Assembly: GCF_000337215.1 (NCBI RefSeq)
Contig: NZ_AOHZ01000084.1
Coordinates: 24,598 to 74,532 of the forward strand
DNA from: Natronolimnohabitans innermongolicus JCM 12255
GTDB taxonomy: Archaea > Halobacteriota > Halobacteria > Halobacteriales > Natrialbaceae
Direction of reading: 5' to 3'
Length of the DNA stretch: 49,935 bases
In this document: positions 1 through 49,935 of the stretch, in pieces
Numbering within the stretch: position 1 is the first letter of the stretch
How the letters are laid out: every line of letters starts with the position of its first letter
Notes under the pieces: model-generated
Database searches by the model: none
Seen by the model: only the letters and a program-made list of their open reading frames with translations
Told to the model about the DNA's origin: nothing
Position numbers and translations under genes: made by a program

Positions 1-87
1 GACGACCCCACGACCGGCCTCATCCACAATTTGAGCGGCAGCGGCTCGGTCCACAGCGTGATGGTCTTAGACCGTGATCCACAATGA
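1..87 (+). CDS. Thiolase-like protein, C-terminal end (partial)
   Basis: The reading frame is open from the window edge and ends with TGA at 85-87. The last 28 residues include H-N-L-S-G-S-G-S, which matches the glycine-rich C-terminal segment of thiolase/SCP-x type condensing enzymes that follows their active-site region. The next gene starts inside the stop codon (ATGA overlap) and encodes a DUF35 protein, the usual partner of archaeal thiolases, which supports the call. The likely role is acyl-CoA C-acetyltransfer or thiolysis. Only the tail is visible, so substrate and catalytic cysteines cannot be judged. Confidence 0.7.
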   Translation, partial: DDPTTGLIHNLSGSGSVHSVMVLDRDPQ

Positions 88-608
88 CTGATTCAGACAC
101 TAACGACGGCGACGCCGAACGCGAGCGCGTCTCGGTGCCCAACGAGGTCGAGTTCCCCCGAATGCTCGACTTCTACGAACTCCAGACCGAAGACCAGACC
201 CAGATCCACGAGTTCTACGACAACCTTCGGGACGGACAGTTGACGACGACACAGTGTCGGGACTGCGACGAGATCCACTTCCCGCCGCGGATCGTCTGTC
301 CCGAGTGTACCGGCGACGACCTCGAGTACGTCGACCTCCCCCACGAGGGCGAACTGTTCGCCTTCTCTGAAGTCCGGGGCGGACTGCCCATCGGCCTCAG
401 CGAACACGAAGTACCGTACGTCGTCGCCGTCGTCGACCTCGGCCCCGTGCGACTGTCGGGCCGGGTCGACGGTGCGGCCTACAGCGACCTCGAGATCGGC
501 GATTCCGTCTCGCTGAAGATCGTCGAGATCGACGGCCCGACCGACGAGGAACGCGTCTTCTACCGATTCGAAGCGACCGACACTACGACCGACGGTGATT
601 CCCAATGA
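84..608 (+). CDS. DUF35 zinc-ribbon/OB-fold acyl-CoA-binding protein, thiolase partner
   Basis: A 174-residue protein with a rubredoxin-like zinc ribbon (Cys58, Cys61, Cys72 and Cys75) followed by a C-terminal OB-fold region from about residue 80 onward. This is the standard architecture of the DUF35 family, which in archaea binds next to thiolase and HMG-CoA synthase and is thought to hold CoA or channel acyl-CoA. It overlaps the thiolase stop upstream and the acyl-CoA ligase start downstream, both by ATGA, so the three are almost certainly one translationally coupled operon. The roughly 35-residue helical stretch before the zinc ribbon is usual for the family. The family assignment is secure; the exact substrate is unknown. 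Confidence 0.88.
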   Translation: MTDSDTNDGDAERERVSVPNEVEFPRMLDFYELQTEDQTQIHEFYDNLRDGQLTTTQCRDCDEIHFPPRIVCPECTGDDLEYVDLPHEGELFAFSEVRGGLPIGLSEHEVPYVVAVVDLGPVRLSGRVDGAAYSDLEIGDSVSLKIVEIDGPTDEERVFYRFEATDTTTDGDSQ

Positions 609-2227
609 AAGATTACGAACTCACGCTACAGATCATGCTCGAGCGGGCCACTGATCTGTTCGGACACAAGGAGATCGTCTCGGAACTGCCCGACGGAACG
701 ACCCACCGGTACACCTACGACGAGGCGTACGACCGCATCTGCCAGCTGGCCAACGCCTTAGACGAGCTCGGCGTCGACGACGGCTCGCGCGTGTCGGTGA
801 TGGCGATCAACCACTACCGCCACTACGAGCTGTACTTCGGCCCCTCGTGCAGCGGCCGGAGCATCCACATGACGAACCACATGCTCCCCGAGGAGCACCT
901 CATCGAGATCGTCAACGAGGCCGAGGACGAGGTCGTCTTCGTCGATCCGCAGTTCGTCGACACCGTCGAGAGCGTCGCCGACGAGTTCGAGACGGTCGAA
1001 CACTACGTCGTCCTCGACGACGAGGTGCCCGAGACGGACCTCGAGCCGGTCGTCGCCTACGAGGACCTCCTCGAGGGCCAGGACACCGACTACGACTGGC
1101 CGACGCTCGACGAGGACGACGAGGCGGGGATCTGTTACACCTCCGGGACGACCGGGCTGCCGAAAGGGGCCGCCTACACCCACCGGGATCTCTACCTCCA
1201 CACCCTCACCCACGGCCACGTCGACGTCTTCGAGATCGGCGAGAACGACGCCGTGATGCCCGTCGTGCCGATGTACCACGTCAACGGCTGGGGACTCCCC
1301 TACTCGGCGACGCTCTCGGGGTCGAAGCTCGTCCTGCCCGGCGAGAACACCCACGCCGAGGGGATCGCCCACCTCATCGACCGCGAGGAGGTGACCGTCA
1401 CCGCCGCCGTGACGACGGTCTGGCTGGACATGGCCCAGTACTACGACGAGAACGAGGAGATCGAACTCGAGTCGCTCGACCGCGTCCTCATCGGCGGCAC
1501 CTCGCCGCCGGAGTGGCTCATGGAGAAGTTCGACAAGGAAATCGACGCGCCGATCCACCAGGGCTACGGGATGACCGAGGCGGCGCCCCACCTCGTCAAC
1601 ACGATGACGACCACGGAGGTCGCGGAACTCCCCGAGAGCGAGCGCTACCAACAGCAGATGAAACCCGGGATCCCCGCTCCCGGCGTGCAGATTCGACTGC
1701 GGACCCCCGACGGCGAGCCGGTCCCTCACGACGGCGAGTCGACCGGCGAGATCCAGGCCCGGTCCCCGTGGCTCATCGACGAGTACTTCGCCCGCCCCGA
1801 GGAGACCGAGGCCTCCTTTACCGAGGACAACTGGTTCAAGACCGGCGACGTCGGCGTCATCGACGAGTACGGCTACCTCGAGGTCGTCGACCGGCTGGAC
1901 GACGTGATCAAAAGCGGCGGGGAGTGGATCTCCTCGCTCGAACTCGAAAACGAACTGATGTCCCACGACGCCGTCGAGGAGGCGACGGTGATCAACATGG
2001 AACACGAGAAGTGGGACGAACGGCCGGTCGCCTACGTCGTCAAACGCGGCGACACGACCGAGGACGAACTGAAAGCCCTCCTCCTCGAGCGGTTCCCGAA
2101 GTGGTGGCTCCCGGACGAAATCGTCTTCGTCGAGTCGATTCCGAAGACGACGACCGGCAAGTTCGACAAGAAGGTGCTTCGCGACGAGTTCAAGTCCGAA
2201 CACGGAATCCTGCCGGTCGACGAGTAG
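605..2227 (+). CDS. AMP-dependent acyl-CoA synthetase (AlkK-like)
   Basis: A 540-residue adenylate-forming ligase that activates a carboxylic acid with ATP and CoA. The phosphate-binding loop Y-T-S-G-T-T-G-L-P-K-G lies at residues 178-188, the G-Y-G-M-T-E motif in the middle, the W-F-K-T-G-D hinge region later, and the catalytic lysine in P-K-T-T-T-G-K-F-D-K-K near the end. The stretch V-P-M-Y-H-V-N-G-W-G-L-P-Y resembles AlkK-type medium-chain ligases, but short aromatic or branched acids are also handled by this group. It overlaps the DUF35 gene by ATGA and closes the thiolase operon, which suggests beta-oxidation-like chain shortening. The gene is followed by about 700 bp without genes. Confidence 0.9.
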   Translation: MKDYELTLQIMLERATDLFGHKEIVSELPDGTTHRYTYDEAYDRICQLANALDELGVDDGSRVSVMAINHYRHYELYFGPSCSGRSIHMTNHMLPEEHLIEIVNEAEDEVVFVDPQFVDTVESVADEFETVEHYVVLDDEVPETDLEPVVAYEDLLEGQDTDYDWPTLDEDDEAGICYTSGTTGLPKGAAYTHRDLYLHTLTHGHVDVFEIGENDAVMPVVPMYHVNGWGLPYSATLSGSKLVLPGENTHAEGIAHLIDREEVTVTAAVTTVWLDMAQYYDENEEIELESLDRVLIGGTSPPEWLMEKFDKEIDAPIHQGYGMTEAAPHLVNTMTTTEVAELPESERYQQQMKPGIPAPGVQIRLRTPDGEPVPHDGESTGEIQARSPWLIDEYFARPEETEASFTEDNWFKTGDVGVIDEYGYLEVVDRLDDVIKSGGEWISSLELENELMSHDAVEEATVINMEHEKWDERPVAYVVKRGDTTEDELKALLLERFPKWWLPDEIVFVESIPKTTTGKFDKKVLRDEFKSEHGILPVDE

Positions 2228-2317
2228 CGGTACCGACAACGAGGCTAGCTTGACGCGTCTCGTTTTTGGCTATCGGTGTTTCTAGATACAAACGAGTCGG
2301 CCGACCGACGGAAGGAG

Positions 2318-2410
2318 CAAGCCAAGTGCCTCGAGATCGTACGGAAATCTTCGAATTCCGTGATGACAGGAGTCTCGAACCATTTGACTCTGAGGCGGTT
2401 CACGATAGAC
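2318..2410 (+). repeat. Degenerate copy of an element also present near 22.9 kb
   Basis: Two blocks are shared with the reverse complement of 22831-23033: a first block of about 31 bases beginning near 2318 (with AGTGCCTCG and TCGTACGGAAATC identical) and a second beginning near 2373 (with TCTCGAACCA identical, then scattered matches to GTTCAC). The order is the same in both copies. Here the blocks are only about 27 bases apart, whereas the 22.9 kb copy has about 110-140 bases with strong hairpins between them. Similarity was judged by eye. Confidence 0.5.
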
Positions 2411-2883
2411 TGCAGCGAACCGGCGGTCAGCGTCGCAGGGTACGCCAGAAGAACGTCGTCGTGAACTCGTATGCCAACTGCACCCGTCTAAACATGATAG
2501 ACGATTCGAGCAAAAGACAGAGAGAAAATGTCTGTAACACTCACTACGGTATTCTCGGGCGTGTGTAGCACTATAATGGTCACCGAAACGACCTCCAGTG
2601 ATCAGGTCTGCAGTGACGGTCAGCGACTACACTATTCGATAAGACAGTCAGATGACAGCGTCCACTGTCACATCCAATACTGATCACAGAGGCTGATTCG
2701 GCTGGCTCCAAATAATCATCCAAGAGTAATAGACGGAAAGCGATCAGCGAGGAGGTTTCACCGATCGATAACCATCCATTACATGAATACGGTTGTAAAC
2801 ACCAAGGGCGCAGAAGTGACGGCCTAATCGTGTTCTGTTGGCAGACGCGATTATCGAGTACTAGCAATCCTCACCGATATCGA

Positions 2884-2909
2884 CGTCTGATATAATCGGA
2901 CGATTTAAG
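2884..2909 (+). promoter_or_regulatory. Palindromic operator (8-3-8) and TATA box of the first iclR gene
   Basis: CGTCTGAT at 2884-2891 and ATCGGACG at 2895-2902 form an inverted repeat with one mismatch and a 3-base spacer. It directly abuts the TATA-like ATTTAAG at 2903-2909, which is about 27 bases before the ATG at 2933. The core T-C-T-G-A-T/N3/A-T-C-G-G-A resembles the sites upstream of the IclR genes at 17669 and 35101. Confidence 0.6.
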
Positions 2910-2932
2910 ACCACGGGCGTCGATCATCGAGT

Positions 2933-3694
2933 ATGAGCGATGCCACGCCACCGATGTCCTCCGTTCTCAACGCCTTCGACGTGTTGACCGTCCTCTGGGA
3001 AGTAAACGGCGCCGGCCCCTCCGCCGTCGCGAGACGGATGGATATGCCAAAGAGCACGGCACACGTTTACCTCCGGACGCTCGAGGAGACGGGCTACGTC
3101 GTCAACGAGGACGGGGAGTACCGACTCAGCCACCAGTTTCTCTCGACCGGCTCGCGGATCAAACACCGGAATAGTCTCTTTCAAGCCTCCGAGGCGAAGC
3201 TTCGAGACCTCGCGATGGAGACCGGCGAGCTCGTGACCCTGGTCATTGAAGAAGCCGGGCAGTCGGTCATCCTCCACAAGGATACCGGCGACCGCTCCCT
3301 CGAGCTCGGGATCTACTCCGGGATGATCACCCCGCTTCACTCGAACGCGACCGGGAAAGCGATCCTCGCCAACCTCCCGCCGGAGCGGGTGGACGAGATT
3401 CTCGAAACTCAGGGGCTCACCGCGCTGACGTCGGCGACGATCACCGACGAAGCACAACTGCGCGCGGAACTCGAGGTCGTCCGCGAGCGCGGCTACGCCG
3501 TCGACTGGGACCAGCAGGTTCAGGGAATGGGCCTGATCGGCGCACCGATCGAAATCGACGGGCGACTCGAGGGAGCAGTCGGTATCGCGGGGCCGACGGG
3601 GCGCATCCAGGACGAGGCCTATCAGACCGAACTCTTACAGGAACTGCGAGGGACGATCGATTCGATCACGATCAAGTATCGGTACGGGACGTGA
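2933..3694 (+). CDS. IclR family transcriptional regulator
   Basis: A 253-residue protein with the IclR layout: an N-terminal winged helix-turn-helix (about residues 8-65, recognition helix in M-P-K-S-T-A-H-V-Y-L-R-T-L) and a C-terminal GAF-like ligand domain (about 75-250) carrying the conserved pattern H-S-N-A-T-G-K-A-I-L-A. IclR proteins bind small carboxylic or aromatic acids and act as repressors or activators of nearby catabolic genes. The ATG at 2933 is placed by a TATA-like box 27 bases upstream. The palindrome just before that box suggests autoregulation. Targets are not shown; the operon before and the ligase region after are both possible. Confidence 0.9.
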   Translation: MSDATPPMSSVLNAFDVLTVLWEVNGAGPSAVARRMDMPKSTAHVYLRTLEETGYVVNEDGEYRLSHQFLSTGSRIKHRNSLFQASEAKLRDLAMETGELVTLVIEEAGQSVILHKDTGDRSLELGIYSGMITPLHSNATGKAILANLPPERVDEILETQGLTALTSATITDEAQLRAELEVVRERGYAVDWDQQVQGMGLIGAPIEIDGRLEGAVGIAGPTGRIQDEAYQTELLQELRGTIDSITIKYRYGT

Positions 3695-4206
3695 AAACGG
3701 GATCCGATCGTACTACAGCGGCGAACCCGCCGTGAGTACGGCGACAGGACACGAGGCGCCGACAACCGTATCCGACCGCGGCCGCGCTGTCGACAGGAGA
3801 CGAATACCGGACGAACAGTCGGAGTTAGTTTCGGAGAAAGGATTGGTTCGCCAGGGCGAAACAAGAGATTGTATGTTCCAGACTGTGTTGGATTTTAATC
3901 GCAGATCCGAATCAACATTCGAATGGAACTCGTCTCGAGAGAGCTATCTAAATATCGGTATTCGGTATTACTGATTTGTGTGAAAGTTGTCGCAGAGATA
4001 CTGGATTCGTACGAACTGCGTTCGCCAATGGAGAACGGCATGCTGCTGTTCGAGGTAGACGATACCTCACTGCTCGAGATGAACCGATCGCGTCGACGGC
4101 GAGGATAACCCGGGGCCCGCGAGCAGCAACCGAATCGTCGGCGCTCGATTCGGCGCGACGGCCGACCGATCTGCGGTGACGCCGGCAGGTCGGTACAGCA
4201 GGCCCA
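3695..4206. other. Intergenic region between convergent genes
   Basis: About 510 bp between the IclR gene and the convergently transcribed UbiA gene. It has an AT-rich patch around 3890-3970. No open frame has convincing haloarchaeal codon use and no strong hairpin was noticed. Confidence 0.4.
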
Positions 4207-5064
4207 TCAGCCGACGATGCGAATCGAGAGAAACAAAATCGCGCCGAAGAGGTACGTCGCGCCGATGAACAGCCCCACGAGGCGCTCGGGATCCGGCGGC
4301 CGAACGAGACTACCGATCGAAACCGCGGCGGGGACGACTCCCGCGAGCACCGCACTCGAGGGGAGGACGCCGATCGCACTCGAGAACACCAGAAGACCGA
4401 GACTGATCGAGACGAGTGTCCAGGCGACGCGAAGGGCTCGAGCGGGGCCGAGCGCGACCGGGAGCGTCCGCTTTGGGACGCGACGGTCGTGGTCGTAATC
4501 GGTCCGATCGAGCATGACGTTGATCGCAGCGAGGAGGAACCCGAACACGAGGCAGACGGCGACGATCGTGGCACCGACGGTTCCCGTCTGTGCGGCGTAG
4601 CCGCCGGCCGTCGCGAGAGCGATTCCGATCGGATAGTCGGCGGTTCCGGTGACGGGGTGGGTATCCAGTTGCGGTGCGTGAAAGTAGCCGAACGCGAGCA
4701 GCGGTGCCGTGAGGGCGACGGCTATCGGCCCGGAGACGAACCACAGCGCCAGAAGACAGAGACCGAACACCGCCGCCGAGACGCCCATCGCAGTCCGGAT
4801 CTCCGCCGGCTCGAGCGGATTCGTCTCGTCTTCGCCGCGGACGTAGTAGTCGACGTAGCCGTCTTTCAGGTGCGCGACGTAGACCGCGAGACAGACCGCG
4901 AACGCGTGGACGGCCGCCGGCCCGAGCGCGAACGCCGCGGCGAGTCCGGCCCCGAATACGGACATCGCCGCCCCCGGGAGTAAAAAGACGGGCTGAACGT
5001 GGGTCCAGAGTCCGCGGACCCGCCGTTCAGTCCGCGCTCGAGGCGACAACGACCGTTCGTGCAC
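4207..5064 (-). CDS. UbiA family prenyltransferase
   Basis: About 285 residues, strongly hydrophobic, with some eight membrane segments. Two aspartate-rich regions typical of UbiA enzymes are visible: H-L-K-D-G-Y-V-D-Y-Y in the first third and N-V-M-L-D-R-T-D-Y-D-H-D in the middle. These bind Mg-diphosphate of the isoprenoid donor. The start is uncertain: the conserved L-W-T-H-V-Q-P-V-F segment precedes the first Met (4965), so translation must begin upstream. I chose a GTG at 5064; the frame stays open far upstream only because it is antisense to the next gene. The role could be in quinone or prenylated lipid synthesis. It has no obvious link to the catabolic genes around it. Confidence 0.78.
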   Translation of the reverse strand: MHERSLSPRARTERRVRGLWTHVQPVFLLPGAAMSVFGAGLAAAFALGPAAVHAFAVCLAVYVAHLKDGYVDYYVRGEDETNPLEPAEIRTAMGVSAAVFGLCLLALWFVSGPIAVALTAPLLAFGYFHAPQLDTHPVTGTADYPIGIALATAGGYAAQTGTVGATIVAVCLVFGFLLAAINVMLDRTDYDHDRRVPKRTLPVALGPARALRVAWTLVSISLGLLVFSSAIGVLPSSAVLAGVVPAAVSIGSLVRPPDPERLVGLFIGATYLFGAILFLSIRIVG

Positions 5065-5253
5065 GCGGGTTCGTACCGTCCCGCGGCATATCAATGTGCC
5101 CGTCGACGACGCTCGAGTCTCGAGTATCGATGCCCGAAGAGCGTCGGGACTCGGGACCGACCCACGGCTGATGTGACTCGTAAACGCCCGCCGAATGAGG
5201 GTGTGTTCCACAATCGTTATTACCCTCGCTAACGGCCACCACACATAGTCTGT

Positions 5254-6804
5254 ATGAATTTCGTCGATACCTTCACTCGAACCGTTCGACGGCACGGGTC
5301 GGACACGGCGATCGTCTCCGACGACGGACGGTCGATGACATACGAGGATCTTGACGATCGCACTACTCGACTCGCGAATGCCATAGACGAGCGCGTGCCG
5401 GAGCAGCGGGTGGCCACGCTCGCTATCAACGGGCCGGCCGCGATCGAGACGATGATCGCGAGTCAGAAACGCGGGATCGGCAACGTACAGCTTCCGTTCC
5501 GCGACAGTCCGGGCGGGCTGGTCGCGATGCTCGAGCCGACCGATGCGTCCCTCCTCGTCTTCGACGACGCGAACGCGGAGAAGGCCCTCGAGGTCCTCGA
5601 TCGAACGGAGATCGACGTGGGGATCCACGCTGGGGAGCGGTCGATCGAACACGACGCCGTCGAACCCTACGACGTCGTTCTCTCGGACGCCTCGACAGAC
5701 GCCGTCGAGACTCATCCCGACCACGAACACGGCGTCTTCTACACCAGCGGCACGACGAGTACGCCGAAGGCCGTGCTCTTCGATCAGGAACAGCTCTGGC
5801 ACGGGAGCACCCAGGTCATCATGGAGATGGGGATCGACGAGACGGATACGGCGCTGGTCACGACGCCGTGGTATCACATGGTGACGTGTGACGCCTGGAT
5901 CCTGCCCCACATTCAGGCCGGCGCGACGCTGGTCGTCCAGTCCGATTTCGACCCCGACGAGGCGCTCCAGCTCGTCGACGAACACGACGCGACGGGCGCG
6001 CTCGCCGTCCCGACCCAGCTCCACGCGCTCGCCGACTGCCAGCGCGAAAACGAGTACGACATCGAGACGCTCTCGTATATCCGGACCGGCGGTTCGATCG
6101 TCACGGAAGCGCTCGTCGAAAAGGCCGCCGAGCACCTGACCCGCGGCGTCTACAACACCTACGGGCTGACCGAAGGCGGTCCGAACCTGACCTTCGCCCA
6201 CCCGTGGGTACAGGACGAGCACACGGGTTCGATCGGCAAGGAATCGTTCGTCTCGGAGGTGCGCGTCGTCGAGGCCGCCGAGCCGGACGAAGATCCGGAT
6301 CCGAACGCGACCGTCGATCCGGGGGAATCGGGCGAAATACTCGTCCGCGGACCCGGAACCTGCAACGGCTACATGGACCGCCCCGAGGAGACCGACTGGT
6401 TGCTCGTCGAAGACGAGTGGGTCCGAACCGGCGACGTCGCCGAGGTCGACGAGGACGGCTTCCTCTACATCACCGGCCGCGTCGACAATATGATCGTCAG
6501 CGGCGGCGAGAACATCTATCCCGAGGAAGTCGAGGAGGCGATCGAGACCCACGACGGCGTCGACGAAGCCGTCGTGCTCGGCCTCGAGGACGAGGAGTGG
6601 GGCCACCGCGTCGCCTGCGTCGTCTGTACCGAAGACGACGGGCTCTGCGAGGACGACCTGGATCAGTTCTGCAAGGACCACGACGAACTCGCGGACTTCA
6701 AGCGGCCGCGCGAGTACGTGGTCGTGATCGAGGGCTCGCTGCCACGAACCGATACGGGGACCATCGAACGAGAGACCGTCCACCTCGAGTACTTCGCCGA
6801 GTAG
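5254..6804 (+). CDS. AMP-dependent acyl-CoA (possibly aryl-CoA) ligase
   Basis: A 516-residue adenylate-forming enzyme. The phosphate loop reads Y-T-S-G-T-T-S-T-P-K-A, the adenine motif Y-N-T-Y-G-L-T-E, the hinge W-V-R-T-G-D-V-A-E-V, and the C-terminal domain has S-G-G-E-N-I-Y-P-E-E-V-E-E. The terminal catalytic segment is L-P-R-T-D-T-G-T-I-E-R, where the lysine usual before the I/F is replaced by Thr, a change worth noting. The reaction would be acid + ATP + CoA to acyl-CoA. It stands alone upstream of a metallo-beta-lactamase-fold gene on the same strand (64-bp gap). It could activate an aromatic acid for the cluster to the right, but the sequence does not fix the substrate. Confidence 0.85.
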   Translation: MNFVDTFTRTVRRHGSDTAIVSDDGRSMTYEDLDDRTTRLANAIDERVPEQRVATLAINGPAAIETMIASQKRGIGNVQLPFRDSPGGLVAMLEPTDASLLVFDDANAEKALEVLDRTEIDVGIHAGERSIEHDAVEPYDVVLSDASTDAVETHPDHEHGVFYTSGTTSTPKAVLFDQEQLWHGSTQVIMEMGIDETDTALVTTPWYHMVTCDAWILPHIQAGATLVVQSDFDPDEALQLVDEHDATGALAVPTQLHALADCQRENEYDIETLSYIRTGGSIVTEALVEKAAEHLTRGVYNTYGLTEGGPNLTFAHPWVQDEHTGSIGKESFVSEVRVVEAAEPDEDPDPNATVDPGESGEILVRGPGTCNGYMDRPEETDWLLVEDEWVRTGDVAEVDEDGFLYITGRVDNMIVSGGENIYPEEVEEAIETHDGVDEAVVLGLEDEEWGHRVACVVCTEDDGLCEDDLDQFCKDHDELADFKRPREYVVVIEGSLPRTDTGTIERETVHLEYFAE

Positions 6805-6868
6805 GATCGAGACCGTCCACCGTCGCGGTCAGCATCTTTATCTTCTCGCTGCTGGTAGTGTGGTACCG

Positions 6869-7495
6869 ATGTACACCGAGATCCTACCGAGCGTGTACGA
6901 CATTACGGTACAGGACGACGGGGATGCCCGGTATCGCGCCTTCTTCGTCGACGCCGACGTGCCGACGCTGGTCGACACGGGACTGCCGGACACGACGGAC
7001 GCGCTGTTCGAGGCGATCGAGGCGATCGGCCTCGAGCCCGAACGCGTGATCATCACCCACGGTGACGTCGACCACGTCGGCGGCCTCGAGGCGGTTACGG
7101 AGCGATACGACGTCGAAACGTTCGTTCCGGAGGGGACGGACGACGTCGACGACGCCCTCGTCGACGAGTACTTCGGCGACGGCGACGGGATCGGGCCGTA
7201 CACGGCCGCCCACGTCCCGGGCCACGCCTCCGAACACCACGTGTTGATCGACGAGGATGCCGGCTATGCCGTGCTGGGCGACGCCGTCTTCGGGTCGGAC
7301 GCCCGCGGACTGCCGGCGGGGTACTTCGTGCTCCCGACGGCGTTCTTCTCCGAGGACGTCGCCGCCGCCGACGAGAATCTCGAGCGACTCCTCGAGTACG
7401 AGTTCGACGCCGGCCTGGTCTTTCACGGCTCGTCGGTGCGCTCGGGTGCGTTCGACAAGCTGGCCGACTTCGTCGACTTCGCGGGCAAGCCGTAG
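6869..7495 (+). CDS. Metallo-beta-lactamase-fold hydrolase
   Basis: A 208-residue MBL-fold protein. The metal motif is T-H-G-D-V-D-H (His64, Asp66, Asp68, His69), so the middle His of the canonical H-x-H-x-D-H is Asp, a variant met in part of the family. Further ligands are likely His119 in P-G-H-A-S, Asp138 in L-G-D-A-V and the His in V-F-H-G-S near the C terminus. Members hydrolyse thioesters, lactones or similar bonds. The ATG at 6869 fits a TATA-like TTTAT about 28-30 bases upstream; an in-frame GTG at 6860 is the alternative. Its position between a CoA ligase and an ADP-forming CoA synthetase suggests thioester hydrolysis, which is inference. Confidence 0.83.
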   Translation: MYTEILPSVYDITVQDDGDARYRAFFVDADVPTLVDTGLPDTTDALFEAIEAIGLEPERVIITHGDVDHVGGLEAVTERYDVETFVPEGTDDVDDALVDEYFGDGDGIGPYTAAHVPGHASEHHVLIDEDAGYAVLGDAVFGSDARGLPAGYFVLPTAFFSEDVAAADENLERLLEYEFDAGLVFHGSSVRSGAFDKLADFVDFAGKP

Positions 7496-7597
7496 GGAAC
7501 GATCGCCGCGGAAAGGTCGGACGATGAATCAGTTGCCACGTCGGAGAATCGATCAGTTGGGAAAACGCTTTCACCGAGTTCGAACAATACCCTCGGT

Positions 7598-8986
7598 ATG
7601 TCAGTGAGTGACTTGTTCAACCCCGACGGTATCGCGGTCGTTGGCGCCTCCGCGACCCCGGGGAAAATCGGCTACGAAGCCATGCAGAACGTAATCGAGT
7701 TCGACGGGCCGGTGTACCCGGTCAACCCGTCCGCATCGGGGTCGGTCTTCGACCGCGAGTTCGTCTCCGCCGTGACCGAAATCGACGGTGACGTCGATCT
7801 GGCGCTGTGTTGCGTTCCGGCGCCGGTCGTCCCGGACGTGATCGAAGAGTGCGGCGAGGCGGATATTGGCGGCGCAGTCATCTTCGCCGGCGGCTTCGGC
7901 GAGGCCGGACCCGAAGGGCAAGAACTGCAGGACCGACTCGTCGACGCCGCGACCGAGGGCGACGTCGCCTTGCTCGGGCCGAACACGAGCGGCTTTCTCG
8001 TCCCCGAGGAGCAACTGTACGCGACGTTCGCAACCGACATCGACACCATTCCGTCCGGCAACGTCGCGGTCGTCGCCCAGAGCGGCGGCCTCGCTTACGC
8101 GATCGCCTTCCAGGCGGAAAACGAGGGCGTCGGCGTCTCCGCGATGGTCGGCCTCGGCAATCGCGCCAACGTCGGCTTCGAGGAGGCCATCGAGTACTTC
8201 GACACCGATCCGAAGACGGATTCGATCATCCTCCACGTCGAGGGGACCGACGACGGTCGCGGCCTCCTCGAGACCTGCCAGCGCGTCGAGACCCCGGTCG
8301 TCGCCTACAACGTCGGCGAGCAGGACGTCGGCGACTTCGCCGAATCGCACACGGGCGCGCTGACGGGCGAGTACGAACTGTACGAGGCCGGCTTCGCCCA
8401 GTACGGCGTTCCGACGGTCCGCTCGTCGACCGAACTCCTCGACGCCGGCACCGCACTGGCCTCGAGTCCGCGACCCGACGGCCCCAACGTCGGCGTCGTC
8501 ACCGCACAGGCCGGCCCGGGGATCGCCATCACCGACCGCCTCAAGGCCGCGGGCGCGACCCTTCCGTCGCTCACCGAAGAGACCCAGGAGATCGTCGAGG
8601 AGATCCTCCCCGGCATCACGTTCTCGGCGAACCCGGTCGACACCGGCCGTCCCATGCCGGAGTTCGGGGAAGTCGTCGACGCCGTCGCCCGCGACGAGAA
8701 CGTCGACATCGTCCTCGTCTACGAACTCTACGAAGGCGGCCTCGGCTATCCGACCGACGACCTCGAGGGACTCGTCGACGACGTCGACAAACCGATCGTC
8801 TTCGCCAGCGGCGGCCCTCGAGAGATCATCACCGAGGAGTTGGCCGAACTCGAGGCGATCGGGATTCCGACGTTCACGGCCCCCGAGCGTGCGGCCGACG
8901 CCGTCAGTGCGCTCGTCCAATACGCGAAGCGAAACGCCGAGCCAGACGCGGTCGTCGCCGGCGAGGAGGTGAGCGCCGATGACTGA
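7598..8986 (+). CDS. ADP-forming acyl-CoA synthetase (acetate-CoA ligase), alpha subunit
   Basis: A 462-residue protein with an N-terminal CoA-binding Rossmann domain (G-I-A-V-V-G-A-S at about 11-18), followed by two succinyl-CoA-synthetase-like ligase domains. The phosphohistidine is predicted to be His251 in A-E-S-H-T-G-A-L. The enzyme couples acyl-CoA + ADP + Pi to acid + ATP + CoA, giving substrate-level ATP at the end of acyl-CoA catabolism, or acts in reverse as an activating ligase. The beta subunit starts 8 bases before this gene ends. Length and split organisation match Pyrococcus-type ACD enzymes, while the characterised haloarchaeal enzyme (Haloarcula marismortui) is a fusion. Acyl specificity is not readable. 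Confidence 0.9.
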   Translation: MSVSDLFNPDGIAVVGASATPGKIGYEAMQNVIEFDGPVYPVNPSASGSVFDREFVSAVTEIDGDVDLALCCVPAPVVPDVIEECGEADIGGAVIFAGGFGEAGPEGQELQDRLVDAATEGDVALLGPNTSGFLVPEEQLYATFATDIDTIPSGNVAVVAQSGGLAYAIAFQAENEGVGVSAMVGLGNRANVGFEEAIEYFDTDPKTDSIILHVEGTDDGRGLLETCQRVETPVVAYNVGEQDVGDFAESHTGALTGEYELYEAGFAQYGVPTVRSSTELLDAGTALASSPRPDGPNVGVVTAQAGPGIAITDRLKAAGATLPSLTEETQEIVEEILPGITFSANPVDTGRPMPEFGEVVDAVARDENVDIVLVYELYEGGLGYPTDDLEGLVDDVDKPIVFASGGPREIITEELAELEAIGIPTFTAPERAADAVSALVQYAKRNAEPDAVVAGEEVSADD

Positions 8987-9698
8987 CATATCAGGAATCG
9001 GACGCAGCGTCCTCGAGACCGCCCGCGACGAGCAACGAACCGCGCTGACCGAAGCCGAAGCGAAGGGGCTGCTCGCCGAGCGGGGCCTGTCGGTTCCCGA
9101 CCACGAGACGGTCGACTCGCCGGAGGCGGCCGTCGAGGCCGCAGAGGAGATCGGCTACCCCGTGGTCGCAAAGGTCTCCGCCCCGTCGGTCCAGCACAAA
9201 AGCGAGTGGGGCGGCGGCGTCGGCGTCGCCGTCGGCCTCGAGAACCCCGAATCAGTACGGACGGCCGCGGCGGACATCTTCGACGCCGCCAACGGTGCGG
9301 GGATCGACGCCTCGGTGCTCGTCGAGGAAGGGGCCGACCTCGAGGCCGGCCTCGAGGTCATCGTCGGCGGAACGCGCGATCCGTCGTTCGGCCCGACCGT
9401 CCTCGTCGGCCTCGGTGGGATCACCGTCGAGGTGCTCCAGGATACGAGCCACCGAATCGCGCCGGTCTCGACCGCGGAAGCCGTCGAGATGACCCGCGAA
9501 CTCGAGGCGTCGCCGCTGTTCGACGGCTACCGCGGCTCCCCGGCGGTCGATCGCGAGGCGGTCGCCGAGGCGATCGTCGCCGTCGGCGACGTCCTCGACG
9601 AGCACGAGTCGATCCGCGAGATCGAGATCAATCCGCTGCTGGCAGAGTCGGATCGAGCGGTAGCGCTCGACGCGCTCGTCTCGCTCGACGACGACTGA
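8979..9698 (+). CDS. ADP-forming acyl-CoA synthetase, beta subunit (ATP-grasp)
   Basis: A 239-residue ATP-grasp domain protein. Typical features are E-A-K-G-L-L-A-E-R-G-L-S near the start, G-Y-P-V-V-A-K-V-S-A-P-S-V-Q-H-K-S-E in the nucleotide-binding part, G-P-T-V-L-V-G-L-G-G-I in the centre and R-E-I-E-I-N-P-L-L near the end. It binds ADP/ATP and completes the alpha subunit, with which it overlaps by 8 bases; translational coupling is likely and would secure equal amounts. Length is the usual one for separate beta subunits (about 230 residues). Confidence 0.9.
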   Translation: MTDISGIGRSVLETARDEQRTALTEAEAKGLLAERGLSVPDHETVDSPEAAVEAAEEIGYPVVAKVSAPSVQHKSEWGGGVGVAVGLENPESVRTAAADIFDAANGAGIDASVLVEEGADLEAGLEVIVGGTRDPSFGPTVLVGLGGITVEVLQDTSHRIAPVSTAEAVEMTRELEASPLFDGYRGSPAVDREAVAEAIVAVGDVLDEHESIREIEINPLLAESDRAVALDALVSLDDD

Positions 9699-9936
9699 CG
9701 AACACTGCTACCATCGAGTCCGTTTCCGCGGAGCGACCGCTTGTTTACTACGAGACTCGCTCGAGAGCGGAGCGGAGGAAAAGAGAGCGACTGCCCTCGA
9801 GTTCTCGAGACCTATCGGAAAGCAAAGAGACGAGAGAGACGTGAAAAACGAGACGCGCGGGACGGTTCGCACTGCTGTGTCGCTCAGTTGGTGACCGTAC
9901 TGCGAAGAAAATTCGGCGTGAACGAAGCGTGGAGCC

Positions 9937-10815
9937 TTACTCGTCCTTCTGGCTCTTCTCGACGTCGACGTCCTCGAAGGCGACGTCGCGCTCGGAGACC
10001 TCGACGGTCATGGCGCCGACGTCTTCGATCTCGGCCTCGATGGTGTCGCCGTCGGAAAGCGGGCTGACGCCCTCGGGCGTCCCGGTAGTGATGACGTCGC
10101 CGGCCTCGATCGTCGCGCCGATGGAGGCGTACTCGACGATGTCGGCGCAGCTGTAGATCATGCCGCCGGTGTTCTGTTGCTGTTTGGTCTCGCCGTTGAG
10201 CTGGAGTTCCATCTCGAGGTCGTGGGGGTCCTCGAACTCGTCGGCCGTCGTGACGCAGGGGCCGATAATGGTGAACGTGTCGTAGGACTTGCGGTTCGAG
10301 CGGTCCTGGTCGCCGCGGACGGAGACGTCGAGCAGGATCGTGTAGCCGAGCACGGCGTCCCAGACGTCGTCGGCGTCGATGTCTTTGACGTCTTCGCCCA
10401 TGACGAAGGCGAGTTCGATCTCGTGGTCGACGCGGCGGTCGTTGAAGGGCAGTTCGATGCCGTCCTCGGGACCGGCGACGCTCGAGGGGGCCTTGAGGAA
10501 GTAACCCTTGTCCTCGATGGTGAACCACTCCTCGGTGACGATGTCCTTGTCGGCGAGGGCCTCTTCGACGTGGTTCTCGTAGTTCAGCGGCGCGGCGATG
10601 ACCTTACCGGGCCGGCGGACGGGGGACTCGATGGTGACCTCCTCGCGGTCGTAGTCGGGGTCGTCGTCCGCGTACTCGCTCGCGTCGAGGTCCTTGCGAG
10701 CGTACTCCTTGAGCGGGTCGTTCGTCTCGAGACCGAGGTCGTCGGTGACGTCGACGATGCCGTCGTCGTCGGTCAAGAGCCCGAGTCGATCGTCGTTGAA
10801 TCTGACGAGTCGCAT
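9937..10815 (-). CDS. FAH family hydrolase (fumarylpyruvate/maleylpyruvate hydrolase candidate)
   Basis: A 292-residue fumarylacetoacetate-hydrolase-superfamily protein. The metal ligands are Glu132 and Glu134 in V-D-H-E-I-E-L-A and Asp163 in G-Y-T-I-L-L-D-V-S; the C-terminal G-D-V-I-T-T-G-T-P-E-G-V motif is clear. These enzymes cut C-C bonds of acylpyruvates or decarboxylate keto acids. With a gentisate-dioxygenase-like gene nearby, cleavage of fumarylpyruvate or of maleylpyruvate to pyruvate plus a C4 acid is the best guess. The start at 10815 is set by the TATA-like box CATAAA (10840-10845, minus strand TTTATG) 27 bases away, so the mRNA is probably leaderless. An N-terminal extension of nine codons is possible. 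Confidence 0.88.
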   Translation of the reverse strand: MRLVRFNDDRLGLLTDDDGIVDVTDDLGLETNDPLKEYARKDLDASEYADDDPDYDREEVTIESPVRRPGKVIAAPLNYENHVEEALADKDIVTEEWFTIEDKGYFLKAPSSVAGPEDGIELPFNDRRVDHEIELAFVMGEDVKDIDADDVWDAVLGYTILLDVSVRGDQDRSNRKSYDTFTIIGPCVTTADEFEDPHDLEMELQLNGETKQQQNTGGMIYSCADIVEYASIGATIEAGDVITTGTPEGVSPLSDGDTIEAEIEDVGAMTVEVSERDVAFEDVDVEKSQKDE

Positions 10816-11035
10816 GATAGCAACACCGCGATCCGACCACATAAATCATCCTCTCTCGGTCGCGGGTGTCGAAAAAATAGTGAAGGTTTCGTGCGCGGAG
10901 ACGTCTCGCCGGGCCGGCAACGAGCGCCCGAGAAGCGACACGGCGGCCGCGTTCAGACGGACGGACGACTGACCTCCGTTCCGACACGACCGCGACCACC
11001 CTGGGCCGTGTAAGGTATCGGTACAGCAGCCCGTC

Positions 11036-11218
11036 TCAGTCGCCGGCAGCGATCTGATCATCGAAGACGTCCGCCGAGTCGAAGACGCTGCGACAGTCTT
11101 CACACACCATCTGTTTGTCGATCGCGTACTCCCAGAGTTTGCCGCCACAGTCCAGACAGTCGAAGTGTGCCCGGACGAACGGACTGTGCTCGGCGTAGGG
11201 GTTCTCGAACTCTGCCAT
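11036..11218 (-). CDS. Small zinc-ribbon protein (60 aa)
   Basis: A short acidic protein with two C-x-x-C pairs, C-L-D-C-G-G and C-E-D-C-R-S, separated by about 16 residues, that form a single zinc ribbon. The start at 11218 follows a TATA-like stretch (minus strand TTTATTG, about 27 bases upstream), and the longer open frame upstream has no supporting signal. Such mini zinc-finger proteins are common in haloarchaea and some control motility, biofilm or lipid synthesis, but no function can be given for this one. It sits between the FAH hydrolase and the gentisate dioxygenase gene, all on the minus strand, which could mean a regulatory or complex-forming role in the ring-cleavage cluster. Confidence 0.75.
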   Translation of the reverse strand: MAEFENPYAEHSPFVRAHFDCLDCGGKLWEYAIDKQMVCEDCRSVFDSADVFDDQIAAGD

Positions 11219-11361
11219 ACGCGTACGATACGGCTTCCGATCAATAAAGTATTCCCCATGTCGCCGTTCTCGCCGGTTCGGCGTGGCGACTCGAGGTCGA
11301 ACCCGAACACCAAAAACGGCGACGGCGCGGTCGACCGCGAAGCGGGCGGCGACGGTCGGCG

Positions 11362-12447
11362 TTACTCGCTGGGCGCCGATTCGGCGTAGAAATTGAACGC
11401 CTCGAACACCGGTCGGTCGGTCATGCCGAGCAGGATCGCTTCCTCGCCGTCGGGCTCGTGGCTGTGGAGTTCGTTCGGCGGGACCACGAAGATGTCCCAC
11501 TGGCTCCACTCGAGCGTTTCGTCGCCGACGTGGGTCGCGCCCTCGCCCTCGATGACGAAGTAGACCTCGGTGGCGTTGTGGAAGTGGGTCTCGGTGGCCT
11601 CCTGGAGCAACTGGGCGCGAAACGACATCGTCGGGAACAGCGGCGGCTGGCCGTTGGTCGGGTTGACGTAGGCCATGCTGTAGCCGTCGTAGGGGTCCGG
11701 CGTGTTGTTGTCCGCGCGCTGGCGCAGCGTCCGGACGGTCTCCTCCCAGCTGAAGCGGTGTGGCGGCGTCGGGTCACGGATGCCCTCGAACGGCCCCGGA
11801 ATGCCGTCGTCTTTCGACTCGTCGGCCGGACGGGCCTGGCCGAACTGGGAGTCCCAGTAGCCCTGGGTCTTGGTGACGGGCTGGCGCTCGAGTTCGTGGT
11901 TCTCGAAGACGTTCGAGGAGTTCAGCGAGTCGAGCACGAGCGGCAGGTCGAGGACGTCGAGCCACATCGCCGTCTCGTCGGAGTCGTTGACGTGGTCGTG
12001 CCACTCCCACTGTGGCGTCGTGATCAGGTCGTTGTTCTCCATCGGGAACTCCTCGCCCGCGACGACGGTTTTCATGTCCTCGTGGCCGTCGATGGTAAAG
12101 CGCAGGGCGTTGGCCCCGTGGCGGTGCGAGGGGGCCGTCTCACCGGGCGAGACGGTCTGGACGCCGAGGTAGATCGTGTTCGAGATCGCGTTCTCCATCC
12201 CGGTGTTGATCGGGACGGCGACCCGGCGCTGGAATCCCGGCGGGAGCTCCTCGATCGGCATGTCCTCCTCGACGTTGTCGATCGTCTCCTTGATGTCCGC
12301 CCACTTCCAGATGTCCGGCTGCAGGTCGTCGTAGACGTTCCCCATCGTCTTCTCGACTTCCCACAGCGGCCGAAGGTCGTTCTCCTCGAGAAGGTCTCGA
12401 GTCTCCGAAGTCAGTTCTATACGCTCTTCGGGGTCCTGCTGAGCCAT
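11362..12447 (-). CDS. Gentisate 1,2-dioxygenase-like bicupin
   Basis: About 361 residues with two cupin domains. The first has the iron-binding pair His108/His110 in A-P-S-H-R-H-G-A-N-A-L-R-F, exactly the pattern of gentisate 1,2-dioxygenases, and the second has E-T-H-F-H-N-A-T-E-V-Y-F-V in the C-terminal third. The enzyme opens the ring of gentisate (2,5-dihydroxybenzoate) with O2 and Fe(II) to give maleylpyruvate. The ATG at 12447 is chosen because CTTATGA on the minus strand (12472-12478) is 28 bases upstream; an ATG at 12474 is the longer alternative. Gentisate dioxygenase has been described from Haloferax, so the call fits the lineage. 1-Hydroxy-2-naphthoate or salicylate dioxygenase are related possibilities. 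Confidence 0.87.
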   Translation of the reverse strand: MAQQDPEERIELTSETRDLLEENDLRPLWEVEKTMGNVYDDLQPDIWKWADIKETIDNVEEDMPIEELPPGFQRRVAVPINTGMENAISNTIYLGVQTVSPGETAPSHRHGANALRFTIDGHEDMKTVVAGEEFPMENNDLITTPQWEWHDHVNDSDETAMWLDVLDLPLVLDSLNSSNVFENHELERQPVTKTQGYWDSQFGQARPADESKDDGIPGPFEGIRDPTPPHRFSWEETVRTLRQRADNNTPDPYDGYSMAYVNPTNGQPPLFPTMSFRAQLLQEATETHFHNATEVYFVIEGEGATHVGDETLEWSQWDIFVVPPNELHSHEPDGEEAILLGMTDRPVFEAFNFYAESAPSE

Positions 12448-12540
12448 AGTGGTATTTTCGGCAAGAATCATCATAAGTGTGTTGGAGAGTCCCGCAGCGA
12501 AGGAGCCCGCGTCGAGATCTGCCGCGGGAAGCGAGGGCCG

Positions 12541-13419
12541 CTACAGGAACGTCTCAGTCCGCGTCGTCTCGTAGCCGTCCGTCATCGCGTCGAAGGCCTC
12601 GTCGACCGCGTCGACGTCCCACCCGTCTTCGGCGACGGCGGTTCGGATCTGCCGTGGCTCCGAGAGGATCCCGATCTCGTCGCCTCGCGCCGTCACGGTG
12701 ACGCCGGTGACGTCGTCTGCCGCCTCGCTCAGCAGATACGCCGCGGCGGGCGCGACCTTCTCGGGAGGCATCTCCTCGCGCGTGTACGGGCGGTGTTCCT
12801 CCGGTACCGACTCGGTCATGCGCGTGTAGCCGTTGGGAACGAGCGCGTTGACGCGAACATTCTGCCGGTCCAGTTCCGACGAAGCCGCGCGGACGAACCC
12901 CAGAATCCCGGCGTTCGCGCTCGCGTAGGCGAGCTGGCCGACGTTGCCGAGCGCGCCCCTCGAGCTAACCGCCAGAAACGACCGTTCGGAGTCGTCGTCC
13001 ACGTCGCGCCAGTGCGTTACGGCGCTGCGAAGCAGTGTGAAATTACTCCGAAGGTGCGTTCGAACGACGTCGTCCCACTCCTCGTCGGAGAGCGACCACG
13101 ACATGCCGTCGCGCAGGATGCCCGCGAAGTTCGCGATCCCGTCGAGTCGGTCGAACGACTCGAGTGCGGTCTCGATCGCCGCCGCGGCGTCGTCGGCGTC
13201 GGCCGCGTCGCCGAAGTGGGCGACCGCGGTAGCGTCGTCGACCTCAGCGTCGATCGCTGCGGCGGTTTCCTCGGCCGCATCCGGGTCCGATCCCGAGCCG
13301 TCGACCGTCGTTCCCAGATCGGAGACGACGACGTTGGCGCCGTCTTGCGCGAGTTCGCGCGCAGTCGCCTCGCCGAGGCCGTGTGCGCCGCCGACGACGA
13401 GGTACGCCGGCGCCGTCAT
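12541..13419 (-). CDS. SDR family oxidoreductase with atypical active site
   Basis: A 292-residue Rossmann protein with the nucleotide motif G-G-A-H-G-L-G-E-A at residues 10-18, catalytic Ser152/153 and Tyr165 in L-A-Y-A-S-A-N-A-G. The lysine normally four residues after the Tyr (Y-x-x-x-K) is Asn169, encoded by AAC, although the flanking residues match the family. It would be an NAD(P)-dependent dehydrogenase or reductase of a hydroxy or keto group, perhaps on a hydroxyacyl or cyclohexadienol intermediate. It lies upstream of the gentisate dioxygenase on the same strand with a 93-bp gap. The loss of Lys may mean altered chemistry or a binding role. The ATG at 13419 is the only strong start. 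Confidence 0.83.
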   Translation of the reverse strand: MTAPAYLVVGGAHGLGEATARELAQDGANVVVSDLGTTVDGSGSDPDAAEETAAAIDAEVDDATAVAHFGDAADADDAAAAIETALESFDRLDGIANFAGILRDGMSWSLSDEEWDDVVRTHLRSNFTLLRSAVTHWRDVDDDSERSFLAVSSRGALGNVGQLAYASANAGILGFVRAASSELDRQNVRVNALVPNGYTRMTESVPEEHRPYTREEMPPEKVAPAAAYLLSEAADDVTGVTVTARGDEIGILSEPRQIRTAVAEDGWDVDAVDEAFDAMTDGYETTRTETFL

Positions 13420-13640
13420 GGCTCACCTCCGTCCGTACTCGAGCGATTGCAGTCGGCGGTCGTCCGTTCGTCGTGCGTTTCCGCGTCGGGATGTGCGACC
13501 ATGCGCCACCGTACGAGCGCGTGACTAATCACGATTTGGCTACGCGTCGTCGGATCGACGTCGAGCGACGCATCGATTCGGATTACAACGACCGGCAACA
13601 AATGGAATGGATTTACATAGACCTGGTACGAACTACGGGT

Positions 13641-13964
13641 ATGGTACTCGAGACGGACTTAGAGGACGTCGCAGCGAAACACGACGATCTGCCGGCAGCA
13701 GATGACGTCTACGACGAAGACGAAGCGATCCCCATCGAGGAGGTCTTCGACGACGCCTTCGTCGCGGCGAAGACCGACTTCGAGAGCTTCGACGAACTGG
13801 TCGCAGCCAGCCCGAGCGAGGCCGACTCGGCCGCGGACCTCGAGAAGGTCCCCCACCGCGAGTGGAACGAGTTCATCGCCGAGAACAGCGAGTTCGATAG
13901 CGAGCGGGAGTTCGTGTTCGCCGGCCGCGACCACTGGGTCGCCAAGCAACTGGACCTGGCCTGA
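13641..13964 (+). CDS. Small acidic protein of unknown function
   Basis: A 107-residue, very acidic protein that I do not recognise. The start at 13641 is favoured because the TATA-like TTTACATAG (13612-13620) lies about 26 bases upstream; the longer frame upstream has poor codon use. The sequence has blocks such as D-V-Y-D-E-D-E-A-I-P-I-E-E-V-F-D and ends with R-E-F-V-F-A-G-R-D-H-W-V-A-K-Q-L-D-L-A. No membrane segment or cysteine is visible. It is encoded on the strand opposite to its neighbours, between the SDR and FAD monooxygenase genes of the ring-cleavage cluster. Confidence 0.65.
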   Translation: MVLETDLEDVAAKHDDLPAADDVYDEDEAIPIEEVFDDAFVAAKTDFESFDELVAASPSEADSAADLEKVPHREWNEFIAENSEFDSEREFVFAGRDHWVAKQLDLA

Positions 13965-14132
13965 ACAGCCGCTTTTCCTTCGGAATTCGTCGAAGTGTGC
14001 TGCGACGAGAAGCGAACGCGTCGGCGCGTCGTCTCGCCGGCGCTCGAGTGAGCGCCGTTCCGCGAGCGATAGCGACGGCTGGCCGTCGATAGCCGAATCG
14101 AAAAAGCGCGTTCGAACGGCGATCCGCCCGGT

Positions 14133-15368
14133 TCAGTAGTTTCCGGTCGAGACGATCGGCGGGCCCTGGTGGGGACCGTACGGCGCGTCGTCGAGCCACT
14201 CGCCGGCGACCTCGAAGTGGTCGGACATCTCCGCTGCGACTTCCTTGCGGAGCACCGTCACCGGGTCGTCGCCCTGGAGGTACTCGAGCGCCTGCCCGGC
14301 GGCGCCGATGTTGTACTCGGCAGCCGTCTCGCGGCGGGCGGCGAACAGTTCCACTTCGTCGTGAGCGACGGCTTCAGTCTGCGCGTCGAGCGCCACCGAG
14401 ATGGCCGATGCGGCCTCGTCGGCGTCGGGGACGCCGGAGTTCATCCCGCGGGCGCCAAACGGCGCGAGCAGGTGGGCGGCCTCGCCGGCGAGCAGGACGC
14501 GCCGGTGTTCGTCGATGAACGTGTCGGCCTGAACCTGCAGGAAGTGGTACGTCGAGACCCACTTCAGCTTGTCCTCGTACTCCTCGCCCATGATGTCGCG
14601 GACGAACTCTCGCATCTGCTCCTCGCCGCTGAGTTCCTCGGGGTCGTCGTCGCCGATACACTGGATGTCGAGGCGCCAGCCGCCGGTGAACGGAACCAGC
14701 AGCACGTTTCGACCGTCGGCCTCGGGCGCGTCGTAGTGAAACATGCGCTCGAGGTCCGGGTGGTCGTCGTCGATCTCCTCGTCCTCGACGTCAGCGATGA
14801 TGAAGGCGTTCTCGGACTGGTCGCCCTCGAAGTTCGCGCCGATCTCCTTGCGAACCTGCGAGCCGCCGCCGTCCGCGCCGATCAGGTACTCCGTCTCCCA
14901 CTCGCGACCGTCGCCGGTCTCGACAGTGACGCCGTCCGGCGAGGAGTCGACGGAGACGACCTCGGACTCCCAGTGGATCTCGATGCCGGCCTCCTCGAGG
15001 GCCTCGAGCATGTACTGTTCGGTGACGACCTGCGGGACGCTGGTAAAGTGCGGAATGTCACCGGAGCCGCCGGGGGAATCGTACGTCCGGTTGAACACTT
15101 CCTTGCCCTTGTACAGCGTCCGTCGGGTCGGCCAGACGAGTCCTTCCTCGACGAGGTCCGTGCCGAGGCCGGGGTGGATGCGCTCGAACGTCCGCAGCGT
15201 CGCACCGTGGACGTAAATCGCGCGGCTCCCGTCTCGGTCCCGGTCTTCCGGTTCCGCCTCGAGGATCGCCGTGTCGATTCCGCGCGCGTTCAGTGCCAGT
15301 GCTGCGGTCATGCCGACTGGTCCTGCGCCCGCGACCAGAGCCGGCTTGTCTGTCGTGTTTCCGCTCAT
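14133..15368 (-). CDS. FAD-dependent aromatic monooxygenase
   Basis: A 411-residue flavoprotein of the p-hydroxybenzoate hydroxylase group. The dinucleotide motif G-A-G-P-V-G is at residues 14-19, the D-G motif is seen in Y-L-I-G-A-D-G-G-G-S-Q-V-R, and the second FAD motif reads V-L-L-A-G-E-A-A-H-L-L-A-P-F-G-A-R-G-M-N-S-G, with Glu for the usual Asp. These enzymes hydroxylate aromatic rings with NAD(P)H and O2. Near a gentisate dioxygenase, a hydroxylase producing gentisate (from 3-hydroxybenzoate or salicylate, or acting on an aroyl-CoA) is a reasonable guess. The minus-strand ACTATGAC near 15391-15398 is a TATA-like box about 27 bases before the ATG, so the gene probably has its own leaderless promoter. 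Confidence 0.88.
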   Translation of the reverse strand: MSGNTTDKPALVAGAGPVGMTAALALNARGIDTAILEAEPEDRDRDGSRAIYVHGATLRTFERIHPGLGTDLVEEGLVWPTRRTLYKGKEVFNRTYDSPGGSGDIPHFTSVPQVVTEQYMLEALEEAGIEIHWESEVVSVDSSPDGVTVETGDGREWETEYLIGADGGGSQVRKEIGANFEGDQSENAFIIADVEDEEIDDDHPDLERMFHYDAPEADGRNVLLVPFTGGWRLDIQCIGDDDPEELSGEEQMREFVRDIMGEEYEDKLKWVSTYHFLQVQADTFIDEHRRVLLAGEAAHLLAPFGARGMNSGVPDADEAASAISVALDAQTEAVAHDEVELFAARRETAAEYNIGAAGQALEYLQGDDPVTVLRKEVAAEMSDHFEVAGEWLDDAPYGPHQGPPIVSTGNY

Positions 15369-15602
15369 GGTGGGCAGTGACGGACCACGGTGTCATAGTA
15401 GTTGTGGTCGTCCACCGATGGGCGTTCTATATGTGACGTTGTTCGACTAGATTTCTCGTAGTATTACAGTGCACGTCCAGGGAGACAGCGACAGCCCCCC
15501 TGACAGTTCGAAGATAGTCGACTGCGACCGACAGACGCGCGGGGCGTTTCCCCACAGCGAACAGGTAGTGACGAGCGCCAACACGGGGAAGCCAACGGTC
15601 GG

Positions 15603-16184
15603 TCAGTCCCTGTCCGCTGGCGGCCGCTGGACGAGCGTAACGAGCGGTTCCTCCAGTGGGAGCGCCATCTCGAGGTCCATGACGTTCGTGCTGGTGACGT
15701 CGAATCCGACCTTCTCGTAGACGGTGATCGCCTGTTTGCGCTCTCGGGCGACGTTGAGGTGGAGTTCCTCGTGATTTCGGTCGGCAGCGTGAGCGACGAC
15801 GTGCTCTAACAGTTCCGTCCCGATGCCGCGGTTCTGGTAGTCGGGGTGGACGAAAATCACGAACTCCGGTTCCGACGCGCTCGCGGGGGCGACGGCGACG
15901 TGACCCACGATTCGGTCGTCACAGATCGCGACTAGATTCCAGCCGTCGGCCGTGAGCTGTCGAAGCCACGTCTCGCGAGCGTCGGGATCGGAGGGCGGGA
16001 GCGCCATCGTCGACGTCTCGACGGCGTCGTACATCGCGAGCAGCGACTCCAGTGAATCGTCTTCGTAGGGACGGATCAGGACAGGGGTACCCGTCTTGTC
16101 GATATATCGGGGACAGCGCGGCGGACAGTGCTTCGTCCCCTCGCAGTTGGAGTTGTCCCAGCCGCGACACGCGTTCGATGCCAT
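15603..16184 (-). CDS. GNAT N-acetyltransferase with cysteine-rich N terminus
   Basis: A 193-residue protein. The first 25 residues hold four cysteines (C-R-G-W, N-C-E-G, H-C-P-P-R-C-P-R) that could bind zinc. From about residue 30 a GNAT fold follows, with the acetyl-CoA loop Y-Q-N-R-G-I-G-T-E-L-L and the late motif Y-E-K-V-G-F. Substrate is unknown. The ATG at 16184 is supported by the minus-strand TATTTTG about 27 bases upstream; the longer frame before it lacks support. It stands alone between the monooxygenase and the maleate isomerase gene, which is divergent from it. Confidence 0.83.
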   Translation of the reverse strand: MASNACRGWDNSNCEGTKHCPPRCPRYIDKTGTPVLIRPYEDDSLESLLAMYDAVETSTMALPPSDPDARETWLRQLTADGWNLVAICDDRIVGHVAVAPASASEPEFVIFVHPDYQNRGIGTELLEHVVAHAADRNHEELHLNVARERKQAITVYEKVGFDVTSTNVMDLEMALPLEEPLVTLVQRPPADRD

Positions 16185-16422
16185 AGTAGCTAGTCCCTCG
16201 CGTCTCCCGCAAAATAGTCCGGCGAGAATGCCCAGTCGCTGGGAAGACCGTCGACAGTTGTCAGTCACGATCGGAGAGATCCGGTTCGTTCACGGGAAAC
16301 CGCAGCGGTCAGATTCGAGGTGCGAGGACGGTCACGTTCGGCGAGAGCCCAGGTAAGACGGTTTTACGCGTCGCAACCGACGGAACGGTTTACCCGATCG
16401 ATCCCGTGTCTCTGGTCAGACC

Positions 16423-17178
16423 ATGACCGATAGCTTCCGGGTCGGCCTGATCGTCCCGAGTTCGAACGTCACCATGGAGACGGAGATTCCGGCGATGATC
16501 GACGCGCGGCCCGACCACCTCGGCGAATCGTTCACGTTCCACTCGAGTCGGATGCGGATGCAAAGCGTCACGCAGGAGGAACTCGAGCGCATGGACGCCC
16601 AGTCCGAAGAGTGTGCGACCCTGCTCTCGGACGCACACTGTGACGTGCTCGCGTACGCGTGTCTGATCGGCATCATGGCCCAGGGGCCGGGCTACCACGA
16701 AGAGAGCGAAGCGAAACTCCGCCAACGGACCGCCGAGAACGACGCCGAGGCACCCGTCGTCACCAGCGCCGGCGCGCTCGTCCGCGCGCTCGAGCGACTG
16801 GACGTCGAGGAGGTCGCCCTGATCGCCCCTTACGTCGAAGAGCTCACGCAGACGGTGATCGAGTACTTCGAGAGCGCGGGCGTCGACGTCGTCGACTACG
16901 AGACGCTCGAGTGTCCCGACAACCTCGAGGTGGCACAGCTCGATCAGCGAAACCTCGTCGAGATCGCCGACGGACTCGACACCGACGACGCCGACGCGCT
17001 AGTGCTCTCCTCGTGCGTCCAGATGCCGTCGCTGGTCTCGATTCAGGCCGCCGAGGACCGCTTCGGCCTGCCCGTCTTCTCGGCGGCGACCGCAACGACC
17101 TACGAAATATTCGACGAGCTCGGCCTCAGCACGCAGGTTCCGAGCGCGGGACGGCTCCTCGACGGGGGACTCGACTGA
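16423..17178 (+). CDS. Maleate cis-trans isomerase / Asp-Glu racemase superfamily
   Basis: A 251-residue protein. It has the two catalytic cysteines of maleate isomerases and arylmalonate decarboxylases, Cys80 in A-Y-A-C-L-I-G and Cys198 in S-S-C-V-Q-M-P-S, and the early binding motif V-P-S-S-N-V-T-M-E-T-E at residues 11-21. Maleate isomerase converts maleate to fumarate. In this cluster it could process the maleate produced if maleylpyruvate is hydrolysed directly, feeding the citric acid cycle. A nicotinate-type pathway also uses this enzyme, but no other nic genes apart from a distant M29-like protein are seen. A weak TATA-like GGTTTACC lies about 35 bases before the ATG. Confidence 0.86.
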   Translation: MTDSFRVGLIVPSSNVTMETEIPAMIDARPDHLGESFTFHSSRMRMQSVTQEELERMDAQSEECATLLSDAHCDVLAYACLIGIMAQGPGYHEESEAKLRQRTAENDAEAPVVTSAGALVRALERLDVEEVALIAPYVEELTQTVIEYFESAGVDVVDYETLECPDNLEVAQLDQRNLVEIADGLDTDDADALVLSSCVQMPSLVSIQAAEDRFGLPVFSAATATTYEIFDELGLSTQVPSAGRLLDGGLD

Positions 17179-17668
17179 CGGCGAAACAGTGAGGGCGAAA
17201 CGCACGCCGGTCCGGACCGATAATCGGTTACAACCCGTATAGCGGATTACAACAGACGTTATTTTCCCATTATAAGTTACATCCACCCACCCAAACCCAT
17301 AGTTAATTTATTATTGTAATAATTAGCCGGCATACGGGTGACTATCCCTGGTCCCCATCGACCAAGTCGCCGATGAACGTCCAATTTTTACAGTCATACA
17401 CACGTATGGTCTCGACGAGAGTTCAGAAACTGTGCCGTGTAGCGTTCAGTTACCAACTAAATGAGGGTCCAATACGTTGTTACCACGAGAAACCGGGCGC
17501 ATCAGTTCCGTCCCGTCGAAAATCGAACCTCAGCCGGCCGGACGCGGGCTCGAAAGCGACTGCGTAGACGGAATCGGTTGCCATCTCGTCCGTCGCTGAA
17601 CGGATCGGTTCGCCCGTCGATTTGATGTGAGCAAAAGAGTATTCAGATTCGAGGCCGTCCCTCGACAC
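17179..17668. other. Intergenic region with AT-rich palindrome
   Basis: About 490 bp without a believable gene. It contains two near-identical direct repeats (CGGTTACAAC about 17224-17233 and CGGATTACAAC about 17242-17252), an AT-rich stretch 17255-17330 with a perfect 6-3-6 dyad TTATTA-TTG-TAATAA at 17308-17322, and, at the right end, the operator and promoter of the IclR gene. Confidence 0.45.
17621..17635. promoter_or_regulatory. Candidate IclR operator 1, TTTGAT-N3-AGCAAA
   Basis: TTTGATGTGAGCAAA differs by one base from the palindrome TTTGATGTGATCAAA. It lies directly upstream of a TATA-like stretch (17636-17644) and 34 bases before the ATG of the IclR gene, which points to autoregulation. 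Two further copies are at 18471 and 18628. Confidence 0.65.
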
Positions 17669-18475
17669 ATGGGTACGGATAACGAGCCGCGACGGATTCA
17701 GTCGGCCGACAGAGTCTGTGACATCCTCGAGCACTTACGCGAGACGGAGTCCGCGACGGTTTCCGAAGTGGCCGACGCCGTCGGCCTGTCGCCGGGGACC
17801 GCACACACGTACCTCTCGACGCTCGAGTCACGCGGGTTCGTCCGGAAACACGACGACGTCTATCGCCTCGGCCTCGAGTTGCTGCCCTACGGCGATCAGG
17901 TCCGGTTACAAAACGACCTCTACCGAGCGGCCACCGAAGAGATCCATCGACTGGCCCACGACAGCGACGCCTGCGCCCACCTGATGACCGAGTACGACGG
18001 GCGGCTGCTCATCTTCCAGGAGTCGTTCGGCGAGAACGCGATCGGGATGGACTTTCACCCCCGAAAGCGCGAACGACCCCAGTCGATGCTCCACTGCACC
18101 GCCGCCGGGAAGGCGATTCTCGCGCACATGCCGGACTACCGCGTCGCCCAGATCATCGAAACGCACGGCCTCGCTTCCTACACCTCCTCGACGGTCACCG
18201 ACGAAGCCGAACTCGCCGCCGAACTCGAGCAGATCCGAGAACGGGGGTTCGCGCTGAACGACCAGGAGCAGATGCGCGGACTCCGGGCAGTCGGCGCGCC
18301 GATTCGCTACGACGGCGAGCACGTCGTCGGCGCCGTCAGTCTCTCGGGCGGAGCGAGCAACTGGAGCGGCGAACGCTTCCGGCAGGAACTCCCCGAAAAA
18401 GTCATGCGTGCCGCCAACGCTATCGAAGTGAATCTTCACTCGGAGCTAAGCGGGACGGAACGGCCGTTCGTTTGA
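17669..18475 (+). CDS. IclR family regulator of module A
   Basis: A 268-residue IclR protein: winged helix-turn-helix at about residues 10-68 (recognition region L-S-P-G-T-A-H-T-Y-L-S-T-L), then a ligand-binding GAF-like domain with H-C-T-A-A-G-K-A-I-L-A-H. The ATG at 17669 gives the normal N terminus and agrees with a TATA-like region about 27 bases upstream. Three copies of a TTTGAT-N3-ATCAAA type palindrome flank it, one before the gene, one covering its own stop codon and one before the amidohydrolase gene. This makes it the likely regulator of the amidohydrolase-Rieske operon that follows, and of itself. Confidence 0.9.
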   Translation: MGTDNEPRRIQSADRVCDILEHLRETESATVSEVADAVGLSPGTAHTYLSTLESRGFVRKHDDVYRLGLELLPYGDQVRLQNDLYRAATEEIHRLAHDSDACAHLMTEYDGRLLIFQESFGENAIGMDFHPRKRERPQSMLHCTAAGKAILAHMPDYRVAQIIETHGLASYTSSTVTDEAELAAELEQIRERGFALNDQEQMRGLRAVGAPIRYDGEHVVGAVSLSGGASNWSGERFRQELPEKVMRAANAIEVNLHSELSGTERPFV

Positions 18476-18485
18476 TCACATCAAA
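18471..18485. promoter_or_regulatory. Candidate IclR operator 2, perfect palindrome TTTGAT-CAC-ATCAAA
   Basis: A perfect 6-3-6 inverted repeat that includes the TGA stop codon (18473-18475) of the IclR gene. It is read on the other strand as TTTGATGTGATCAAA, the same as the consensus of the two flanking sites. It could be an auxiliary site for looping with the sites 850 bp upstream and 157 bp downstream. Confidence 0.6.
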
Positions 18486-18627
18486 TCCATTTGAAGCGCC
18501 GAACGCGGCTGATTCCACCGAAATCGGCACTGACGACACAAACGACGAGCGCTCGAGACCGATTTCACGCGTAGATATGACGACAGTACAGCTGTAAATT
18601 AGTCAACGGACGTGACGATTATCGTGG

Positions 18628-18642
18628 TTTGAAGTGATCAAA
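18628..18642. promoter_or_regulatory. Candidate IclR operator 3, TTTGAA-GTG-ATCAAA
   Basis: One mismatch from the palindrome TTTGATGTGATCAAA. It lies about 25 bases upstream of the TATA-like TATATTTAG (18668-18676) that should serve the amidohydrolase-Rieske operon. Confidence 0.65.
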
Positions 18643-18743
18643 TCAACGTCGAGAGAACCTGAAGCACGTATATTTAGCTGGTGGTACGGGAAATCGGTTC
18701 CCGAGACCACAGGCCTATGTATACCCCCACCCGATGTTGGGTC

Positions 18744-19862
18744 ATGCTCGAGTCAGACGAGAGTCGACGACGAGAGGAGACCCTGGACAAATACCACGTC
18801 ATCGACGGCGACTGTCACTACATGGAGTCGTTCCACGACGTCGCCGAGTACATGGAAGAGCCCTGGAAGACGAAGTTCGAAGGGAGCAACTTCGACGAGA
18901 AGGGCGCCAAGCAGAACCTCAGTTCGTTCTTCCCGTTCTCGACCGGCGACCGACAGGCCCACGGCAAGGTCACCCGCGAACACTCCTCGTACCCCGACGA
19001 CCCCGAAACGCCCGAGCGCATCCGCGAGGGCATGGAAGCGATCGGCGTCGACGAGACGCTCCTGATTTCGCACCTGATTCTCGCCGGCGCGGGGACGACC
19101 GCCGACGACGACCGCCAGAGCGCGTTCGCCAAGGCGTATATCGAGTACATGCTCGAAGAGGTCCTCGACCCCGACGACGGCATTCACGGGCTCGCCCCCA
19201 TCCCCTACGGCGACGTCGAAGCCTCGATGGAGATCCTCGACCGCGTCGAGGACGAGGACGCCTACGTCGGCGCCTGTTTCGTCACCGCCGGCGCGACGCC
19301 GCCACTCGGCAACCGAAAGTACGATCCGCTCTACGAGCGGTGTGAGGAACTCGGCCTCCCCGCCGTCTTCCACACCGGCGGCGCCGGCCTCGACGAGTAC
19401 GTCCGCGCGGGCTACCAGGAGATGATCGAGACGCACACGCTCGGCTTCCTCGAGTCGAACATGTCCCAGATCGTCAGTCTCGTCATCCAGGGCGTGCCGG
19501 AGAAGTTCCCCGACCTCGACATCGTCTTCATGGAGTCGGGCATCACCTACATCCCGGGCCTGATGACGCGCCTCGACGAGGAGTACCTCAAGCGACCCGA
19601 AGAGGCACCGCTGCTCGAGAAAAAGCCCGGTGAGTACATCACTGACTTCTACTACGGCACCCAGCCCCTCGAGATTTCGGCCGACACGGAGTACCTCGAG
19701 AAGTGTTTCGACATGGTCGGCACCGATAGCCTCATGTACGCCTCGGACTACCCGCACTGGGACTACGACCGTCCGACGACTGTCACCGACCTCCCGTTCC
19801 TCTCGGAGGACGAAAAGAAACAGATCCTCTCCGAAAACGCCAAAGAGGTGTTCGACCTATGA
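18744..19862 (+). CDS. Amidohydrolase family 2 protein (module A)
   Basis: About 372 residues with the amidohydrolase-2 TIM-barrel pattern seen in ACMSD and gamma-resorcylate decarboxylase relatives. The N-terminal metal site reads D-G-D-C-H-Y (Asp23, His25), with Cys between them; a barrel His is in V-F-H-T-G-G-A, and the last metal Asp is in Y-A-S-D-Y-P-H-W-D. Members hydrolyse C-N or C-O bonds or decarboxylate aromatic acids without oxygen. The start is uncertain: ATG 18744 is preferred, ATG 18717 is nearer to the TATA-like box at 18668-18676. It overlaps the Rieske gene by ATGA. The gene order is repeated in module B at 31.5-34.2 kb on the other strand. Confidence 0.85.
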   Translation: MLESDESRRREETLDKYHVIDGDCHYMESFHDVAEYMEEPWKTKFEGSNFDEKGAKQNLSSFFPFSTGDRQAHGKVTREHSSYPDDPETPERIREGMEAIGVDETLLISHLILAGAGTTADDDRQSAFAKAYIEYMLEEVLDPDDGIHGLAPIPYGDVEASMEILDRVEDEDAYVGACFVTAGATPPLGNRKYDPLYERCEELGLPAVFHTGGAGLDEYVRAGYQEMIETHTLGFLESNMSQIVSLVIQGVPEKFPDLDIVFMESGITYIPGLMTRLDEEYLKRPEEAPLLEKKPGEYITDFYYGTQPLEISADTEYLEKCFDMVGTDSLMYASDYPHWDYDRPTTVTDLPFLSEDEKKQILSENAKEVFDL

Positions 19863-20236
19863 GCGCCGAGGAACTCATCGAAGTGAAAGCCGCCGACGCG
19901 TTCGACGACGGCGAACGAGAGATCGTCGAGGTCAACGGTGCGGAAGTCGGCGTTCTCCGCGTCGACGGAGAATACCACGCCGTGCGAAACCGGTGTCTCC
20001 ACGACTGCGGTCCCGTCGCCGAGGGCGCCGTCGGCAAGAAACTCGTCGGCGAATTCGTCGAACCCGGGAAACGCGTCGAGAAGGACTACGACGGCGACCA
20101 ACCGATCATCTCCTGTCCGTGGCACGGCTGGTCCTACGACCTCGAGACCGGTGAACAGCTCGCGGACGACGACATCGTCCTCCCAACCTACGACGTCGTC
20201 GTCGAAGACGGGATCGTCTACGTCGCAAACGAGTAA
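19859..20236 (+). CDS. Rieske [2Fe-2S] protein with enlarged inter-motif loop (module A)
   Basis: A 125-residue soluble Rieske domain. Cluster ligands are Cys46 and His48 in R-C-L-H and Cys86 and His89 in S-C-P-W-H-G-W. The distance between the two motifs is 37 residues, against about 15-17 in usual Rieske ferredoxins, and a further Cys50 sits right after the first motif. No signal peptide or membrane segment is visible, so it is cytoplasmic and probably carries electrons to or from a partner enzyme. It is coupled by ATGA to the amidohydrolase gene; the same pairing recurs at 31.5-33.0 kb. A redox partner for an amidohydrolase is not expected from known chemistry. Confidence 0.88.
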   Translation: MSAEELIEVKAADAFDDGEREIVEVNGAEVGVLRVDGEYHAVRNRCLHDCGPVAEGAVGKKLVGEFVEPGKRVEKDYDGDQPIISCPWHGWSYDLETGEQLADDDIVLPTYDVVVEDGIVYVANE

Positions 20237-20275
20237 CTCACCGGCCCACTCCGACTGTCGAACTGCGTTCGCGGC

Positions 20276-20299
20276 GCTGTAGCGCGCACGCGTTACAGC
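20276..20299. terminator. Hairpin downstream of the amidohydrolase-Rieske operon
   Basis: GCTGTA at 20276-20281 and TACAGC at 20294-20299 enclose GCGCG/CGCGT arms, forming an almost continuous GC-rich stem with a very short loop. It begins 40 bases after the Rieske stop codon. No T-rich tract follows directly, so it may be a transcript-stabilising hairpin and not a true terminator. Confidence 0.4.
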
Positions 20300-20318
20300 A
20301 TTTACGGTCACCGTGTAG

Positions 20319-20592
20319 TTCCCACTCACTTCCTACTCGCGGATCACTCCATTCCCCGCTCGCCTCGCGGTTCTCACTCACTTCCCACTCGCGGGTCACT
20401 CCGTTCCCCGCTTGCCTCGCGGTTCTCACTCACTTCCCACTCGCGGGTCACTCCGTTCCCCGCTCGCCTCGCGGTTCTCACTCACTTCCCACTCGCGGGT
20501 CACTCCGTTCCCCGCTCGCCTCGCGGTTCTCACTCACTTCCCACTCACGGGTCACTCCGTTCCCCGCTCGCCTCGCGGTTCTCACTCACTTC
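20319..20592. repeat. 52-bp tandem repeat, five full copies
   Basis: Copies start at 20319, 20371, 20423, 20475 and 20527, with a partial sixth from 20579. Period is exactly 52 bases, which is not a multiple of three, so it is not a protein repeat even though frames stay open. Copies 2-5 are almost identical (single changes such as CTTGCC for CTCGCC and CTCACGG for CTCGCGG); copy 1 is more diverged. There are no spacers. Confidence 0.9.
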
Positions 20593-20672
20593 GTTCGCTC
20601 CGAACCGCGCTCGCTCCGAACCGCGCTCGCTCCGAACCGCGCTCGCTCCGAACCGCGCTCGCTCCGAACCGC
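20593..20672. repeat. 16-bp tandem repeat, five copies
   Basis: GCTCGCTCCGAACCGC is repeated at 20593 (first copy begins GTTC), 20609, 20625, 20641 and 20657 without gaps. It follows directly on the 52-bp repeat. The period is not a multiple of three. Confidence 0.9.
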
Positions 20673-21172
20673 GTCTTCCCCAATCCATCGGTATTCGAGT
20701 GGTTGTGGCAACGAGATAACCGACATGCGACGACAGGGGAAATATATTAAAATTTTCAGCAAGAAGACAACCACTATCTAAAATTGCGATGTGTTCATCG
20801 AGATGGAGGTCAAAGAACGATAGGTAGAAGCCATTGTGGAGTAAAAGCTTACAAAGACCAGTGTCCAGCACAAGAGCATAGGGTTGTGCAAATATAGACG
20901 AGTTATTATTTCCCGTCCTCTGTTGGATGAACATACATGGAGAGATTTCTTTGGCAGATATTATGTGCTATATACGTTACAAACCACGAGTGTAAGAGTT
21001 CTGTCGTACTACTCGCTGCGATGTGACGAAGCATTCATGAGATTACACCTTCCCGGCGTCACGTGAGTACGTCCCGGATCTCCGTTATCAGTTTCGCCGC
21101 TTTACGCCGTATAAACGACTCTCTCTGAGAAATCAGTAGTAATCCAATGGATCCCCGATTGGACTATTAATC

Positions 21173-21255
21173 TATATTCTGACTTTTTAACCAATATAAT
21201 AAGTATGATGTGATAGTTAGCATAATATAAACTCCGACATATGATCGGTGTTTTT
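21173..21255 (+). promoter_or_regulatory. Promoter of the first YjiH-like gene, conserved in its duplicate
   Basis: From TATATTCTGAC (21173-21183) to the gene, this stretch aligns without gaps to 23336-23418 upstream of the second copy. It holds a TATA-like AATATAAAC (21223-21232), the block GTGATAGTTA and an imperfect dyad around CATATG (CCGACATATGATCGG at 21235-21249). The segment 21234-21260 is identical in both copies. Confidence 0.55.
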
Positions 21256-22743
21256 ATGACCCATGGGACGATTTGTCGAGCTATGTTCGGCAGTCAGAGC
21301 TGGGAGGATGACGATCACATATCCGGTGAGTCAGTCACACCGGACGAGAAAGAAATCGATGACGTCGATTTCGTCGAGAAGGGGTGGAAACCGACGCTAA
21401 AGTTCATCGCCGCGTTCACAATCGGCGCGTTCGTCTTCCTGCTTCCCGTTCAGTACGAGGGGCAGACGACGATTCCGCTGGACGTAATGATGAACGAAAT
21501 TCAGGCGTTCTCGATGACCGCCGTCGAGATCTTCGCGTTCGCGCTGATCGCCGGCGGTGCAGTCCTGACGACGGTCTCGGAACTGCATTACCGCGGCGTC
21601 ATCAACGTCAGCGAGAACACCGAGCAAACGCTTCAGCTCGATTACTGGCAGACTACGGCGCCGTTCTGGCTCTTTCGAGTCGCGGGGCTCTTCCTCGCCT
21701 CGGCGATCCTTCTCGGCGCCGGACCGGAGTGGTTGATCGGTGATGCGGTCACCAATACTGCCTGGAGCGCGCTCGTGATCACCGTCGCGCTCGTGATTCC
21801 GCTCGGCGCGATTTTCGTGAACCTGCTCGCCGAACTGGGCGGTCTCCAGTTCGTCGGGACGCTCGCCCAGCCGATCATGCGCCCGCTGTTTAACCTTCCC
21901 GGACGATCGGCACTCGACAGTGCAGCGTCCTGGCTCGGTTCGTTCAGTATCGGGTACTACCTCACGCGCAACGTCTTCGACCGCGGTGGCTACAACAAGC
22001 GGGAAGTGTTCGTAATCTGTACGTGCTTCGCGACGGCGAACCTGGGGACTGTGGGGGCGGTCGCAGCCATCCTCGACATCCTTCACATCTTCCCGCTCGT
22101 CGTCTTGCTGTACGTTATCGCGACACTCACCGTCGCCGCGATCCTCGTTCGCATCCCGCCGCTTTCGACCATCCCCGAGGAGTACATCGCTGAGCCAAGC
22201 CCGGAGCCGCAGTTCACCGGCACCGTCGGCGACTACTTCCGCTTCGCGTTCAACGAAGGCGTGCGTACGGCAAAGGAAGGCGATTCGATCCTCCGATCAG
22301 CCGTCGTCGGCTTCATCGACGGCGTCAAGCTGTCCGGAATGATCATCGGTACGGTGCTCACGATCGCGATGGCCGTTCTCATCATCGAAGAGAACTCCGC
22401 AGCCTTCGAGTACCTCGCCGCACCGTTCGTTCCACTGATGACCATTCTCGGGATTCCTGACCCAGAAGCGGCCGCAGTCGGTATCATCCTCGGCGGCGCG
22501 GAGTACTTCATCGGAGCAATCTACGTCGTGGAAGCCGACCTCATGACGAAGGTCTTCGTCGTGATCGTCACCAGTGCGCAGGCGATTTTCTTCGCCGCGT
22601 CCGCACCGATGATGGTCGACATGTTCGACGACATCCCGATGCGATTCCGTGACCTGCTGCTCCTGTTGATCCTCCGGACCGCACTCCTCATCCCTATCGC
22701 CGCGGTTCTGACCCACGCTGTGGCATACCTGGGACTCATCTAA
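21256..22743 (+). CDS. YjiH-like nucleoside-recognition (Gate) domain membrane protein, copy 1
   Basis: About 495 residues, with an acidic cytoplasmic head (E-D-D-D-H-I-S-G-E-S) and roughly ten or more membrane segments. The Gate-type features are visible in W-L-G-S-F-S-I-G-Y-Y-L-T-R-N-V-F and Y-N-K-R-E-V-F-V-I-C-T-C-F-A. It resembles the YjiH family, whose transport role is unproven. I start at ATG 21256, about 28-30 bases after the TATA-like box; an in-frame ATG at 21241 would add five residues. Synonymous differences between the two copies begin after 21260, which agrees with coding from 21256. It is the left member of a tandem duplication with 23419-24906. Confidence 0.8.
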   Translation: MTHGTICRAMFGSQSWEDDDHISGESVTPDEKEIDDVDFVEKGWKPTLKFIAAFTIGAFVFLLPVQYEGQTTIPLDVMMNEIQAFSMTAVEIFAFALIAGGAVLTTVSELHYRGVINVSENTEQTLQLDYWQTTAPFWLFRVAGLFLASAILLGAGPEWLIGDAVTNTAWSALVITVALVIPLGAIFVNLLAELGGLQFVGTLAQPIMRPLFNLPGRSALDSAASWLGSFSIGYYLTRNVFDRGGYNKREVFVICTCFATANLGTVGAVAAILDILHIFPLVVLLYVIATLTVAAILVRIPPLSTIPEEYIAEPSPEPQFTGTVGDYFRFAFNEGVRTAKEGDSILRSAVVGFIDGVKLSGMIIGTVLTIAMAVLIIEENSAAFEYLAAPFVPLMTILGIPDPEAAAVGIILGGAEYFIGAIYVVEADLMTKVFVVIVTSAQAIFFAASAPMMVDMFDDIPMRFRDLLLLLILRTALLIPIAAVLTHAVAYLGLI

Positions 22744-22830
22744 CCGGAGTTCGCTTCCCGACCGAAACCGATTCGACCGAACCGATCGGAACAACAGCGT
22801 CACGATATCACGTATCGAGCGAAACGCTTG

Positions 22831-23033
22831 CCCGGTGAATCACCTCGGGATCAAGTGGTTCGAGACGCCTTCGGCGTCTCGCCATCGAGCGAAACCGAAG
22901 GTCTCGCAGACTTCGCGAATTCTGGCGGGACGACGTCCCGTTGAGTTCGCGGGAGCTTCGCTCCCGCTTAGCTCCGATTCGCTCAGTCACAGATATCTTC
23001 GATTTCCGTACGACCCCGAGGCACTCGGCCTGT
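22831..23033 (-). repeat. Hairpin-rich extragenic element, related to 2318-2410
   Basis: Three GNA/TTC-loop hairpins lie close together: CGAGACGCC-TTC-GGCGTCTCG at 22861-22881, CGGGAC-GAC-GTCCCG at 22926-22940 and GCGGGAGC-TTC-GCTCCCGC at 22949-22967. The flanks match, in reverse orientation, the sequence at 2318-2410. Possible functions are mRNA end protection or a non-autonomous mobile element. Confidence 0.6.
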
Positions 23034-23063
23034 CTTTTCTGTAGAGAAGCTGTGTGTCCGGGG

Positions 23064-23147
23064 CTATAGTAGCCACTGACCGTCACGGCCCACCTGCACA
23101 GGTTGGCGTCGCGAGCAGTGTGGCACTCGGTTCAGTAGCTACGATAG
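23064..23147. mobile_element. 84-bp inverted-repeat element (MITE-like), diverged copy
   Basis: The left end CTATAGTAGCCACTGA (23064-23079) and the right end, read in reverse complement as CTATCGTAGCTACTGA, form terminal inverted repeats. The same ends and nearly the same length are found in the 86-bp element at 49849-49934. No coding capacity. Confidence 0.55.
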
Positions 23148-23418
23148 CAAGTTACCGGCTACTCGACGGGATTCCTCGTCGAAGTCGGCAACGGTTCGGC
23201 AGTTCGTTACAACGAGGGCGAATGCCAGATTCGAGGCCCCCGAGAGAGTCAATGTACTGACCGAGATCGCTTGTACCGCCAGCGAGGCGACGACACCGGT
23301 GGTCTCAACCAAGCCAGCCGGTCAGCCGTACCGTATATATTCTGACCTTCGTGAAGAAATGCTAAGTGTGTAGTGATAGTTATAATAGTATGTAGTCCGA
23401 CATATGATCGGTGTTTTT

Positions 23419-24906
23419 ATGACTCACGGAACGATCTGTCGAATTATGTTCGGCAGTGAGAGTTGGGAAGATGACGATCACATATCAGGTGAGTCGGTTT
23501 CACCCGAGAAGAAGTCCATCGACGAGGTGGATTTCGTCGACAAGGAGGTGCGGCCGACGCTGAAATTCATCGTCGCCTTCCTGGTCGGGGGGTTCGTCTT
23601 CTTACTTCCTGTTCAGTGGGAGGGGCAAACGACGATTCCGCTCGACGTGATGATGACGCTGATTCAGGACTGGTCGATGACCGCCGTGAACCTGTTCGCG
23701 TTCGGAATCATCGCAGGGGGTGGCATCCTCACGACGATCTCGGAGTTGCACTATCGAGACGTGATCACCGTTAGCGACCGGACCGAAAAGCTGTTGCAAC
23801 TGGATTACTGGCAGACCTCGATCGCCTTCTGGGTGCTCCGCGTGGTGGCGATTTTCATCGCAGCGGGGATGCTCCTCGAGGTCGGTCCCGGCTGGATGCT
23901 CGCAGAGCCGGTGACCAACACCGCGTGGGGTGCGCTCGTCGTTACGGTCGCGCTGGTGATCCCGCTCGGAGCAATCTTCGTCAACTTACTCGCGGAACTC
24001 GGCGGCCTTCAGTTCGTCGGGACGTTAGCACAGCCGCTCATGCGACCGGCGTTCAACCTCCCCGGACGGTCGGCACTCGACGGCGCGGCGTCGTGGCTCG
24101 GCTCGTTCAGCATCGGCTACTACCTCACGCGCAACGTCTTCGACCGCGGTGGCTACAACAAGCGCGAGGTGTTCGTGATCTGTACCTGCTTCGCGACGGC
24201 GAACCTCGGGACCGTTGGAGCAGTCGCAGCCGTACTGGATATCCTCCACCTCTTTCCCGTAATCGTCTTGCTGTACGTCATCGCAACGGTCGTCGTCGCG
24301 GCGATTCTGGTTCGCATCCCGCCGCTCTCGACGATTCCCCAGGAGTACATCGCGGAACCCGACCCGGAGCCGCAGTTCACCGGCACCGTCGGCGACTACC
24401 TCCGCTTCGCGTTCAACGAAGGTGTGCGAACTGCAAAGGAAGGCGATTCGATCGTCCGTTCGGCCGTCATCGGCTTCGTCGACGGCGTCAAACTCGCGGG
24501 GATGATCGTCGGCACCGTTCTGGCGGTCGCGACGCTGGTCCTCGTCATCGAAGAACAGAGCGCGTTCTTCGAGTACATCGCGATGCCGTTCGTTCCGCTC
24601 ATGACCATCCTCGGCATTCCGGATCCCGAACTCGCCGCGATCGGGATCATCCTCGGCGGTGCGGAGTACTTTATCGGTGCCGCGTACGTCGTCGAGGCCA
24701 GCCTCCTCACGAAGGTGTTCGTCGTGGTCGTCACGAGCGGACAGGCGATCTTCATCGCCGCATCGGCCCCGATGATGGTCGACATGTTCGACGACGTTCC
24801 GATGCGGTTCCGTGACCTCCTCCTCCTGTTGGTGATGCGAACCGCGCTTCTCGTCCCCGTCGCCGCGGTACTCGTCCACGGCGCCGCGGCGCTTGGCCTG
24901 CTATAG
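23419..24906 (+). CDS. YjiH-like nucleoside-recognition (Gate) domain membrane protein, copy 2
   Basis: Same length as the copy 2163 bp upstream and very similar along its whole length, with most differences conservative (for example F-I-V-A-F-L-V-G-G-F for F-I-A-A-F-T-I-G-A-F). The core motifs W-L-G-S-F-S-I-G-Y-Y-L-T-R-N-V-F and the C-terminal M-M-V-D-M-F-D-D-V-P-M-R-F-R-D are kept. The start at ATG 23419 is chosen by analogy with copy 1 (ATG 23404 is the alternative). The gap-free similarity extends 68 bp upstream of 23404, so the promoter was duplicated too. Retention of two intact copies suggests distinct ligands or dosage need. The gene ends 174 bp before a convergent UspA gene. Confidence 0.8.
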   Translation: MTHGTICRIMFGSESWEDDDHISGESVSPEKKSIDEVDFVDKEVRPTLKFIVAFLVGGFVFLLPVQWEGQTTIPLDVMMTLIQDWSMTAVNLFAFGIIAGGGILTTISELHYRDVITVSDRTEKLLQLDYWQTSIAFWVLRVVAIFIAAGMLLEVGPGWMLAEPVTNTAWGALVVTVALVIPLGAIFVNLLAELGGLQFVGTLAQPLMRPAFNLPGRSALDGAASWLGSFSIGYYLTRNVFDRGGYNKREVFVICTCFATANLGTVGAVAAVLDILHLFPVIVLLYVIATVVVAAILVRIPPLSTIPQEYIAEPDPEPQFTGTVGDYLRFAFNEGVRTAKEGDSIVRSAVIGFVDGVKLAGMIVGTVLAVATLVLVIEEQSAFFEYIAMPFVPLMTILGIPDPELAAIGIILGGAEYFIGAAYVVEASLLTKVFVVVVTSGQAIFIAASAPMMVDMFDDVPMRFRDLLLLLVMRTALLVPVAAVLVHGAAALGLL

Positions 24907-25080
24907 GCAGTACCCACCGTCGATCGCCGAATTCGATTCATCGCAGATCGCCCGCTCCTCTCGTGAGACGTCTTCGTATTCACGGCGTCCGAACTGCTCG
25001 AGCACCCACTTTGCGAAAGATAACCGCCGCAAAATCGATCGTAGTCGTTCGGCTCGATCGGAAACGCGAAAGTTCGAGCC

Positions 25081-25476
25081 CTAACTTTCGGTCGTCTCGA
25101 GCAGGACCGTTCGCTCGGACTTCAGGACGACGTCCTGCGTGACGCTTCCGAACAGCGCCTTTCCGGTCGGCGACCGCTTCCGTCCGGCGAGGCTGATGAT
25201 GTCGGCGTCGATTTCCTCAGCTTTGCTGAGAATGCTGCGGACCGCGTCGCCGTGTGACTGATCGACCACGACGTCGTAGCCGGCTTCCTCGAGGCGCTCC
25301 GCCGCTGCGGAAACCGACTTGAGGTCGTTCGCGTCGGCCTCCCCGTCGTCGCCGCGGAAGACGTGGTAGAGGACGACCGTCGTTTTGCTCGCATCGAGTG
25401 GAAGCGTAGTGATCGACTCGACCTGTTCGTTCGCCCGATCGACCTTCGTGTCGACGCTGAGTAGTATCGTTGTCAT
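25081..25476 (-). CDS. Universal stress protein (UspA) family
   Basis: A 131-residue single Usp domain. It starts M-T-T-I-L-L-S-V-D, the usual first strand with the nucleotide-contact Asp, and near the end has the ATP-binding pattern G-R-K-R-S-P-T-G-K-A-L-F-G-S-V-T. ATP-binding Usp proteins act as stress or metabolic sensors. The ATG at 25476 gives the canonical N terminus; the eight codons before it are unlikely to be translated. The second Usp gene of the window (42483-42905) has almost the same C-terminal motif. Confidence 0.88.
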   Translation of the reverse strand: MTTILLSVDTKVDRANEQVESITTLPLDASKTTVVLYHVFRGDDGEADANDLKSVSAAAERLEEAGYDVVVDQSHGDAVRSILSKAEEIDADIISLAGRKRSPTGKALFGSVTQDVVLKSERTVLLETTES

Positions 25477-25734
25477 AGGTTGTCGTGTAGACGGGATCAC
25501 GACACCGAACCGAACGATCGGCTGTCATGGCCCCTGTCCACAGGTGGTGTGGTACACTATTCGCTCCCGCTTATATATGCCTTTTTATAGTAACAACAGT
25601 GACTGATCGTACATCGGGCGGACAGCGGTCGGACACTCGAGTGAGTACGCCGGCCTGAAAGTTACTCCGTTACACCGAGCAGGTCAAAAGCCGGTAGACG
25701 TGGATTTTTGTACGATGACGTCCCACGGGTGTGT

Positions 25735-27195
25735 ATGACAGACACAGCCGGCGACGACGACGGCGACTCGCTCGAGCAACTGGTCGACGACCTCCTCGTT
25801 CGAGACGCGGAGAGCCACGCCGACGCGCTCGAGGCGATTGCAGACGCGGACGATCCGCGCGCGATTCCACACCTGATCGAGGCCCTGATGATCCACGAAA
25901 TCGGCTCGAACTGGTCGAAGTTCGGCTTTCCCGAGGTGCTCCGCGAACACAGTCCGCCGCGGTATCTCGAGCTCCCCGAGGCACGTTGGCCGGGCGTCCG
26001 CGAGGCGCTCCAGACGGTCGCCGAACCGGACTACGACTCAGAGTACGCCTGGGTCGAGTGGGAGAGCTGGTACTCCCAGCAGGATCTCGAACCGCTCGAG
26101 GGATTCGACGAGTGGAAGCTCCAGCTCTACCGATCGTACCTGCCGCCCGTCGGTCGGCTGCTCGACGCCGAGCCCCGGGCGTTCGACCTCCAGGACGTCC
26201 GCTGGGGCAACTGCGATCCGTCGTTTCTCGCGGCGTGTAACGAACCGGACTTCGTGCCGGGCGACGCCGTCGCGAAAGGCGGTGAGAGCGGTGGATCCGA
26301 CGGATCCGACAGCGACGACGAGTACGAACGCTACCTCGCCGACGGCGACACCGTCTTCGGTTTCACGATCGACGGAACCGCCTACGCCGTCCCGCGGTGG
26401 GTACTGTTCCCCCACGAACTCGCGAACCTCACCGTCGAAGGGACGCCGCTGACGCTGTCGTACTGTACGCTCTGTAACGCGCCGATCATGTACGACCGGC
26501 GCGTCGACGACCGCACGTTGACGTTCAACAACACCGGGATGCTCCTCGAGGGGAACAAGATCATGTTCGACGAGGAAACCGAGAGCCTCTGGAGCCAACA
26601 CCGGGGCGTCCCGATCGCCGGCGACTACCTCGAGTCCGATCCCGACCTGCGACTCGAGATTCGGCCGGTCACGCAGACGACGTGGGGCGAGTGGCGCGAC
26701 TCCCACCCCGAGAGCCTCGCGCTCGATATCGAGACCGGCTACGACTTCGACTACGAGTTCTACGAGGACAACATCGGTTTCTTCCGCCACTACTGGAACG
26801 ACGAGAGCGCGATACAACCGGGACTCGAGACCGACGAGGGGGCGCTTCCGGAGAAGACGGATGTCTACGGCGTCACGGCGGCCGACGGATCGACCATCCA
26901 CGTCTACCCGACCGACGAACTCGAGTCGGAGAGCGTCGAAACCGACGAAATCGACGGCCAGACCGTGGTCGTGCTTCGTGACGCGACGGACGATATCGCG
27001 GTCTACGAGGCCCCGTCGACGCCGATCGACCGCGACGGCGACTCGCTCGTCGACGACGATGACACTCGCTGGGAGATCACTCACGACGGACTGGTCAGCG
27101 AAGACGGTACTCGAGAACTCCCGCGGCGCTCCGGTCGCCACGGACTCTTCTTCGCGTTCAGGTCGCAGTACGACGACGTCGTGGTCGGTTTATAA
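25735..27195 (+). CDS. DUF3179 domain protein
   Basis: A 486-residue protein. The first 100 residues contain a HEAT-like helical repeat (D-P-R-A-I-P-H-L-I-E-A-L). The DUF3179 domain occupies about residues 195-460 and shows the hallmark T-L-S-Y-C-T-L-C-N-A-P, the F-N-N-T-G segment and E-T-E-S-L-W-S-Q-H-R-G. The two close cysteines could bind a metal or form a disulfide; the function of the family is unknown. A G-G-S-D-G-S-D-S-D-D-E linker precedes the domain. ATG 25735 is preferred, with a TATA-like GATTTTTG about 30 bases upstream. No signal peptide is visible. It is convergent with the thioesterase gene. Confidence 0.85.
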   Translation: MTDTAGDDDGDSLEQLVDDLLVRDAESHADALEAIADADDPRAIPHLIEALMIHEIGSNWSKFGFPEVLREHSPPRYLELPEARWPGVREALQTVAEPDYDSEYAWVEWESWYSQQDLEPLEGFDEWKLQLYRSYLPPVGRLLDAEPRAFDLQDVRWGNCDPSFLAACNEPDFVPGDAVAKGGESGGSDGSDSDDEYERYLADGDTVFGFTIDGTAYAVPRWVLFPHELANLTVEGTPLTLSYCTLCNAPIMYDRRVDDRTLTFNNTGMLLEGNKIMFDEETESLWSQHRGVPIAGDYLESDPDLRLEIRPVTQTTWGEWRDSHPESLALDIETGYDFDYEFYEDNIGFFRHYWNDESAIQPGLETDEGALPEKTDVYGVTAADGSTIHVYPTDELESESVETDEIDGQTVVVLRDATDDIAVYEAPSTPIDRDGDSLVDDDDTRWEITHDGLVSEDGTRELPRRSGRHGLFFAFRSQYDDVVVGL

Positions 27196-27219
27196 CGGAT
27201 CTACTCGTCGGAATCCGTC

Positions 27220-27615
27220 TCAGGCGCTCTCGAGGGCCGCTCGGAGGTCTTCGGGCACTTCGACGCCGCTGTCGCCGTCGAGGGGAACGCAGACTCGAAA
27301 CTCGGTGCCCTCGAAAACCGTTTCGCCGTCGTGAGTCGCGTGGTACTCGAACTGGACGCTCGAGCCGCCGACGGTGGCGTCCAGTTCGATCTCGACCTCG
27401 TCCCCGCCGTTGACCTGCCCCGTGAAATCGAAGTCCATCGAGACGAGCGGCAGGCCGAGCCCGTGTTCTTCGTTGAGTTCCCAGTAGGGCCAGCCGATCT
27501 CCTCCATGAACATGTCGGAGGTTTCGTGAACCGCGTCGATCATCCGCGGGTAGTGGGCGATGCCGAACGGGTCCGTATCCGAGAATCTGACGCTCCAAGT
27601 GCGTGTGAAACTCAT
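27220..27615 (-). CDS. Hotdog acyl-CoA thioesterase, 4-hydroxybenzoyl-CoA thioesterase-like
   Basis: A 131-residue single hotdog domain. The segment F-S-D-T-D-P-F-G-I-A-H-Y-P-R (residues 11-24) carries the catalytic Asp15 and closely mirrors the D-P-A-G-I-V-W-Y-P motif of the Pseudomonas type of 4-hydroxybenzoyl-CoA thioesterase; similarity to that enzyme continues in G-W-P-Y-W and in the C-terminal E-V-P-E-D. The reaction is hydrolysis of an acyl-CoA, plausibly an aromatic one, to the free acid. It is a lone gene, transcribed toward the DUF3179 gene. In context it might release gentisate or a hydroxybenzoate from its CoA ester. Confidence 0.87.
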   Translation of the reverse strand: MSFTRTWSVRFSDTDPFGIAHYPRMIDAVHETSDMFMEEIGWPYWELNEEHGLGLPLVSMDFDFTGQVNGGDEVEIELDATVGGSSVQFEYHATHDGETVFEGTEFRVCVPLDGDSGVEVPEDLRAALESA

Positions 27616-28005
27616 ACGTTGGTATCCGAAAGGGTGTCCGCAGGTGTAATAAAGCTACTGCCGAGTCGACGGCGAGACGTGTCGCAGACCTGATCGCCAG
27701 AGGGTGTTGCGATCAGCGTGTAACTTGTTTCGACGACTACTATATGCGAACCGTACGGTGACAGTAGGGAGAGTTATACCGCCGGCCGTACAAGCGGAAC
27801 GTCACGAACGCGACCGACGCGGAAGGCGGTCGGGGCAGTGTCTCCGACCGGCGCCGCACCACAATCAAAAACGTCAACGTTACCTGCGCCGTGCGTGAAA
27901 GCGTACCTGTGACACGACACCGACGGATCGGATCGACACGCGACCGACCGCGCGCCCGCCGCGACGACCGCGGGAATCCGTCCGTCACCCCCAACTAACC
28001 GAGTT
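27616..28005. other. Intergenic region between divergent genes
   Basis: About 390 bp between the thioesterase and the divergent FAD/Fe-S oxidoreductase. Promoters for both are expected here (for the thioesterase, minus-strand TTTATTAC near 27645). No gene or notable repeat was seen. Confidence 0.4.
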
Positions 28006-31000
28006 ATGACTGCGAGCCCCACCACTTCGCTCGACGACACCGACGCCGAGCCAACGGCCGACGAACGCGCCGACTACGACTACGTGTCCGACGACGTCGA
28101 ACGTCCCGATCTGGTCGCCGACCTCCGCGACCGGATCGACGGCGACGTCCGGTTCGACACCTACTCCCGCGAGCTGTACGCGACCGACGCGAGCGCCTAC
28201 AAGGCGACGCCGATCGGCGTCGTCTTTCCGACGTCGACCGAGGACGTCGCGAGCGTCGTCTCCTACTGTGCCGACCGCGAGATTCCGGTCCTGCCACGCG
28301 GCGGCGGGACGAGCCTCGCCGGGCAGGCGGTCAACGAGGCCGTCGTCCTCGATTTCACGCGGTACATGGACGAGATACGCTCGATCGACGCGGACGACCA
28401 GCGCGTCCGCGTCCAGTCCGGCGTCATCCTGGAGGAACTCAACGATTCGCTCGCCCCCCACGGGCTGAAGTTCGCCCCCGACCCGGCAGCGGGCAACCGC
28501 AGCGTCATGGGCGGCGCGATCGGCAACAACTCGACGGGAGCCCACTCCCTTGTCTACGGGAAGACCGACGCCTACGTCGAGGAGTGTGAAGTCGTCCTCG
28601 CCGACGGCACAGTCACGACGTTCGGCGAGACCGACGTCGACGACCTGCGCGAACGGGCCGATCCCGACGGCGACCTCGAGGCCCGCATCGCCGCCGCGGT
28701 CGTCCACATCATCGACGAGAAAGACGGCGCGGTTCGCGACCGGTTCCCGAACCTGAAGCGCAACGTCTCGGGGTACAACCTCGACGTGCTGATCGAGGAA
28801 GCGGAGAGCGGCTCCGTCAACCTCGCGCGCCTGCTCGCCGGCAGCGAGGGGACGCTGGCGACGATCACGGAGGCCGAAGTCTCCCTCGAGCCGGTTCCCG
28901 AGACGAAAGCCGTCTCCCTGCTGTTCTACGAGAGCGTCCTCGAGGCCGTCACCGACGTCCAGCACGTCCTCGAGCACGACCCCGCGGCGGTCGAGCTCAT
29001 CGACGACGTCCTGATCGGCCTCGCGCGTGAGACCGCCGAGTTCGAGGAGATCGCCGCGCTCGTCCCCGACGACGCCCAGGCGGCGCTGCTGGTCGAGTTC
29101 TACGCCGAGGACGACGACCACGGCCGCGAACAGACCGCCGGACTGCTCGCCGACCGCATTCCAAAAAGCGAGAGCGCAGTCGAGGCTCCCGACGATCACC
29201 CCGAAATCGACGAAACGCTCGGCTTCGAGGGACTCGAGGCCCACGCCGAGGCAGACCGCGAGCAGTTCTGGAAGCTGCGCAAGGCGGGGCTGCCGATCCT
29301 CCTCTCGCGGACCTCGAACGAGAAGCACATCTCCTTCATCGAGGACTGTGCGATCCCGCCGGAGCACCTGCCGGAGTTCGTCGATCGGTTCCAGGAACTG
29401 CTCGCCGACCTCGACCGGGACGTCGACGCGGCCTTCTACGCCCACGCGGGCCCCGGCGTGCTCCACGTCCGCCCGCTCGTGAACACGAAGGCGGCCGAGG
29501 ACCGCGACGACATGGTCACGATCGCCGACGAGGTGACCGACATGGTCGTCGAGTTCGGCGGCAGCGTCTCCGGCGAGCACGGCGACGGCCGCGCCCGAAC
29601 CCAGTGGAACCGCAAGCTCTACGGCGAGGATCTCTGGCAGACGTTCCGCGACCTGAAGACGGCGTTCGACCCGGACTGGCTGCTCAACCCGGGGAACGTC
29701 TGTGGCGACCACGACATGACGGAGCACCTCCGGTACGACGAACTGTACGACCACGACGCCGGCTTCGACTCCGAGCTCAACTGGCGCAACGAGAACGGCA
29801 TGCAGGGGATGGTCGAACTCTGTCACGGCTGCGGCGGCTGTCGCGGCGAACAGGAGACCACCGGCGGCGTGATGTGTCCGACCTACCGCGCCGCCGAGGA
29901 GGAGATCACGAGCACCCGCGGCCGCGCGAACCTGCTGCGAAACGCGATGAGCGGCGACCTCCCCGACGATCCCACCGACGACGAGTTCGTCGACGAGGTG
30001 CTCGACCTCTGTATCGGCTGTAAGGGCTGCGCTCGAGACTGCCCGAGCGAGGTCGACATGGCCAAGCTCAAAACCGAGGTCATGCACGAGCGCCACCAGC
30101 AACACGGCTCGAGCCTCCGGGACAAACTCTTCGCGAACTTCGACCGGCTCGCGCCGATCGGCAGCGCGTTCGCCCCGCTCTCGAACATCGCGACCTCGCT
30201 GCCCGGCGCCGGCACCATCGCCGAAAAGACCGTCGGCGTCGCCCGCGAGCGCTCGCTACCGGAGTTCCACCGCGAGACGTTCCAGGACTGGTTCGAGGCT
30301 CGCGGCGGCTCCCGAATCCTCGAGACCGAGGCCGAGCGAAAGGCCGTCGTCTTCGCGGACACCTACACCAACTACAGCCACCCCGAGGTCGGGAAGGCCG
30401 CGGTCCGCGTCCTCGAGGCCGCCGGCGTCCACGTCGACGTCTCGCGGCGGACCGACAGCGGTCGGCCGCCGCTCTCGAAGGGCTTCATCGACAAGGCCCG
30501 TGACGCGATGCGCGCGAACGTCGCCGAACTCGCGCCCCGCGTCGACGACGGCTGGGACGTCGTCGTCGCCGAACCCTCCGACGCGGTGATGTTCCAGTCG
30601 GACTCGCTCGACCTGCTGGGCGGGGTCGGCGTCGAATCCGTCGCCGCCAACTCCTACGGCGTCTGCGAGTACCTCGATACGTTCCGCCTCGACGAGAACG
30701 TCGACTGGGCCGCTCCCGAGGACTCGGTCGCCTACCACGGCCACTGCCACCAGAAGGCCACGAAGAAAGACCACCACGCCGTCGGCGTCCTCCGGCGGGC
30801 CGGCTACGCCGTCGACCCGCTCGACTCCGGCTGCTGTGGGATGGCCGGCAGTTTCGGCTACGAAGCCGAACACTACTCGCTGAGCCAGTCGATCGGCGAC
30901 ATCCTCGTCGACCAGATCGAAGACAGCGCCGCGACCGTCGTCACCGCACCCGGCAACTCCTGTCGGACCCAGCTCGGCGACAAGCGCCTCGAGCCCGTCC

Positions 31001-31083
31001 CGACGGGCAGTTCGCTCGCCGGCAGCGACCTCGACCGCGACGACCCGCCGACGCCGATCGAACTGCTGGCGTACGCGCTGTAA
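28006..31083 (+). CDS. FAD-linked oxidase/4Fe-4S fusion (GlcD-GlpC type, D-2-hydroxyacid dehydrogenase)
   Basis: A 1025-residue fusion. Residues about 35-260 form an FAD-binding PCMH domain (P-R-G-G-G-T-S-L-A-G-Q-A), about 265-560 the FAD-oxidase C-terminal domain (H-A-G-P-G-V-L-H-V-R and G-S-V-S-G-E-H-G-D-G-R), then a two-cluster ferredoxin region with C-H-G-C-G-G-C and C-I-G-C-K-G-C-A-R-D-C-P, and a C-terminal cysteine-rich CCG region ending in G-C-C-G-M-A-G-S-F-G-Y-E. This layout is known from D-lactate, D-2-hydroxyglutarate and glycolate dehydrogenases that pass electrons to the respiratory chain. The substrate is not readable. It stands alone. All iron-sulfur motifs look intact. Confidence 0.9.
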   Translation: MTASPTTSLDDTDAEPTADERADYDYVSDDVERPDLVADLRDRIDGDVRFDTYSRELYATDASAYKATPIGVVFPTSTEDVASVVSYCADREIPVLPRGGGTSLAGQAVNEAVVLDFTRYMDEIRSIDADDQRVRVQSGVILEELNDSLAPHGLKFAPDPAAGNRSVMGGAIGNNSTGAHSLVYGKTDAYVEECEVVLADGTVTTFGETDVDDLRERADPDGDLEARIAAAVVHIIDEKDGAVRDRFPNLKRNVSGYNLDVLIEEAESGSVNLARLLAGSEGTLATITEAEVSLEPVPETKAVSLLFYESVLEAVTDVQHVLEHDPAAVELIDDVLIGLARETAEFEEIAALVPDDAQAALLVEFYAEDDDHGREQTAGLLADRIPKSESAVEAPDDHPEIDETLGFEGLEAHAEADREQFWKLRKAGLPILLSRTSNEKHISFIEDCAIPPEHLPEFVDRFQELLADLDRDVDAAFYAHAGPGVLHVRPLVNTKAAEDRDDMVTIADEVTDMVVEFGGSVSGEHGDGRARTQWNRKLYGEDLWQTFRDLKTAFDPDWLLNPGNVCGDHDMTEHLRYDELYDHDAGFDSELNWRNENGMQGMVELCHGCGGCRGEQETTGGVMCPTYRAAEEEITSTRGRANLLRNAMSGDLPDDPTDDEFVDEVLDLCIGCKGCARDCPSEVDMAKLKTEVMHERHQQHGSSLRDKLFANFDRLAPIGSAFAPLSNIATSLPGAGTIAEKTVGVARERSLPEFHRETFQDWFEARGGSRILETEAERKAVVFADTYTNYSHPEVGKAAVRVLEAAGVHVDVSRRTDSGRPPLSKGFIDKARDAMRANVAELAPRVDDGWDVVVAEPSDAVMFQSDSLDLLGGVGVESVAANSYGVCEYLDTFRLDENVDWAAPEDSVAYHGHCHQKATKKDHHAVGVLRRAGYAVDPLDSGCCGMAGSFGYEAEHYSLSQSIGDILVDQIEDSAATVVTAPGNSCRTQLGDKRLEPVPTGSSLAGSDLDRDDPPTPIELLAYAL

Positions 31084-31540
31084 TCGCGTCGCCGGGTCCG
31101 AATTCGCGACGGTATCCGCCGAACCCTCGACTCGAATCGACGCTGTTCTGACTGCGTTTTCGATTCTCCTCGATCGGGCGCCGCCTAGCGTTTCGTGTGA
31201 GGAAACGAGGGACGGTCGTCGAATCGACACGGTGAGCGCCGACTCGAGTCCACGATAAACGTTAACTGAGTTCTCAATTCGTATACTAAGTCCAGTAGAC
31301 TGTACGCGCTGTTCCACCCGAGATGACGTGGTGTCTCGATGTGTTGTGCAAACGCGATGGCTGGTTCGGCAAGCATCGCGAGGATTCGCTCCGAACAATT
31401 TTACACTGCATTGAACCGCCGAGGACTGGCAAATCAAACTGCTACGGCACGTCGCGTCGGCACCAGGGCACGACGTATGGAAACTCGTCCGCTGTTTGTA
31501 GGTGCGCTGAATAATAGCGGTGGCAAGCGTCGACCGAACG
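31084..31540. other. Intergenic region between convergent genes
   Basis: About 460 bp separating the ends of the FAD/Fe-S oxidoreductase and the Rieske gene. No gene with normal codon use and no strong hairpin was noticed. Confidence 0.4.
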
Positions 31541-31906
31541 TCAGATGCGAACGAGGATATCGTCGCCGTCGACGACGCAGTCAAACGTCCCGATGCGCTG
31601 ACCGGAGGCCTCGTGCTCGCCGGTCTCGAGGTCCCACTCCCAGAGGTGCCAGGGGCAGGAAACCGTACACGCCTCCGCGTTGAGGCCGCCGCGTTCGCCG
31701 GTCCAGGTGTCCTCGGCGTTGATCTTCTCGTCGCCGGCCTTGCACAGCGGGGCCCGCTGGTGCGAACAGCGGTTGCTGATCGCGTAGTAGTCGTCGCCCG
31801 TGTTGAAGACGGCGATCTCGATACCGTTGACGTCGTAGCCTTCGCCTTCGCCCTCGGGGATGTCCCCGACCTCTGCGACTTTCGTGAAGTTGTCCGTGTC
31901 GACCAT
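31541..31906 (-). CDS. Rieske [2Fe-2S] protein with enlarged inter-motif loop (module B)
   Basis: A 121-residue Rieske domain with Cys47/His49 in R-C-S-H-Q and Cys84/His87 in S-C-P-W-H-L-W. As in the module A protein, the loop between the motifs is enlarged, here to 34 residues, and it carries extra cysteines (Cys55, Cys80). The second motif has Leu where Rieske proteins often have Gly. The gene starts 2 bases after the amidohydrolase stop, so both are one operon. Cytoplasmic; electron transfer is the family role. It is shorter and clearly diverged from the module A copy, so the duplication is not recent. Confidence 0.88.
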   Translation of the reverse strand: MVDTDNFTKVAEVGDIPEGEGEGYDVNGIEIAVFNTGDDYYAISNRCSHQRAPLCKAGDEKINAEDTWTGERGGLNAEACTVSCPWHLWEWDLETGEHEASGQRIGTFDCVVDGDDILVRI

Positions 31907-31908
31907 TG

Positions 31909-33042
31909 TTAGATGTCGAGGATCTCCGTGGCGTTCCCGTTGAGGATCTGTTCGCGCGTGTTGTCGTCGAACGCTCGAGACGTGTAGAACCACGTCGCCG
32001 GGTCGAGCGTCTGGTGGGGCCAGTCGCTCGAGTAGATGAACATATCCTCGGCCATCGAGAGGTCGAGGAGGTTCTCGGCGTCGCCGGCGTTACGCGGCAG
32101 TGCAAACGGCTGGGTGCACAGGTAGATGTTCTCCCGCAGGTACTCGCTCGGGGCTTTCTCGAGGTACCGGTCGCCGGATTCCATCTTCCGGGGCGTGATC
32201 TGGACGTCCTCGGGGTGCATCTCGTAGAACTCGTCCATCCGGTAGCGCAGGAACGGCACCCACCAGTGGCCACCCTCCTGGATGACGACGTCCAGGTCGG
32301 GGTACTTGTCGAAGACGCCGCGCATGATCATGTTGACGACCGTGACCATCGCGTGGATCGGCCAGTCGAAGCCGAGCACTTCCGTCCAGGTCAGCATGTC
32401 GTCGCCGATGTAGGAGTGCTGTGGCCAGTAGGCCAGCGAGCCGTGGAGCAACAGCGGCATGTCGTTCTCGACCAGCGCTTCGAAGACCTGGTCGAATCGT
32501 TCGTTCCCCCACGGAACCTTCGGATCGAACCACGAGTACGCCGCGACGATGTTGTTCTCGTTTGCCACCCGTTCGATCTCCGCGACGGCGTAGTCGGGAT
32601 CCCACTTCGGGATCATCATCGAGGTGTACATGCCCTCGTCCGCGAAGTGATCGAGCATGTAGTCGTTGGCCGCCTGGCAGACGGCGTTTTTCAAAACGGG
32701 GTGGTGTTGCAGGTTGAGGTTGTTGATTCCCGGATTGACGATCGGTTCGTCGATGGCGAGTGGCTCGCAGGCCTCCTCGACGTCCTCGGCGTACTTCGCG
32801 CGGCCCTGCGTGAACAGGCCCTCCTGGCCCTCCTTGATCCCGTAGGCCGCGTCCCACTTGCCCATGACCGGCGTCGCGCCGAACTCCGTGGTCAGCTTGT
32901 CGTAGGCGCGCTCGTCGTCGACGTACTCGAGGAGTTCGTCCTCGAGCGGGTTGACGTGGAAGTCGAGGTCGACGATGTAGTCGTCGAACGCCTCCGGCGG
33001 TACTTCCGCATCACTGTCCAGCCGCTTGACTGATGACTCCAT
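31909..33042 (-). CDS. Amidohydrolase family 2 protein (module B)
   Basis: A 377-residue amidohydrolase-2 protein. The N-terminal metal motif is D-L-D-F-H-V-N (Asp27, His29), the barrel His is in L-L-L-H-G-S, and the last metal Asp in Y-S-S-D-W-P-H-Q. The C terminus G-N-A-T-E-I-L-D-I resembles the end of the module A protein (E-N-A-K-E-V-F-D-L). Possible reactions are nonoxidative decarboxylation or hydrolysis of a cyclic or aromatic acid. The ATG at 33042 is favoured because minus-strand TTGAATAC (about 33068-33075) lies near -27; the upstream extension has poor support. It is followed at once by the Rieske gene and preceded by the IclR gene, as in module A. Confidence 0.85.
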   Translation of the reverse strand: MESSVKRLDSDAEVPPEAFDDYIVDLDFHVNPLEDELLEYVDDERAYDKLTTEFGATPVMGKWDAAYGIKEGQEGLFTQGRAKYAEDVEEACEPLAIDEPIVNPGINNLNLQHHPVLKNAVCQAANDYMLDHFADEGMYTSMMIPKWDPDYAVAEIERVANENNIVAAYSWFDPKVPWGNERFDQVFEALVENDMPLLLHGSLAYWPQHSYIGDDMLTWTEVLGFDWPIHAMVTVVNMIMRGVFDKYPDLDVVIQEGGHWWVPFLRYRMDEFYEMHPEDVQITPRKMESGDRYLEKAPSEYLRENIYLCTQPFALPRNAGDAENLLDLSMAEDMFIYSSDWPHQTLDPATWFYTSRAFDDNTREQILNGNATEILDI

Positions 33043-33383
33043 ACGAGTCGTTATAGTGAATCGGTCGTATTCAAGCTTCTGGTCGGCGTACGGGCGCGTT
33101 TTGCGGCGAGTAGACGAATGGTTCACCGAGTTGCGTTCGGAATTCCCGAACGAAGCTCGAGAAACAATCGCATACTCGAGTTACCGCGTCGCGTTTGTGG
33201 ATTATTGTCGCACTAGTTTACAGCCATATGAGTGTCAGAAATCCGGCGGTACGTTCGGCGTCACCGAACGCTGCGTTCGGAGTCGCAAAACAACTGGTGA
33301 GACGGTTCCAAATCGGTACGACCGAAAGCTCGAACCAGCCCAATGCAGTCCAGCCCAGCCCATCTCGAACCCGACGGTGCGGC
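33043..33383. other. Intergenic region with one CATATG-centred palindrome
   Basis: About 340 bp between the IclR gene and the amidohydrolase of module B. It contains the amidohydrolase promoter (near 33070) and the candidate operator at 33220-33235. Confidence 0.45.
33220..33235. promoter_or_regulatory. Candidate operator, ACAGCCATATGAGTGT
   Basis: Imperfect 16-bp palindrome preceded by TTT. The flanked motif TTTACAG-C-CATATG recurs at 34243-34258 upstream of the IclR gene; the shared ideal form is ACAGCCATATGGCTGT. It lies upstream of the module B amidohydrolase gene. Confidence 0.5.
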
Positions 33384-34157
33384 TCAGTTCGGCGGGGACT
33401 GCAGCTTCAACTCGAGTTCGTTCGTCGCCTCGAGCAACAGGGGCTCGATTTCCTCGTGACAGCGCTCGACGGTGAGTCGGTTAGCTGGCCCTGAAACGCA
33501 GATCGCGCCGTGAATCGTTTCGTCGTCGATCACCGGCGCGCCAATGGCGCGCAGCCCGGCCACCGTCTCCTTGTCGTTGATCGCGATGCCGTCCTCGCGG
33601 ATCGCCTCGAGTTCGGCCCGTAACTCCTCGGGGTCGGTGATCGTGTGCGGCGTGCGCTCGGGGAGCCCGTGCCGATCGATGATCTCGTCGACGCGCTCCT
33701 CGGGCAGATACGCCAGAATGAGCTTTCCCGTCGCCAGGTGGTGCAGTCGGGCCCGTCCGCCAACGCTCGCGTGCGTCTGGACGGCCCGCTCGCCCATGGC
33801 CTTCTCGAGGTAGACGGCCGTCCCGTGTTCCTCGACGATGAGCCACGCCACCTCGCCCGTCGCGTCCGCGAGGTCCTCGAGGACCGGCTTCGCGAGCCGC
33901 GCCAGTTCTCGGTTGTTCTTGACGAACATGCCGTGCTCGAGGAACTTGAGGCCGAGTTCGTACTCGTCGCCGGTTCGAACCACGTACTCGTTGTGTTCGA
34001 GCGTCGCGAGGTGGCTGTGAATCGTGCTCTTGGCGAACTCGAGTTCGTCGGCCAGCTCCGCCAAGGTGGCGCCGTTCAGCGACTGGAGCGCCTCGATAAT
34101 CTCGAAGAGGGTGTCGGTTGTTTTGACCCGCCGATCCGGACCGTCTCCTTTCGCCAT
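33384..34157 (-). CDS. IclR family regulator of module B
   Basis: A 257-residue IclR protein: helix-turn-helix at about residues 10-68 (recognition region F-A-K-S-T-I-H-S-H-L-A-T-L-E) and ligand domain with H-H-L-A-T-G-K-L-I-L-A-Y. The ATG at 34157 gives the normal N terminus; the longer frame has no support. It lies directly upstream of the amidohydrolase-Rieske operon in the same direction, the same order as in module A. The 16-bp CATATG palindromes before this gene and before the amidohydrolase suggest it controls both. An 8-bp inverted repeat GTCGTTTC/GAAACGAC (34185-34211) near its promoter is a further candidate site. Confidence 0.9.
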   Translation of the reverse strand: MAKGDGPDRRVKTTDTLFEIIEALQSLNGATLAELADELEFAKSTIHSHLATLEHNEYVVRTGDEYELGLKFLEHGMFVKNNRELARLAKPVLEDLADATGEVAWLIVEEHGTAVYLEKAMGERAVQTHASVGGRARLHHLATGKLILAYLPEERVDEIIDRHGLPERTPHTITDPEELRAELEAIREDGIAINDKETVAGLRAIGAPVIDDETIHGAICVSGPANRLTVERCHEEIEPLLLEATNELELKLQSPPN

Positions 34158-34242
34158 GCGATAGCGACGCCAGCGGGAGCCAAAGTCGTTTCGAAGTACG
34201 GCGGAAACGACGAGACTCGCCCACCCACGGCGCCGGTCGTTT

Positions 34243-34258
34243 ACAGACATATGGCTGT
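34243..34258. promoter_or_regulatory. Candidate operator, ACAGACATATGGCTGT
   Basis: Imperfect 16-bp palindrome, preceded by TTT as in the site at 33220-33235. It is 86 bases upstream of the IclR start (34157) and just after the end of the next IclR gene. Confidence 0.5.
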
Positions 34259-34330
34259 ATTAGTCGACTGCGTCCGATGGAGTCGAACGCGGCAAAACGA
34301 GGACGGCCGGACCGGACGATATCGTGTCAC

Positions 34331-35101
34331 TCAGCGAAGCGATAGGTTGACCTCGATCTCGTTGACGGCAGTTTCGATTTCGTCGACGAGCGTCTCGCGA
34401 TAGGCCTCGTCGTCGAGTCGCTTGATCGGCCCCGCGATTTCGACAGCTCCGTGGGGCCGACCGTCATCGCCGAGTATCGGCATCGCGATCTCGAGTACCC
34501 CCTTGATGCTCTCCCCACGGCCGTACGCGATCCCCGCCGTCCGGATCGACTCGAGTTCGGTGTAGAGTTCGTCCTCGTCGGTAATCGTGTTCGGCGCCTC
34601 CGGCGGCATCCCCCATCGTCGGACGATCTCGTCGACCCGTTCGGGAGACAGGTGCGCCAGAATGGCCTTTCCCGTGGCCGTACTCGTCATCCGAGCCTGG
34701 CCGCCCGGGAGGAACCGTCGACGGATGGAGTTCTCGCCCTCCGCGACGGCGACGTTCGTCGCCAGGCCGTTCTCCTCGACGGCGAAGTAGGCCTGTTCGC
34801 CCGTCTCCTCGGCCAGCGTCTCGATCGTCGGCGAGACGATCTGGCGCAGTTCGTGTGACTGCTCGATCGTCCGACCCAGGTGGACGAACCGATAGCCGAG
34901 GCGGTACGTGCCGTCGTCGTTGACCAGATAGCCCAGCTGGTTGAGCGTCGCCAGATGCGAGTGGACCGTGCTCTTGGGGAGTTCGAGGTGAGCCGAAATC
35001 TCCGAAACGCTCCCGGCCGTCTCTCGTTTGAGGAACTCGACGATCTTGAACGTCGTGCGAACCGACTTGAGCTGTGTCGTGGCCGGGTCTTGGCGTGCCA
35101 T
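34331..35101 (-). CDS. IclR family transcriptional regulator (fourth)
   Basis: A 256-residue IclR protein with helix-turn-helix at about residues 10-68 (recognition region L-P-K-S-T-V-H-S-H-L-A-T-L) and ligand domain with T-S-T-A-T-G-K-A-I-L-A-H. The ATG at 35101 follows a TATA-like minus-strand TTTATTG (about 35124-35130). A nearly perfect palindrome at 35132-35152 directly abuts that box. It lies between module B and the CoA ligase/carboxyltransferase/hydratase operon, all on the minus strand, so it may control either. Its recognition helix resembles that of the first IclR protein (P-K-S-T), and so does its putative operator. Confidence 0.9.
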   Translation of the reverse strand: MARQDPATTQLKSVRTTFKIVEFLKRETAGSVSEISAHLELPKSTVHSHLATLNQLGYLVNDDGTYRLGYRFVHLGRTIEQSHELRQIVSPTIETLAEETGEQAYFAVEENGLATNVAVAEGENSIRRRFLPGGQARMTSTATGKAILAHLSPERVDEIVRRWGMPPEAPNTITDEDELYTELESIRTAGIAYGRGESIKGVLEIAMPILGDDGRPHGAVEIAGPIKRLDDEAYRETLVDEIETAVNEIEVNLSLR

Positions 35102-35131
35102 ACCACATGACACAACGTGCGGACAATAAAG

Positions 35132-35152
35132 CTATCCGATGCTATCGGACAG
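35132..35152. promoter_or_regulatory. Palindromic operator (9-3-9) upstream of the fourth iclR gene
   Basis: CTATCCGAT and ATCGGACAG flank a 3-base spacer (GCT), with one mismatch between the arms. The core TCCGAT-N3-ATCGGA is perfect (35135-35149). It lies directly upstream of the TATA-like box of the IclR gene, the same arrangement as at 2884-2902 and 17621-17635. Confidence 0.65.
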
Positions 35153-35217
35153 CGCTCGCCCGGGAGAGACCGATCACCACAACGGGGAACGGCATCCGGC
35201 TCGCTATCCCGATCCGC

Positions 35218-36009
35218 TTACTGCCCTTCGAACTCCGGTTCGCGGCCCTCGAGGCGGGCCGTGAATCCCTCCGTGTAGTCGTCGGTTTCGGTCAGTTTCT
35301 CGCCGAGTTCGCCCTCGAGTTCGAGTCCTTGCTCGAGCGGCGTCTCGAGCGCGGCGTTTAGCATCCGCCGGGCGTGTTCCATGCCGAGCGGCGCGTTCTC
35401 GGCCAGCGAGTCCGCCCACTCGCGGGCGCGGTCGTCGGTGGCCGATCGATCGTCGACGACCTCGTGGACGAGCCCGCACCGTTCGGCCTCCCGCGGATCG
35501 ATGTAGTCGCCGGTGAGGACGAGTTCCTTCGCCTTCGAGAGCCCGATCAGTCGCGGCAACCGCTGGGTCGCCCCGCCGGAGGGGAACAGCCCCAGTTCGA
35601 CCTCGATCACGCCGTACTTCGCGTCCTCGCTGATGATCCGGAAGTCGACCGGCAACACGAGTTCGAACGCGCCCGCGATGGCGGCGCCCTTGATGCTCGC
35701 GACCGAGGGGACGGTCATGTCGTCGATGAAGTGCGTGACGTCGTCTAACCCCATCTCGAGGTCGGGCGCGTCGTCCTCGCCACGGCGTTTCATCATCTCG
35801 AGGTCCATCCCGGCACAGAAGACGTCACCTTTTCCGCTCAGGACCATCGCCCGGACGTCGTCGCGGTCGTCGACCTCCTCGAGTGCGGTACGGAGGTCAC
35901 GGAGGAGCGCCTGATTCATCGCGTTCCGCCGTTCGGGTCGGTTGAGAACGACGTCCGCGCGGTGGTCGTCGATACGCAGCAGTACGTTACCGTCGCCTAT
36001 CTCTCGCAT
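35218..36009 (-). CDS. Enoyl-CoA hydratase/isomerase family protein
   Basis: A 263-residue crotonase-fold enzyme. The oxyanion-hole segment is D-V-F-C-A-G-M-D-L (around Ala66/Gly67), the second is S-I-K-G-A-A-I-A-G-A-F-E (about residues 105-116), and the acid residue candidate lies in E-L-G-L-F-P-S-G-G-A-T-Q (138-149). It hydrates or isomerises an enoyl-CoA, but ring-opening, thioesterase and decarboxylase activities occur in the family. ATG 36009 is supported by minus-strand TTTTACG about 30 bases upstream; a GTG at 36015 is the alternative. It is 104 bp downstream of the carboxyltransferase gene, so it may have its own promoter. Confidence 0.88.
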   Translation of the reverse strand: MREIGDGNVLLRIDDHRADVVLNRPERRNAMNQALLRDLRTALEEVDDRDDVRAMVLSGKGDVFCAGMDLEMMKRRGEDDAPDLEMGLDDVTHFIDDMTVPSVASIKGAAIAGAFELVLPVDFRIISEDAKYGVIEVELGLFPSGGATQRLPRLIGLSKAKELVLTGDYIDPREAERCGLVHEVVDDRSATDDRAREWADSLAENAPLGMEHARRMLNAALETPLEQGLELEGELGEKLTETDDYTEGFTARLEGREPEFEGQ

Positions 36010-36113
36010 ACGCACTCGAGTAGGACGAACGGGTACGTAAAAGTTCAGTCGACCGCGGCGGTCGGCCCGGCAGACGGAGTGACGTACGACGAACGACGAT
36101 CGATCCCGACCGC

Positions 36114-37685
36114 CTAGATGGGGTTGATCGATCGCTTTTTCGGCGGCCAGTCGCGGTCGCGGTCGTCGGCGGCCCGGTCGAACGCACGGCGAATTCTCCC
36201 TCGAGTCTCCGCCGGCTGAATCACGCCGTCGACGCCGACGCGTTCAGCCGCGCGAACGGCGTCGGTTCGGTCCTCGAAGGTGTCGATCAGTTCCCGCCGG
36301 CGGGCCTCGGGGTCGTCCGCCGACTCGATCTCGCGCTTGTACGCGATGTCGACGGCGCCCTCGATCCCCATCGCTGCGAGTTCGGCCGTGGGCCACAGCA
36401 CTGTGAGTTCGGAGTCGAGCGAGCGGCCCCCGCCCATCGCGACGTAGCCGAACCCGTAGCCGCGGCGCAACACGACGTTGGCGATCGGCACCGTCGCGCG
36501 AGCCAGTTCGAACGGCAGCTTCGCGGAGTGGCGCGCGATTCCTTCGCGTTCGGAGTCCGGCCCCGGCAGGATCCCGGGGACGTCGGTCAACGTGACGATC
36601 GGCAGCCCGAACGCGTCGCAGACGGCGGCGAAGTGAGACGCCTTCTCCGAGGCGGCGGTGTCGATCGTCCCCGCTTTGAACCGCGGATTGTTCGCGATGA
36701 CGCCGATCGGTTCGCCCTCGAGGCGAGCGAAGGCGGTCACGATGTTTCGGCCGTAGGTCGGCTTGAGTTCGAACGTCGATCCCCGGTCGACGATTCCCTC
36801 GATGATCGCGTCGATGTCGTATCCCTTGCGCGGACTCGAGGGGATGATGTCGCGCAGTCGCTCTCGAGCGTCCTCGTCCGGCGGTTTCGCCTCGACGGTC
36901 GGCGGTTCGCACTCCGCGTTTCGCGGCAGGTACGAGAGGTACGTCCGGATCGCGTCGAGACACGCCTCGTCGTCCTCGCAGGCGAGGTCGGCCATCCCGG
37001 TTTCGGTCGTCTGGAACCGCGCGCTGCCGAGTTCCTCTTTCGTCTCGTCGACGCCGAGGGCGGACTTGACGAGCGACGGGCCGGCGACGCCCATCGTTCC
37101 GGTCCCCTCGACGATGGGGACGAAATCCGACAACGCGGCGAAGTTCGTCGGCGCGGCAAACGCCGGGCCCATCATCGCGGAGACGACGGGGACCCAGCCC
37201 GAGAGCGTCGTCTGGAGGTTCGAGAACCCGTTGTCACCGCGCGCGAACGGCGCCGCGTCGAGTCCCTCCTGGATCCGGTGGCCGCCGCCGTCGTGGAGCA
37301 TGATCAGCGGCGTGCCGCGCTCGAGGGCTCGTTCGGTGACGCGCTTGATCTTCCGGCCGCCGGCGTGGCCGATCGACCCGCCCTTGACCGTAAAGTCCGT
37401 CGCGAAGATGGCGATCGGCCGGCCGTCGATCCGACCGAATCCAGTGACGACGCCGTCAGCAGGGGCGTCCTCGCGTTCCCAGTCGGTCGTCTCGGGCGTC
37501 GTCGGCATCGGCGCGGCGAGCCGTCCGATCTCGTCGAACGAGTCCTCATCAAGCAGGTAGTCGATTCGCTCTCGAGCGGTGAGTTTCCCGAGGTCGTGTT
37601 GGTACGCGACGGCGTCCTCGCGAGTCTCGTCCGCCAGTTCGTCTTTCGCGGCGTCGACGGCCGCAAATGGATCATCGTCAGTCAT
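36114..37685 (-). CDS. Acyl-CoA carboxylase carboxyltransferase subunit
   Basis: A 523-residue protein with both carboxyltransferase halves. The N-terminal half shows K-L-T-A-R-E-R-I-D-Y-L-L and T-V-K-G-G-S-I-G-H-A-G-G-R-K-I; the C-terminal half has V-P-G-I-L-P-G and G-G-G-R-S-L-D. It matches the PccB/MmdA family, which transfers CO2 between biotin and an acyl-CoA. No biotin carboxylase or biotin carrier gene is visible in the window, so it must borrow these from elsewhere, or act as part of a decarboxylase. It overlaps the upstream CoA ligase by 8 bases and is therefore co-translated with it. Confidence 0.9.
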   Translation of the reverse strand: MTDDDPFAAVDAAKDELADETREDAVAYQHDLGKLTARERIDYLLDEDSFDEIGRLAAPMPTTPETTDWEREDAPADGVVTGFGRIDGRPIAIFATDFTVKGGSIGHAGGRKIKRVTERALERGTPLIMLHDGGGHRIQEGLDAAPFARGDNGFSNLQTTLSGWVPVVSAMMGPAFAAPTNFAALSDFVPIVEGTGTMGVAGPSLVKSALGVDETKEELGSARFQTTETGMADLACEDDEACLDAIRTYLSYLPRNAECEPPTVEAKPPDEDARERLRDIIPSSPRKGYDIDAIIEGIVDRGSTFELKPTYGRNIVTAFARLEGEPIGVIANNPRFKAGTIDTAASEKASHFAAVCDAFGLPIVTLTDVPGILPGPDSEREGIARHSAKLPFELARATVPIANVVLRRGYGFGYVAMGGGRSLDSELTVLWPTAELAAMGIEGAVDIAYKREIESADDPEARRRELIDTFEDRTDAVRAAERVGVDGVIQPAETRGRIRRAFDRAADDRDRDWPPKKRSINPI

Positions 37686-39357
37686 CGAAGAGTTGGTCTC
37701 TCAGTTCGACCTTCCGCATTTTATTCGTTTCCGTCGTCGGGATCTCGTCGACGACGACCGTCTCGTCGGGGTGCATGAACGAGGGAATCCGTCCCTCGAG
37801 GTGCGAGCGGAGCGTCGCCTCGGTCACCGATTCGTCGCCGCGGGGTTCGACCGCGAGGGCGATCCGATCCTCGCCGCCCTCCGGGGCCGGAACCGGAAAC
37901 ACGGCCGCCGCGTCGACGGACTCGTGGCTCGCGACGGCGTCCTGAATCTGCATCGAGGAGATGTTCTCGCCGCGCCGGCGGATTACGTCGCCGAGTCGGT
38001 CGACGAAGTAAAAGTCCCCGTCCTCGTCGCGGTAGGCCGCATCGCCGGTGTGAAACCACAGGTTCGTCGTCGCCTCTGCCGTCCGTCCGGGTTTGGCGTG
38101 GTAGCGCTCGAGCAGCAGTCCCGGCTGTCTGGGTCTGACGCAGAGTTCGCCGACCTCGCCCGTCTCGACCTCCTGGTCGTGTTCGTCGAGGACGGCGACC
38201 TCGACGATATCGTCGCGGACGCGGCCCATGTAGCGTTCCTCGTCGACGCCGTCGACCACGGGCAGGTTCATCTCGCGAGCGCGTTCTTCGACGGTTTCGG
38301 GCTCGAGACCGCGTCGGTACGACCTGGGCGTCCCGCCCGCGTCGTCCGTCCGAACGACGCCGACGATCGGCGAGCCGGTTTCTGTCTGGGCGAAGGCGAC
38401 GGTCACGATCTCGAACCCGAACCGCTCGGCGAGCGCCTCGTACTCCTCGGGGAGAGGCTGCATGTGGACCTTGTTGAGCGTGTTCTCGTGATCGGACTCG
38501 GTCCGCGGGGCGTTCATCAGCCACGGCATCATCACCGAGATGAGCGTCACCGAGGTCGCCTCGTACGTCTCGATGCGATCCCAGAACTCCCGCGGGGAGA
38601 ACCGGTTCCAGAGGGCGACCGTGCCACCCGCGACCAGGCCGGCGACGACGTCGGCGTAGACGCCGCCGATATGATACAGCGGTAAGGAGGTGTGGACGAC
38701 GTCGTCCCCGTTCAACACCGCCCGCTTCGGCGCGATGTAGTTCGCGAAGATCCACCGATGTGGAATGACGACGCCCTTCGGCATCCCCGTCGTCCCGGAG
38801 GTGTAGACGATGCTCGCGGTGTCGTGCCAGGAAACGTCGACGTCGGGGTCGGTCGCCGGCTCCTCCCGGAGCGCGTCGAACGACGTCGTCCCGAGGCTCG
38901 TCTCCCGGCTCGGGCCGTCCGTCTCGATCACGACGAGTTCGGGCTCGGTCTCGAGGTCGTCGCGGACGGCTTCGAACCGCTCGAGGTACCGATCCTCGAG
39001 GACGAAGACGTCGGGATCGGTGTCGTCGAGCTGGTAGGAGAGCGTCTCGCCTTCGTACTCGAAGTTAATCGGCGAGTAGACGCCCCCGGCCTTGTTGATC
39101 CCGAACATGCCGTACAACGTCTGTAACGGGTGTGCAGCCATCAGCGAGACGTTCGATCCGCGTTCGACGCCAAGCCGCCGAAGGCCGTTTGCGATCCGGT
39201 TTGCGGTCGTATCGAGTTGCTCGTAGCTGACGTGCGTGTCGTCCGGACCGTAGATCAACGCCGTCTCGTCGGGGATCGTGGCGGCCCGCTCTCGAAGCAT
39301 GCTATCGACGGTGATTTCGTCGATGGGTCTCTCGTCTAGTGTGCTGACAACGCCCAT
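37678..39357 (-). CDS. AMP-dependent CoA ligase (CaiC-like)
   Basis: A 559-residue adenylate-forming ligase. The phosphate loop is Y-T-S-G-T-T-G-M-P-K-G, the hinge W-F-H-T-G-D-A-A-Y-R, the A8-type motif R-R-G-E-N-I-S-S, and the catalytic lysine in T-E-T-N-K-M-R-K. It resembles crotonobetaine/carnitine-CoA ligases and related acid-activating enzymes. The minus-strand GTTTAAC (about 39378-39384) is a TATA-like box 24-27 bases before the ATG. It heads the operon with the carboxyltransferase and probably the enoyl-CoA hydratase, and it diverges from the symporter operon, with the palindromic site 39460-39480 between. Confidence 0.88.
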   Translation of the reverse strand: MGVVSTLDERPIDEITVDSMLRERAATIPDETALIYGPDDTHVSYEQLDTTANRIANGLRRLGVERGSNVSLMAAHPLQTLYGMFGINKAGGVYSPINFEYEGETLSYQLDDTDPDVFVLEDRYLERFEAVRDDLETEPELVVIETDGPSRETSLGTTSFDALREEPATDPDVDVSWHDTASIVYTSGTTGMPKGVVIPHRWIFANYIAPKRAVLNGDDVVHTSLPLYHIGGVYADVVAGLVAGGTVALWNRFSPREFWDRIETYEATSVTLISVMMPWLMNAPRTESDHENTLNKVHMQPLPEEYEALAERFGFEIVTVAFAQTETGSPIVGVVRTDDAGGTPRSYRRGLEPETVEERAREMNLPVVDGVDEERYMGRVRDDIVEVAVLDEHDQEVETGEVGELCVRPRQPGLLLERYHAKPGRTAEATTNLWFHTGDAAYRDEDGDFYFVDRLGDVIRRRGENISSMQIQDAVASHESVDAAAVFPVPAPEGGEDRIALAVEPRGDESVTEATLRSHLEGRIPSFMHPDETVVVDEIPTTETNKMRKVELRDQLFDD

Positions 39358-39459
39358 GACTGTGAGTCACCAACACGTCAGTTAAACGTTCTGGTGGATA
39401 GACTCGTCGGCCGAAAGCGCTCGGTCTCGGCTCGAGGCCTCCCAAATCATTATATAGTG

Positions 39460-39480
39460 TTATGACACACCATGTCATAA
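39460..39480. promoter_or_regulatory. Perfect palindrome TTATGACA-N5-TGTCATAA in the symporter promoter
   Basis: An 8-5-8 perfect inverted repeat sits between the TATA-like ATTATATAG (39449-39457) and the ATG at 39482. A protein bound here would cover the transcription start, so a repressor site is likely. It may also act on the divergent CoA ligase operon about 100 bp away. Confidence 0.7.
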
Positions 39481-39481
39481 G

Positions 39482-39751
39482 ATGGCGAAACAGTACGACA
39501 GCGAACGAGTAGACGACGGAACCGTCTCGACGTCGGGATTCTTCCGTCTCGACAGGATGTCCTCGGCGATGCTCGTCCTCACGGGGACACTGATCGCGGT
39601 CGCGTACGCCCCGTTGCTCACGGGCGCGGAACTGACGATCGCCGGCCAGCCGTGGCTCCTCCTCTCGCAGCCGATCGTGATGATCGTCCTCGGCGCCGTG
39701 TTCGTTACGGCGACGTACTACGTCGAACGGGCGGACGGTGACGACGCATGA
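39482..39751 (+). CDS. Small membrane protein, symporter partner
   Basis: An 89-residue protein with a polar head (about 25 residues) and two membrane segments (about 29-47 and 59-80). Small two-helix proteins of this kind (DUF3311/DUF4212-like) are often encoded before sodium:solute symporters and are thought to be accessory subunits. The stop overlaps the symporter start by ATGA. The ATG at 39482 follows the TATA-like box 39449-39457 at the normal leaderless distance, with a perfect palindrome in between. The family assignment itself is tentative. Confidence 0.8.
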   Translation: MAKQYDSERVDDGTVSTSGFFRLDRMSSAMLVLTGTLIAVAYAPLLTGAELTIAGQPWLLLSQPIVMIVLGAVFVTATYYVERADGDDA

Positions 39752-41181
39752 GTCAGGCGAGCGAACTCGCGATCGTCTTGCTGTACTTTCTGGTCATTCT
39801 CGGGATCGGCTACTACTTCAAAGATCACCGATCGGGCGACGAGTACTGGTCGGCGGGCGGCGAGATCGGGACGGTGATGAACACGCTCGCGATCTTCGCC
39901 GCCTTCGCGAGCGGCGGAACGTTCCTCGGCTCGATCGGATTCGCCTACACCTTCGGCCTCCCGTTCGGCTGGACGGCGATCACCGGCTCCGTGGTCGGGT
40001 TCATCGTCGCAGCCATCCTCGTCGCGAAACCGATGCGACGCGTCGACGCGTACACGATCACCGATATCTTCGATTTCCTCTACCGAGATCGGCGGATCAA
40101 CCTCCTGGTACCGATCGTCGTGATCCTCGCGTTCGTCTTATATATGGTCGCACAGCTCAAGGCCGCCGGGGTCGTCACGGAGTACCTCCTCGGCATCGGC
40201 TACCTCCCGTCGGTGATCATTATCGGGCTGATCTTCATCGCGTACGTCTCGCTTGGCGGCATGTGGGCGATCACAGTCACCGACGTCTTACAGGGCGTCC
40301 TGATCTGGGGACTGATGCTCGTTATGGCCGCGATGGGGTTCGCCTACTACGGGTTCTCCGTCACCGCACCCGGCGCCGAAACGCCCGGCCTGCTCGAGAT
40401 GGCGACGGTTCATCCCGCATCGTATCTCGGATTCTTCGTCATCTGGGCGTCGACGGTCGCGATCCTTCCGCACATCGTGATGCGCGTCCTCTCCGCGGAC
40501 AGTCCGGAGTCGGCCAAGATCGCCTACAGCTGGGTCGCGATCCTCTATGCCGTCTTCAGCGTCATCGCGTTCTACATCATCCCCTCGACCGCGCTCAGCA
40601 TCGATCCGGGCCTCGCGGATCCCGACCTCGCGCTCGTCGTCGTCATGGAGTCGCTGCTGCCGGCCATCGTCGCCGGACTGGTCGCGGCCGCGATCCTCGC
40701 CGCCGTGATGTCGACGACCGACGCCCTGTTACTCGCGATGTCGGCGTCGATCGCAAACGACATCTACGGGACGGTGCTCAATCCCGAGGCCTCCGACGAA
40801 CGGGTCGTCCGTATCGGAACGTTCGCCACCGTCGGCATCGGACTCGTTTCGATCGCCATCGCCGCGCTCGACCCGCCGGACGTTCTCGTCGTGCTCTACA
40901 CCGACGCGACCGGGATGATGGCGGCCGCGTTCTTCTTCCCGCTCGTGCTCGGCATCTGGTGGAAGCGCACGACATCGTCGGGGGCGCTCGCCGGAATGAC
41001 GGTCGGGCTCGCAAGCTACGTCGGCGCCTGGCTCGTCGTGCCGATGTTCGCGGCGATTCTGGTCGCGCTCCCCCTCTCGCTGCTCGTCACCGTCGGCGTC
41101 TCGTTCGCGACGGACGCACCGTCGGTCGAACGAATCGAACGGCTCCGGGAGAAACTCGGCCACGAGGAGACCGGGTGGTGA
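39748..41181 (+). CDS. Sodium:solute symporter (SSS) family transporter
   Basis: A 477-residue membrane protein with about 13 hydrophobic segments. Typical SSS features are G-Y-Y-F-K-D-H-R-S-G-D-E-Y-W-S-A-G-G near the N terminus and the A-A-I-L-A-A-V-M-S-T-T-D-A-L-L-L segment, which contains the sodium-site Ser/Thr residues. It imports an organic solute, possibly a carboxylate, with Na+. It is the middle gene of an overlapping three-gene operon (ATGA before, GTGA after). The nearby CoA ligase operon, divergently transcribed and possibly sharing a regulator, suggests that the imported compound is a CoA-activated acid. Confidence 0.9.
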   Translation: MSQASELAIVLLYFLVILGIGYYFKDHRSGDEYWSAGGEIGTVMNTLAIFAAFASGGTFLGSIGFAYTFGLPFGWTAITGSVVGFIVAAILVAKPMRRVDAYTITDIFDFLYRDRRINLLVPIVVILAFVLYMVAQLKAAGVVTEYLLGIGYLPSVIIIGLIFIAYVSLGGMWAITVTDVLQGVLIWGLMLVMAAMGFAYYGFSVTAPGAETPGLLEMATVHPASYLGFFVIWASTVAILPHIVMRVLSADSPESAKIAYSWVAILYAVFSVIAFYIIPSTALSIDPGLADPDLALVVVMESLLPAIVAGLVAAAILAAVMSTTDALLLAMSASIANDIYGTVLNPEASDERVVRIGTFATVGIGLVSIAIAALDPPDVLVVLYTDATGMMAAAFFFPLVLGIWWKRTTSSGALAGMTVGLASYVGAWLVVPMFAAILVALPLSLLVTVGVSFATDAPSVERIERLREKLGHEETGW

Positions 41182-41720
41182 CCGCGGTGAGTTCATCGCG
41201 TACACCCGCCGGTCGTCTCGTCGATACCCTGCTCGTCGGCGACCGCTGGCGGACGTTCTGTGGCTGTTCGCAGACAGCGTTTCTCGAGGCGCTCACCGCC
41301 GCGCTCGAGGAGTACGACTTCGCCTTCGACGTCGACGAACAGCCCCCCTCGGGGACCGAACGGGTTCTCTACGGCAGCGACGGCGACGGCACCCGAGTGA
41401 CGATCACCGAACCGCTCGAGACCGAGCTCACGGTCGTTCCCGTCACCGCCGATCCGATCGCCCGCGCGGCGCTCTCGCTCGCGACGCGGGCGGACGGACG
41501 CGAGCGAGCGACGGCTAACGTCTGCCTCGTCGACGTCTCGTCGATCCCGGACGAGCGGAAAGACGAGCTCGCGACGCTCATGCAGGGGGTTATGGATCGC
41601 CTCGAGTGTGAGCCGTGGGACCTCGCTGACCACCCACGATTCAAGCTCGCGGTGCTTCAGCGGTACAAGATTCGTCGGAAGTGGCGCTACTGGTCGAGAA
41701 GGGACCGATCGGTCGCGTGA
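41178..41720 (+). CDS. Unknown protein of the symporter operon
   Basis: A 180-residue soluble protein that I do not recognise. The GTG at 41178 overlaps the symporter stop (GTGA), which fixes the start by coupling; a GTG at 41187 is the alternative. A conserved-looking part is D-R-W-R-T-F-C-G-C-S-Q-T-A-F-L-E-A-L, with two close cysteines, and the C terminus is basic (Y-K-I-R-R-K-W-R-Y-W-S-R-R-D-R), unusual for a haloarchaeal protein and possibly able to contact membrane phospholipid or nucleic acid. The open frame extends far upstream but only as a shadow of the symporter. It is likely part of the transport system or its regulation. Confidence 0.65.
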   Translation: MTAVSSSRTPAGRLVDTLLVGDRWRTFCGCSQTAFLEALTAALEEYDFAFDVDEQPPSGTERVLYGSDGDGTRVTITEPLETELTVVPVTADPIARAALSLATRADGRERATANVCLVDVSSIPDERKDELATLMQGVMDRLECEPWDLADHPRFKLAVLQRYKIRRKWRYWSRRDRSVA

Positions 41721-42482
41721 GCCGCTTGGGCTCTCCGTCCGTAGTGGCTCGCTGGCCGGACGAGCGCAGTTCCGGTTGAATCGTTTCGGTGGTCGACAAC
41801 GGACCGTCCGTCGTCGTAATTTCGGCTACCTGTAACGAACACGGTAGTATGGTCGGCGCTCCGTCGTTGACCGTCCCGACGACGACAGCGGCTGAAACGC
41901 GGTCACGCTATCGATGGCATCGGAGGCCGTAGGGAACGGGCGACAGGATGCGACCGGCGTCCGACTCGAACCCGTCGCGTAAGGCACTTCTCTCATGCCC
42001 ATCGGAAAACAGTTTCGTAGCAGGCGATCCACCGAAAGGCCGAAGAACCCACTATTTGTTTATTCGTTCTATTACGTTCGGGTTTTGGTAATATTTTGCA
42101 CGCAATACAGCGTGATTCACCCCACGAGGAACGAGCGCGGATTAGATAATTTCGCCGGATGATAAACGGACGCACGATCTCGGTCCGCAGTAAGCGGAGA
42201 ATACTCCAGATTTCGTTCAGGATCGAACGCAGAACTATTGCGAACGCGTTGTGAACCGTTCACTCGAGGCTTTGGTTGAATTATAGGAAATGTGAATACT
42301 GGAAACGAAGTTGTAGTTTATATTCGTTTTTGGTGCTCACGACGCCACACCATAGCCGGGCGAGAAAACTTGATCACGGCGACTCGAGCGCCGGTGGCGC
42401 CGAGCGGACGCCAGCGGTACGGATCCCCACGAAAAGTGTTCTCGGCTCGGCTAGACGGGCTCCCTCGAGACGCCCCGGCGGT
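41721..42482. other. Gene-free region of about 760 bp
   Basis: Between the end of the symporter operon and the convergent UspA gene. GC drops around 42040-42130 and 42280-42330. No frame has convincing coding character and no strong repeat was noticed. It may hold decayed genes. Confidence 0.4.
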
Positions 42483-42905
42483 TCAATCGTGCATGACGGT
42501 CACCGTCGGCGCGTCGACCTCGAGCAGCACCGACTGCGTGATACTGCCGAAGAGCGCCTTTCCGACCGGCGATCGTTTGCGACCGCCGAGAACGAGAAAT
42601 CGTGGATCGCTCCGGTTTGCCGCCTCGCTGATCTCCTCCGCCGGAGCACCGACTCGGCCTTTGGCGACGACGCGGCTCGTCTCCTCGAGCGTTCGCTTCG
42701 CGATCGTTTCGGCCGTGTTCGCGGCATCGTTCGCGCCTTCGTCGACGTAGTACTCCGGTTGACTGCTAGAGCGCGTTTCGAACTGGTCTTCGGTCATCAC
42801 GTGTAAGACGACGAGGTCGTCGTCGAACGCGTCGGCCAGGTCGCTGGCCGTGCTCACGACCGGTTCACTGAACTCGTCGTCGTCGACTGCACACAGGATT
42901 GCCAT
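42483..42905 (-). CDS. Universal stress protein (UspA) family
   Basis: A 140-residue Usp domain starting M-A-I-L-C-A-V-D-D-D, with the ATP-binding motif G-G-R-K-R-S-P-V-G-K-A-L-F-G-S-I-T and a C-terminal strand T-V-T-V-M-H-D. The ATG at 42905 follows the minus-strand TATA-like TTTTAGTA at 42929-42936, so the mRNA is leaderless. Only the C-terminal half resembles the other Usp gene (25081-25476) closely. Its role is stress or energy sensing; no specific partner is apparent. Confidence 0.88.
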   Translation of the reverse strand: MAILCAVDDDEFSEPVVSTASDLADAFDDDLVVLHVMTEDQFETRSSSQPEYYVDEGANDAANTAETIAKRTLEETSRVVAKGRVGAPAEEISEAANRSDPRFLVLGGRKRSPVGKALFGSITQSVLLEVDAPTVTVMHD

Positions 42906-43114
42906 ACGTGTGGTATACGGTCACCCACTACTAAAAGTTCAACCGTACTGTAAGGTGCTGGAAGTTCTGGAAGAATACTACGCGAGCGGATCGGAGGGTC
43001 ACAAAACAGTCGGATAGACAAGCTCGATTCCGTTCGGCCGAATATCGTTTCGAATTATAAATGTCTGATAGTCGGAATGCTTAACCTCGAGAACGTCCAT
43101 TGGTAGTATTGACC

Positions 43115-43642
43115 ATGGTTACTGCACAATATACACACGTTACGATCACCGCCGACGATCTGGACGAGTCCATCGACTTCTACGAGAACGTCTTCGGAAT
43201 GGAGAAAATCCCGACCCCAAACTGGGATCTACCGATTCAGTGGGTGAACTGCGGGGGACTTCAGTTACACGTCGTCGAAACCGACGCGACGGTGCCGAAC
43301 TTTCATCACTTCGCGGTCCACGTAGACGACCTCGAGTCCGTATACACGGCAATTCGAGCACACGAAACGGCAACGTTCGAAGTGCTCGAGCAGTACGTCA
43401 GCGGTGACTACACCGACGGTGCACCACCGGTCTACTATCTGCCGAGCGGAACGGTACAGATGTACGTGCGCGATCCGGCCGGAAATATGATTGAGGTGAA
43501 CTACCCGAACGTAGACGAACTCGACACGGAAACGGTTCCGAACCTGATCGAGCGCGATGACGTCGCGCCGCCGGAATCCGGGTCGCCTCGGGGAGATATC
43601 TACGGCGAATGGGGGGTTCAACCGGCCGACGAAACCAGTTGA
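43115..43642 (+). CDS. VOC superfamily protein (glyoxalase/dioxygenase fold)
   Basis: A 175-residue protein with two beta-alpha-beta-beta-beta units. Candidate metal ligands are His in Y-T-H-V-T-I, His in H-H-F-A-V-H-V-D and Glu in N-M-I-E-V-N-Y, as in glyoxalases and extradiol-type dioxygenases. Its substrate is unknown. The ATG at 43115 gives a normal first strand; a TATA-like ATTATAAAT at 43054-43062 leaves a leader of about 30 bases. It is convergent with the enolase-superfamily gene and probably belongs with it in one catabolic function. Confidence 0.84.
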   Translation: MVTAQYTHVTITADDLDESIDFYENVFGMEKIPTPNWDLPIQWVNCGGLQLHVVETDATVPNFHHFAVHVDDLESVYTAIRAHETATFEVLEQYVSGDYTDGAPPVYYLPSGTVQMYVRDPAGNMIEVNYPNVDELDTETVPNLIERDDVAPPESGSPRGDIYGEWGVQPADETS

Positions 43643-43742
43643 GCAGGTATCGATTGCGATGGAAAAAGCACACAGAAAGGAAGCCCCGTGGTGGATTCGA
43701 TTGTCGGCTAAGAACGGTCGAAAGCCGCGTGAGTCCGATGAT

Positions 43743-44831
43743 CTACTCGTCCTCGTACGGCCGTAACTCGTCCCAGTCTGGAACGAGGCCCAATCCGGGT
43801 TCCTCCGGAAGCGTGATCGACCCGTCGGACGGCTGTGGCGGCGACTCGTAGATTTTGTTGGCAACCTCCCAGACGATGTCGTGGAATTCGACCAGTTGAC
43901 CCGCCGCGAGCCCTGCATAGAGGTGCATATTCTGGTACGGCCACCCGCCGCCGTGGACGAGGCGACGGTTGAACGCGGCGGCCATTCCGGCGACCTTCGT
44001 TGCTTCGGTGAAGCCGCCGGTGAAACACACGTTCGGCATACTGACGTCGACGGCATCGTTTTCGATCAGTTCCCGGTGGCGAAAGCGGTGTCCTTCGTTT
44101 TGCCCCGCCCCGATCGGAACCTGCGTCCGTCGCCGGAGATCCGCCAGCAGCGACGCGTCGTTTCCGTACACCGGCTCCTCGAACCAGTCGATCGAAACCG
44201 ACTCGAGTCGGTTGCACAGCTCGAGTGCCTCGTCGACCGAGTACAGGTAGTTCGCGTCCATCGAGAGTCCGATTTCGTCGCCGACCGCATCCCGAACGGC
44301 GGTTACCCGCGCCGCGTCGATGCGCGGCGTCGCCCACTCGCCCTTTCCGACGACGACTTTGACTCGAGTGGCACCGTCGGAAACGAGGTCGCTCGCGAGG
44401 TCGGCAAGTTGTTGCTCGTCTCGGATCGCTCGGCCGATCGTATGGTAGACCGGAATCGTCTCAGATGCGCCGCCGAGAAGGCGCCAAACGGGCTGGTCGT
44501 AGTGTTTCCCTTTGATATCCCAGAGTGCGATATCGACGGCACTGACGGCGGTACTCCAGGTTCCCGTCTGTGCTCGCGGGTTGAGTTCTCGGTAAAGATG
44601 ATCCCAGATGCGTTCCGTCTCGAGGGGGTTTCGCCCGCGTATCTCGGGCGCGATCTGCTCGTTGATGAACGAAGCGGTTGCCTCTGGATAGAGGTAACCG
44701 GTTTCACCGTATCCGGAGATGCCCTCGTCGGTTTCGACGGTGACGAAGACGATCGTATCGTCCAGTTCGTCCGATCCGGGAAGGTCTACCGGAACGGTGT
44801 ATGTCGTCGAGTGTACGCGTGTGATTTCCAT
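43743..44831 (-). CDS. Enolase superfamily protein (mandelate racemase/sugar-acid dehydratase type)
   Basis: A 362-residue protein with the MR/MLE layout: an N-terminal capping domain with G-Y-G-E-T-G-Y and a barrel with T-R-V-K-V-V-V-G-K. The metal ligands are Asp in S-M-D-A-N, Glu in W-F-E-E-P-V and Glu in G-Q-N-E-G, and a likely catalytic His lies in L-V-H-G-G-G-W. Such enzymes abstract the proton next to a carboxylate and racemise, cycloisomerise or dehydrate. A sugar-acid or hydroxyacid dehydratase is likely, given the carboxylate transporter TctABC in the next operon. The ATG at 44831 is chosen; a TTG-initiated extension to 44870 is less likely. Confidence 0.86.
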   Translation of the reverse strand: MEITRVHSTTYTVPVDLPGSDELDDTIVFVTVETDEGISGYGETGYLYPEATASFINEQIAPEIRGRNPLETERIWDHLYRELNPRAQTGTWSTAVSAVDIALWDIKGKHYDQPVWRLLGGASETIPVYHTIGRAIRDEQQLADLASDLVSDGATRVKVVVGKGEWATPRIDAARVTAVRDAVGDEIGLSMDANYLYSVDEALELCNRLESVSIDWFEEPVYGNDASLLADLRRRTQVPIGAGQNEGHRFRHRELIENDAVDVSMPNVCFTGGFTEATKVAGMAAAFNRRLVHGGGWPYQNMHLYAGLAAGQLVEFHDIVWEVANKIYESPPQPSDGSITLPEEPGLGLVPDWDELRPYEDE

Positions 44832-44912
44832 GCAGAAGCTCTCGTCGGTATCAAGCGTTCGGAGCGTCAAATAAGTACCTATCGAACGAACGAGCGGCCT
44901 TGAAAGAGAAGA

Positions 44913-46418
44913 TCAGGAATCCATAGCACCGTACTTACGCAACGTGTTGGTAAGCGCCTTCAACAGCGGCAGACCGACGAGCAGAACGGTCAGCGACGTG
45001 AGGATCAGCGGGATCGGTTCGTTGACGAAGATCAGCAGCGATCCGTCGGACAGTTGGAGCGACCGAACGAGGTTCTCCTCGGCGATCGGTCCCAGAATAA
45101 TGCCCAGGACGAACGCGATAATCGAGTAGTTGTACCGCATCAGGAAGAACCCGAACACGCCGAACAGCAAGACGGTAAAGACGTCGAGCCAACTTCCGCG
45201 AAGGCCGAGGGCACCGAGCGTCGAGAAGACGACGACGAGCGGAATGAGGTAGTTCGAGTTCACCTGCGTGATGTAGGAGGTCTTTGTGATGAAGAGGAGA
45301 CCGACGGCGAGGATGATCGCGTTACCGGCCAGCAGCGCGAGGAAGATGCTGTAGGTGGTGTCGATGTTCGTCGTGAACAGTTCCGGGCCCGGGTTCAACC
45401 CGTGCATTACGAGTCCCCCGAGGAGGATCGCCGTCGCACCGCTGCCGGGAATCCCGAACGAGAGCGTCGGAATCAACGATCCGGCGACCGTACCGTTGTT
45501 CGCCGCCTCGGACGCGATAACGCCGCGGTGGTTTCCGTCTCCGAACTCTTCGTCGCCACCGCCGCTTCGAACCGTCTCCGCGTACGAGACGAAGTTCGCG
45601 ATCGACGCACCGGAGCCGGGAATGGCGCCGATAAACATCCCAATAAAGCCGGATTTGATCGTCGTTATCGGCGCGCGAACGACGTCGACGACACCGGAAG
45701 CGACGTTTCCGCCCATGTCGAGACCGCCTCGAGCGATTCCGCCTCGTTCGCCGGCCAGCTTGATCATCTCGCCGATGGCGAAAATACCGATCAGGACGGC
45801 GACGAAGTCGAGTCCGTCGAAGAGCATCATCGTATCGAAGGTGTATCTCGGCTGTCCGGCGGCGATAGGAAAACCGATCGTCGACAACAACAGACCGAAC
45901 GCACCCGCCGTGAGTCCTTTGACGAGCGATCCGCGTGCGACAACTGTGATAAGCGCGATCCCGAAGAGCGCGATGAGGAAGTACTCTGGTGATCCGAACA
46001 TCAGGACGATCGTTGTCAGATGCGGGGTCAACAGGATCAACGTGATCGTCGCCAGTACGCCGCCGATGACAGACGCTGTCGCCGAAACCGACAGCGCTGT
46101 CATCGCCTTCCCCTTTCGCGTCATCTGGTAGCCATCGAGCGTCGTGGCTGCCGCTGCTGCGGTACCGGGCGTGTTTATCAATATCGCCGCGATACTCCCG
46201 CCGTACATCGCCCCGCTGTAGATGCTTATGAGAAGGATGATCGCATCCGGACCGTCGAGACGGACCGTCAGCGGCAACACGATCGCCAATCCGAGGTTCG
46301 GTCCCAGGCCGGGAATCGAGCCGATAACGATACCGAAGAGGATGCCGGCGATGAGCCAACCGAGCGTCGATCCCGTCAGCAGGATATCGAGTGCCCCGCT
46401 GAGTCCCTCGATAAGCAT
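44913..46418 (-). CDS. Tripartite tricarboxylate transporter permease, TctA type
   Basis: A 501-residue integral membrane protein with about 12 segments. Family landmarks are G-I-V-I-G-S-I-P-G-L-G-P-N-L-G-L-A near the N terminus and F-I-G-A-I-P-G-S-G-A-S-I-A-N-F in the middle. It forms the large channel subunit, driving carboxylate uptake with a cation gradient. The start directly abuts the TctB stop, so both are one operon with the binding protein upstream. Tricarboxylate transporters are typical of bacteria and less common in archaea; this set looks complete and functional. Confidence 0.92.
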   Translation of the reverse strand: MLIEGLSGALDILLTGSTLGWLIAGILFGIVIGSIPGLGPNLGLAIVLPLTVRLDGPDAIILLISIYSGAMYGGSIAAILINTPGTAAAAATTLDGYQMTRKGKAMTALSVSATASVIGGVLATITLILLTPHLTTIVLMFGSPEYFLIALFGIALITVVARGSLVKGLTAGAFGLLLSTIGFPIAAGQPRYTFDTMMLFDGLDFVAVLIGIFAIGEMIKLAGERGGIARGGLDMGGNVASGVVDVVRAPITTIKSGFIGMFIGAIPGSGASIANFVSYAETVRSGGGDEEFGDGNHRGVIASEAANNGTVAGSLIPTLSFGIPGSGATAILLGGLVMHGLNPGPELFTTNIDTTYSIFLALLAGNAIILAVGLLFITKTSYITQVNSNYLIPLVVVFSTLGALGLRGSWLDVFTVLLFGVFGFFLMRYNYSIIAFVLGIILGPIAEENLVRSLQLSDGSLLIFVNEPIPLILTSLTVLLVGLPLLKALTNTLRKYGAMDS

Positions 46419-47048
46419 TTACAGCCCCCCTCGAGTCAGATCAACCGGCAAGATGTGGTTGAACGCGAGTGCGATGACGATTGCGATGACGAGCAACGCC
46501 AGTGCGATCCGTCGCCGAATGGAAAACGCCATCGCGTACGCGATAACGAACAATGGCGTTGCGAGAACGAGACCGACGACGTACCCGACGGCTCCGTAGC
46601 CGAGGAGGAGTCCGACGAGGATGGTCTGCATGCGACGGGCTTCCGGTTCCATCGTCGACGACTGGGAGCTAGAATCGCGGTCTGACGTCTCCTGGGTGTG
46701 CTGTTGGCTACTCGACCGCGTCTTCGCCTCCGTCTCGGTTGATTCGTCACCTGCTTGCTGGTCACCGTCTACCCCGTCGACGTCGACGAAGTCGCTTTCC
46801 TCGTAATCGAACACCGATCCCGAATCATCAACGGCGGTTCGAACCGATTCAGGAAGGTAGTTTTTGCTCAACAACAGAAGCGTACCACAGATTGTGACGA
46901 GCGCGGCGAACCGAGGGAACAGGCCGACTTCGTAGGAGAACGTGAACGATTCGACGAACATGTATATCGAAACCACGAGCATACTGACGAGCAGCGCTAC
47001 TTCTGGCGTCGCTCGCTCTCGTACGAAAGAAGACAGTGAACTGAACAT
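46419..47048 (-). CDS. Tripartite tricarboxylate transporter small permease, TctB type
   Basis: A 209-residue protein with four membrane segments, two near the N terminus (about 17-33 and 42-60) and two in the C-terminal third. Between the pairs lies an unusual hydrophilic, Asp/Glu/Ser/Gln-rich linker of about 60 residues (D-G-V-D-G-D-Q-Q-A-G-D and S-S-S-Q-Q-H-T), longer than in bacterial TctB. It acts with TctA as the small membrane subunit. It lies between the binding-protein gene (9-bp gap) and TctA (no gap). Confidence 0.85.
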   Translation of the reverse strand: MFSSLSSFVRERATPEVALLVSMLVVSIYMFVESFTFSYEVGLFPRFAALVTICGTLLLLSKNYLPESVRTAVDDSGSVFDYEESDFVDVDGVDGDQQAGDESTETEAKTRSSSQQHTQETSDRDSSSQSSTMEPEARRMQTILVGLLLGYGAVGYVVGLVLATPLFVIAYAMAFSIRRRIALALLVIAIVIALAFNHILPVDLTRGGL

Positions 47049-47057
47049 GGGTGATAC

Positions 47058-48035
47058 CTACTCCAGGTCGTCGAGGTCGATGTTTGCGGGGATTTCCTCC
47101 TGATTCTCCTCCATGACCGACAGCGCCTCCTCGGGTGGAATAAACTCGACGTCGTTACCCGTTTCTTCGGCCCACTCCTCCATTTCGTCGCTCTCGAGCA
47201 CCTCTTCGAGACTGTCCGTAAGAACCTCGAGTTGATCGTCGTCGACGTCTGGCGGTGCGATGAACGCACGAAGAAATCCACCCATGAAGTCGATATCGTC
47301 GTCGTATCCGTATTCGGTGTACGCCGGGAGGTCGGGGAAGACGACGCTGCCGTCGCTGTGCAGTGCAGTGAGGACATCGAGTTGATCTTCGGCGTCCTCC
47401 GCGGCCGTCTCGGTCACGATGCCGACCGGGACTTCGTCGCCGGCAACAGCCTCGATGACGGCGCCGCTGCCGTCGTATGCAATGTAATTATCCCATTGGA
47501 TATCCAGTTCGTTTTGCATCGTCTCGGCGAGGATGTGGCTTGGGGATCCGGTCGGTTGACCGCCGATTGCCTCGATATCGCCGTCGTCGTATGCGTCTAC
47601 GACGTCCTCGAGGTCGTCGAAGCCCTCGTCCTGATTGGCTACCAGCACCCAGACGTCTCGCGTATAGCCGCCGATGTAGCTGTAGTCGTCGACGCCGAAT
47701 CCGGGTTCCTGAATGAGAAACTGGGCGACGTCCGGAGAGTTGATCGGTCCCAGCGTGTAACCGTCCGGGTCAGCGCTATAAATGTCGGTCAATCCTTGCA
47801 TCCCCGCCGCACCTTCGATGTTTTCGAACTGCACGCCGACGTCGTGGTTGTCGGCGATGTGCTGCCAGATCTCGCGCGTATAGAGGTCGGTCCCGCCCCC
47901 CTGTCCCCACGAGATGACGACGCGAAGTTGACTATCCGGATACTCACCGTCGCCGTCTTCTCCGAGACAACCAGCAAGAAGCGCCGTTCCGATACCACCA
48001 GCTGTAGCACCAAGATAGCTACGTCTATTGAGCAT
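47058..48035 (-). CDS. Tripartite tricarboxylate transporter substrate-binding protein, TctC type
   Basis: A 325-residue extracytoplasmic binding protein. The N terminus L-N-R-R-S-Y-L-G-A-T-A has a twin-arginine motif and the lipobox L-L-A-G-C, so it is a Tat-exported lipoprotein, the usual haloarchaeal solution. The mature part has the TctC fold, with the conserved G-G-T-D-L-Y-T-R early and G-A-A-G-M-Q-G in the binding region. The leaderless ATG at 48035 follows the minus-strand TATA-like TTTTAATG (48061-48068). It is the first gene of the tctCBA operon, and the palindrome at 48073-48089 may be the operator. Ligand unknown, probably a di- or tricarboxylate. Confidence 0.9.
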   Translation of the reverse strand: MLNRRSYLGATAGGIGTALLAGCLGEDGDGEYPDSQLRVVISWGQGGGTDLYTREIWQHIADNHDVGVQFENIEGAAGMQGLTDIYSADPDGYTLGPINSPDVAQFLIQEPGFGVDDYSYIGGYTRDVWVLVANQDEGFDDLEDVVDAYDDGDIEAIGGQPTGSPSHILAETMQNELDIQWDNYIAYDGSGAVIEAVAGDEVPVGIVTETAAEDAEDQLDVLTALHSDGSVVFPDLPAYTEYGYDDDIDFMGGFLRAFIAPPDVDDDQLEVLTDSLEEVLESDEMEEWAEETGNDVEFIPPEEALSVMEENQEEIPANIDLDDLE

Positions 48036-48072
48036 GTAATATGTTAATGATAGACATAGGCATTAAAACTTG

Positions 48073-48089
48073 TGTATTATACCAATACA
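48073..48089. promoter_or_regulatory. Candidate operator TGTATT-N5-AATACA of the tct operon
   Basis: A perfect 6-5-6 inverted repeat just upstream of the TATA-like box of the substrate-binding-protein gene. The region 48061-48150 is very AT-rich, so chance palindromes are more likely here. Confidence 0.4.
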
Positions 48090-48294
48090 ATTAATTCATA
48101 ATTCACTTATAGAATAGGTATGTAATATTTATATTACTATTACTAGATAGTTTTTCAGTGACAGGAGCTAGCCAGACGCTGCTACTGGAGCGTCCACAAC
48201 GGATCTCGTGTAGTGAGTTCTTCGGGAAGACATAGAATCGGATAGTGTGGAGACGACCCACAAGAGCTAACCGAACGTAGATAATTCATCAGCT

Positions 48295-49266
48295 ATGAGC
48301 CTCCCCGAGGAACTCGAGGGCGCGAGAATCATCATCGAGCAGTGTGCCAACGTCGAACCGAGCGAACACGTCGCGATCGTCGGCGATTGGCGATCCGACG
48401 ACGTCACCGAACGACTCGCCGCGGCGGCCCGAACGATCGGTTCCGAAGCGTCAGTTCACCTGATGGCGCCCCGAGAAGAGGACGGAAACGAACCGCCCGA
48501 AGCGATCGCCGGAGCGATGAGAGAAGCCGACGTCGTCGTGTTAGTTCCGACCAGAGCGATCGCCCACTCGGCGGCGGCAAAGCGGGCACTCGAGAACGGG
48601 ACGCGAATCGTCGCGATGGCGAAACTCTCGCTCGAGGAGTTGCTCGCTGACGGACTTCGCGTCGACTTCGACGAAATCGGCGAGGAAGTGCGGGAGATGG
48701 CCGATCGGTTCGCAGACGCGGACACGGCGAGGCTAACCGCGGCAAACGGGACCGACGTGACGTTCGCTCTCGGTGATCGGCCCGGAAACGGACTGAACTG
48801 TACCGTCCGCGAACCGGGTGAGTTCACGGTCGCGTACTGTGCAGAGGCGAACGTCACGCCGATACCGGACGGAACAAACGGACGGATCGTCTTCGACGGA
48901 TCGATACCGAACCTCGGAATCGGGTTACTGCGAGACGAACTCACGATGGAAATCGACGACGGAAGCGTGGTCAGTATCGACGGCGCAGAAGGCGAGCGAG
49001 TCGAAGCGATCTGGCAACGGTACGACGACCCGGCGGTCCGGGAGGTCGCCGAACTGGCCGTTGGACTGAACCCTCGTTGTACCGAACTTACCGGTGGCTT
49101 CATCAACGATCACGGCGTCTACGGAACCGTTCACGTCGGGTTCGGGACGAGCAGTAACCTGGGCGGGGAAAACCGAACGCCGCTTCACTTCGATTGTACG
49201 CTTCGATCGGCCACCCTCGAGTTGGACGGTGAAACTGTCGTACAGGACCGGGACGTACAGCTCTAG
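48295..49266 (+). CDS. M29-like metallo-enzyme (aminopeptidase T / 2,5-dihydroxypyridine dioxygenase family)
   Basis: A 323-residue protein. The C-terminal half carries the metal ligands expected for family M29: Glu in Y-C-A-E-A-N, Glu in C-T-E-L-T, His in G-T-V-H-V-G and His/Asp in P-L-H-F-D. M29 proteins are aminopeptidases, but the same family includes NicX-type 2,5-dihydroxypyridine 5,6-dioxygenases. The N-terminal half is a Rossmann-like domain as in that family. The gene diverges from the tct operon, so a catabolic role on a carboxylate or amide is plausible. No TATA-like box near -27 is obvious. Confidence 0.75.
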   Translation: MSLPEELEGARIIIEQCANVEPSEHVAIVGDWRSDDVTERLAAAARTIGSEASVHLMAPREEDGNEPPEAIAGAMREADVVVLVPTRAIAHSAAAKRALENGTRIVAMAKLSLEELLADGLRVDFDEIGEEVREMADRFADADTARLTAANGTDVTFALGDRPGNGLNCTVREPGEFTVAYCAEANVTPIPDGTNGRIVFDGSIPNLGIGLLRDELTMEIDDGSVVSIDGAEGERVEAIWQRYDDPAVREVAELAVGLNPRCTELTGGFINDHGVYGTVHVGFGTSSNLGGENRTPLHFDCTLRSATLELDGETVVQDRDVQL

Positions 49267-49366
49267 TCTCCTCGGCGCCAGAACAGCATACTAGCGGCCG
49301 TCGACAGTGCCGGCGGCCATCCGTCGGATCCCCACCGTTTATCTATCGAGACGGCAACGATATCGC

Positions 49367-49864
49367 ATGGTCGAAGATACCACCCAGCAGGATACCGTCC
49401 CTGAACCGAGCTTCGAGCACGTACTCGACCTCGAGATCGAGGTCGAAGAGCCGATCGAAATCGGAGACACCGGCGACGGACGGCGACGGATCATCCCGAT
49501 CGTCGACGGCACCGTTTCCGGCCGAATCGACGGCCACGTGATCCCTGCCGGTGCGGACTACCAGCTGTTTCGCGTCGAGCGACCGACGGAACTAGTCGCG
49601 AAGTACGCCTTCGAGACCGACGACGGCTCGCGCGTCTACGTCGAGAACGAGGGCATTCGGTACGCCCCGCCGGAGACGAAAAAGCGGCTTCGGGACGGCG
49701 AGCCGGTCGATCCGGACGAGGTGTACTTCCAGTCGACGCCGCGGTTCGAGACCGCCGATCCCGACCTCGAGTGGCTCACCCAGAGCGTCTTCGTCGCCTC
49801 GGGGGTTCGACAGCCCAAGGGCGTGAAGCTGGCGGTGTATCGAGTCTACTATAGTAGCCAGTGA
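49367..49864 (+). CDS. DUF3237 domain protein, C terminus altered by an inserted repeat
   Basis: A 165-residue protein of the DUF3237 family, a beta-barrel of unknown function found near catabolic genes. Typical features are I-I-P-I-V-D-G-T-V-S-G, the A-G-A-D-Y-Q-L segment and the Q-S-T-P-R-F-E-T end motif. The ATG at 49367 lies 27 bases after the TATA-like TTTATC (49338-49343), so the mRNA is leaderless. The last residues (after V-Y-R-V-Y) and the stop codon are read from the left end of the inverted-repeat element at 49849, so the original C terminus was replaced by four or five residues. The domain itself appears complete. Confidence 0.78.
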   Translation: MVEDTTQQDTVPEPSFEHVLDLEIEVEEPIEIGDTGDGRRRIIPIVDGTVSGRIDGHVIPAGADYQLFRVERPTELVAKYAFETDDGSRVYVENEGIRYAPPETKKRLRDGEPVDPDEVYFQSTPRFETADPDLEWLTQSVFVASGVRQPKGVKLAVYRVYYSSQ

Positions 49865-49934
49865 AACGATTTACACACCGATCGCGACGCTGTCCTGCGA
49901 TCGGGTGTGCATTGACTTTCACTGGCTACTATAG
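49849..49934. mobile_element. 86-bp inverted-repeat element (MITE-like)
   Basis: CTATAGTAGCCAGTGAAA at 49849-49866 is perfectly repeated in inverted orientation at 49917-49934. The interior has a second palindrome (CACACCGATCGC to GCGATCGGGTGTG, one extra base), so the whole element can fold into a long hairpin. Length and ends match the diverged copy at 23064-23147. No coding capacity. It may be a non-autonomous element mobilised by an IS with the same ends, or a terminator-like repeat. Confidence 0.75.
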
Positions 49935-49935
49935 A

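Follow-up and report, generated by a model that had tools for sequence, protein, structure and literature searches.

The window analysed here, a stretch of 49,935 nucleotides from the haloarchaeon Natronolimnohabitans innermongolicus JCM 12255, raises the question of how haloarchaea finish the breakdown of gentisate, which appears to be unsettled in the literature searched. An earlier note had pointed to three genes in it, encoding a gentisate 1,2-dioxygenase-like (GDO-like) protein, a hydrolase of the FAH superfamily and a racemase-like protein, and all three are real open frames at the places assigned to them. We lean towards the view that its genes make up a lower gentisate pathway in which fumarylpyruvate is not an intermediate. 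Judged by its family, the GDO-like enzyme would convert gentisate to maleylpyruvate; the FAH-type hydrolase would split the latter directly into pyruvate and maleate; and a maleate isomerase would convert maleate to fumarate by way of a covalent adduct on cysteine and without a diffusible thiol, as its homology to well-studied isomerases suggests. If this is true, a thiol-free, direct-hydrolysis gentisate route would exist throughout a class of archaea.

Genes of the locus

The GDO-like bicupin is encoded on the reverse strand (11362..12474, likely start 12447). It scores 211.6 bits with TIGR02272, below the equivalog cut-off of 442.1, and 215.6 bits with the model for 5-aminosalicylate 1,2-dioxygenase, for which the cut-off is 650. 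Since both scores are under their cut-offs, the name GDO-like is used at the family level only. The top PDB match is 2d40, a putative GDO, and the haloarchaeal GdoA enzymes of Haloferax D1227 and Haloarcula D1 are cited as characterised GDOs in an excerpt of PMC4585797.

On the same strand lies the gene for the FAH-superfamily hydrolase (9937..10842; PF01557, 181.6 bits), which probably starts at 10815, as the alignment with 6jvv begins at an internal methionine. By sequence, 6jvv, a maleylpyruvate hydrolase, is its top PDB match with 168 bits, against 71 and 56 bits for the fumarylpyruvate hydrolases 4maq and 6j5y. Profile comparison gives 268 bits to maleylpyruvate hydrolase, and 150, 130 and 112 to 6j57, 4maq and 6j5y; the predicted fold matches 6jvv/6jvw with a Z score of 34.0, and the same three structures with 29.4, 24.8 and 24.9. 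Among the solved structures, then, maleylpyruvate hydrolase is a closer match for the protein by sequence, profile and predicted fold than any of the fumarylpyruvate hydrolases. The identity with 6jvv is about 37%, and the name maleylpyruvate hydrolase is that given to 6jvv by its depositors. Residues E141, E143, D172, H91 and E94, which we take to form an acidic metal site and a His-Glu pair, are invariant in the alignment. The protein is a predicted maleylpyruvate hydrolase, of a superfamily whose specificity cannot be read from sequence.

The racemase-like protein (16423..17178, forward strand) finds maleate cis-trans isomerases as its best PDB matches, with 4fq7 at the top (256 bits, E 2.3e-75, residues 5-249) and 2xec at 219 bits, while arylmalonate decarboxylases reach at most 33 bits. 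Both catalytic cysteines that had been claimed for it are present, as C80 and C198; the latter aligns with a position that is alanine in the otherwise near-identical chain 4fq5. The two cysteines and their contexts, YACL and SxCVQMPS, are invariant in a nine-row alignment, and these motifs are shared without change with the bacterial nicotinate-type maleate isomerases. As far as sequence can tell, the assignment as a maleate isomerase is strong.

Between the FAH and GDO-like genes, again on the reverse strand, a 60-residue protein without a named family is encoded (11036..11218), which is called a zinc ribbon on account of its two CxxC motifs alone. No Pfam family scores above its cut-off and no convincing PDB sequence match was obtained, nor does the predicted structure (pLDDT 77) have a Foldseek match at E 0.001 or better. 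The GDO cluster also contains an AMP-forming acyl-CoA ligase (5254..6804, forward; NF004837) and an FAD-dependent aromatic hydroxylase (14133..15368, reverse; PF01494), both of which may catalyse feeder steps, together with the alpha and beta subunits of an ADP-forming acyl-CoA synthetase (7598..9698, forward; TIGR02717 for alpha). All of these are recurrent neighbours of GDO.

Adjoining the maleate isomerase gene is that of an IclR-family regulator (17627..18475, forward; PF01614, PF09339), followed by a candidate amidohydrolase-related dinuclear oxygenase, or ARO (18681..19862, forward; PF04909), and its partner Rieske ferredoxin (19859..20236, forward; PF00355). A second candidate ARO (31909..33126) and its Rieske ferredoxin (31541..31993; PF00355) are found on the reverse strand. 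The top PDB match of both copies is 8sm7, an ARO according to PMC10811679, from which the definition of these enzymes is also taken. In either case a small Rieske gene adjoins that of a PF04909 protein whose nearest relatives are characterised AROs, which makes both copies candidates as judged from sequence.

Distribution among haloarchaeal genomes

The GDO-like gene and the FAH gene have an identical profile and form an invariant pair across haloarchaea, occurring in the same 45 of 292 genomes; FAH is found in 45/45 GDO genomes and in 0/247 others. The zinc-ribbon gene occupies these same 45 genomes, lies beside GDO on the same strand in 48/48 loci at a distance of 42-266 bp, and its cysteines are invariant. 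Orthologs of ARO copy 2 are present in 18 of the 292 genomes, each of them GDO-positive (18/18).

At an identity of at least 66%, the maleate isomerase is present in eight of the 292 genomes, and all eight also carry GDO and FAH, so the co-occurrence of the three genes that had been proposed as a check does hold. This nesting in the GDO/FAH set is significant by genome (8/8, P ~2e-7) as well as by genus (7/7, P 6e-5). In three of the eight genomes the isomerase gene is at most 10 kb from GDO, another has it close to a second copy of FAH, and in the other four (G012, G057, G094 and G289) it is away from both genes. A Halobellus locus has neither GDO nor FAH within 10 kb of the isomerase, and in a Halegenticoccus locus only FAH is near it. 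Haladaptatus salinisoli, Haloarcula sp. JP-L23 and Natrinema sp. DC36 each have all three genes on a named plasmid, in clusters that could be transferred into Haloferax volcanii; the first of these clusters occupies 97848-106406 of NZ_CP085331.

The isomerase is missing from the remaining 37 of the 45 GDO/FAH genomes and is therefore not the last step of the route in haloarchaea at large. More distant racemase paralogs (identity at most 44%) are weakly over-represented in GDO-positive genomes (16/45, against 45/247 of the GDO-negative ones; P 0.015); from their low identity they are taken for relatives of arylmalonate decarboxylase or EutA and were rejected as substitutes. A maleate hydratase was considered as well, with a Bacillus protein encoded beside a maleate isomerase, instead of HbzI, as the query and at least 37% identity as the threshold. 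Among the matches listed, candidates of this HacA/LeuC type occur in 4/45 GDO genomes and 31/247 others, which is no enrichment, and a hydratase was dismissed as the general consumer. The four genomes fall, again among the matches listed, within the 37 that are devoid of the isomerase, so that 33 of the 45 possess neither and would have no known consumer of maleate. Finally, an FAD/Fe-S protein resembling D-2-hydroxyglutarate dehydrogenase (28006-31083) recurs in 21 of 46 GDO loci; it may belong to a D-malate route, but no hydratase accompanies it.

Maleylpyruvate isomerases, thiols and competing readings

The lack of a maleylpyruvate isomerase, asserted from the locus, extends for the known families to the host genome (4.59 Mb, 99.8% complete). 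TIGR01262, TIGR03083 and DinB_2 have no match above cut-off in this genome, and MDMPI_N (PF11716) yields one fragment under its cut-off. GST_N_3 gives five matches above cut-off, four of which are glutaredoxin-sized frames of 87-115 residues; the fifth sits in a frame of 458 residues, possibly a Xi-class GST. In the 45 GDO genomes, neither the zeta-GST (TIGR01262) nor the mycothiol-type isomerase (TIGR03083) is found above cut-off in any (0/45 each), and the predicted absence of GST- and DinB-type enzymes is upset only by a single DinB_2 (PF12867) protein, in G098. The known maleylpyruvate isomerase families are thus essentially absent from the GDO/FAH genomes. Given the perfect pairing of GDO and FAH across 292 genomes, with hardly any known isomerase, the question can be put to a direct test.

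The earlier note had explained the thiol-free route by the missing glutathione. This is insufficient by itself, since haloarchaea contain about 4 mM gamma-glutamylcysteine, as reported in an excerpt of PMC7278568, and an unrecognised thiol enzyme is for that reason possible. Of the route proposed there, the enzyme assignments, the co-occurrence and the missing isomerase families stand, and the glutathione argument falls together with the isomerase as a general end. It is accordingly conceivable, though we think it unlikely, that the FAH protein is a fumarylpyruvate hydrolase served by an unrecognised isomerase, perhaps dependent on gamma-glutamylcysteine, or by a non-homologous helper, and that the maleate isomerase belongs to another branch. 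The 37 genomes without this isomerase, 33 of them also without a HacA-type hydratase among the matches listed, would fit, as would the available thiol, the existence of Xi-class GSTs in haloarchaea (PMC6345682) and the invariant-cysteine zinc ribbon that accompanies GDO in every genome. However, the near absence of known isomerase families and the greater likeness of FAH to maleylpyruvate hydrolase than to the structure-solved fumarylpyruvate hydrolases speak against it, and the strict nesting of the maleate isomerase in the GDO set would be left unexplained.

A still less probable reading is that the isomerase serves another pathway yielding maleate or citraconate, such as that of nicotinate or of the substrate of the adjacent ARO, the link with GDO reflecting a shared lifestyle. 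Among 78 bacterial loci fetched around close isomerase relatives, 34 are of the nicotinate type and eight contain a LeuC-like hydratase gene, and in several haloarchaea the neighbours of the isomerase are ARO-Rieske genes instead of GDO. Against this, GDO and FAH are present in every isomerase genome, the ARO orthologs are themselves confined to GDO genomes, and neither the window and the regions flanking it nor the remaining haloarchaeal loci retrieved contain a NicF- or NicD-like gene. A NicX-like gene (48334-49290, 27% identity) does lie in the window, 31 kb away, and may indicate a different origin of maleate.

It could also be imagined, as a long shot, that the zinc ribbon is the obligate partner of GDO in a haloarchaea-specific pathway, its cysteines replacing a diffusible thiol at ring cleavage or acting as a protein-borne thiolate on maleylpyruvate; ARO and its Rieske ferredoxin would then make gentisate, FAH would cut the product, and the maleate isomerase would finish where maleate forms. 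Least credible is the alternative that the racemase-like protein itself isomerises maleylpyruvate and FAH then cuts fumarylpyruvate: it shares genomes and loci with GDO and FAH and its cysteine chemistry would fit, but its motifs are those of maleate isomerases, 37 of the 45 GDO genomes do without it, and NicE reportedly has a closed maleate pocket.

Relation to known systems

Direct hydrolysis of maleylpyruvate, the reading that we prefer, has its closest parallel in the HbzF branch of Pseudomonas alcaligenes NCIMB 9867, in which GDO is likewise followed by hydrolysis to pyruvate and maleate. There, a specific maleate hydratase, HbzIJ, is said to hydrate maleate to D-malate, whereas here fumarate is the predicted product, formed by a maleate isomerase, in an archaeal host without a known isomerase branch alongside. 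HbzF combined with several GDOs makes maleate in E. coli, according to an excerpt of PMC5658364. With the classic gentisate pathway, which employs a glutathione- or mycothiol-dependent isomerase and a NagK-type fumarylpyruvate hydrolase, the locus has in common the ring-cleavage step and an FAH-superfamily hydrolase, but neither isomerase family is above cut-off in the 45 GDO genomes and the FAH is far from the NagK type. The literature searched, which does not include the principal publications about HbzF, HbzIJ and Haloarcula D1, yielded no account of a maleate isomerase in an archaeal gentisate pathway; the sole item containing both "maleate isomerase" and "haloarchaea" was PMC8307300, as far as its accessible part goes.

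The maleate isomerases of nicotinate and nicotine degradation (NicE, Iso, NdpH; 4fq7) include the nearest solved relative, and both cysteines and their motifs are kept. The surrounding genes differ, with GDO, FAH and ARO upstream in place of a maleamate amidase and a 2,5-dihydroxypyridine dioxygenase. Furthermore, the haloarchaeal isomerases form a set of their own outside the bacterial clades in a quick tree with a very long outgroup branch, in which the placement of locus L195 is unsure; a bacterial origin of the maleate-isomerase role was set aside on this basis.

Two parts of the system appear to be new, namely the GDO-linked zinc ribbon and the GDO-linked ARO, which are annotated as "hypothetical protein" and "amidohydrolase family protein".

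Clusters of a GDO-like gene, FAH and a maleate isomerase also exist in bacteria (sphingomonads, Woeseiaceae, Soonwooa and others), where they make up 15 of the 78 loci, in keeping with the reading preferred here. They differ in that a Nit6803-type nitrilase is always present, with a kynureninase in one of them (L014), which suggests an amino-substituted ring as the substrate. Their FAH proteins are only about 33-38% identical to the haloarchaeal one, and their isomerases belong to separate clades.

Identity of the three gene products

The earlier note had assembled a possible thiol-independent lower gentisate pathway from three genes of the window, and all three are indeed open frames: a FAH-superfamily hydrolase gene (FAH, 9937-10842, minus strand), a gentisate 1,2-dioxygenase-like gene (GDO, 11362-12474, minus strand) and a racemase-like gene (16423-17178, plus strand). 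Judged by its sequence, the racemase-like protein is a true maleate-isomerase relative. Its top PDB matches are the maleate cis-trans isomerases 4fq7 and 4fq5 (256 and 252 bits), and also 2xec/2xed; arylmalonate decarboxylases reach at most 33 bits. Both catalytic cysteines, C80 and C198, are present, as had been claimed. A nine-row alignment that includes isomerases of the bacterial nicotinate type and others shows no variation in the motifs PSSN, YACL and SxCVQMPS.

For the FAH protein, the Pfam match is PF01557 and the top PDB match is 6jvv, the maleylpyruvate hydrolase of Sphingobium SYK-6, with 168 bits as against 71 and 56 bits for the fumarylpyruvate hydrolases 4maq and 6j5y, and a profile of 38 FAH relatives gives the same order (6jvv 268, 6j57 150, 4maq 130 and 6j5y 112 bits). 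The AlphaFold2 model (mean pLDDT 83.9) is nearest in fold to 6jvv/6jvw (Z 34.0, rmsd 1.6-1.9 over 247-252 residues), followed by YisK (Z 31.9) and the fumarylpyruvate hydrolases 6j57, 6j5y and 4maq (Z 29.4, 24.9 and 24.8). By family, the third protein is a GDO-type bicupin; it stays under the cut-offs of the gentisate and 5-aminosalicylate models alike and is therefore named GDO-like. Characterised haloarchaeal GDOs mentioned in PMC4585797 are those of Haloferax D1227 and Haloarcula D1.

Co-occurrence and linkage in haloarchaea

Among 292 haloarchaeal genomes, the GDO-like gene and FAH (counted at E 1e-60 or better) each occur in 45, and the two genome lists are identical. In 46 of the 48 fetched loci, FAH is separated from GDO by 43 to 8378 bp; the exceptions are L157, where the distance is about 26 kb, and L170, whose detected FAH copies are at contig ends. 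The true maleate isomerase, counted at a minimum of 66% identity, is present in eight of the 292 genomes; other racemase matches, at 44% identity or less, were set aside as distant paralogs. All eight also carry GDO and FAH (hypergeometric P 1.8e-7, kinship ignored beyond the genus count), so the co-occurrence expected for the trio is borne out. The same holds for 7/7 when the window's own genome is left out (P 1.2e-6, kinship ignored), and for the seven isomerase genera within the 22 of 78 positive genera (P 6.5e-5).

Physical linkage of the isomerase is more variable. It lies within 10 kb of GDO in three of the eight genomes (G000, which is the window's own, G255 and G256), and in G098 it has a second copy of FAH at about 3 kb; the remaining four have neither gene nearby. 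Compact sets of about 10 kb are found on named plasmids, comprising Rieske, amidohydrolase, isomerase, transporter, stress protein, FAD/Fe-S protein, GDO, small ORF and FAH in Haladaptatus salinisoli, and GDO, FAH, an amidohydrolase-related dinuclear oxygenase (ARO) and the isomerase in Haloarcula sp. JP-L23. The latter four genes are spread over about 26 kb on a Natrinema sp. DC36 plasmid, and GDO accompanies the isomerase on three of four haloarchaeal plasmid records. In Halegenticoccus tardaugens (L001, 12907-13908), FAH and a partial zinc-ribbon match adjoin the isomerase with no GDO within 10 kb, perhaps a decayed cluster; in Halobellus (L002) the isomerase stands alone, with neither GDO nor FAH within 10 kb.

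Two further genes are confined to GDO-positive genomes. A zinc-ribbon-like protein of 60 aa, bearing two CxxC motifs (11036-11218, minus strand), occurs in the same 45 genomes, 42-266 bp from GDO and on the same strand in 48/48 loci, with 22 invariant columns in a 45-row alignment. It has no Pfam family over cut-off and no relative found in the fetched bacterial loci. Most likely it is an accessory protein of GDO or a factor in its maturation; a bolder reading would make it a protein-borne thiol. The window also holds two amidohydrolase-Rieske pairs (18681-20236, plus strand; 31541-33126, minus strand), both matching amidohydrolase-related dinuclear oxygenases. Orthologs of the second ARO copy (31909-33126) occur in 18 of the 292 genomes, every one GDO-positive (P 8e-17), and in six of the eight isomerase genomes; this predicted oxygenase is proposed as a feeder of the gentisate pathway. 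The first copy occupies 18681-19862.

The proposed route and the fate of maleate

On the favoured reading, the GDO-like enzyme of all 45 genomes would convert gentisate to maleylpyruvate, which FAH would hydrolyse directly to pyruvate and maleate; in eight of them, the isomerase would then turn maleate into fumarate via a cysteine adduct. Pseudomonas alcaligenes is an established case of direct hydrolysis by HbzF, a step also used for maleate production in E. coli (PMC5658364), and HbzF is listed alongside NagK and NagL for a marine bacterium (PMC11705938). The haloarchaeal route would be a new version of a pathway type already known, with good support from the genomes and with predicted enzyme activities. 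Gene linkage and missing families are computed results, and each of the steps is inferred. An archaeal maleate isomerase joined with gentisate was not found in the literature searched, most subscription papers being outside its scope.

The claim that known maleylpyruvate isomerases are missing holds for two families: neither the zeta-class model TIGR01262 nor the mycothiol-type model TIGR03083 exceeds its cut-off in any of the 45 GDO genomes. DinB_2 is over cut-off in one of them (G098) versus none of the 35 GDO-negative genomes searched. Controls for these searches were positive in known carriers. The window's genome (4.59 Mb, 99.8% complete) has a single MDMPI_N fragment under cut-off and five GST_N_3 matches over it, four being ORFs of 87-115 aa, the size of glutaredoxins, and the fifth lying in a 458-aa frame. 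Xi-class GSTs are known from haloarchaea (PMC6345682). The lack of glutathione, earlier used to argue for a thiol-free route, loses its force because haloarchaea hold about 4 mM gamma-glutamylcysteine (PMC7278568); the case therefore rests on absent enzyme families, not on an absent thiol.

The fate of maleate is the main weakness of direct hydrolysis. The isomerase is lacking in 37 of the 45 genomes with GDO and FAH, and among the matches listed a HacA/LeuC-type hydratase candidate occurs in 4/45 versus 31/247 other genomes, which leaves 33 with neither. The Pseudomonas alcaligenes HbzF route reportedly has its own specific maleate hydratase. The 33 genomes may have another maleate consumer; failing that, FAH would be a fumarylpyruvate hydrolase dependent on an unrecognised maleylpyruvate isomerase. 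These counts speak for that rival of the favoured reading, and the closer match of FAH to 6jvv speaks for direct hydrolysis. A FAD/Fe-S protein resembling D-2-hydroxyglutarate dehydrogenase (1025 aa, 28006-31083, plus strand), with relatives in 21/46 GDO loci, could conceivably be a D-malate oxidase.

Bacterial relatives and other genes of the window

The bacterial survey covered 78 loci with close isomerase relatives, from the best 80 of 577 confirmed places, two of the 80 being haloarchaeal. Within this set, 34 loci are nicotinate-type. A gene for a LeuC-like hydratase is present in eight, among them one further nicotinate-type locus beyond the 34. Fifteen combine GDO-like, FAH and isomerase genes (L014, L019, L039, L055 and 11 others), each with a Nit6803-type nitrilase gene, whereas no nitrilase relative was found in the haloarchaeal loci fetched. 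In L014, annotated tryptophan dioxygenase and kynureninase genes lie upstream. The bacterial trio probably handles an amino-substituted ring, cleavage yielding an amide, perhaps in an unrecognised 5-hydroxyanthranilate-type route. The haloarchaeal isomerases fall outside the bacterial clades in a quick tree with a long outgroup branch, and their use therefore looks like a separate recruitment, with due caution for that branch. Bacillus-group relatives (L004-L008, L010) adjoin LeuC/LeuD-like, CoA-transferase and HMG-CoA-lyase-like genes, which suggests citraconate/mesaconate chemistry.

About 31 kb from the isomerase, the window encodes a NicX-like/M29-like protein (48295-49266, plus strand; 27% over 343 residues), which is adjoined by a DUF3237 gene. 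A small acidic protein without Pfam family (about 13605-13964, plus strand) recurs in 23/55 clustered loci, usually next to a FAD hydroxylase gene, and is possibly the partner of that hydroxylase. A nucleoside-recognition/gate-domain membrane protein encoded twice in tandem (21241-22743 and 23404-24906, plus strand), a repeat neighbour of isomerase, ARO or GDO genes, is a candidate aromatic-acid transporter.

Follow-up and report, generated by a model that had tools for sequence, protein, structure and literature searches.

Haloarchaeal amidohydrolase/Rieske gene pairs as candidate dinuclear oxygenases linked to genes of gentisate breakdown

AibH1H2 of Rhodococcus wratislaviensis, described in 2021, hydroxylates 2-aminoisobutyrate together with the Rieske protein AibG and the reductase AibF (PMC7782822) and requires a Mn/Fe site (PMC10401708). 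PtmU3, a diiron hydroxylase of the platensimycin pathway, is biosynthetic and acts on a CoA-bound substrate (PMC7782822). SfbO and three further enzymes were found through a neighbouring small Rieske gene, in work that gave the class the name amidohydrolase-related dinuclear oxygenases, or AROs (PMC10811679); among 555 listed ARO-like proteins, some of them haloarchaeal, 90% have an adjacent Rieske gene (PMC10401708). The AROs characterised so far in these papers oxidise aliphatic or N-alkyl C-H bonds, not aromatic acids, and the authors who defined the class stated that native substrates could not be inferred from gene neighbourhoods. The premise of the earlier, sequence-only reading of the locus described here, that amidohydrolase-2 enzymes have no known requirement for electrons, is thus outdated by AibH1H2/AibG/AibF, PtmU3 and SfbO (PMC7782822, PMC10401708, PMC10811679), and the kind of system that it took to be unrecognised had already been defined as a class, precisely through Rieske adjacency (PMC10811679).

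The window, i.e. the whole stretch of 49,935 nucleotides of Natronolimnohabitans innermongolicus JCM 12255 that was analysed, contains the trio IclR / amidohydrolase-2 / Rieske twice, on opposite strands, with identical gene order and relative orientation (copies A and B); the coordinates first read from the sequence were confirmed, and the Pfam families are IclR, Amidohydro_2 and Rieske. A third pair, copy C, is new here and lies on the same contig (C84), just outside the window on its right-hand side:

17669..18475, + strand: IclA, IclR-type regulator of copy A (Pfam IclR_C 3e-29, HTH_IclR 5e-14)
18744..19862, + strand: ARO-A (AmA), dinuclear-oxygenase-type protein of PF04909; ATG start; six AibH2 ligands plus an acid at 342
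19859..20236, + strand: Rieske ferredoxin A (RiA); Pfam Rieske; CxH-x37-CxxH, long spacer
31541..31906, - strand: Rieske ferredoxin B (RiB); Pfam Rieske; CxH-x34-CxxH, long spacer
31909..33042, - strand: ARO-B (AmB), PF04909; six ligands; Thr at the second-sphere position D342 of AibH2
33384..34157, - strand: IclB, IclR-type regulator of copy B; ATG start, open frame to 34250; Pfam IclR
34331..35113, - strand: second IclR-type regulator adjoining copy B (Pfam)
74654-75016 and 75019-76089, in contig C84 coordinates: Rieske and amidohydrolase of copy C, 120 bp past the right end of the window

For A and B, the Pfam matches score 1.9e-36 and 2.1e-21 (Amidohydro_2) and 4.8e-13 and 1e-14 (Rieske). 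The last two genes of each trio are as tightly packed as had been claimed, the amidohydrolase stop overlapping the Rieske ATG by 4 bp in copy A (ATGA) and a gap of 2 bp separating the two genes in copy B. In the source genome (4.6 Mb, 121 contigs) we found 6 Amidohydro_2 and 6 Rieske-domain matches in total. Because three of only 6 matches of each kind form adjacent pairs (A, B and C), all on contig C84, the pairing goes beyond chance; no Rieske gene adjoins the other three Amidohydro_2 genes. Copy C (C84:74654-76089; locus L005:4655-6105) neighbours a gene of the lactate/malate dehydrogenase family and an ABC transporter.

The description of A and B as a duplicated module holds for gene order and orientation but is otherwise overstated. 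The two amidohydrolases share about 28% identity, the Rieske proteins 37% and the IclR proteins 38%, and in the tree the amidohydrolases fall into separate clades, i.e. different subfamilies, ruling out a recent segmental duplication as the origin of A and B. Copy C is 70% (amidohydrolase) and 67% (Rieske) identical to copy A, so that by sequence comparison the true paralogue of A is C rather than B, and the three pairs are best described as an assembly of related pairs, not duplicates of one module. The regulators were considered separately: IclA and IclB are not sisters in a quick tree, which rules out a shared ancestral IclR, and copy C has no IclR directly upstream. An IclR gene is nearby in 16 of 25 B-type loci, and we treat the proposed IclR control as a prediction. 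Among relatives elsewhere, Haloterrigena turkmenica carries on pHTUR01 (289576-290162, locus L105) an A-type ARO that is 87% identical, apparently fragmented and has no annotated Rieske gene adjoining, and Halopenitus malekzadehii (locus L074) has several B-type AROs (five matches), one of them fragmentary and accompanied by a short-spacer Rieske.

To define the metal site we used the AibH2 ligand set D25, H27, H211, E265, D337 and H340 as reference (PMC7782822/PMC10401708). In the alignment, all six ligands are present in A, B and C and in nearly all relatives. The top PDB sequence matches of both A and B are the AROs 8sm7, 8sm6, 8sm9 and 8sm8 and AibH2. An AlphaFold model of AmB (mean pLDDT 73, pTM 0.81, 20 sequences; weak around residues 203-224 and 341-343) matched AROs with Z values of 31-34, PtmU3 with 28.5, DitZ (8uyr) with 28.4 and decarboxylases with at most 26, and AROs were also nearest in Foldseek; a literature search found no paper on DitZ. 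In the neighbourhood check, nearly all relatives have a Rieske gene immediately after the amidohydrolase gene and in the same direction, and a B-type Rieske is present in 25 of 25 B-type loci, a few of which come from one strain. The amidohydrolase-2/Rieske pairing is therefore as stable as the sequence-only reading supposed; it is real, and already known in kind. The suggestion of a mono-oxygenase-like system is well supported by the ligands, structural matches and Rieske adjacency, and by sequence copy A is very probably an ARO-type monooxygenase, an assignment that we extend to copy B with good confidence.

The Rieske partners may carry a mark of their own. In ARO-partner Rieske proteins, 31-37 residues separate CxH from CxxH (37 in RiA, 34 in RiB), whereas the small Rieske proteins found here outside tight ARO pairs have a spacer of 16-18, about half that length. 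The long spacer also occurs in ARO partners encoded on plasmids of Salipiger, Phaeobacter, Aminobacter and Mesorhizobium, and hence in both archaea and bacteria, but it is not universal, as one ARO/Rieske pair of Halobellus limi has the short form. A description of the long spacer as a mark of ARO partners was not found in the literature.

The window further contains homologues of a gentisate dioxygenase, a maleylpyruvate hydrolase and a maleate isomerase, which together would make up a lower gentisate pathway; these are assigned by homology only, with scores below the NCBIfam equivalog cut-offs. They are listed here with other neighbours of the pairs:

9937..10842, - strand: FAH-fold protein; its best relative of known structure is maleylpyruvate hydrolase (6jvv)
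11362..12474, - strand: bicupin ring-cleavage enzyme of the gentisate 1,2-dioxygenase type (from homology and co-occurrence)
14133..15368, - strand: FAD_binding_3 flavoprotein monooxygenase, a general companion of the dioxygenase
16423..17178, + strand: Asp/Glu racemase family protein of the maleate cis-trans isomerase type; both catalytic Cys regions align
21241..22743, + strand: Gate-domain permease, recurrent ARO-B neighbour (paralogue at 23404-24906)
28006..31083, + strand: FAD/FeS fusion of the 2-hydroxyacid dehydrogenase type (GlcD-GlpC-like), recurrent ARO-B neighbour

Together, the dioxygenase, hydrolase and isomerase homologues would convert gentisate to fumarate and pyruvate; the route from gentisate through maleylpyruvate to maleate, with the hydrolase HbzF, has been described in Pseudomonas alcaligenes (PMC5658364). 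The two Gate-domain permeases (500 aa) are highly similar and stand in tandem between copies A and B. The copy-B IclR genes are followed by genes for an enoyl-CoA hydratase, an mmdA-like carboxyltransferase and a CoA ligase (35218-39357), none of which recurs near other ARO-B genes. Towards the right end lie a tripartite tricarboxylate transporter, TctC-TctB-TctA (44913-48035, - strand), and, at 48295-49864, a gene for a 323-aa protein with no Pfam match (M29-like by eye) followed by a DUF3237 gene; a DUF3237 homologue (74%) also adjoins an A-type ARO at another locus (L042).

Co-occurrence was analysed in two sets, one of 146 order-level genomes, with orthologues defined by at least 67% identity for A and at least 64% for B, and a second, named set of 18 B-type genomes that may share a few species with the first. 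A gentisate 1,2-dioxygenase was present in 19 of the 146 genomes, including 7/7 with an A orthologue and 7/7 with a B orthologue (union, 11/11). The remaining genomes contain it in 8 of 135 cases (p 7e-12) and those with only other ARO subfamilies in 1 of 33 (p 1.6e-9); both p-values ignore phylogeny and overstate the evidence, because related genomes are not independent samples. The 1/33 value implies that the dioxygenase link is not general to AROs. In the named set, the dioxygenase is present in 17 of the 18 B-type genomes, the exception being one draft MAG. The nesting is one-sided: apart from that MAG, every genome seen to carry an A- or B-type ARO also has the dioxygenase, but 8 dioxygenase genomes lack these AROs. 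A FAD_binding_3 monooxygenase of the 14133-15368 type accompanies the dioxygenase in 35 of 37 genomes, ARO-less ones included, which weakens the idea of the ARO as a general gentisate-forming hydroxylase. The one-sided nesting and the near-constant flavin monooxygenase suggest that the AROs supply the pathway from upstream as optional enzymes and are not the core gentisate-forming step.

The co-occurrence could also arise if the AROs were genuine monooxygenases unrelated to gentisate that merely accumulate with the dioxygenase on the same catabolic megaplasmids, a plausible explanation to which we assign less than even weight. Many relatives are plasmid-borne, the nearby transporters vary (ABC, TRAP, TTT), and ARO and dioxygenase are on different contigs in several genomes, which counts against the gentisate link, and on different replicons in Halostagnicola larsenii. 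Shared megaplasmids do not, however, readily account for the contrast of 11/11 with 1/33, nor for the distance between the genes: the dioxygenase lies within about 20 kb of ARO-B in 7 of the 17 named genomes that hold both, where about 1% each would be expected, and ARO-A, ARO-B and the dioxygenase fall within about 27 kb in three genomes (G146, G147, G156). Furthermore, Haloarcula sp. JP-L23 and Haladaptatus salinisoli have the dioxygenase, the maleylpyruvate hydrolase and maleate isomerase homologues, the FAD/FeS dehydrogenase, ARO-B and Rieske-B in one conserved block. The chances that the A- and B-type AROs feed a gentisate-type pathway appear evenly balanced. Nothing linking an ARO to gentisate or aromatic hydroxylation was found in the literature, and the tie of these two haloarchaeal subfamilies to gentisate breakdown appears to be new.

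Copy B differs from A and C in the second sphere of the metal site. Asp342 of AibH2 (Glu313 of PtmU3) contacts the second metal or its water, an acid at this position being reported only in binuclear members and absent from the mononuclear AibH1 (PMC7782822), and the D342A replacement lowers AibH2 activity (PMC10401708). In our alignment the position is Asp in all 54 A-like and reference sequences, A and C included, and Thr (28/29) or Ala (1/29) in the B-type sequences, none of which has an acid. The six first-shell ligands are invariant across the B clade. As the acid is not among the six class-defining residues, B is, on its residues, a candidate variant and not a typical member of the class. 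A B-specific residue replacing the acid as metal ligand was sought; the clade has many conserved Trp and polar residues, but none could be placed at the metals in the model, which is weak in this region. Either ARO-B is thus an ARO whose second sphere has changed, or its family has lost the second metal; we favour the former because its Rieske is never lost. That the missing acid turned ARO-B into a mononuclear or non-catalytic protein like AibH1, at the cost of its oxygenase function, is improbable considering the intact first shell, the constant Rieske and the lack of an adjoining AibH2-type catalytic partner. A second-sphere variant clade that retains its Rieske in 25/25 loci appears to be new.

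The least probable alternative, and a very doubtful one, is that the amidohydrolases act in the aromatic pathway as ordinary hydrolases or decarboxylases with a mononuclear site (gamma-resorcylate or 2,3-dihydroxybenzoate decarboxylase type) and the Rieske serves another enzyme: family and fold are shared and a hydroxybenzoate decarboxylase would suit a gentisate island, but positions 25/27/265 of A, B and C hold DxH and Glu in place of the mononuclear HxH and His265, His340 is retained, all the best structural and sequence matches are AROs, and the Rieske is kept in 25 of 25 B loci and in almost every A-like locus. In the same genome, the three Amidohydro_2 proteins that lack a Rieske neighbour have H or V at 25, H at 265 and no DxH, with HxH in two of the three. 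The DxH...H...E...DxxH set likewise disfavours the redox-linked hydrolase or decarboxylase that the pairing had first suggested.

From the observed ligand set, fold, Rieske linkage and linkage to the gentisate set, we infer the O2 chemistry, metal identity, substrate and regulation of the pairs as follows. The amidohydrolase would be a TIM-barrel protein whose dinuclear Fe/Fe or Mn/Fe site activates O2 for the hydroxylation of a small organic acid, and the co-transcribed Rieske [2Fe-2S] protein would be its dedicated electron donor, reduced in turn by a ferredoxin reductase encoded elsewhere; neither an AibF-type nor another ferredoxin reductase was seen among the annotated window genes. Because each pair has one amidohydrolase gene and no AibH1-type second subunit, it would hydroxylate with one catalytic subunit, as PtmU3 and SfbO do, and would probably be switched by an IclR-type regulator in response to substrate or product. 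The peripheral oxidation would yield gentisate or a gentisate-like ring, to be cleaved by the product of 11362-12474, hydrolysed to maleate and pyruvate by that of 9937-10842 and isomerised to fumarate by that of 16423-17178. Overall, the reading that we favour as probable is that the pairs are ARO monooxygenases that may feed an aromatic-acid/gentisate pathway as peripheral enzymes. The recurrent 2-hydroxyacid dehydrogenase beside ARO-B weakly suggests alpha- or benzylic hydroxylation. A more specific and tentative proposal, less likely than not, is that ARO-A and ARO-B, as dinuclear oxygenases, hydroxylate aromatic or benzylic positions and so provide haloarchaea with a peripheral route to gentisate, in B with the second-sphere acid naturally replaced; for the B loci, one candidate is that an arylacetic acid undergoes alpha-hydroxylation and its product is then taken up by the FAD/FeS 2-hydroxyacid dehydrogenase encoded alongside.

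Native substrates are known for hardly any AROs, and the strict gentisate tie of two haloarchaeal subfamilies narrows the candidate substrates to a few that can be tried in growth experiments with culturable organisms. Whether O2 activation requires the acid next to the second metal is a question for which the B clade is a natural test case. Halophiles are reported to be manganese-rich, making them a good place to seek Mn/Fe oxygenases.

Compared with AibH1H2-AibG-AibF, the pairs have in common the PF04909 catalytic subunit and its six ligands, an adjacent small Rieske ferredoxin and a catabolic operon, but no AibH1 partner or AibF-type reductase was seen in the window, identity is only about 25%, and ARO-B has Thr for Asp342. 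PtmU3, a dinuclear hydroxylase, shares the amidohydrolase fold and the absence of a second subunit; it is more distant (Z 28.5), biosynthetic and dependent on a CoA-bound substrate (PMC7782822). SfbO and the AROs of 8SM6-8SM9 are the nearest solved relatives by sequence and fold, with the same Rieske adjacency and single catalytic subunit; while their native substrates are unknown (PMC10811679), the neighbourhood here points to an aromatic/gentisate pathway. Finally, the HbzF gentisate pathway (PMC5658364) is matched in the window by homologues of the dioxygenase, of maleylpyruvate hydrolase and of maleate isomerase; its description includes no ARO, whereas the haloarchaeal version is linked to AROs.
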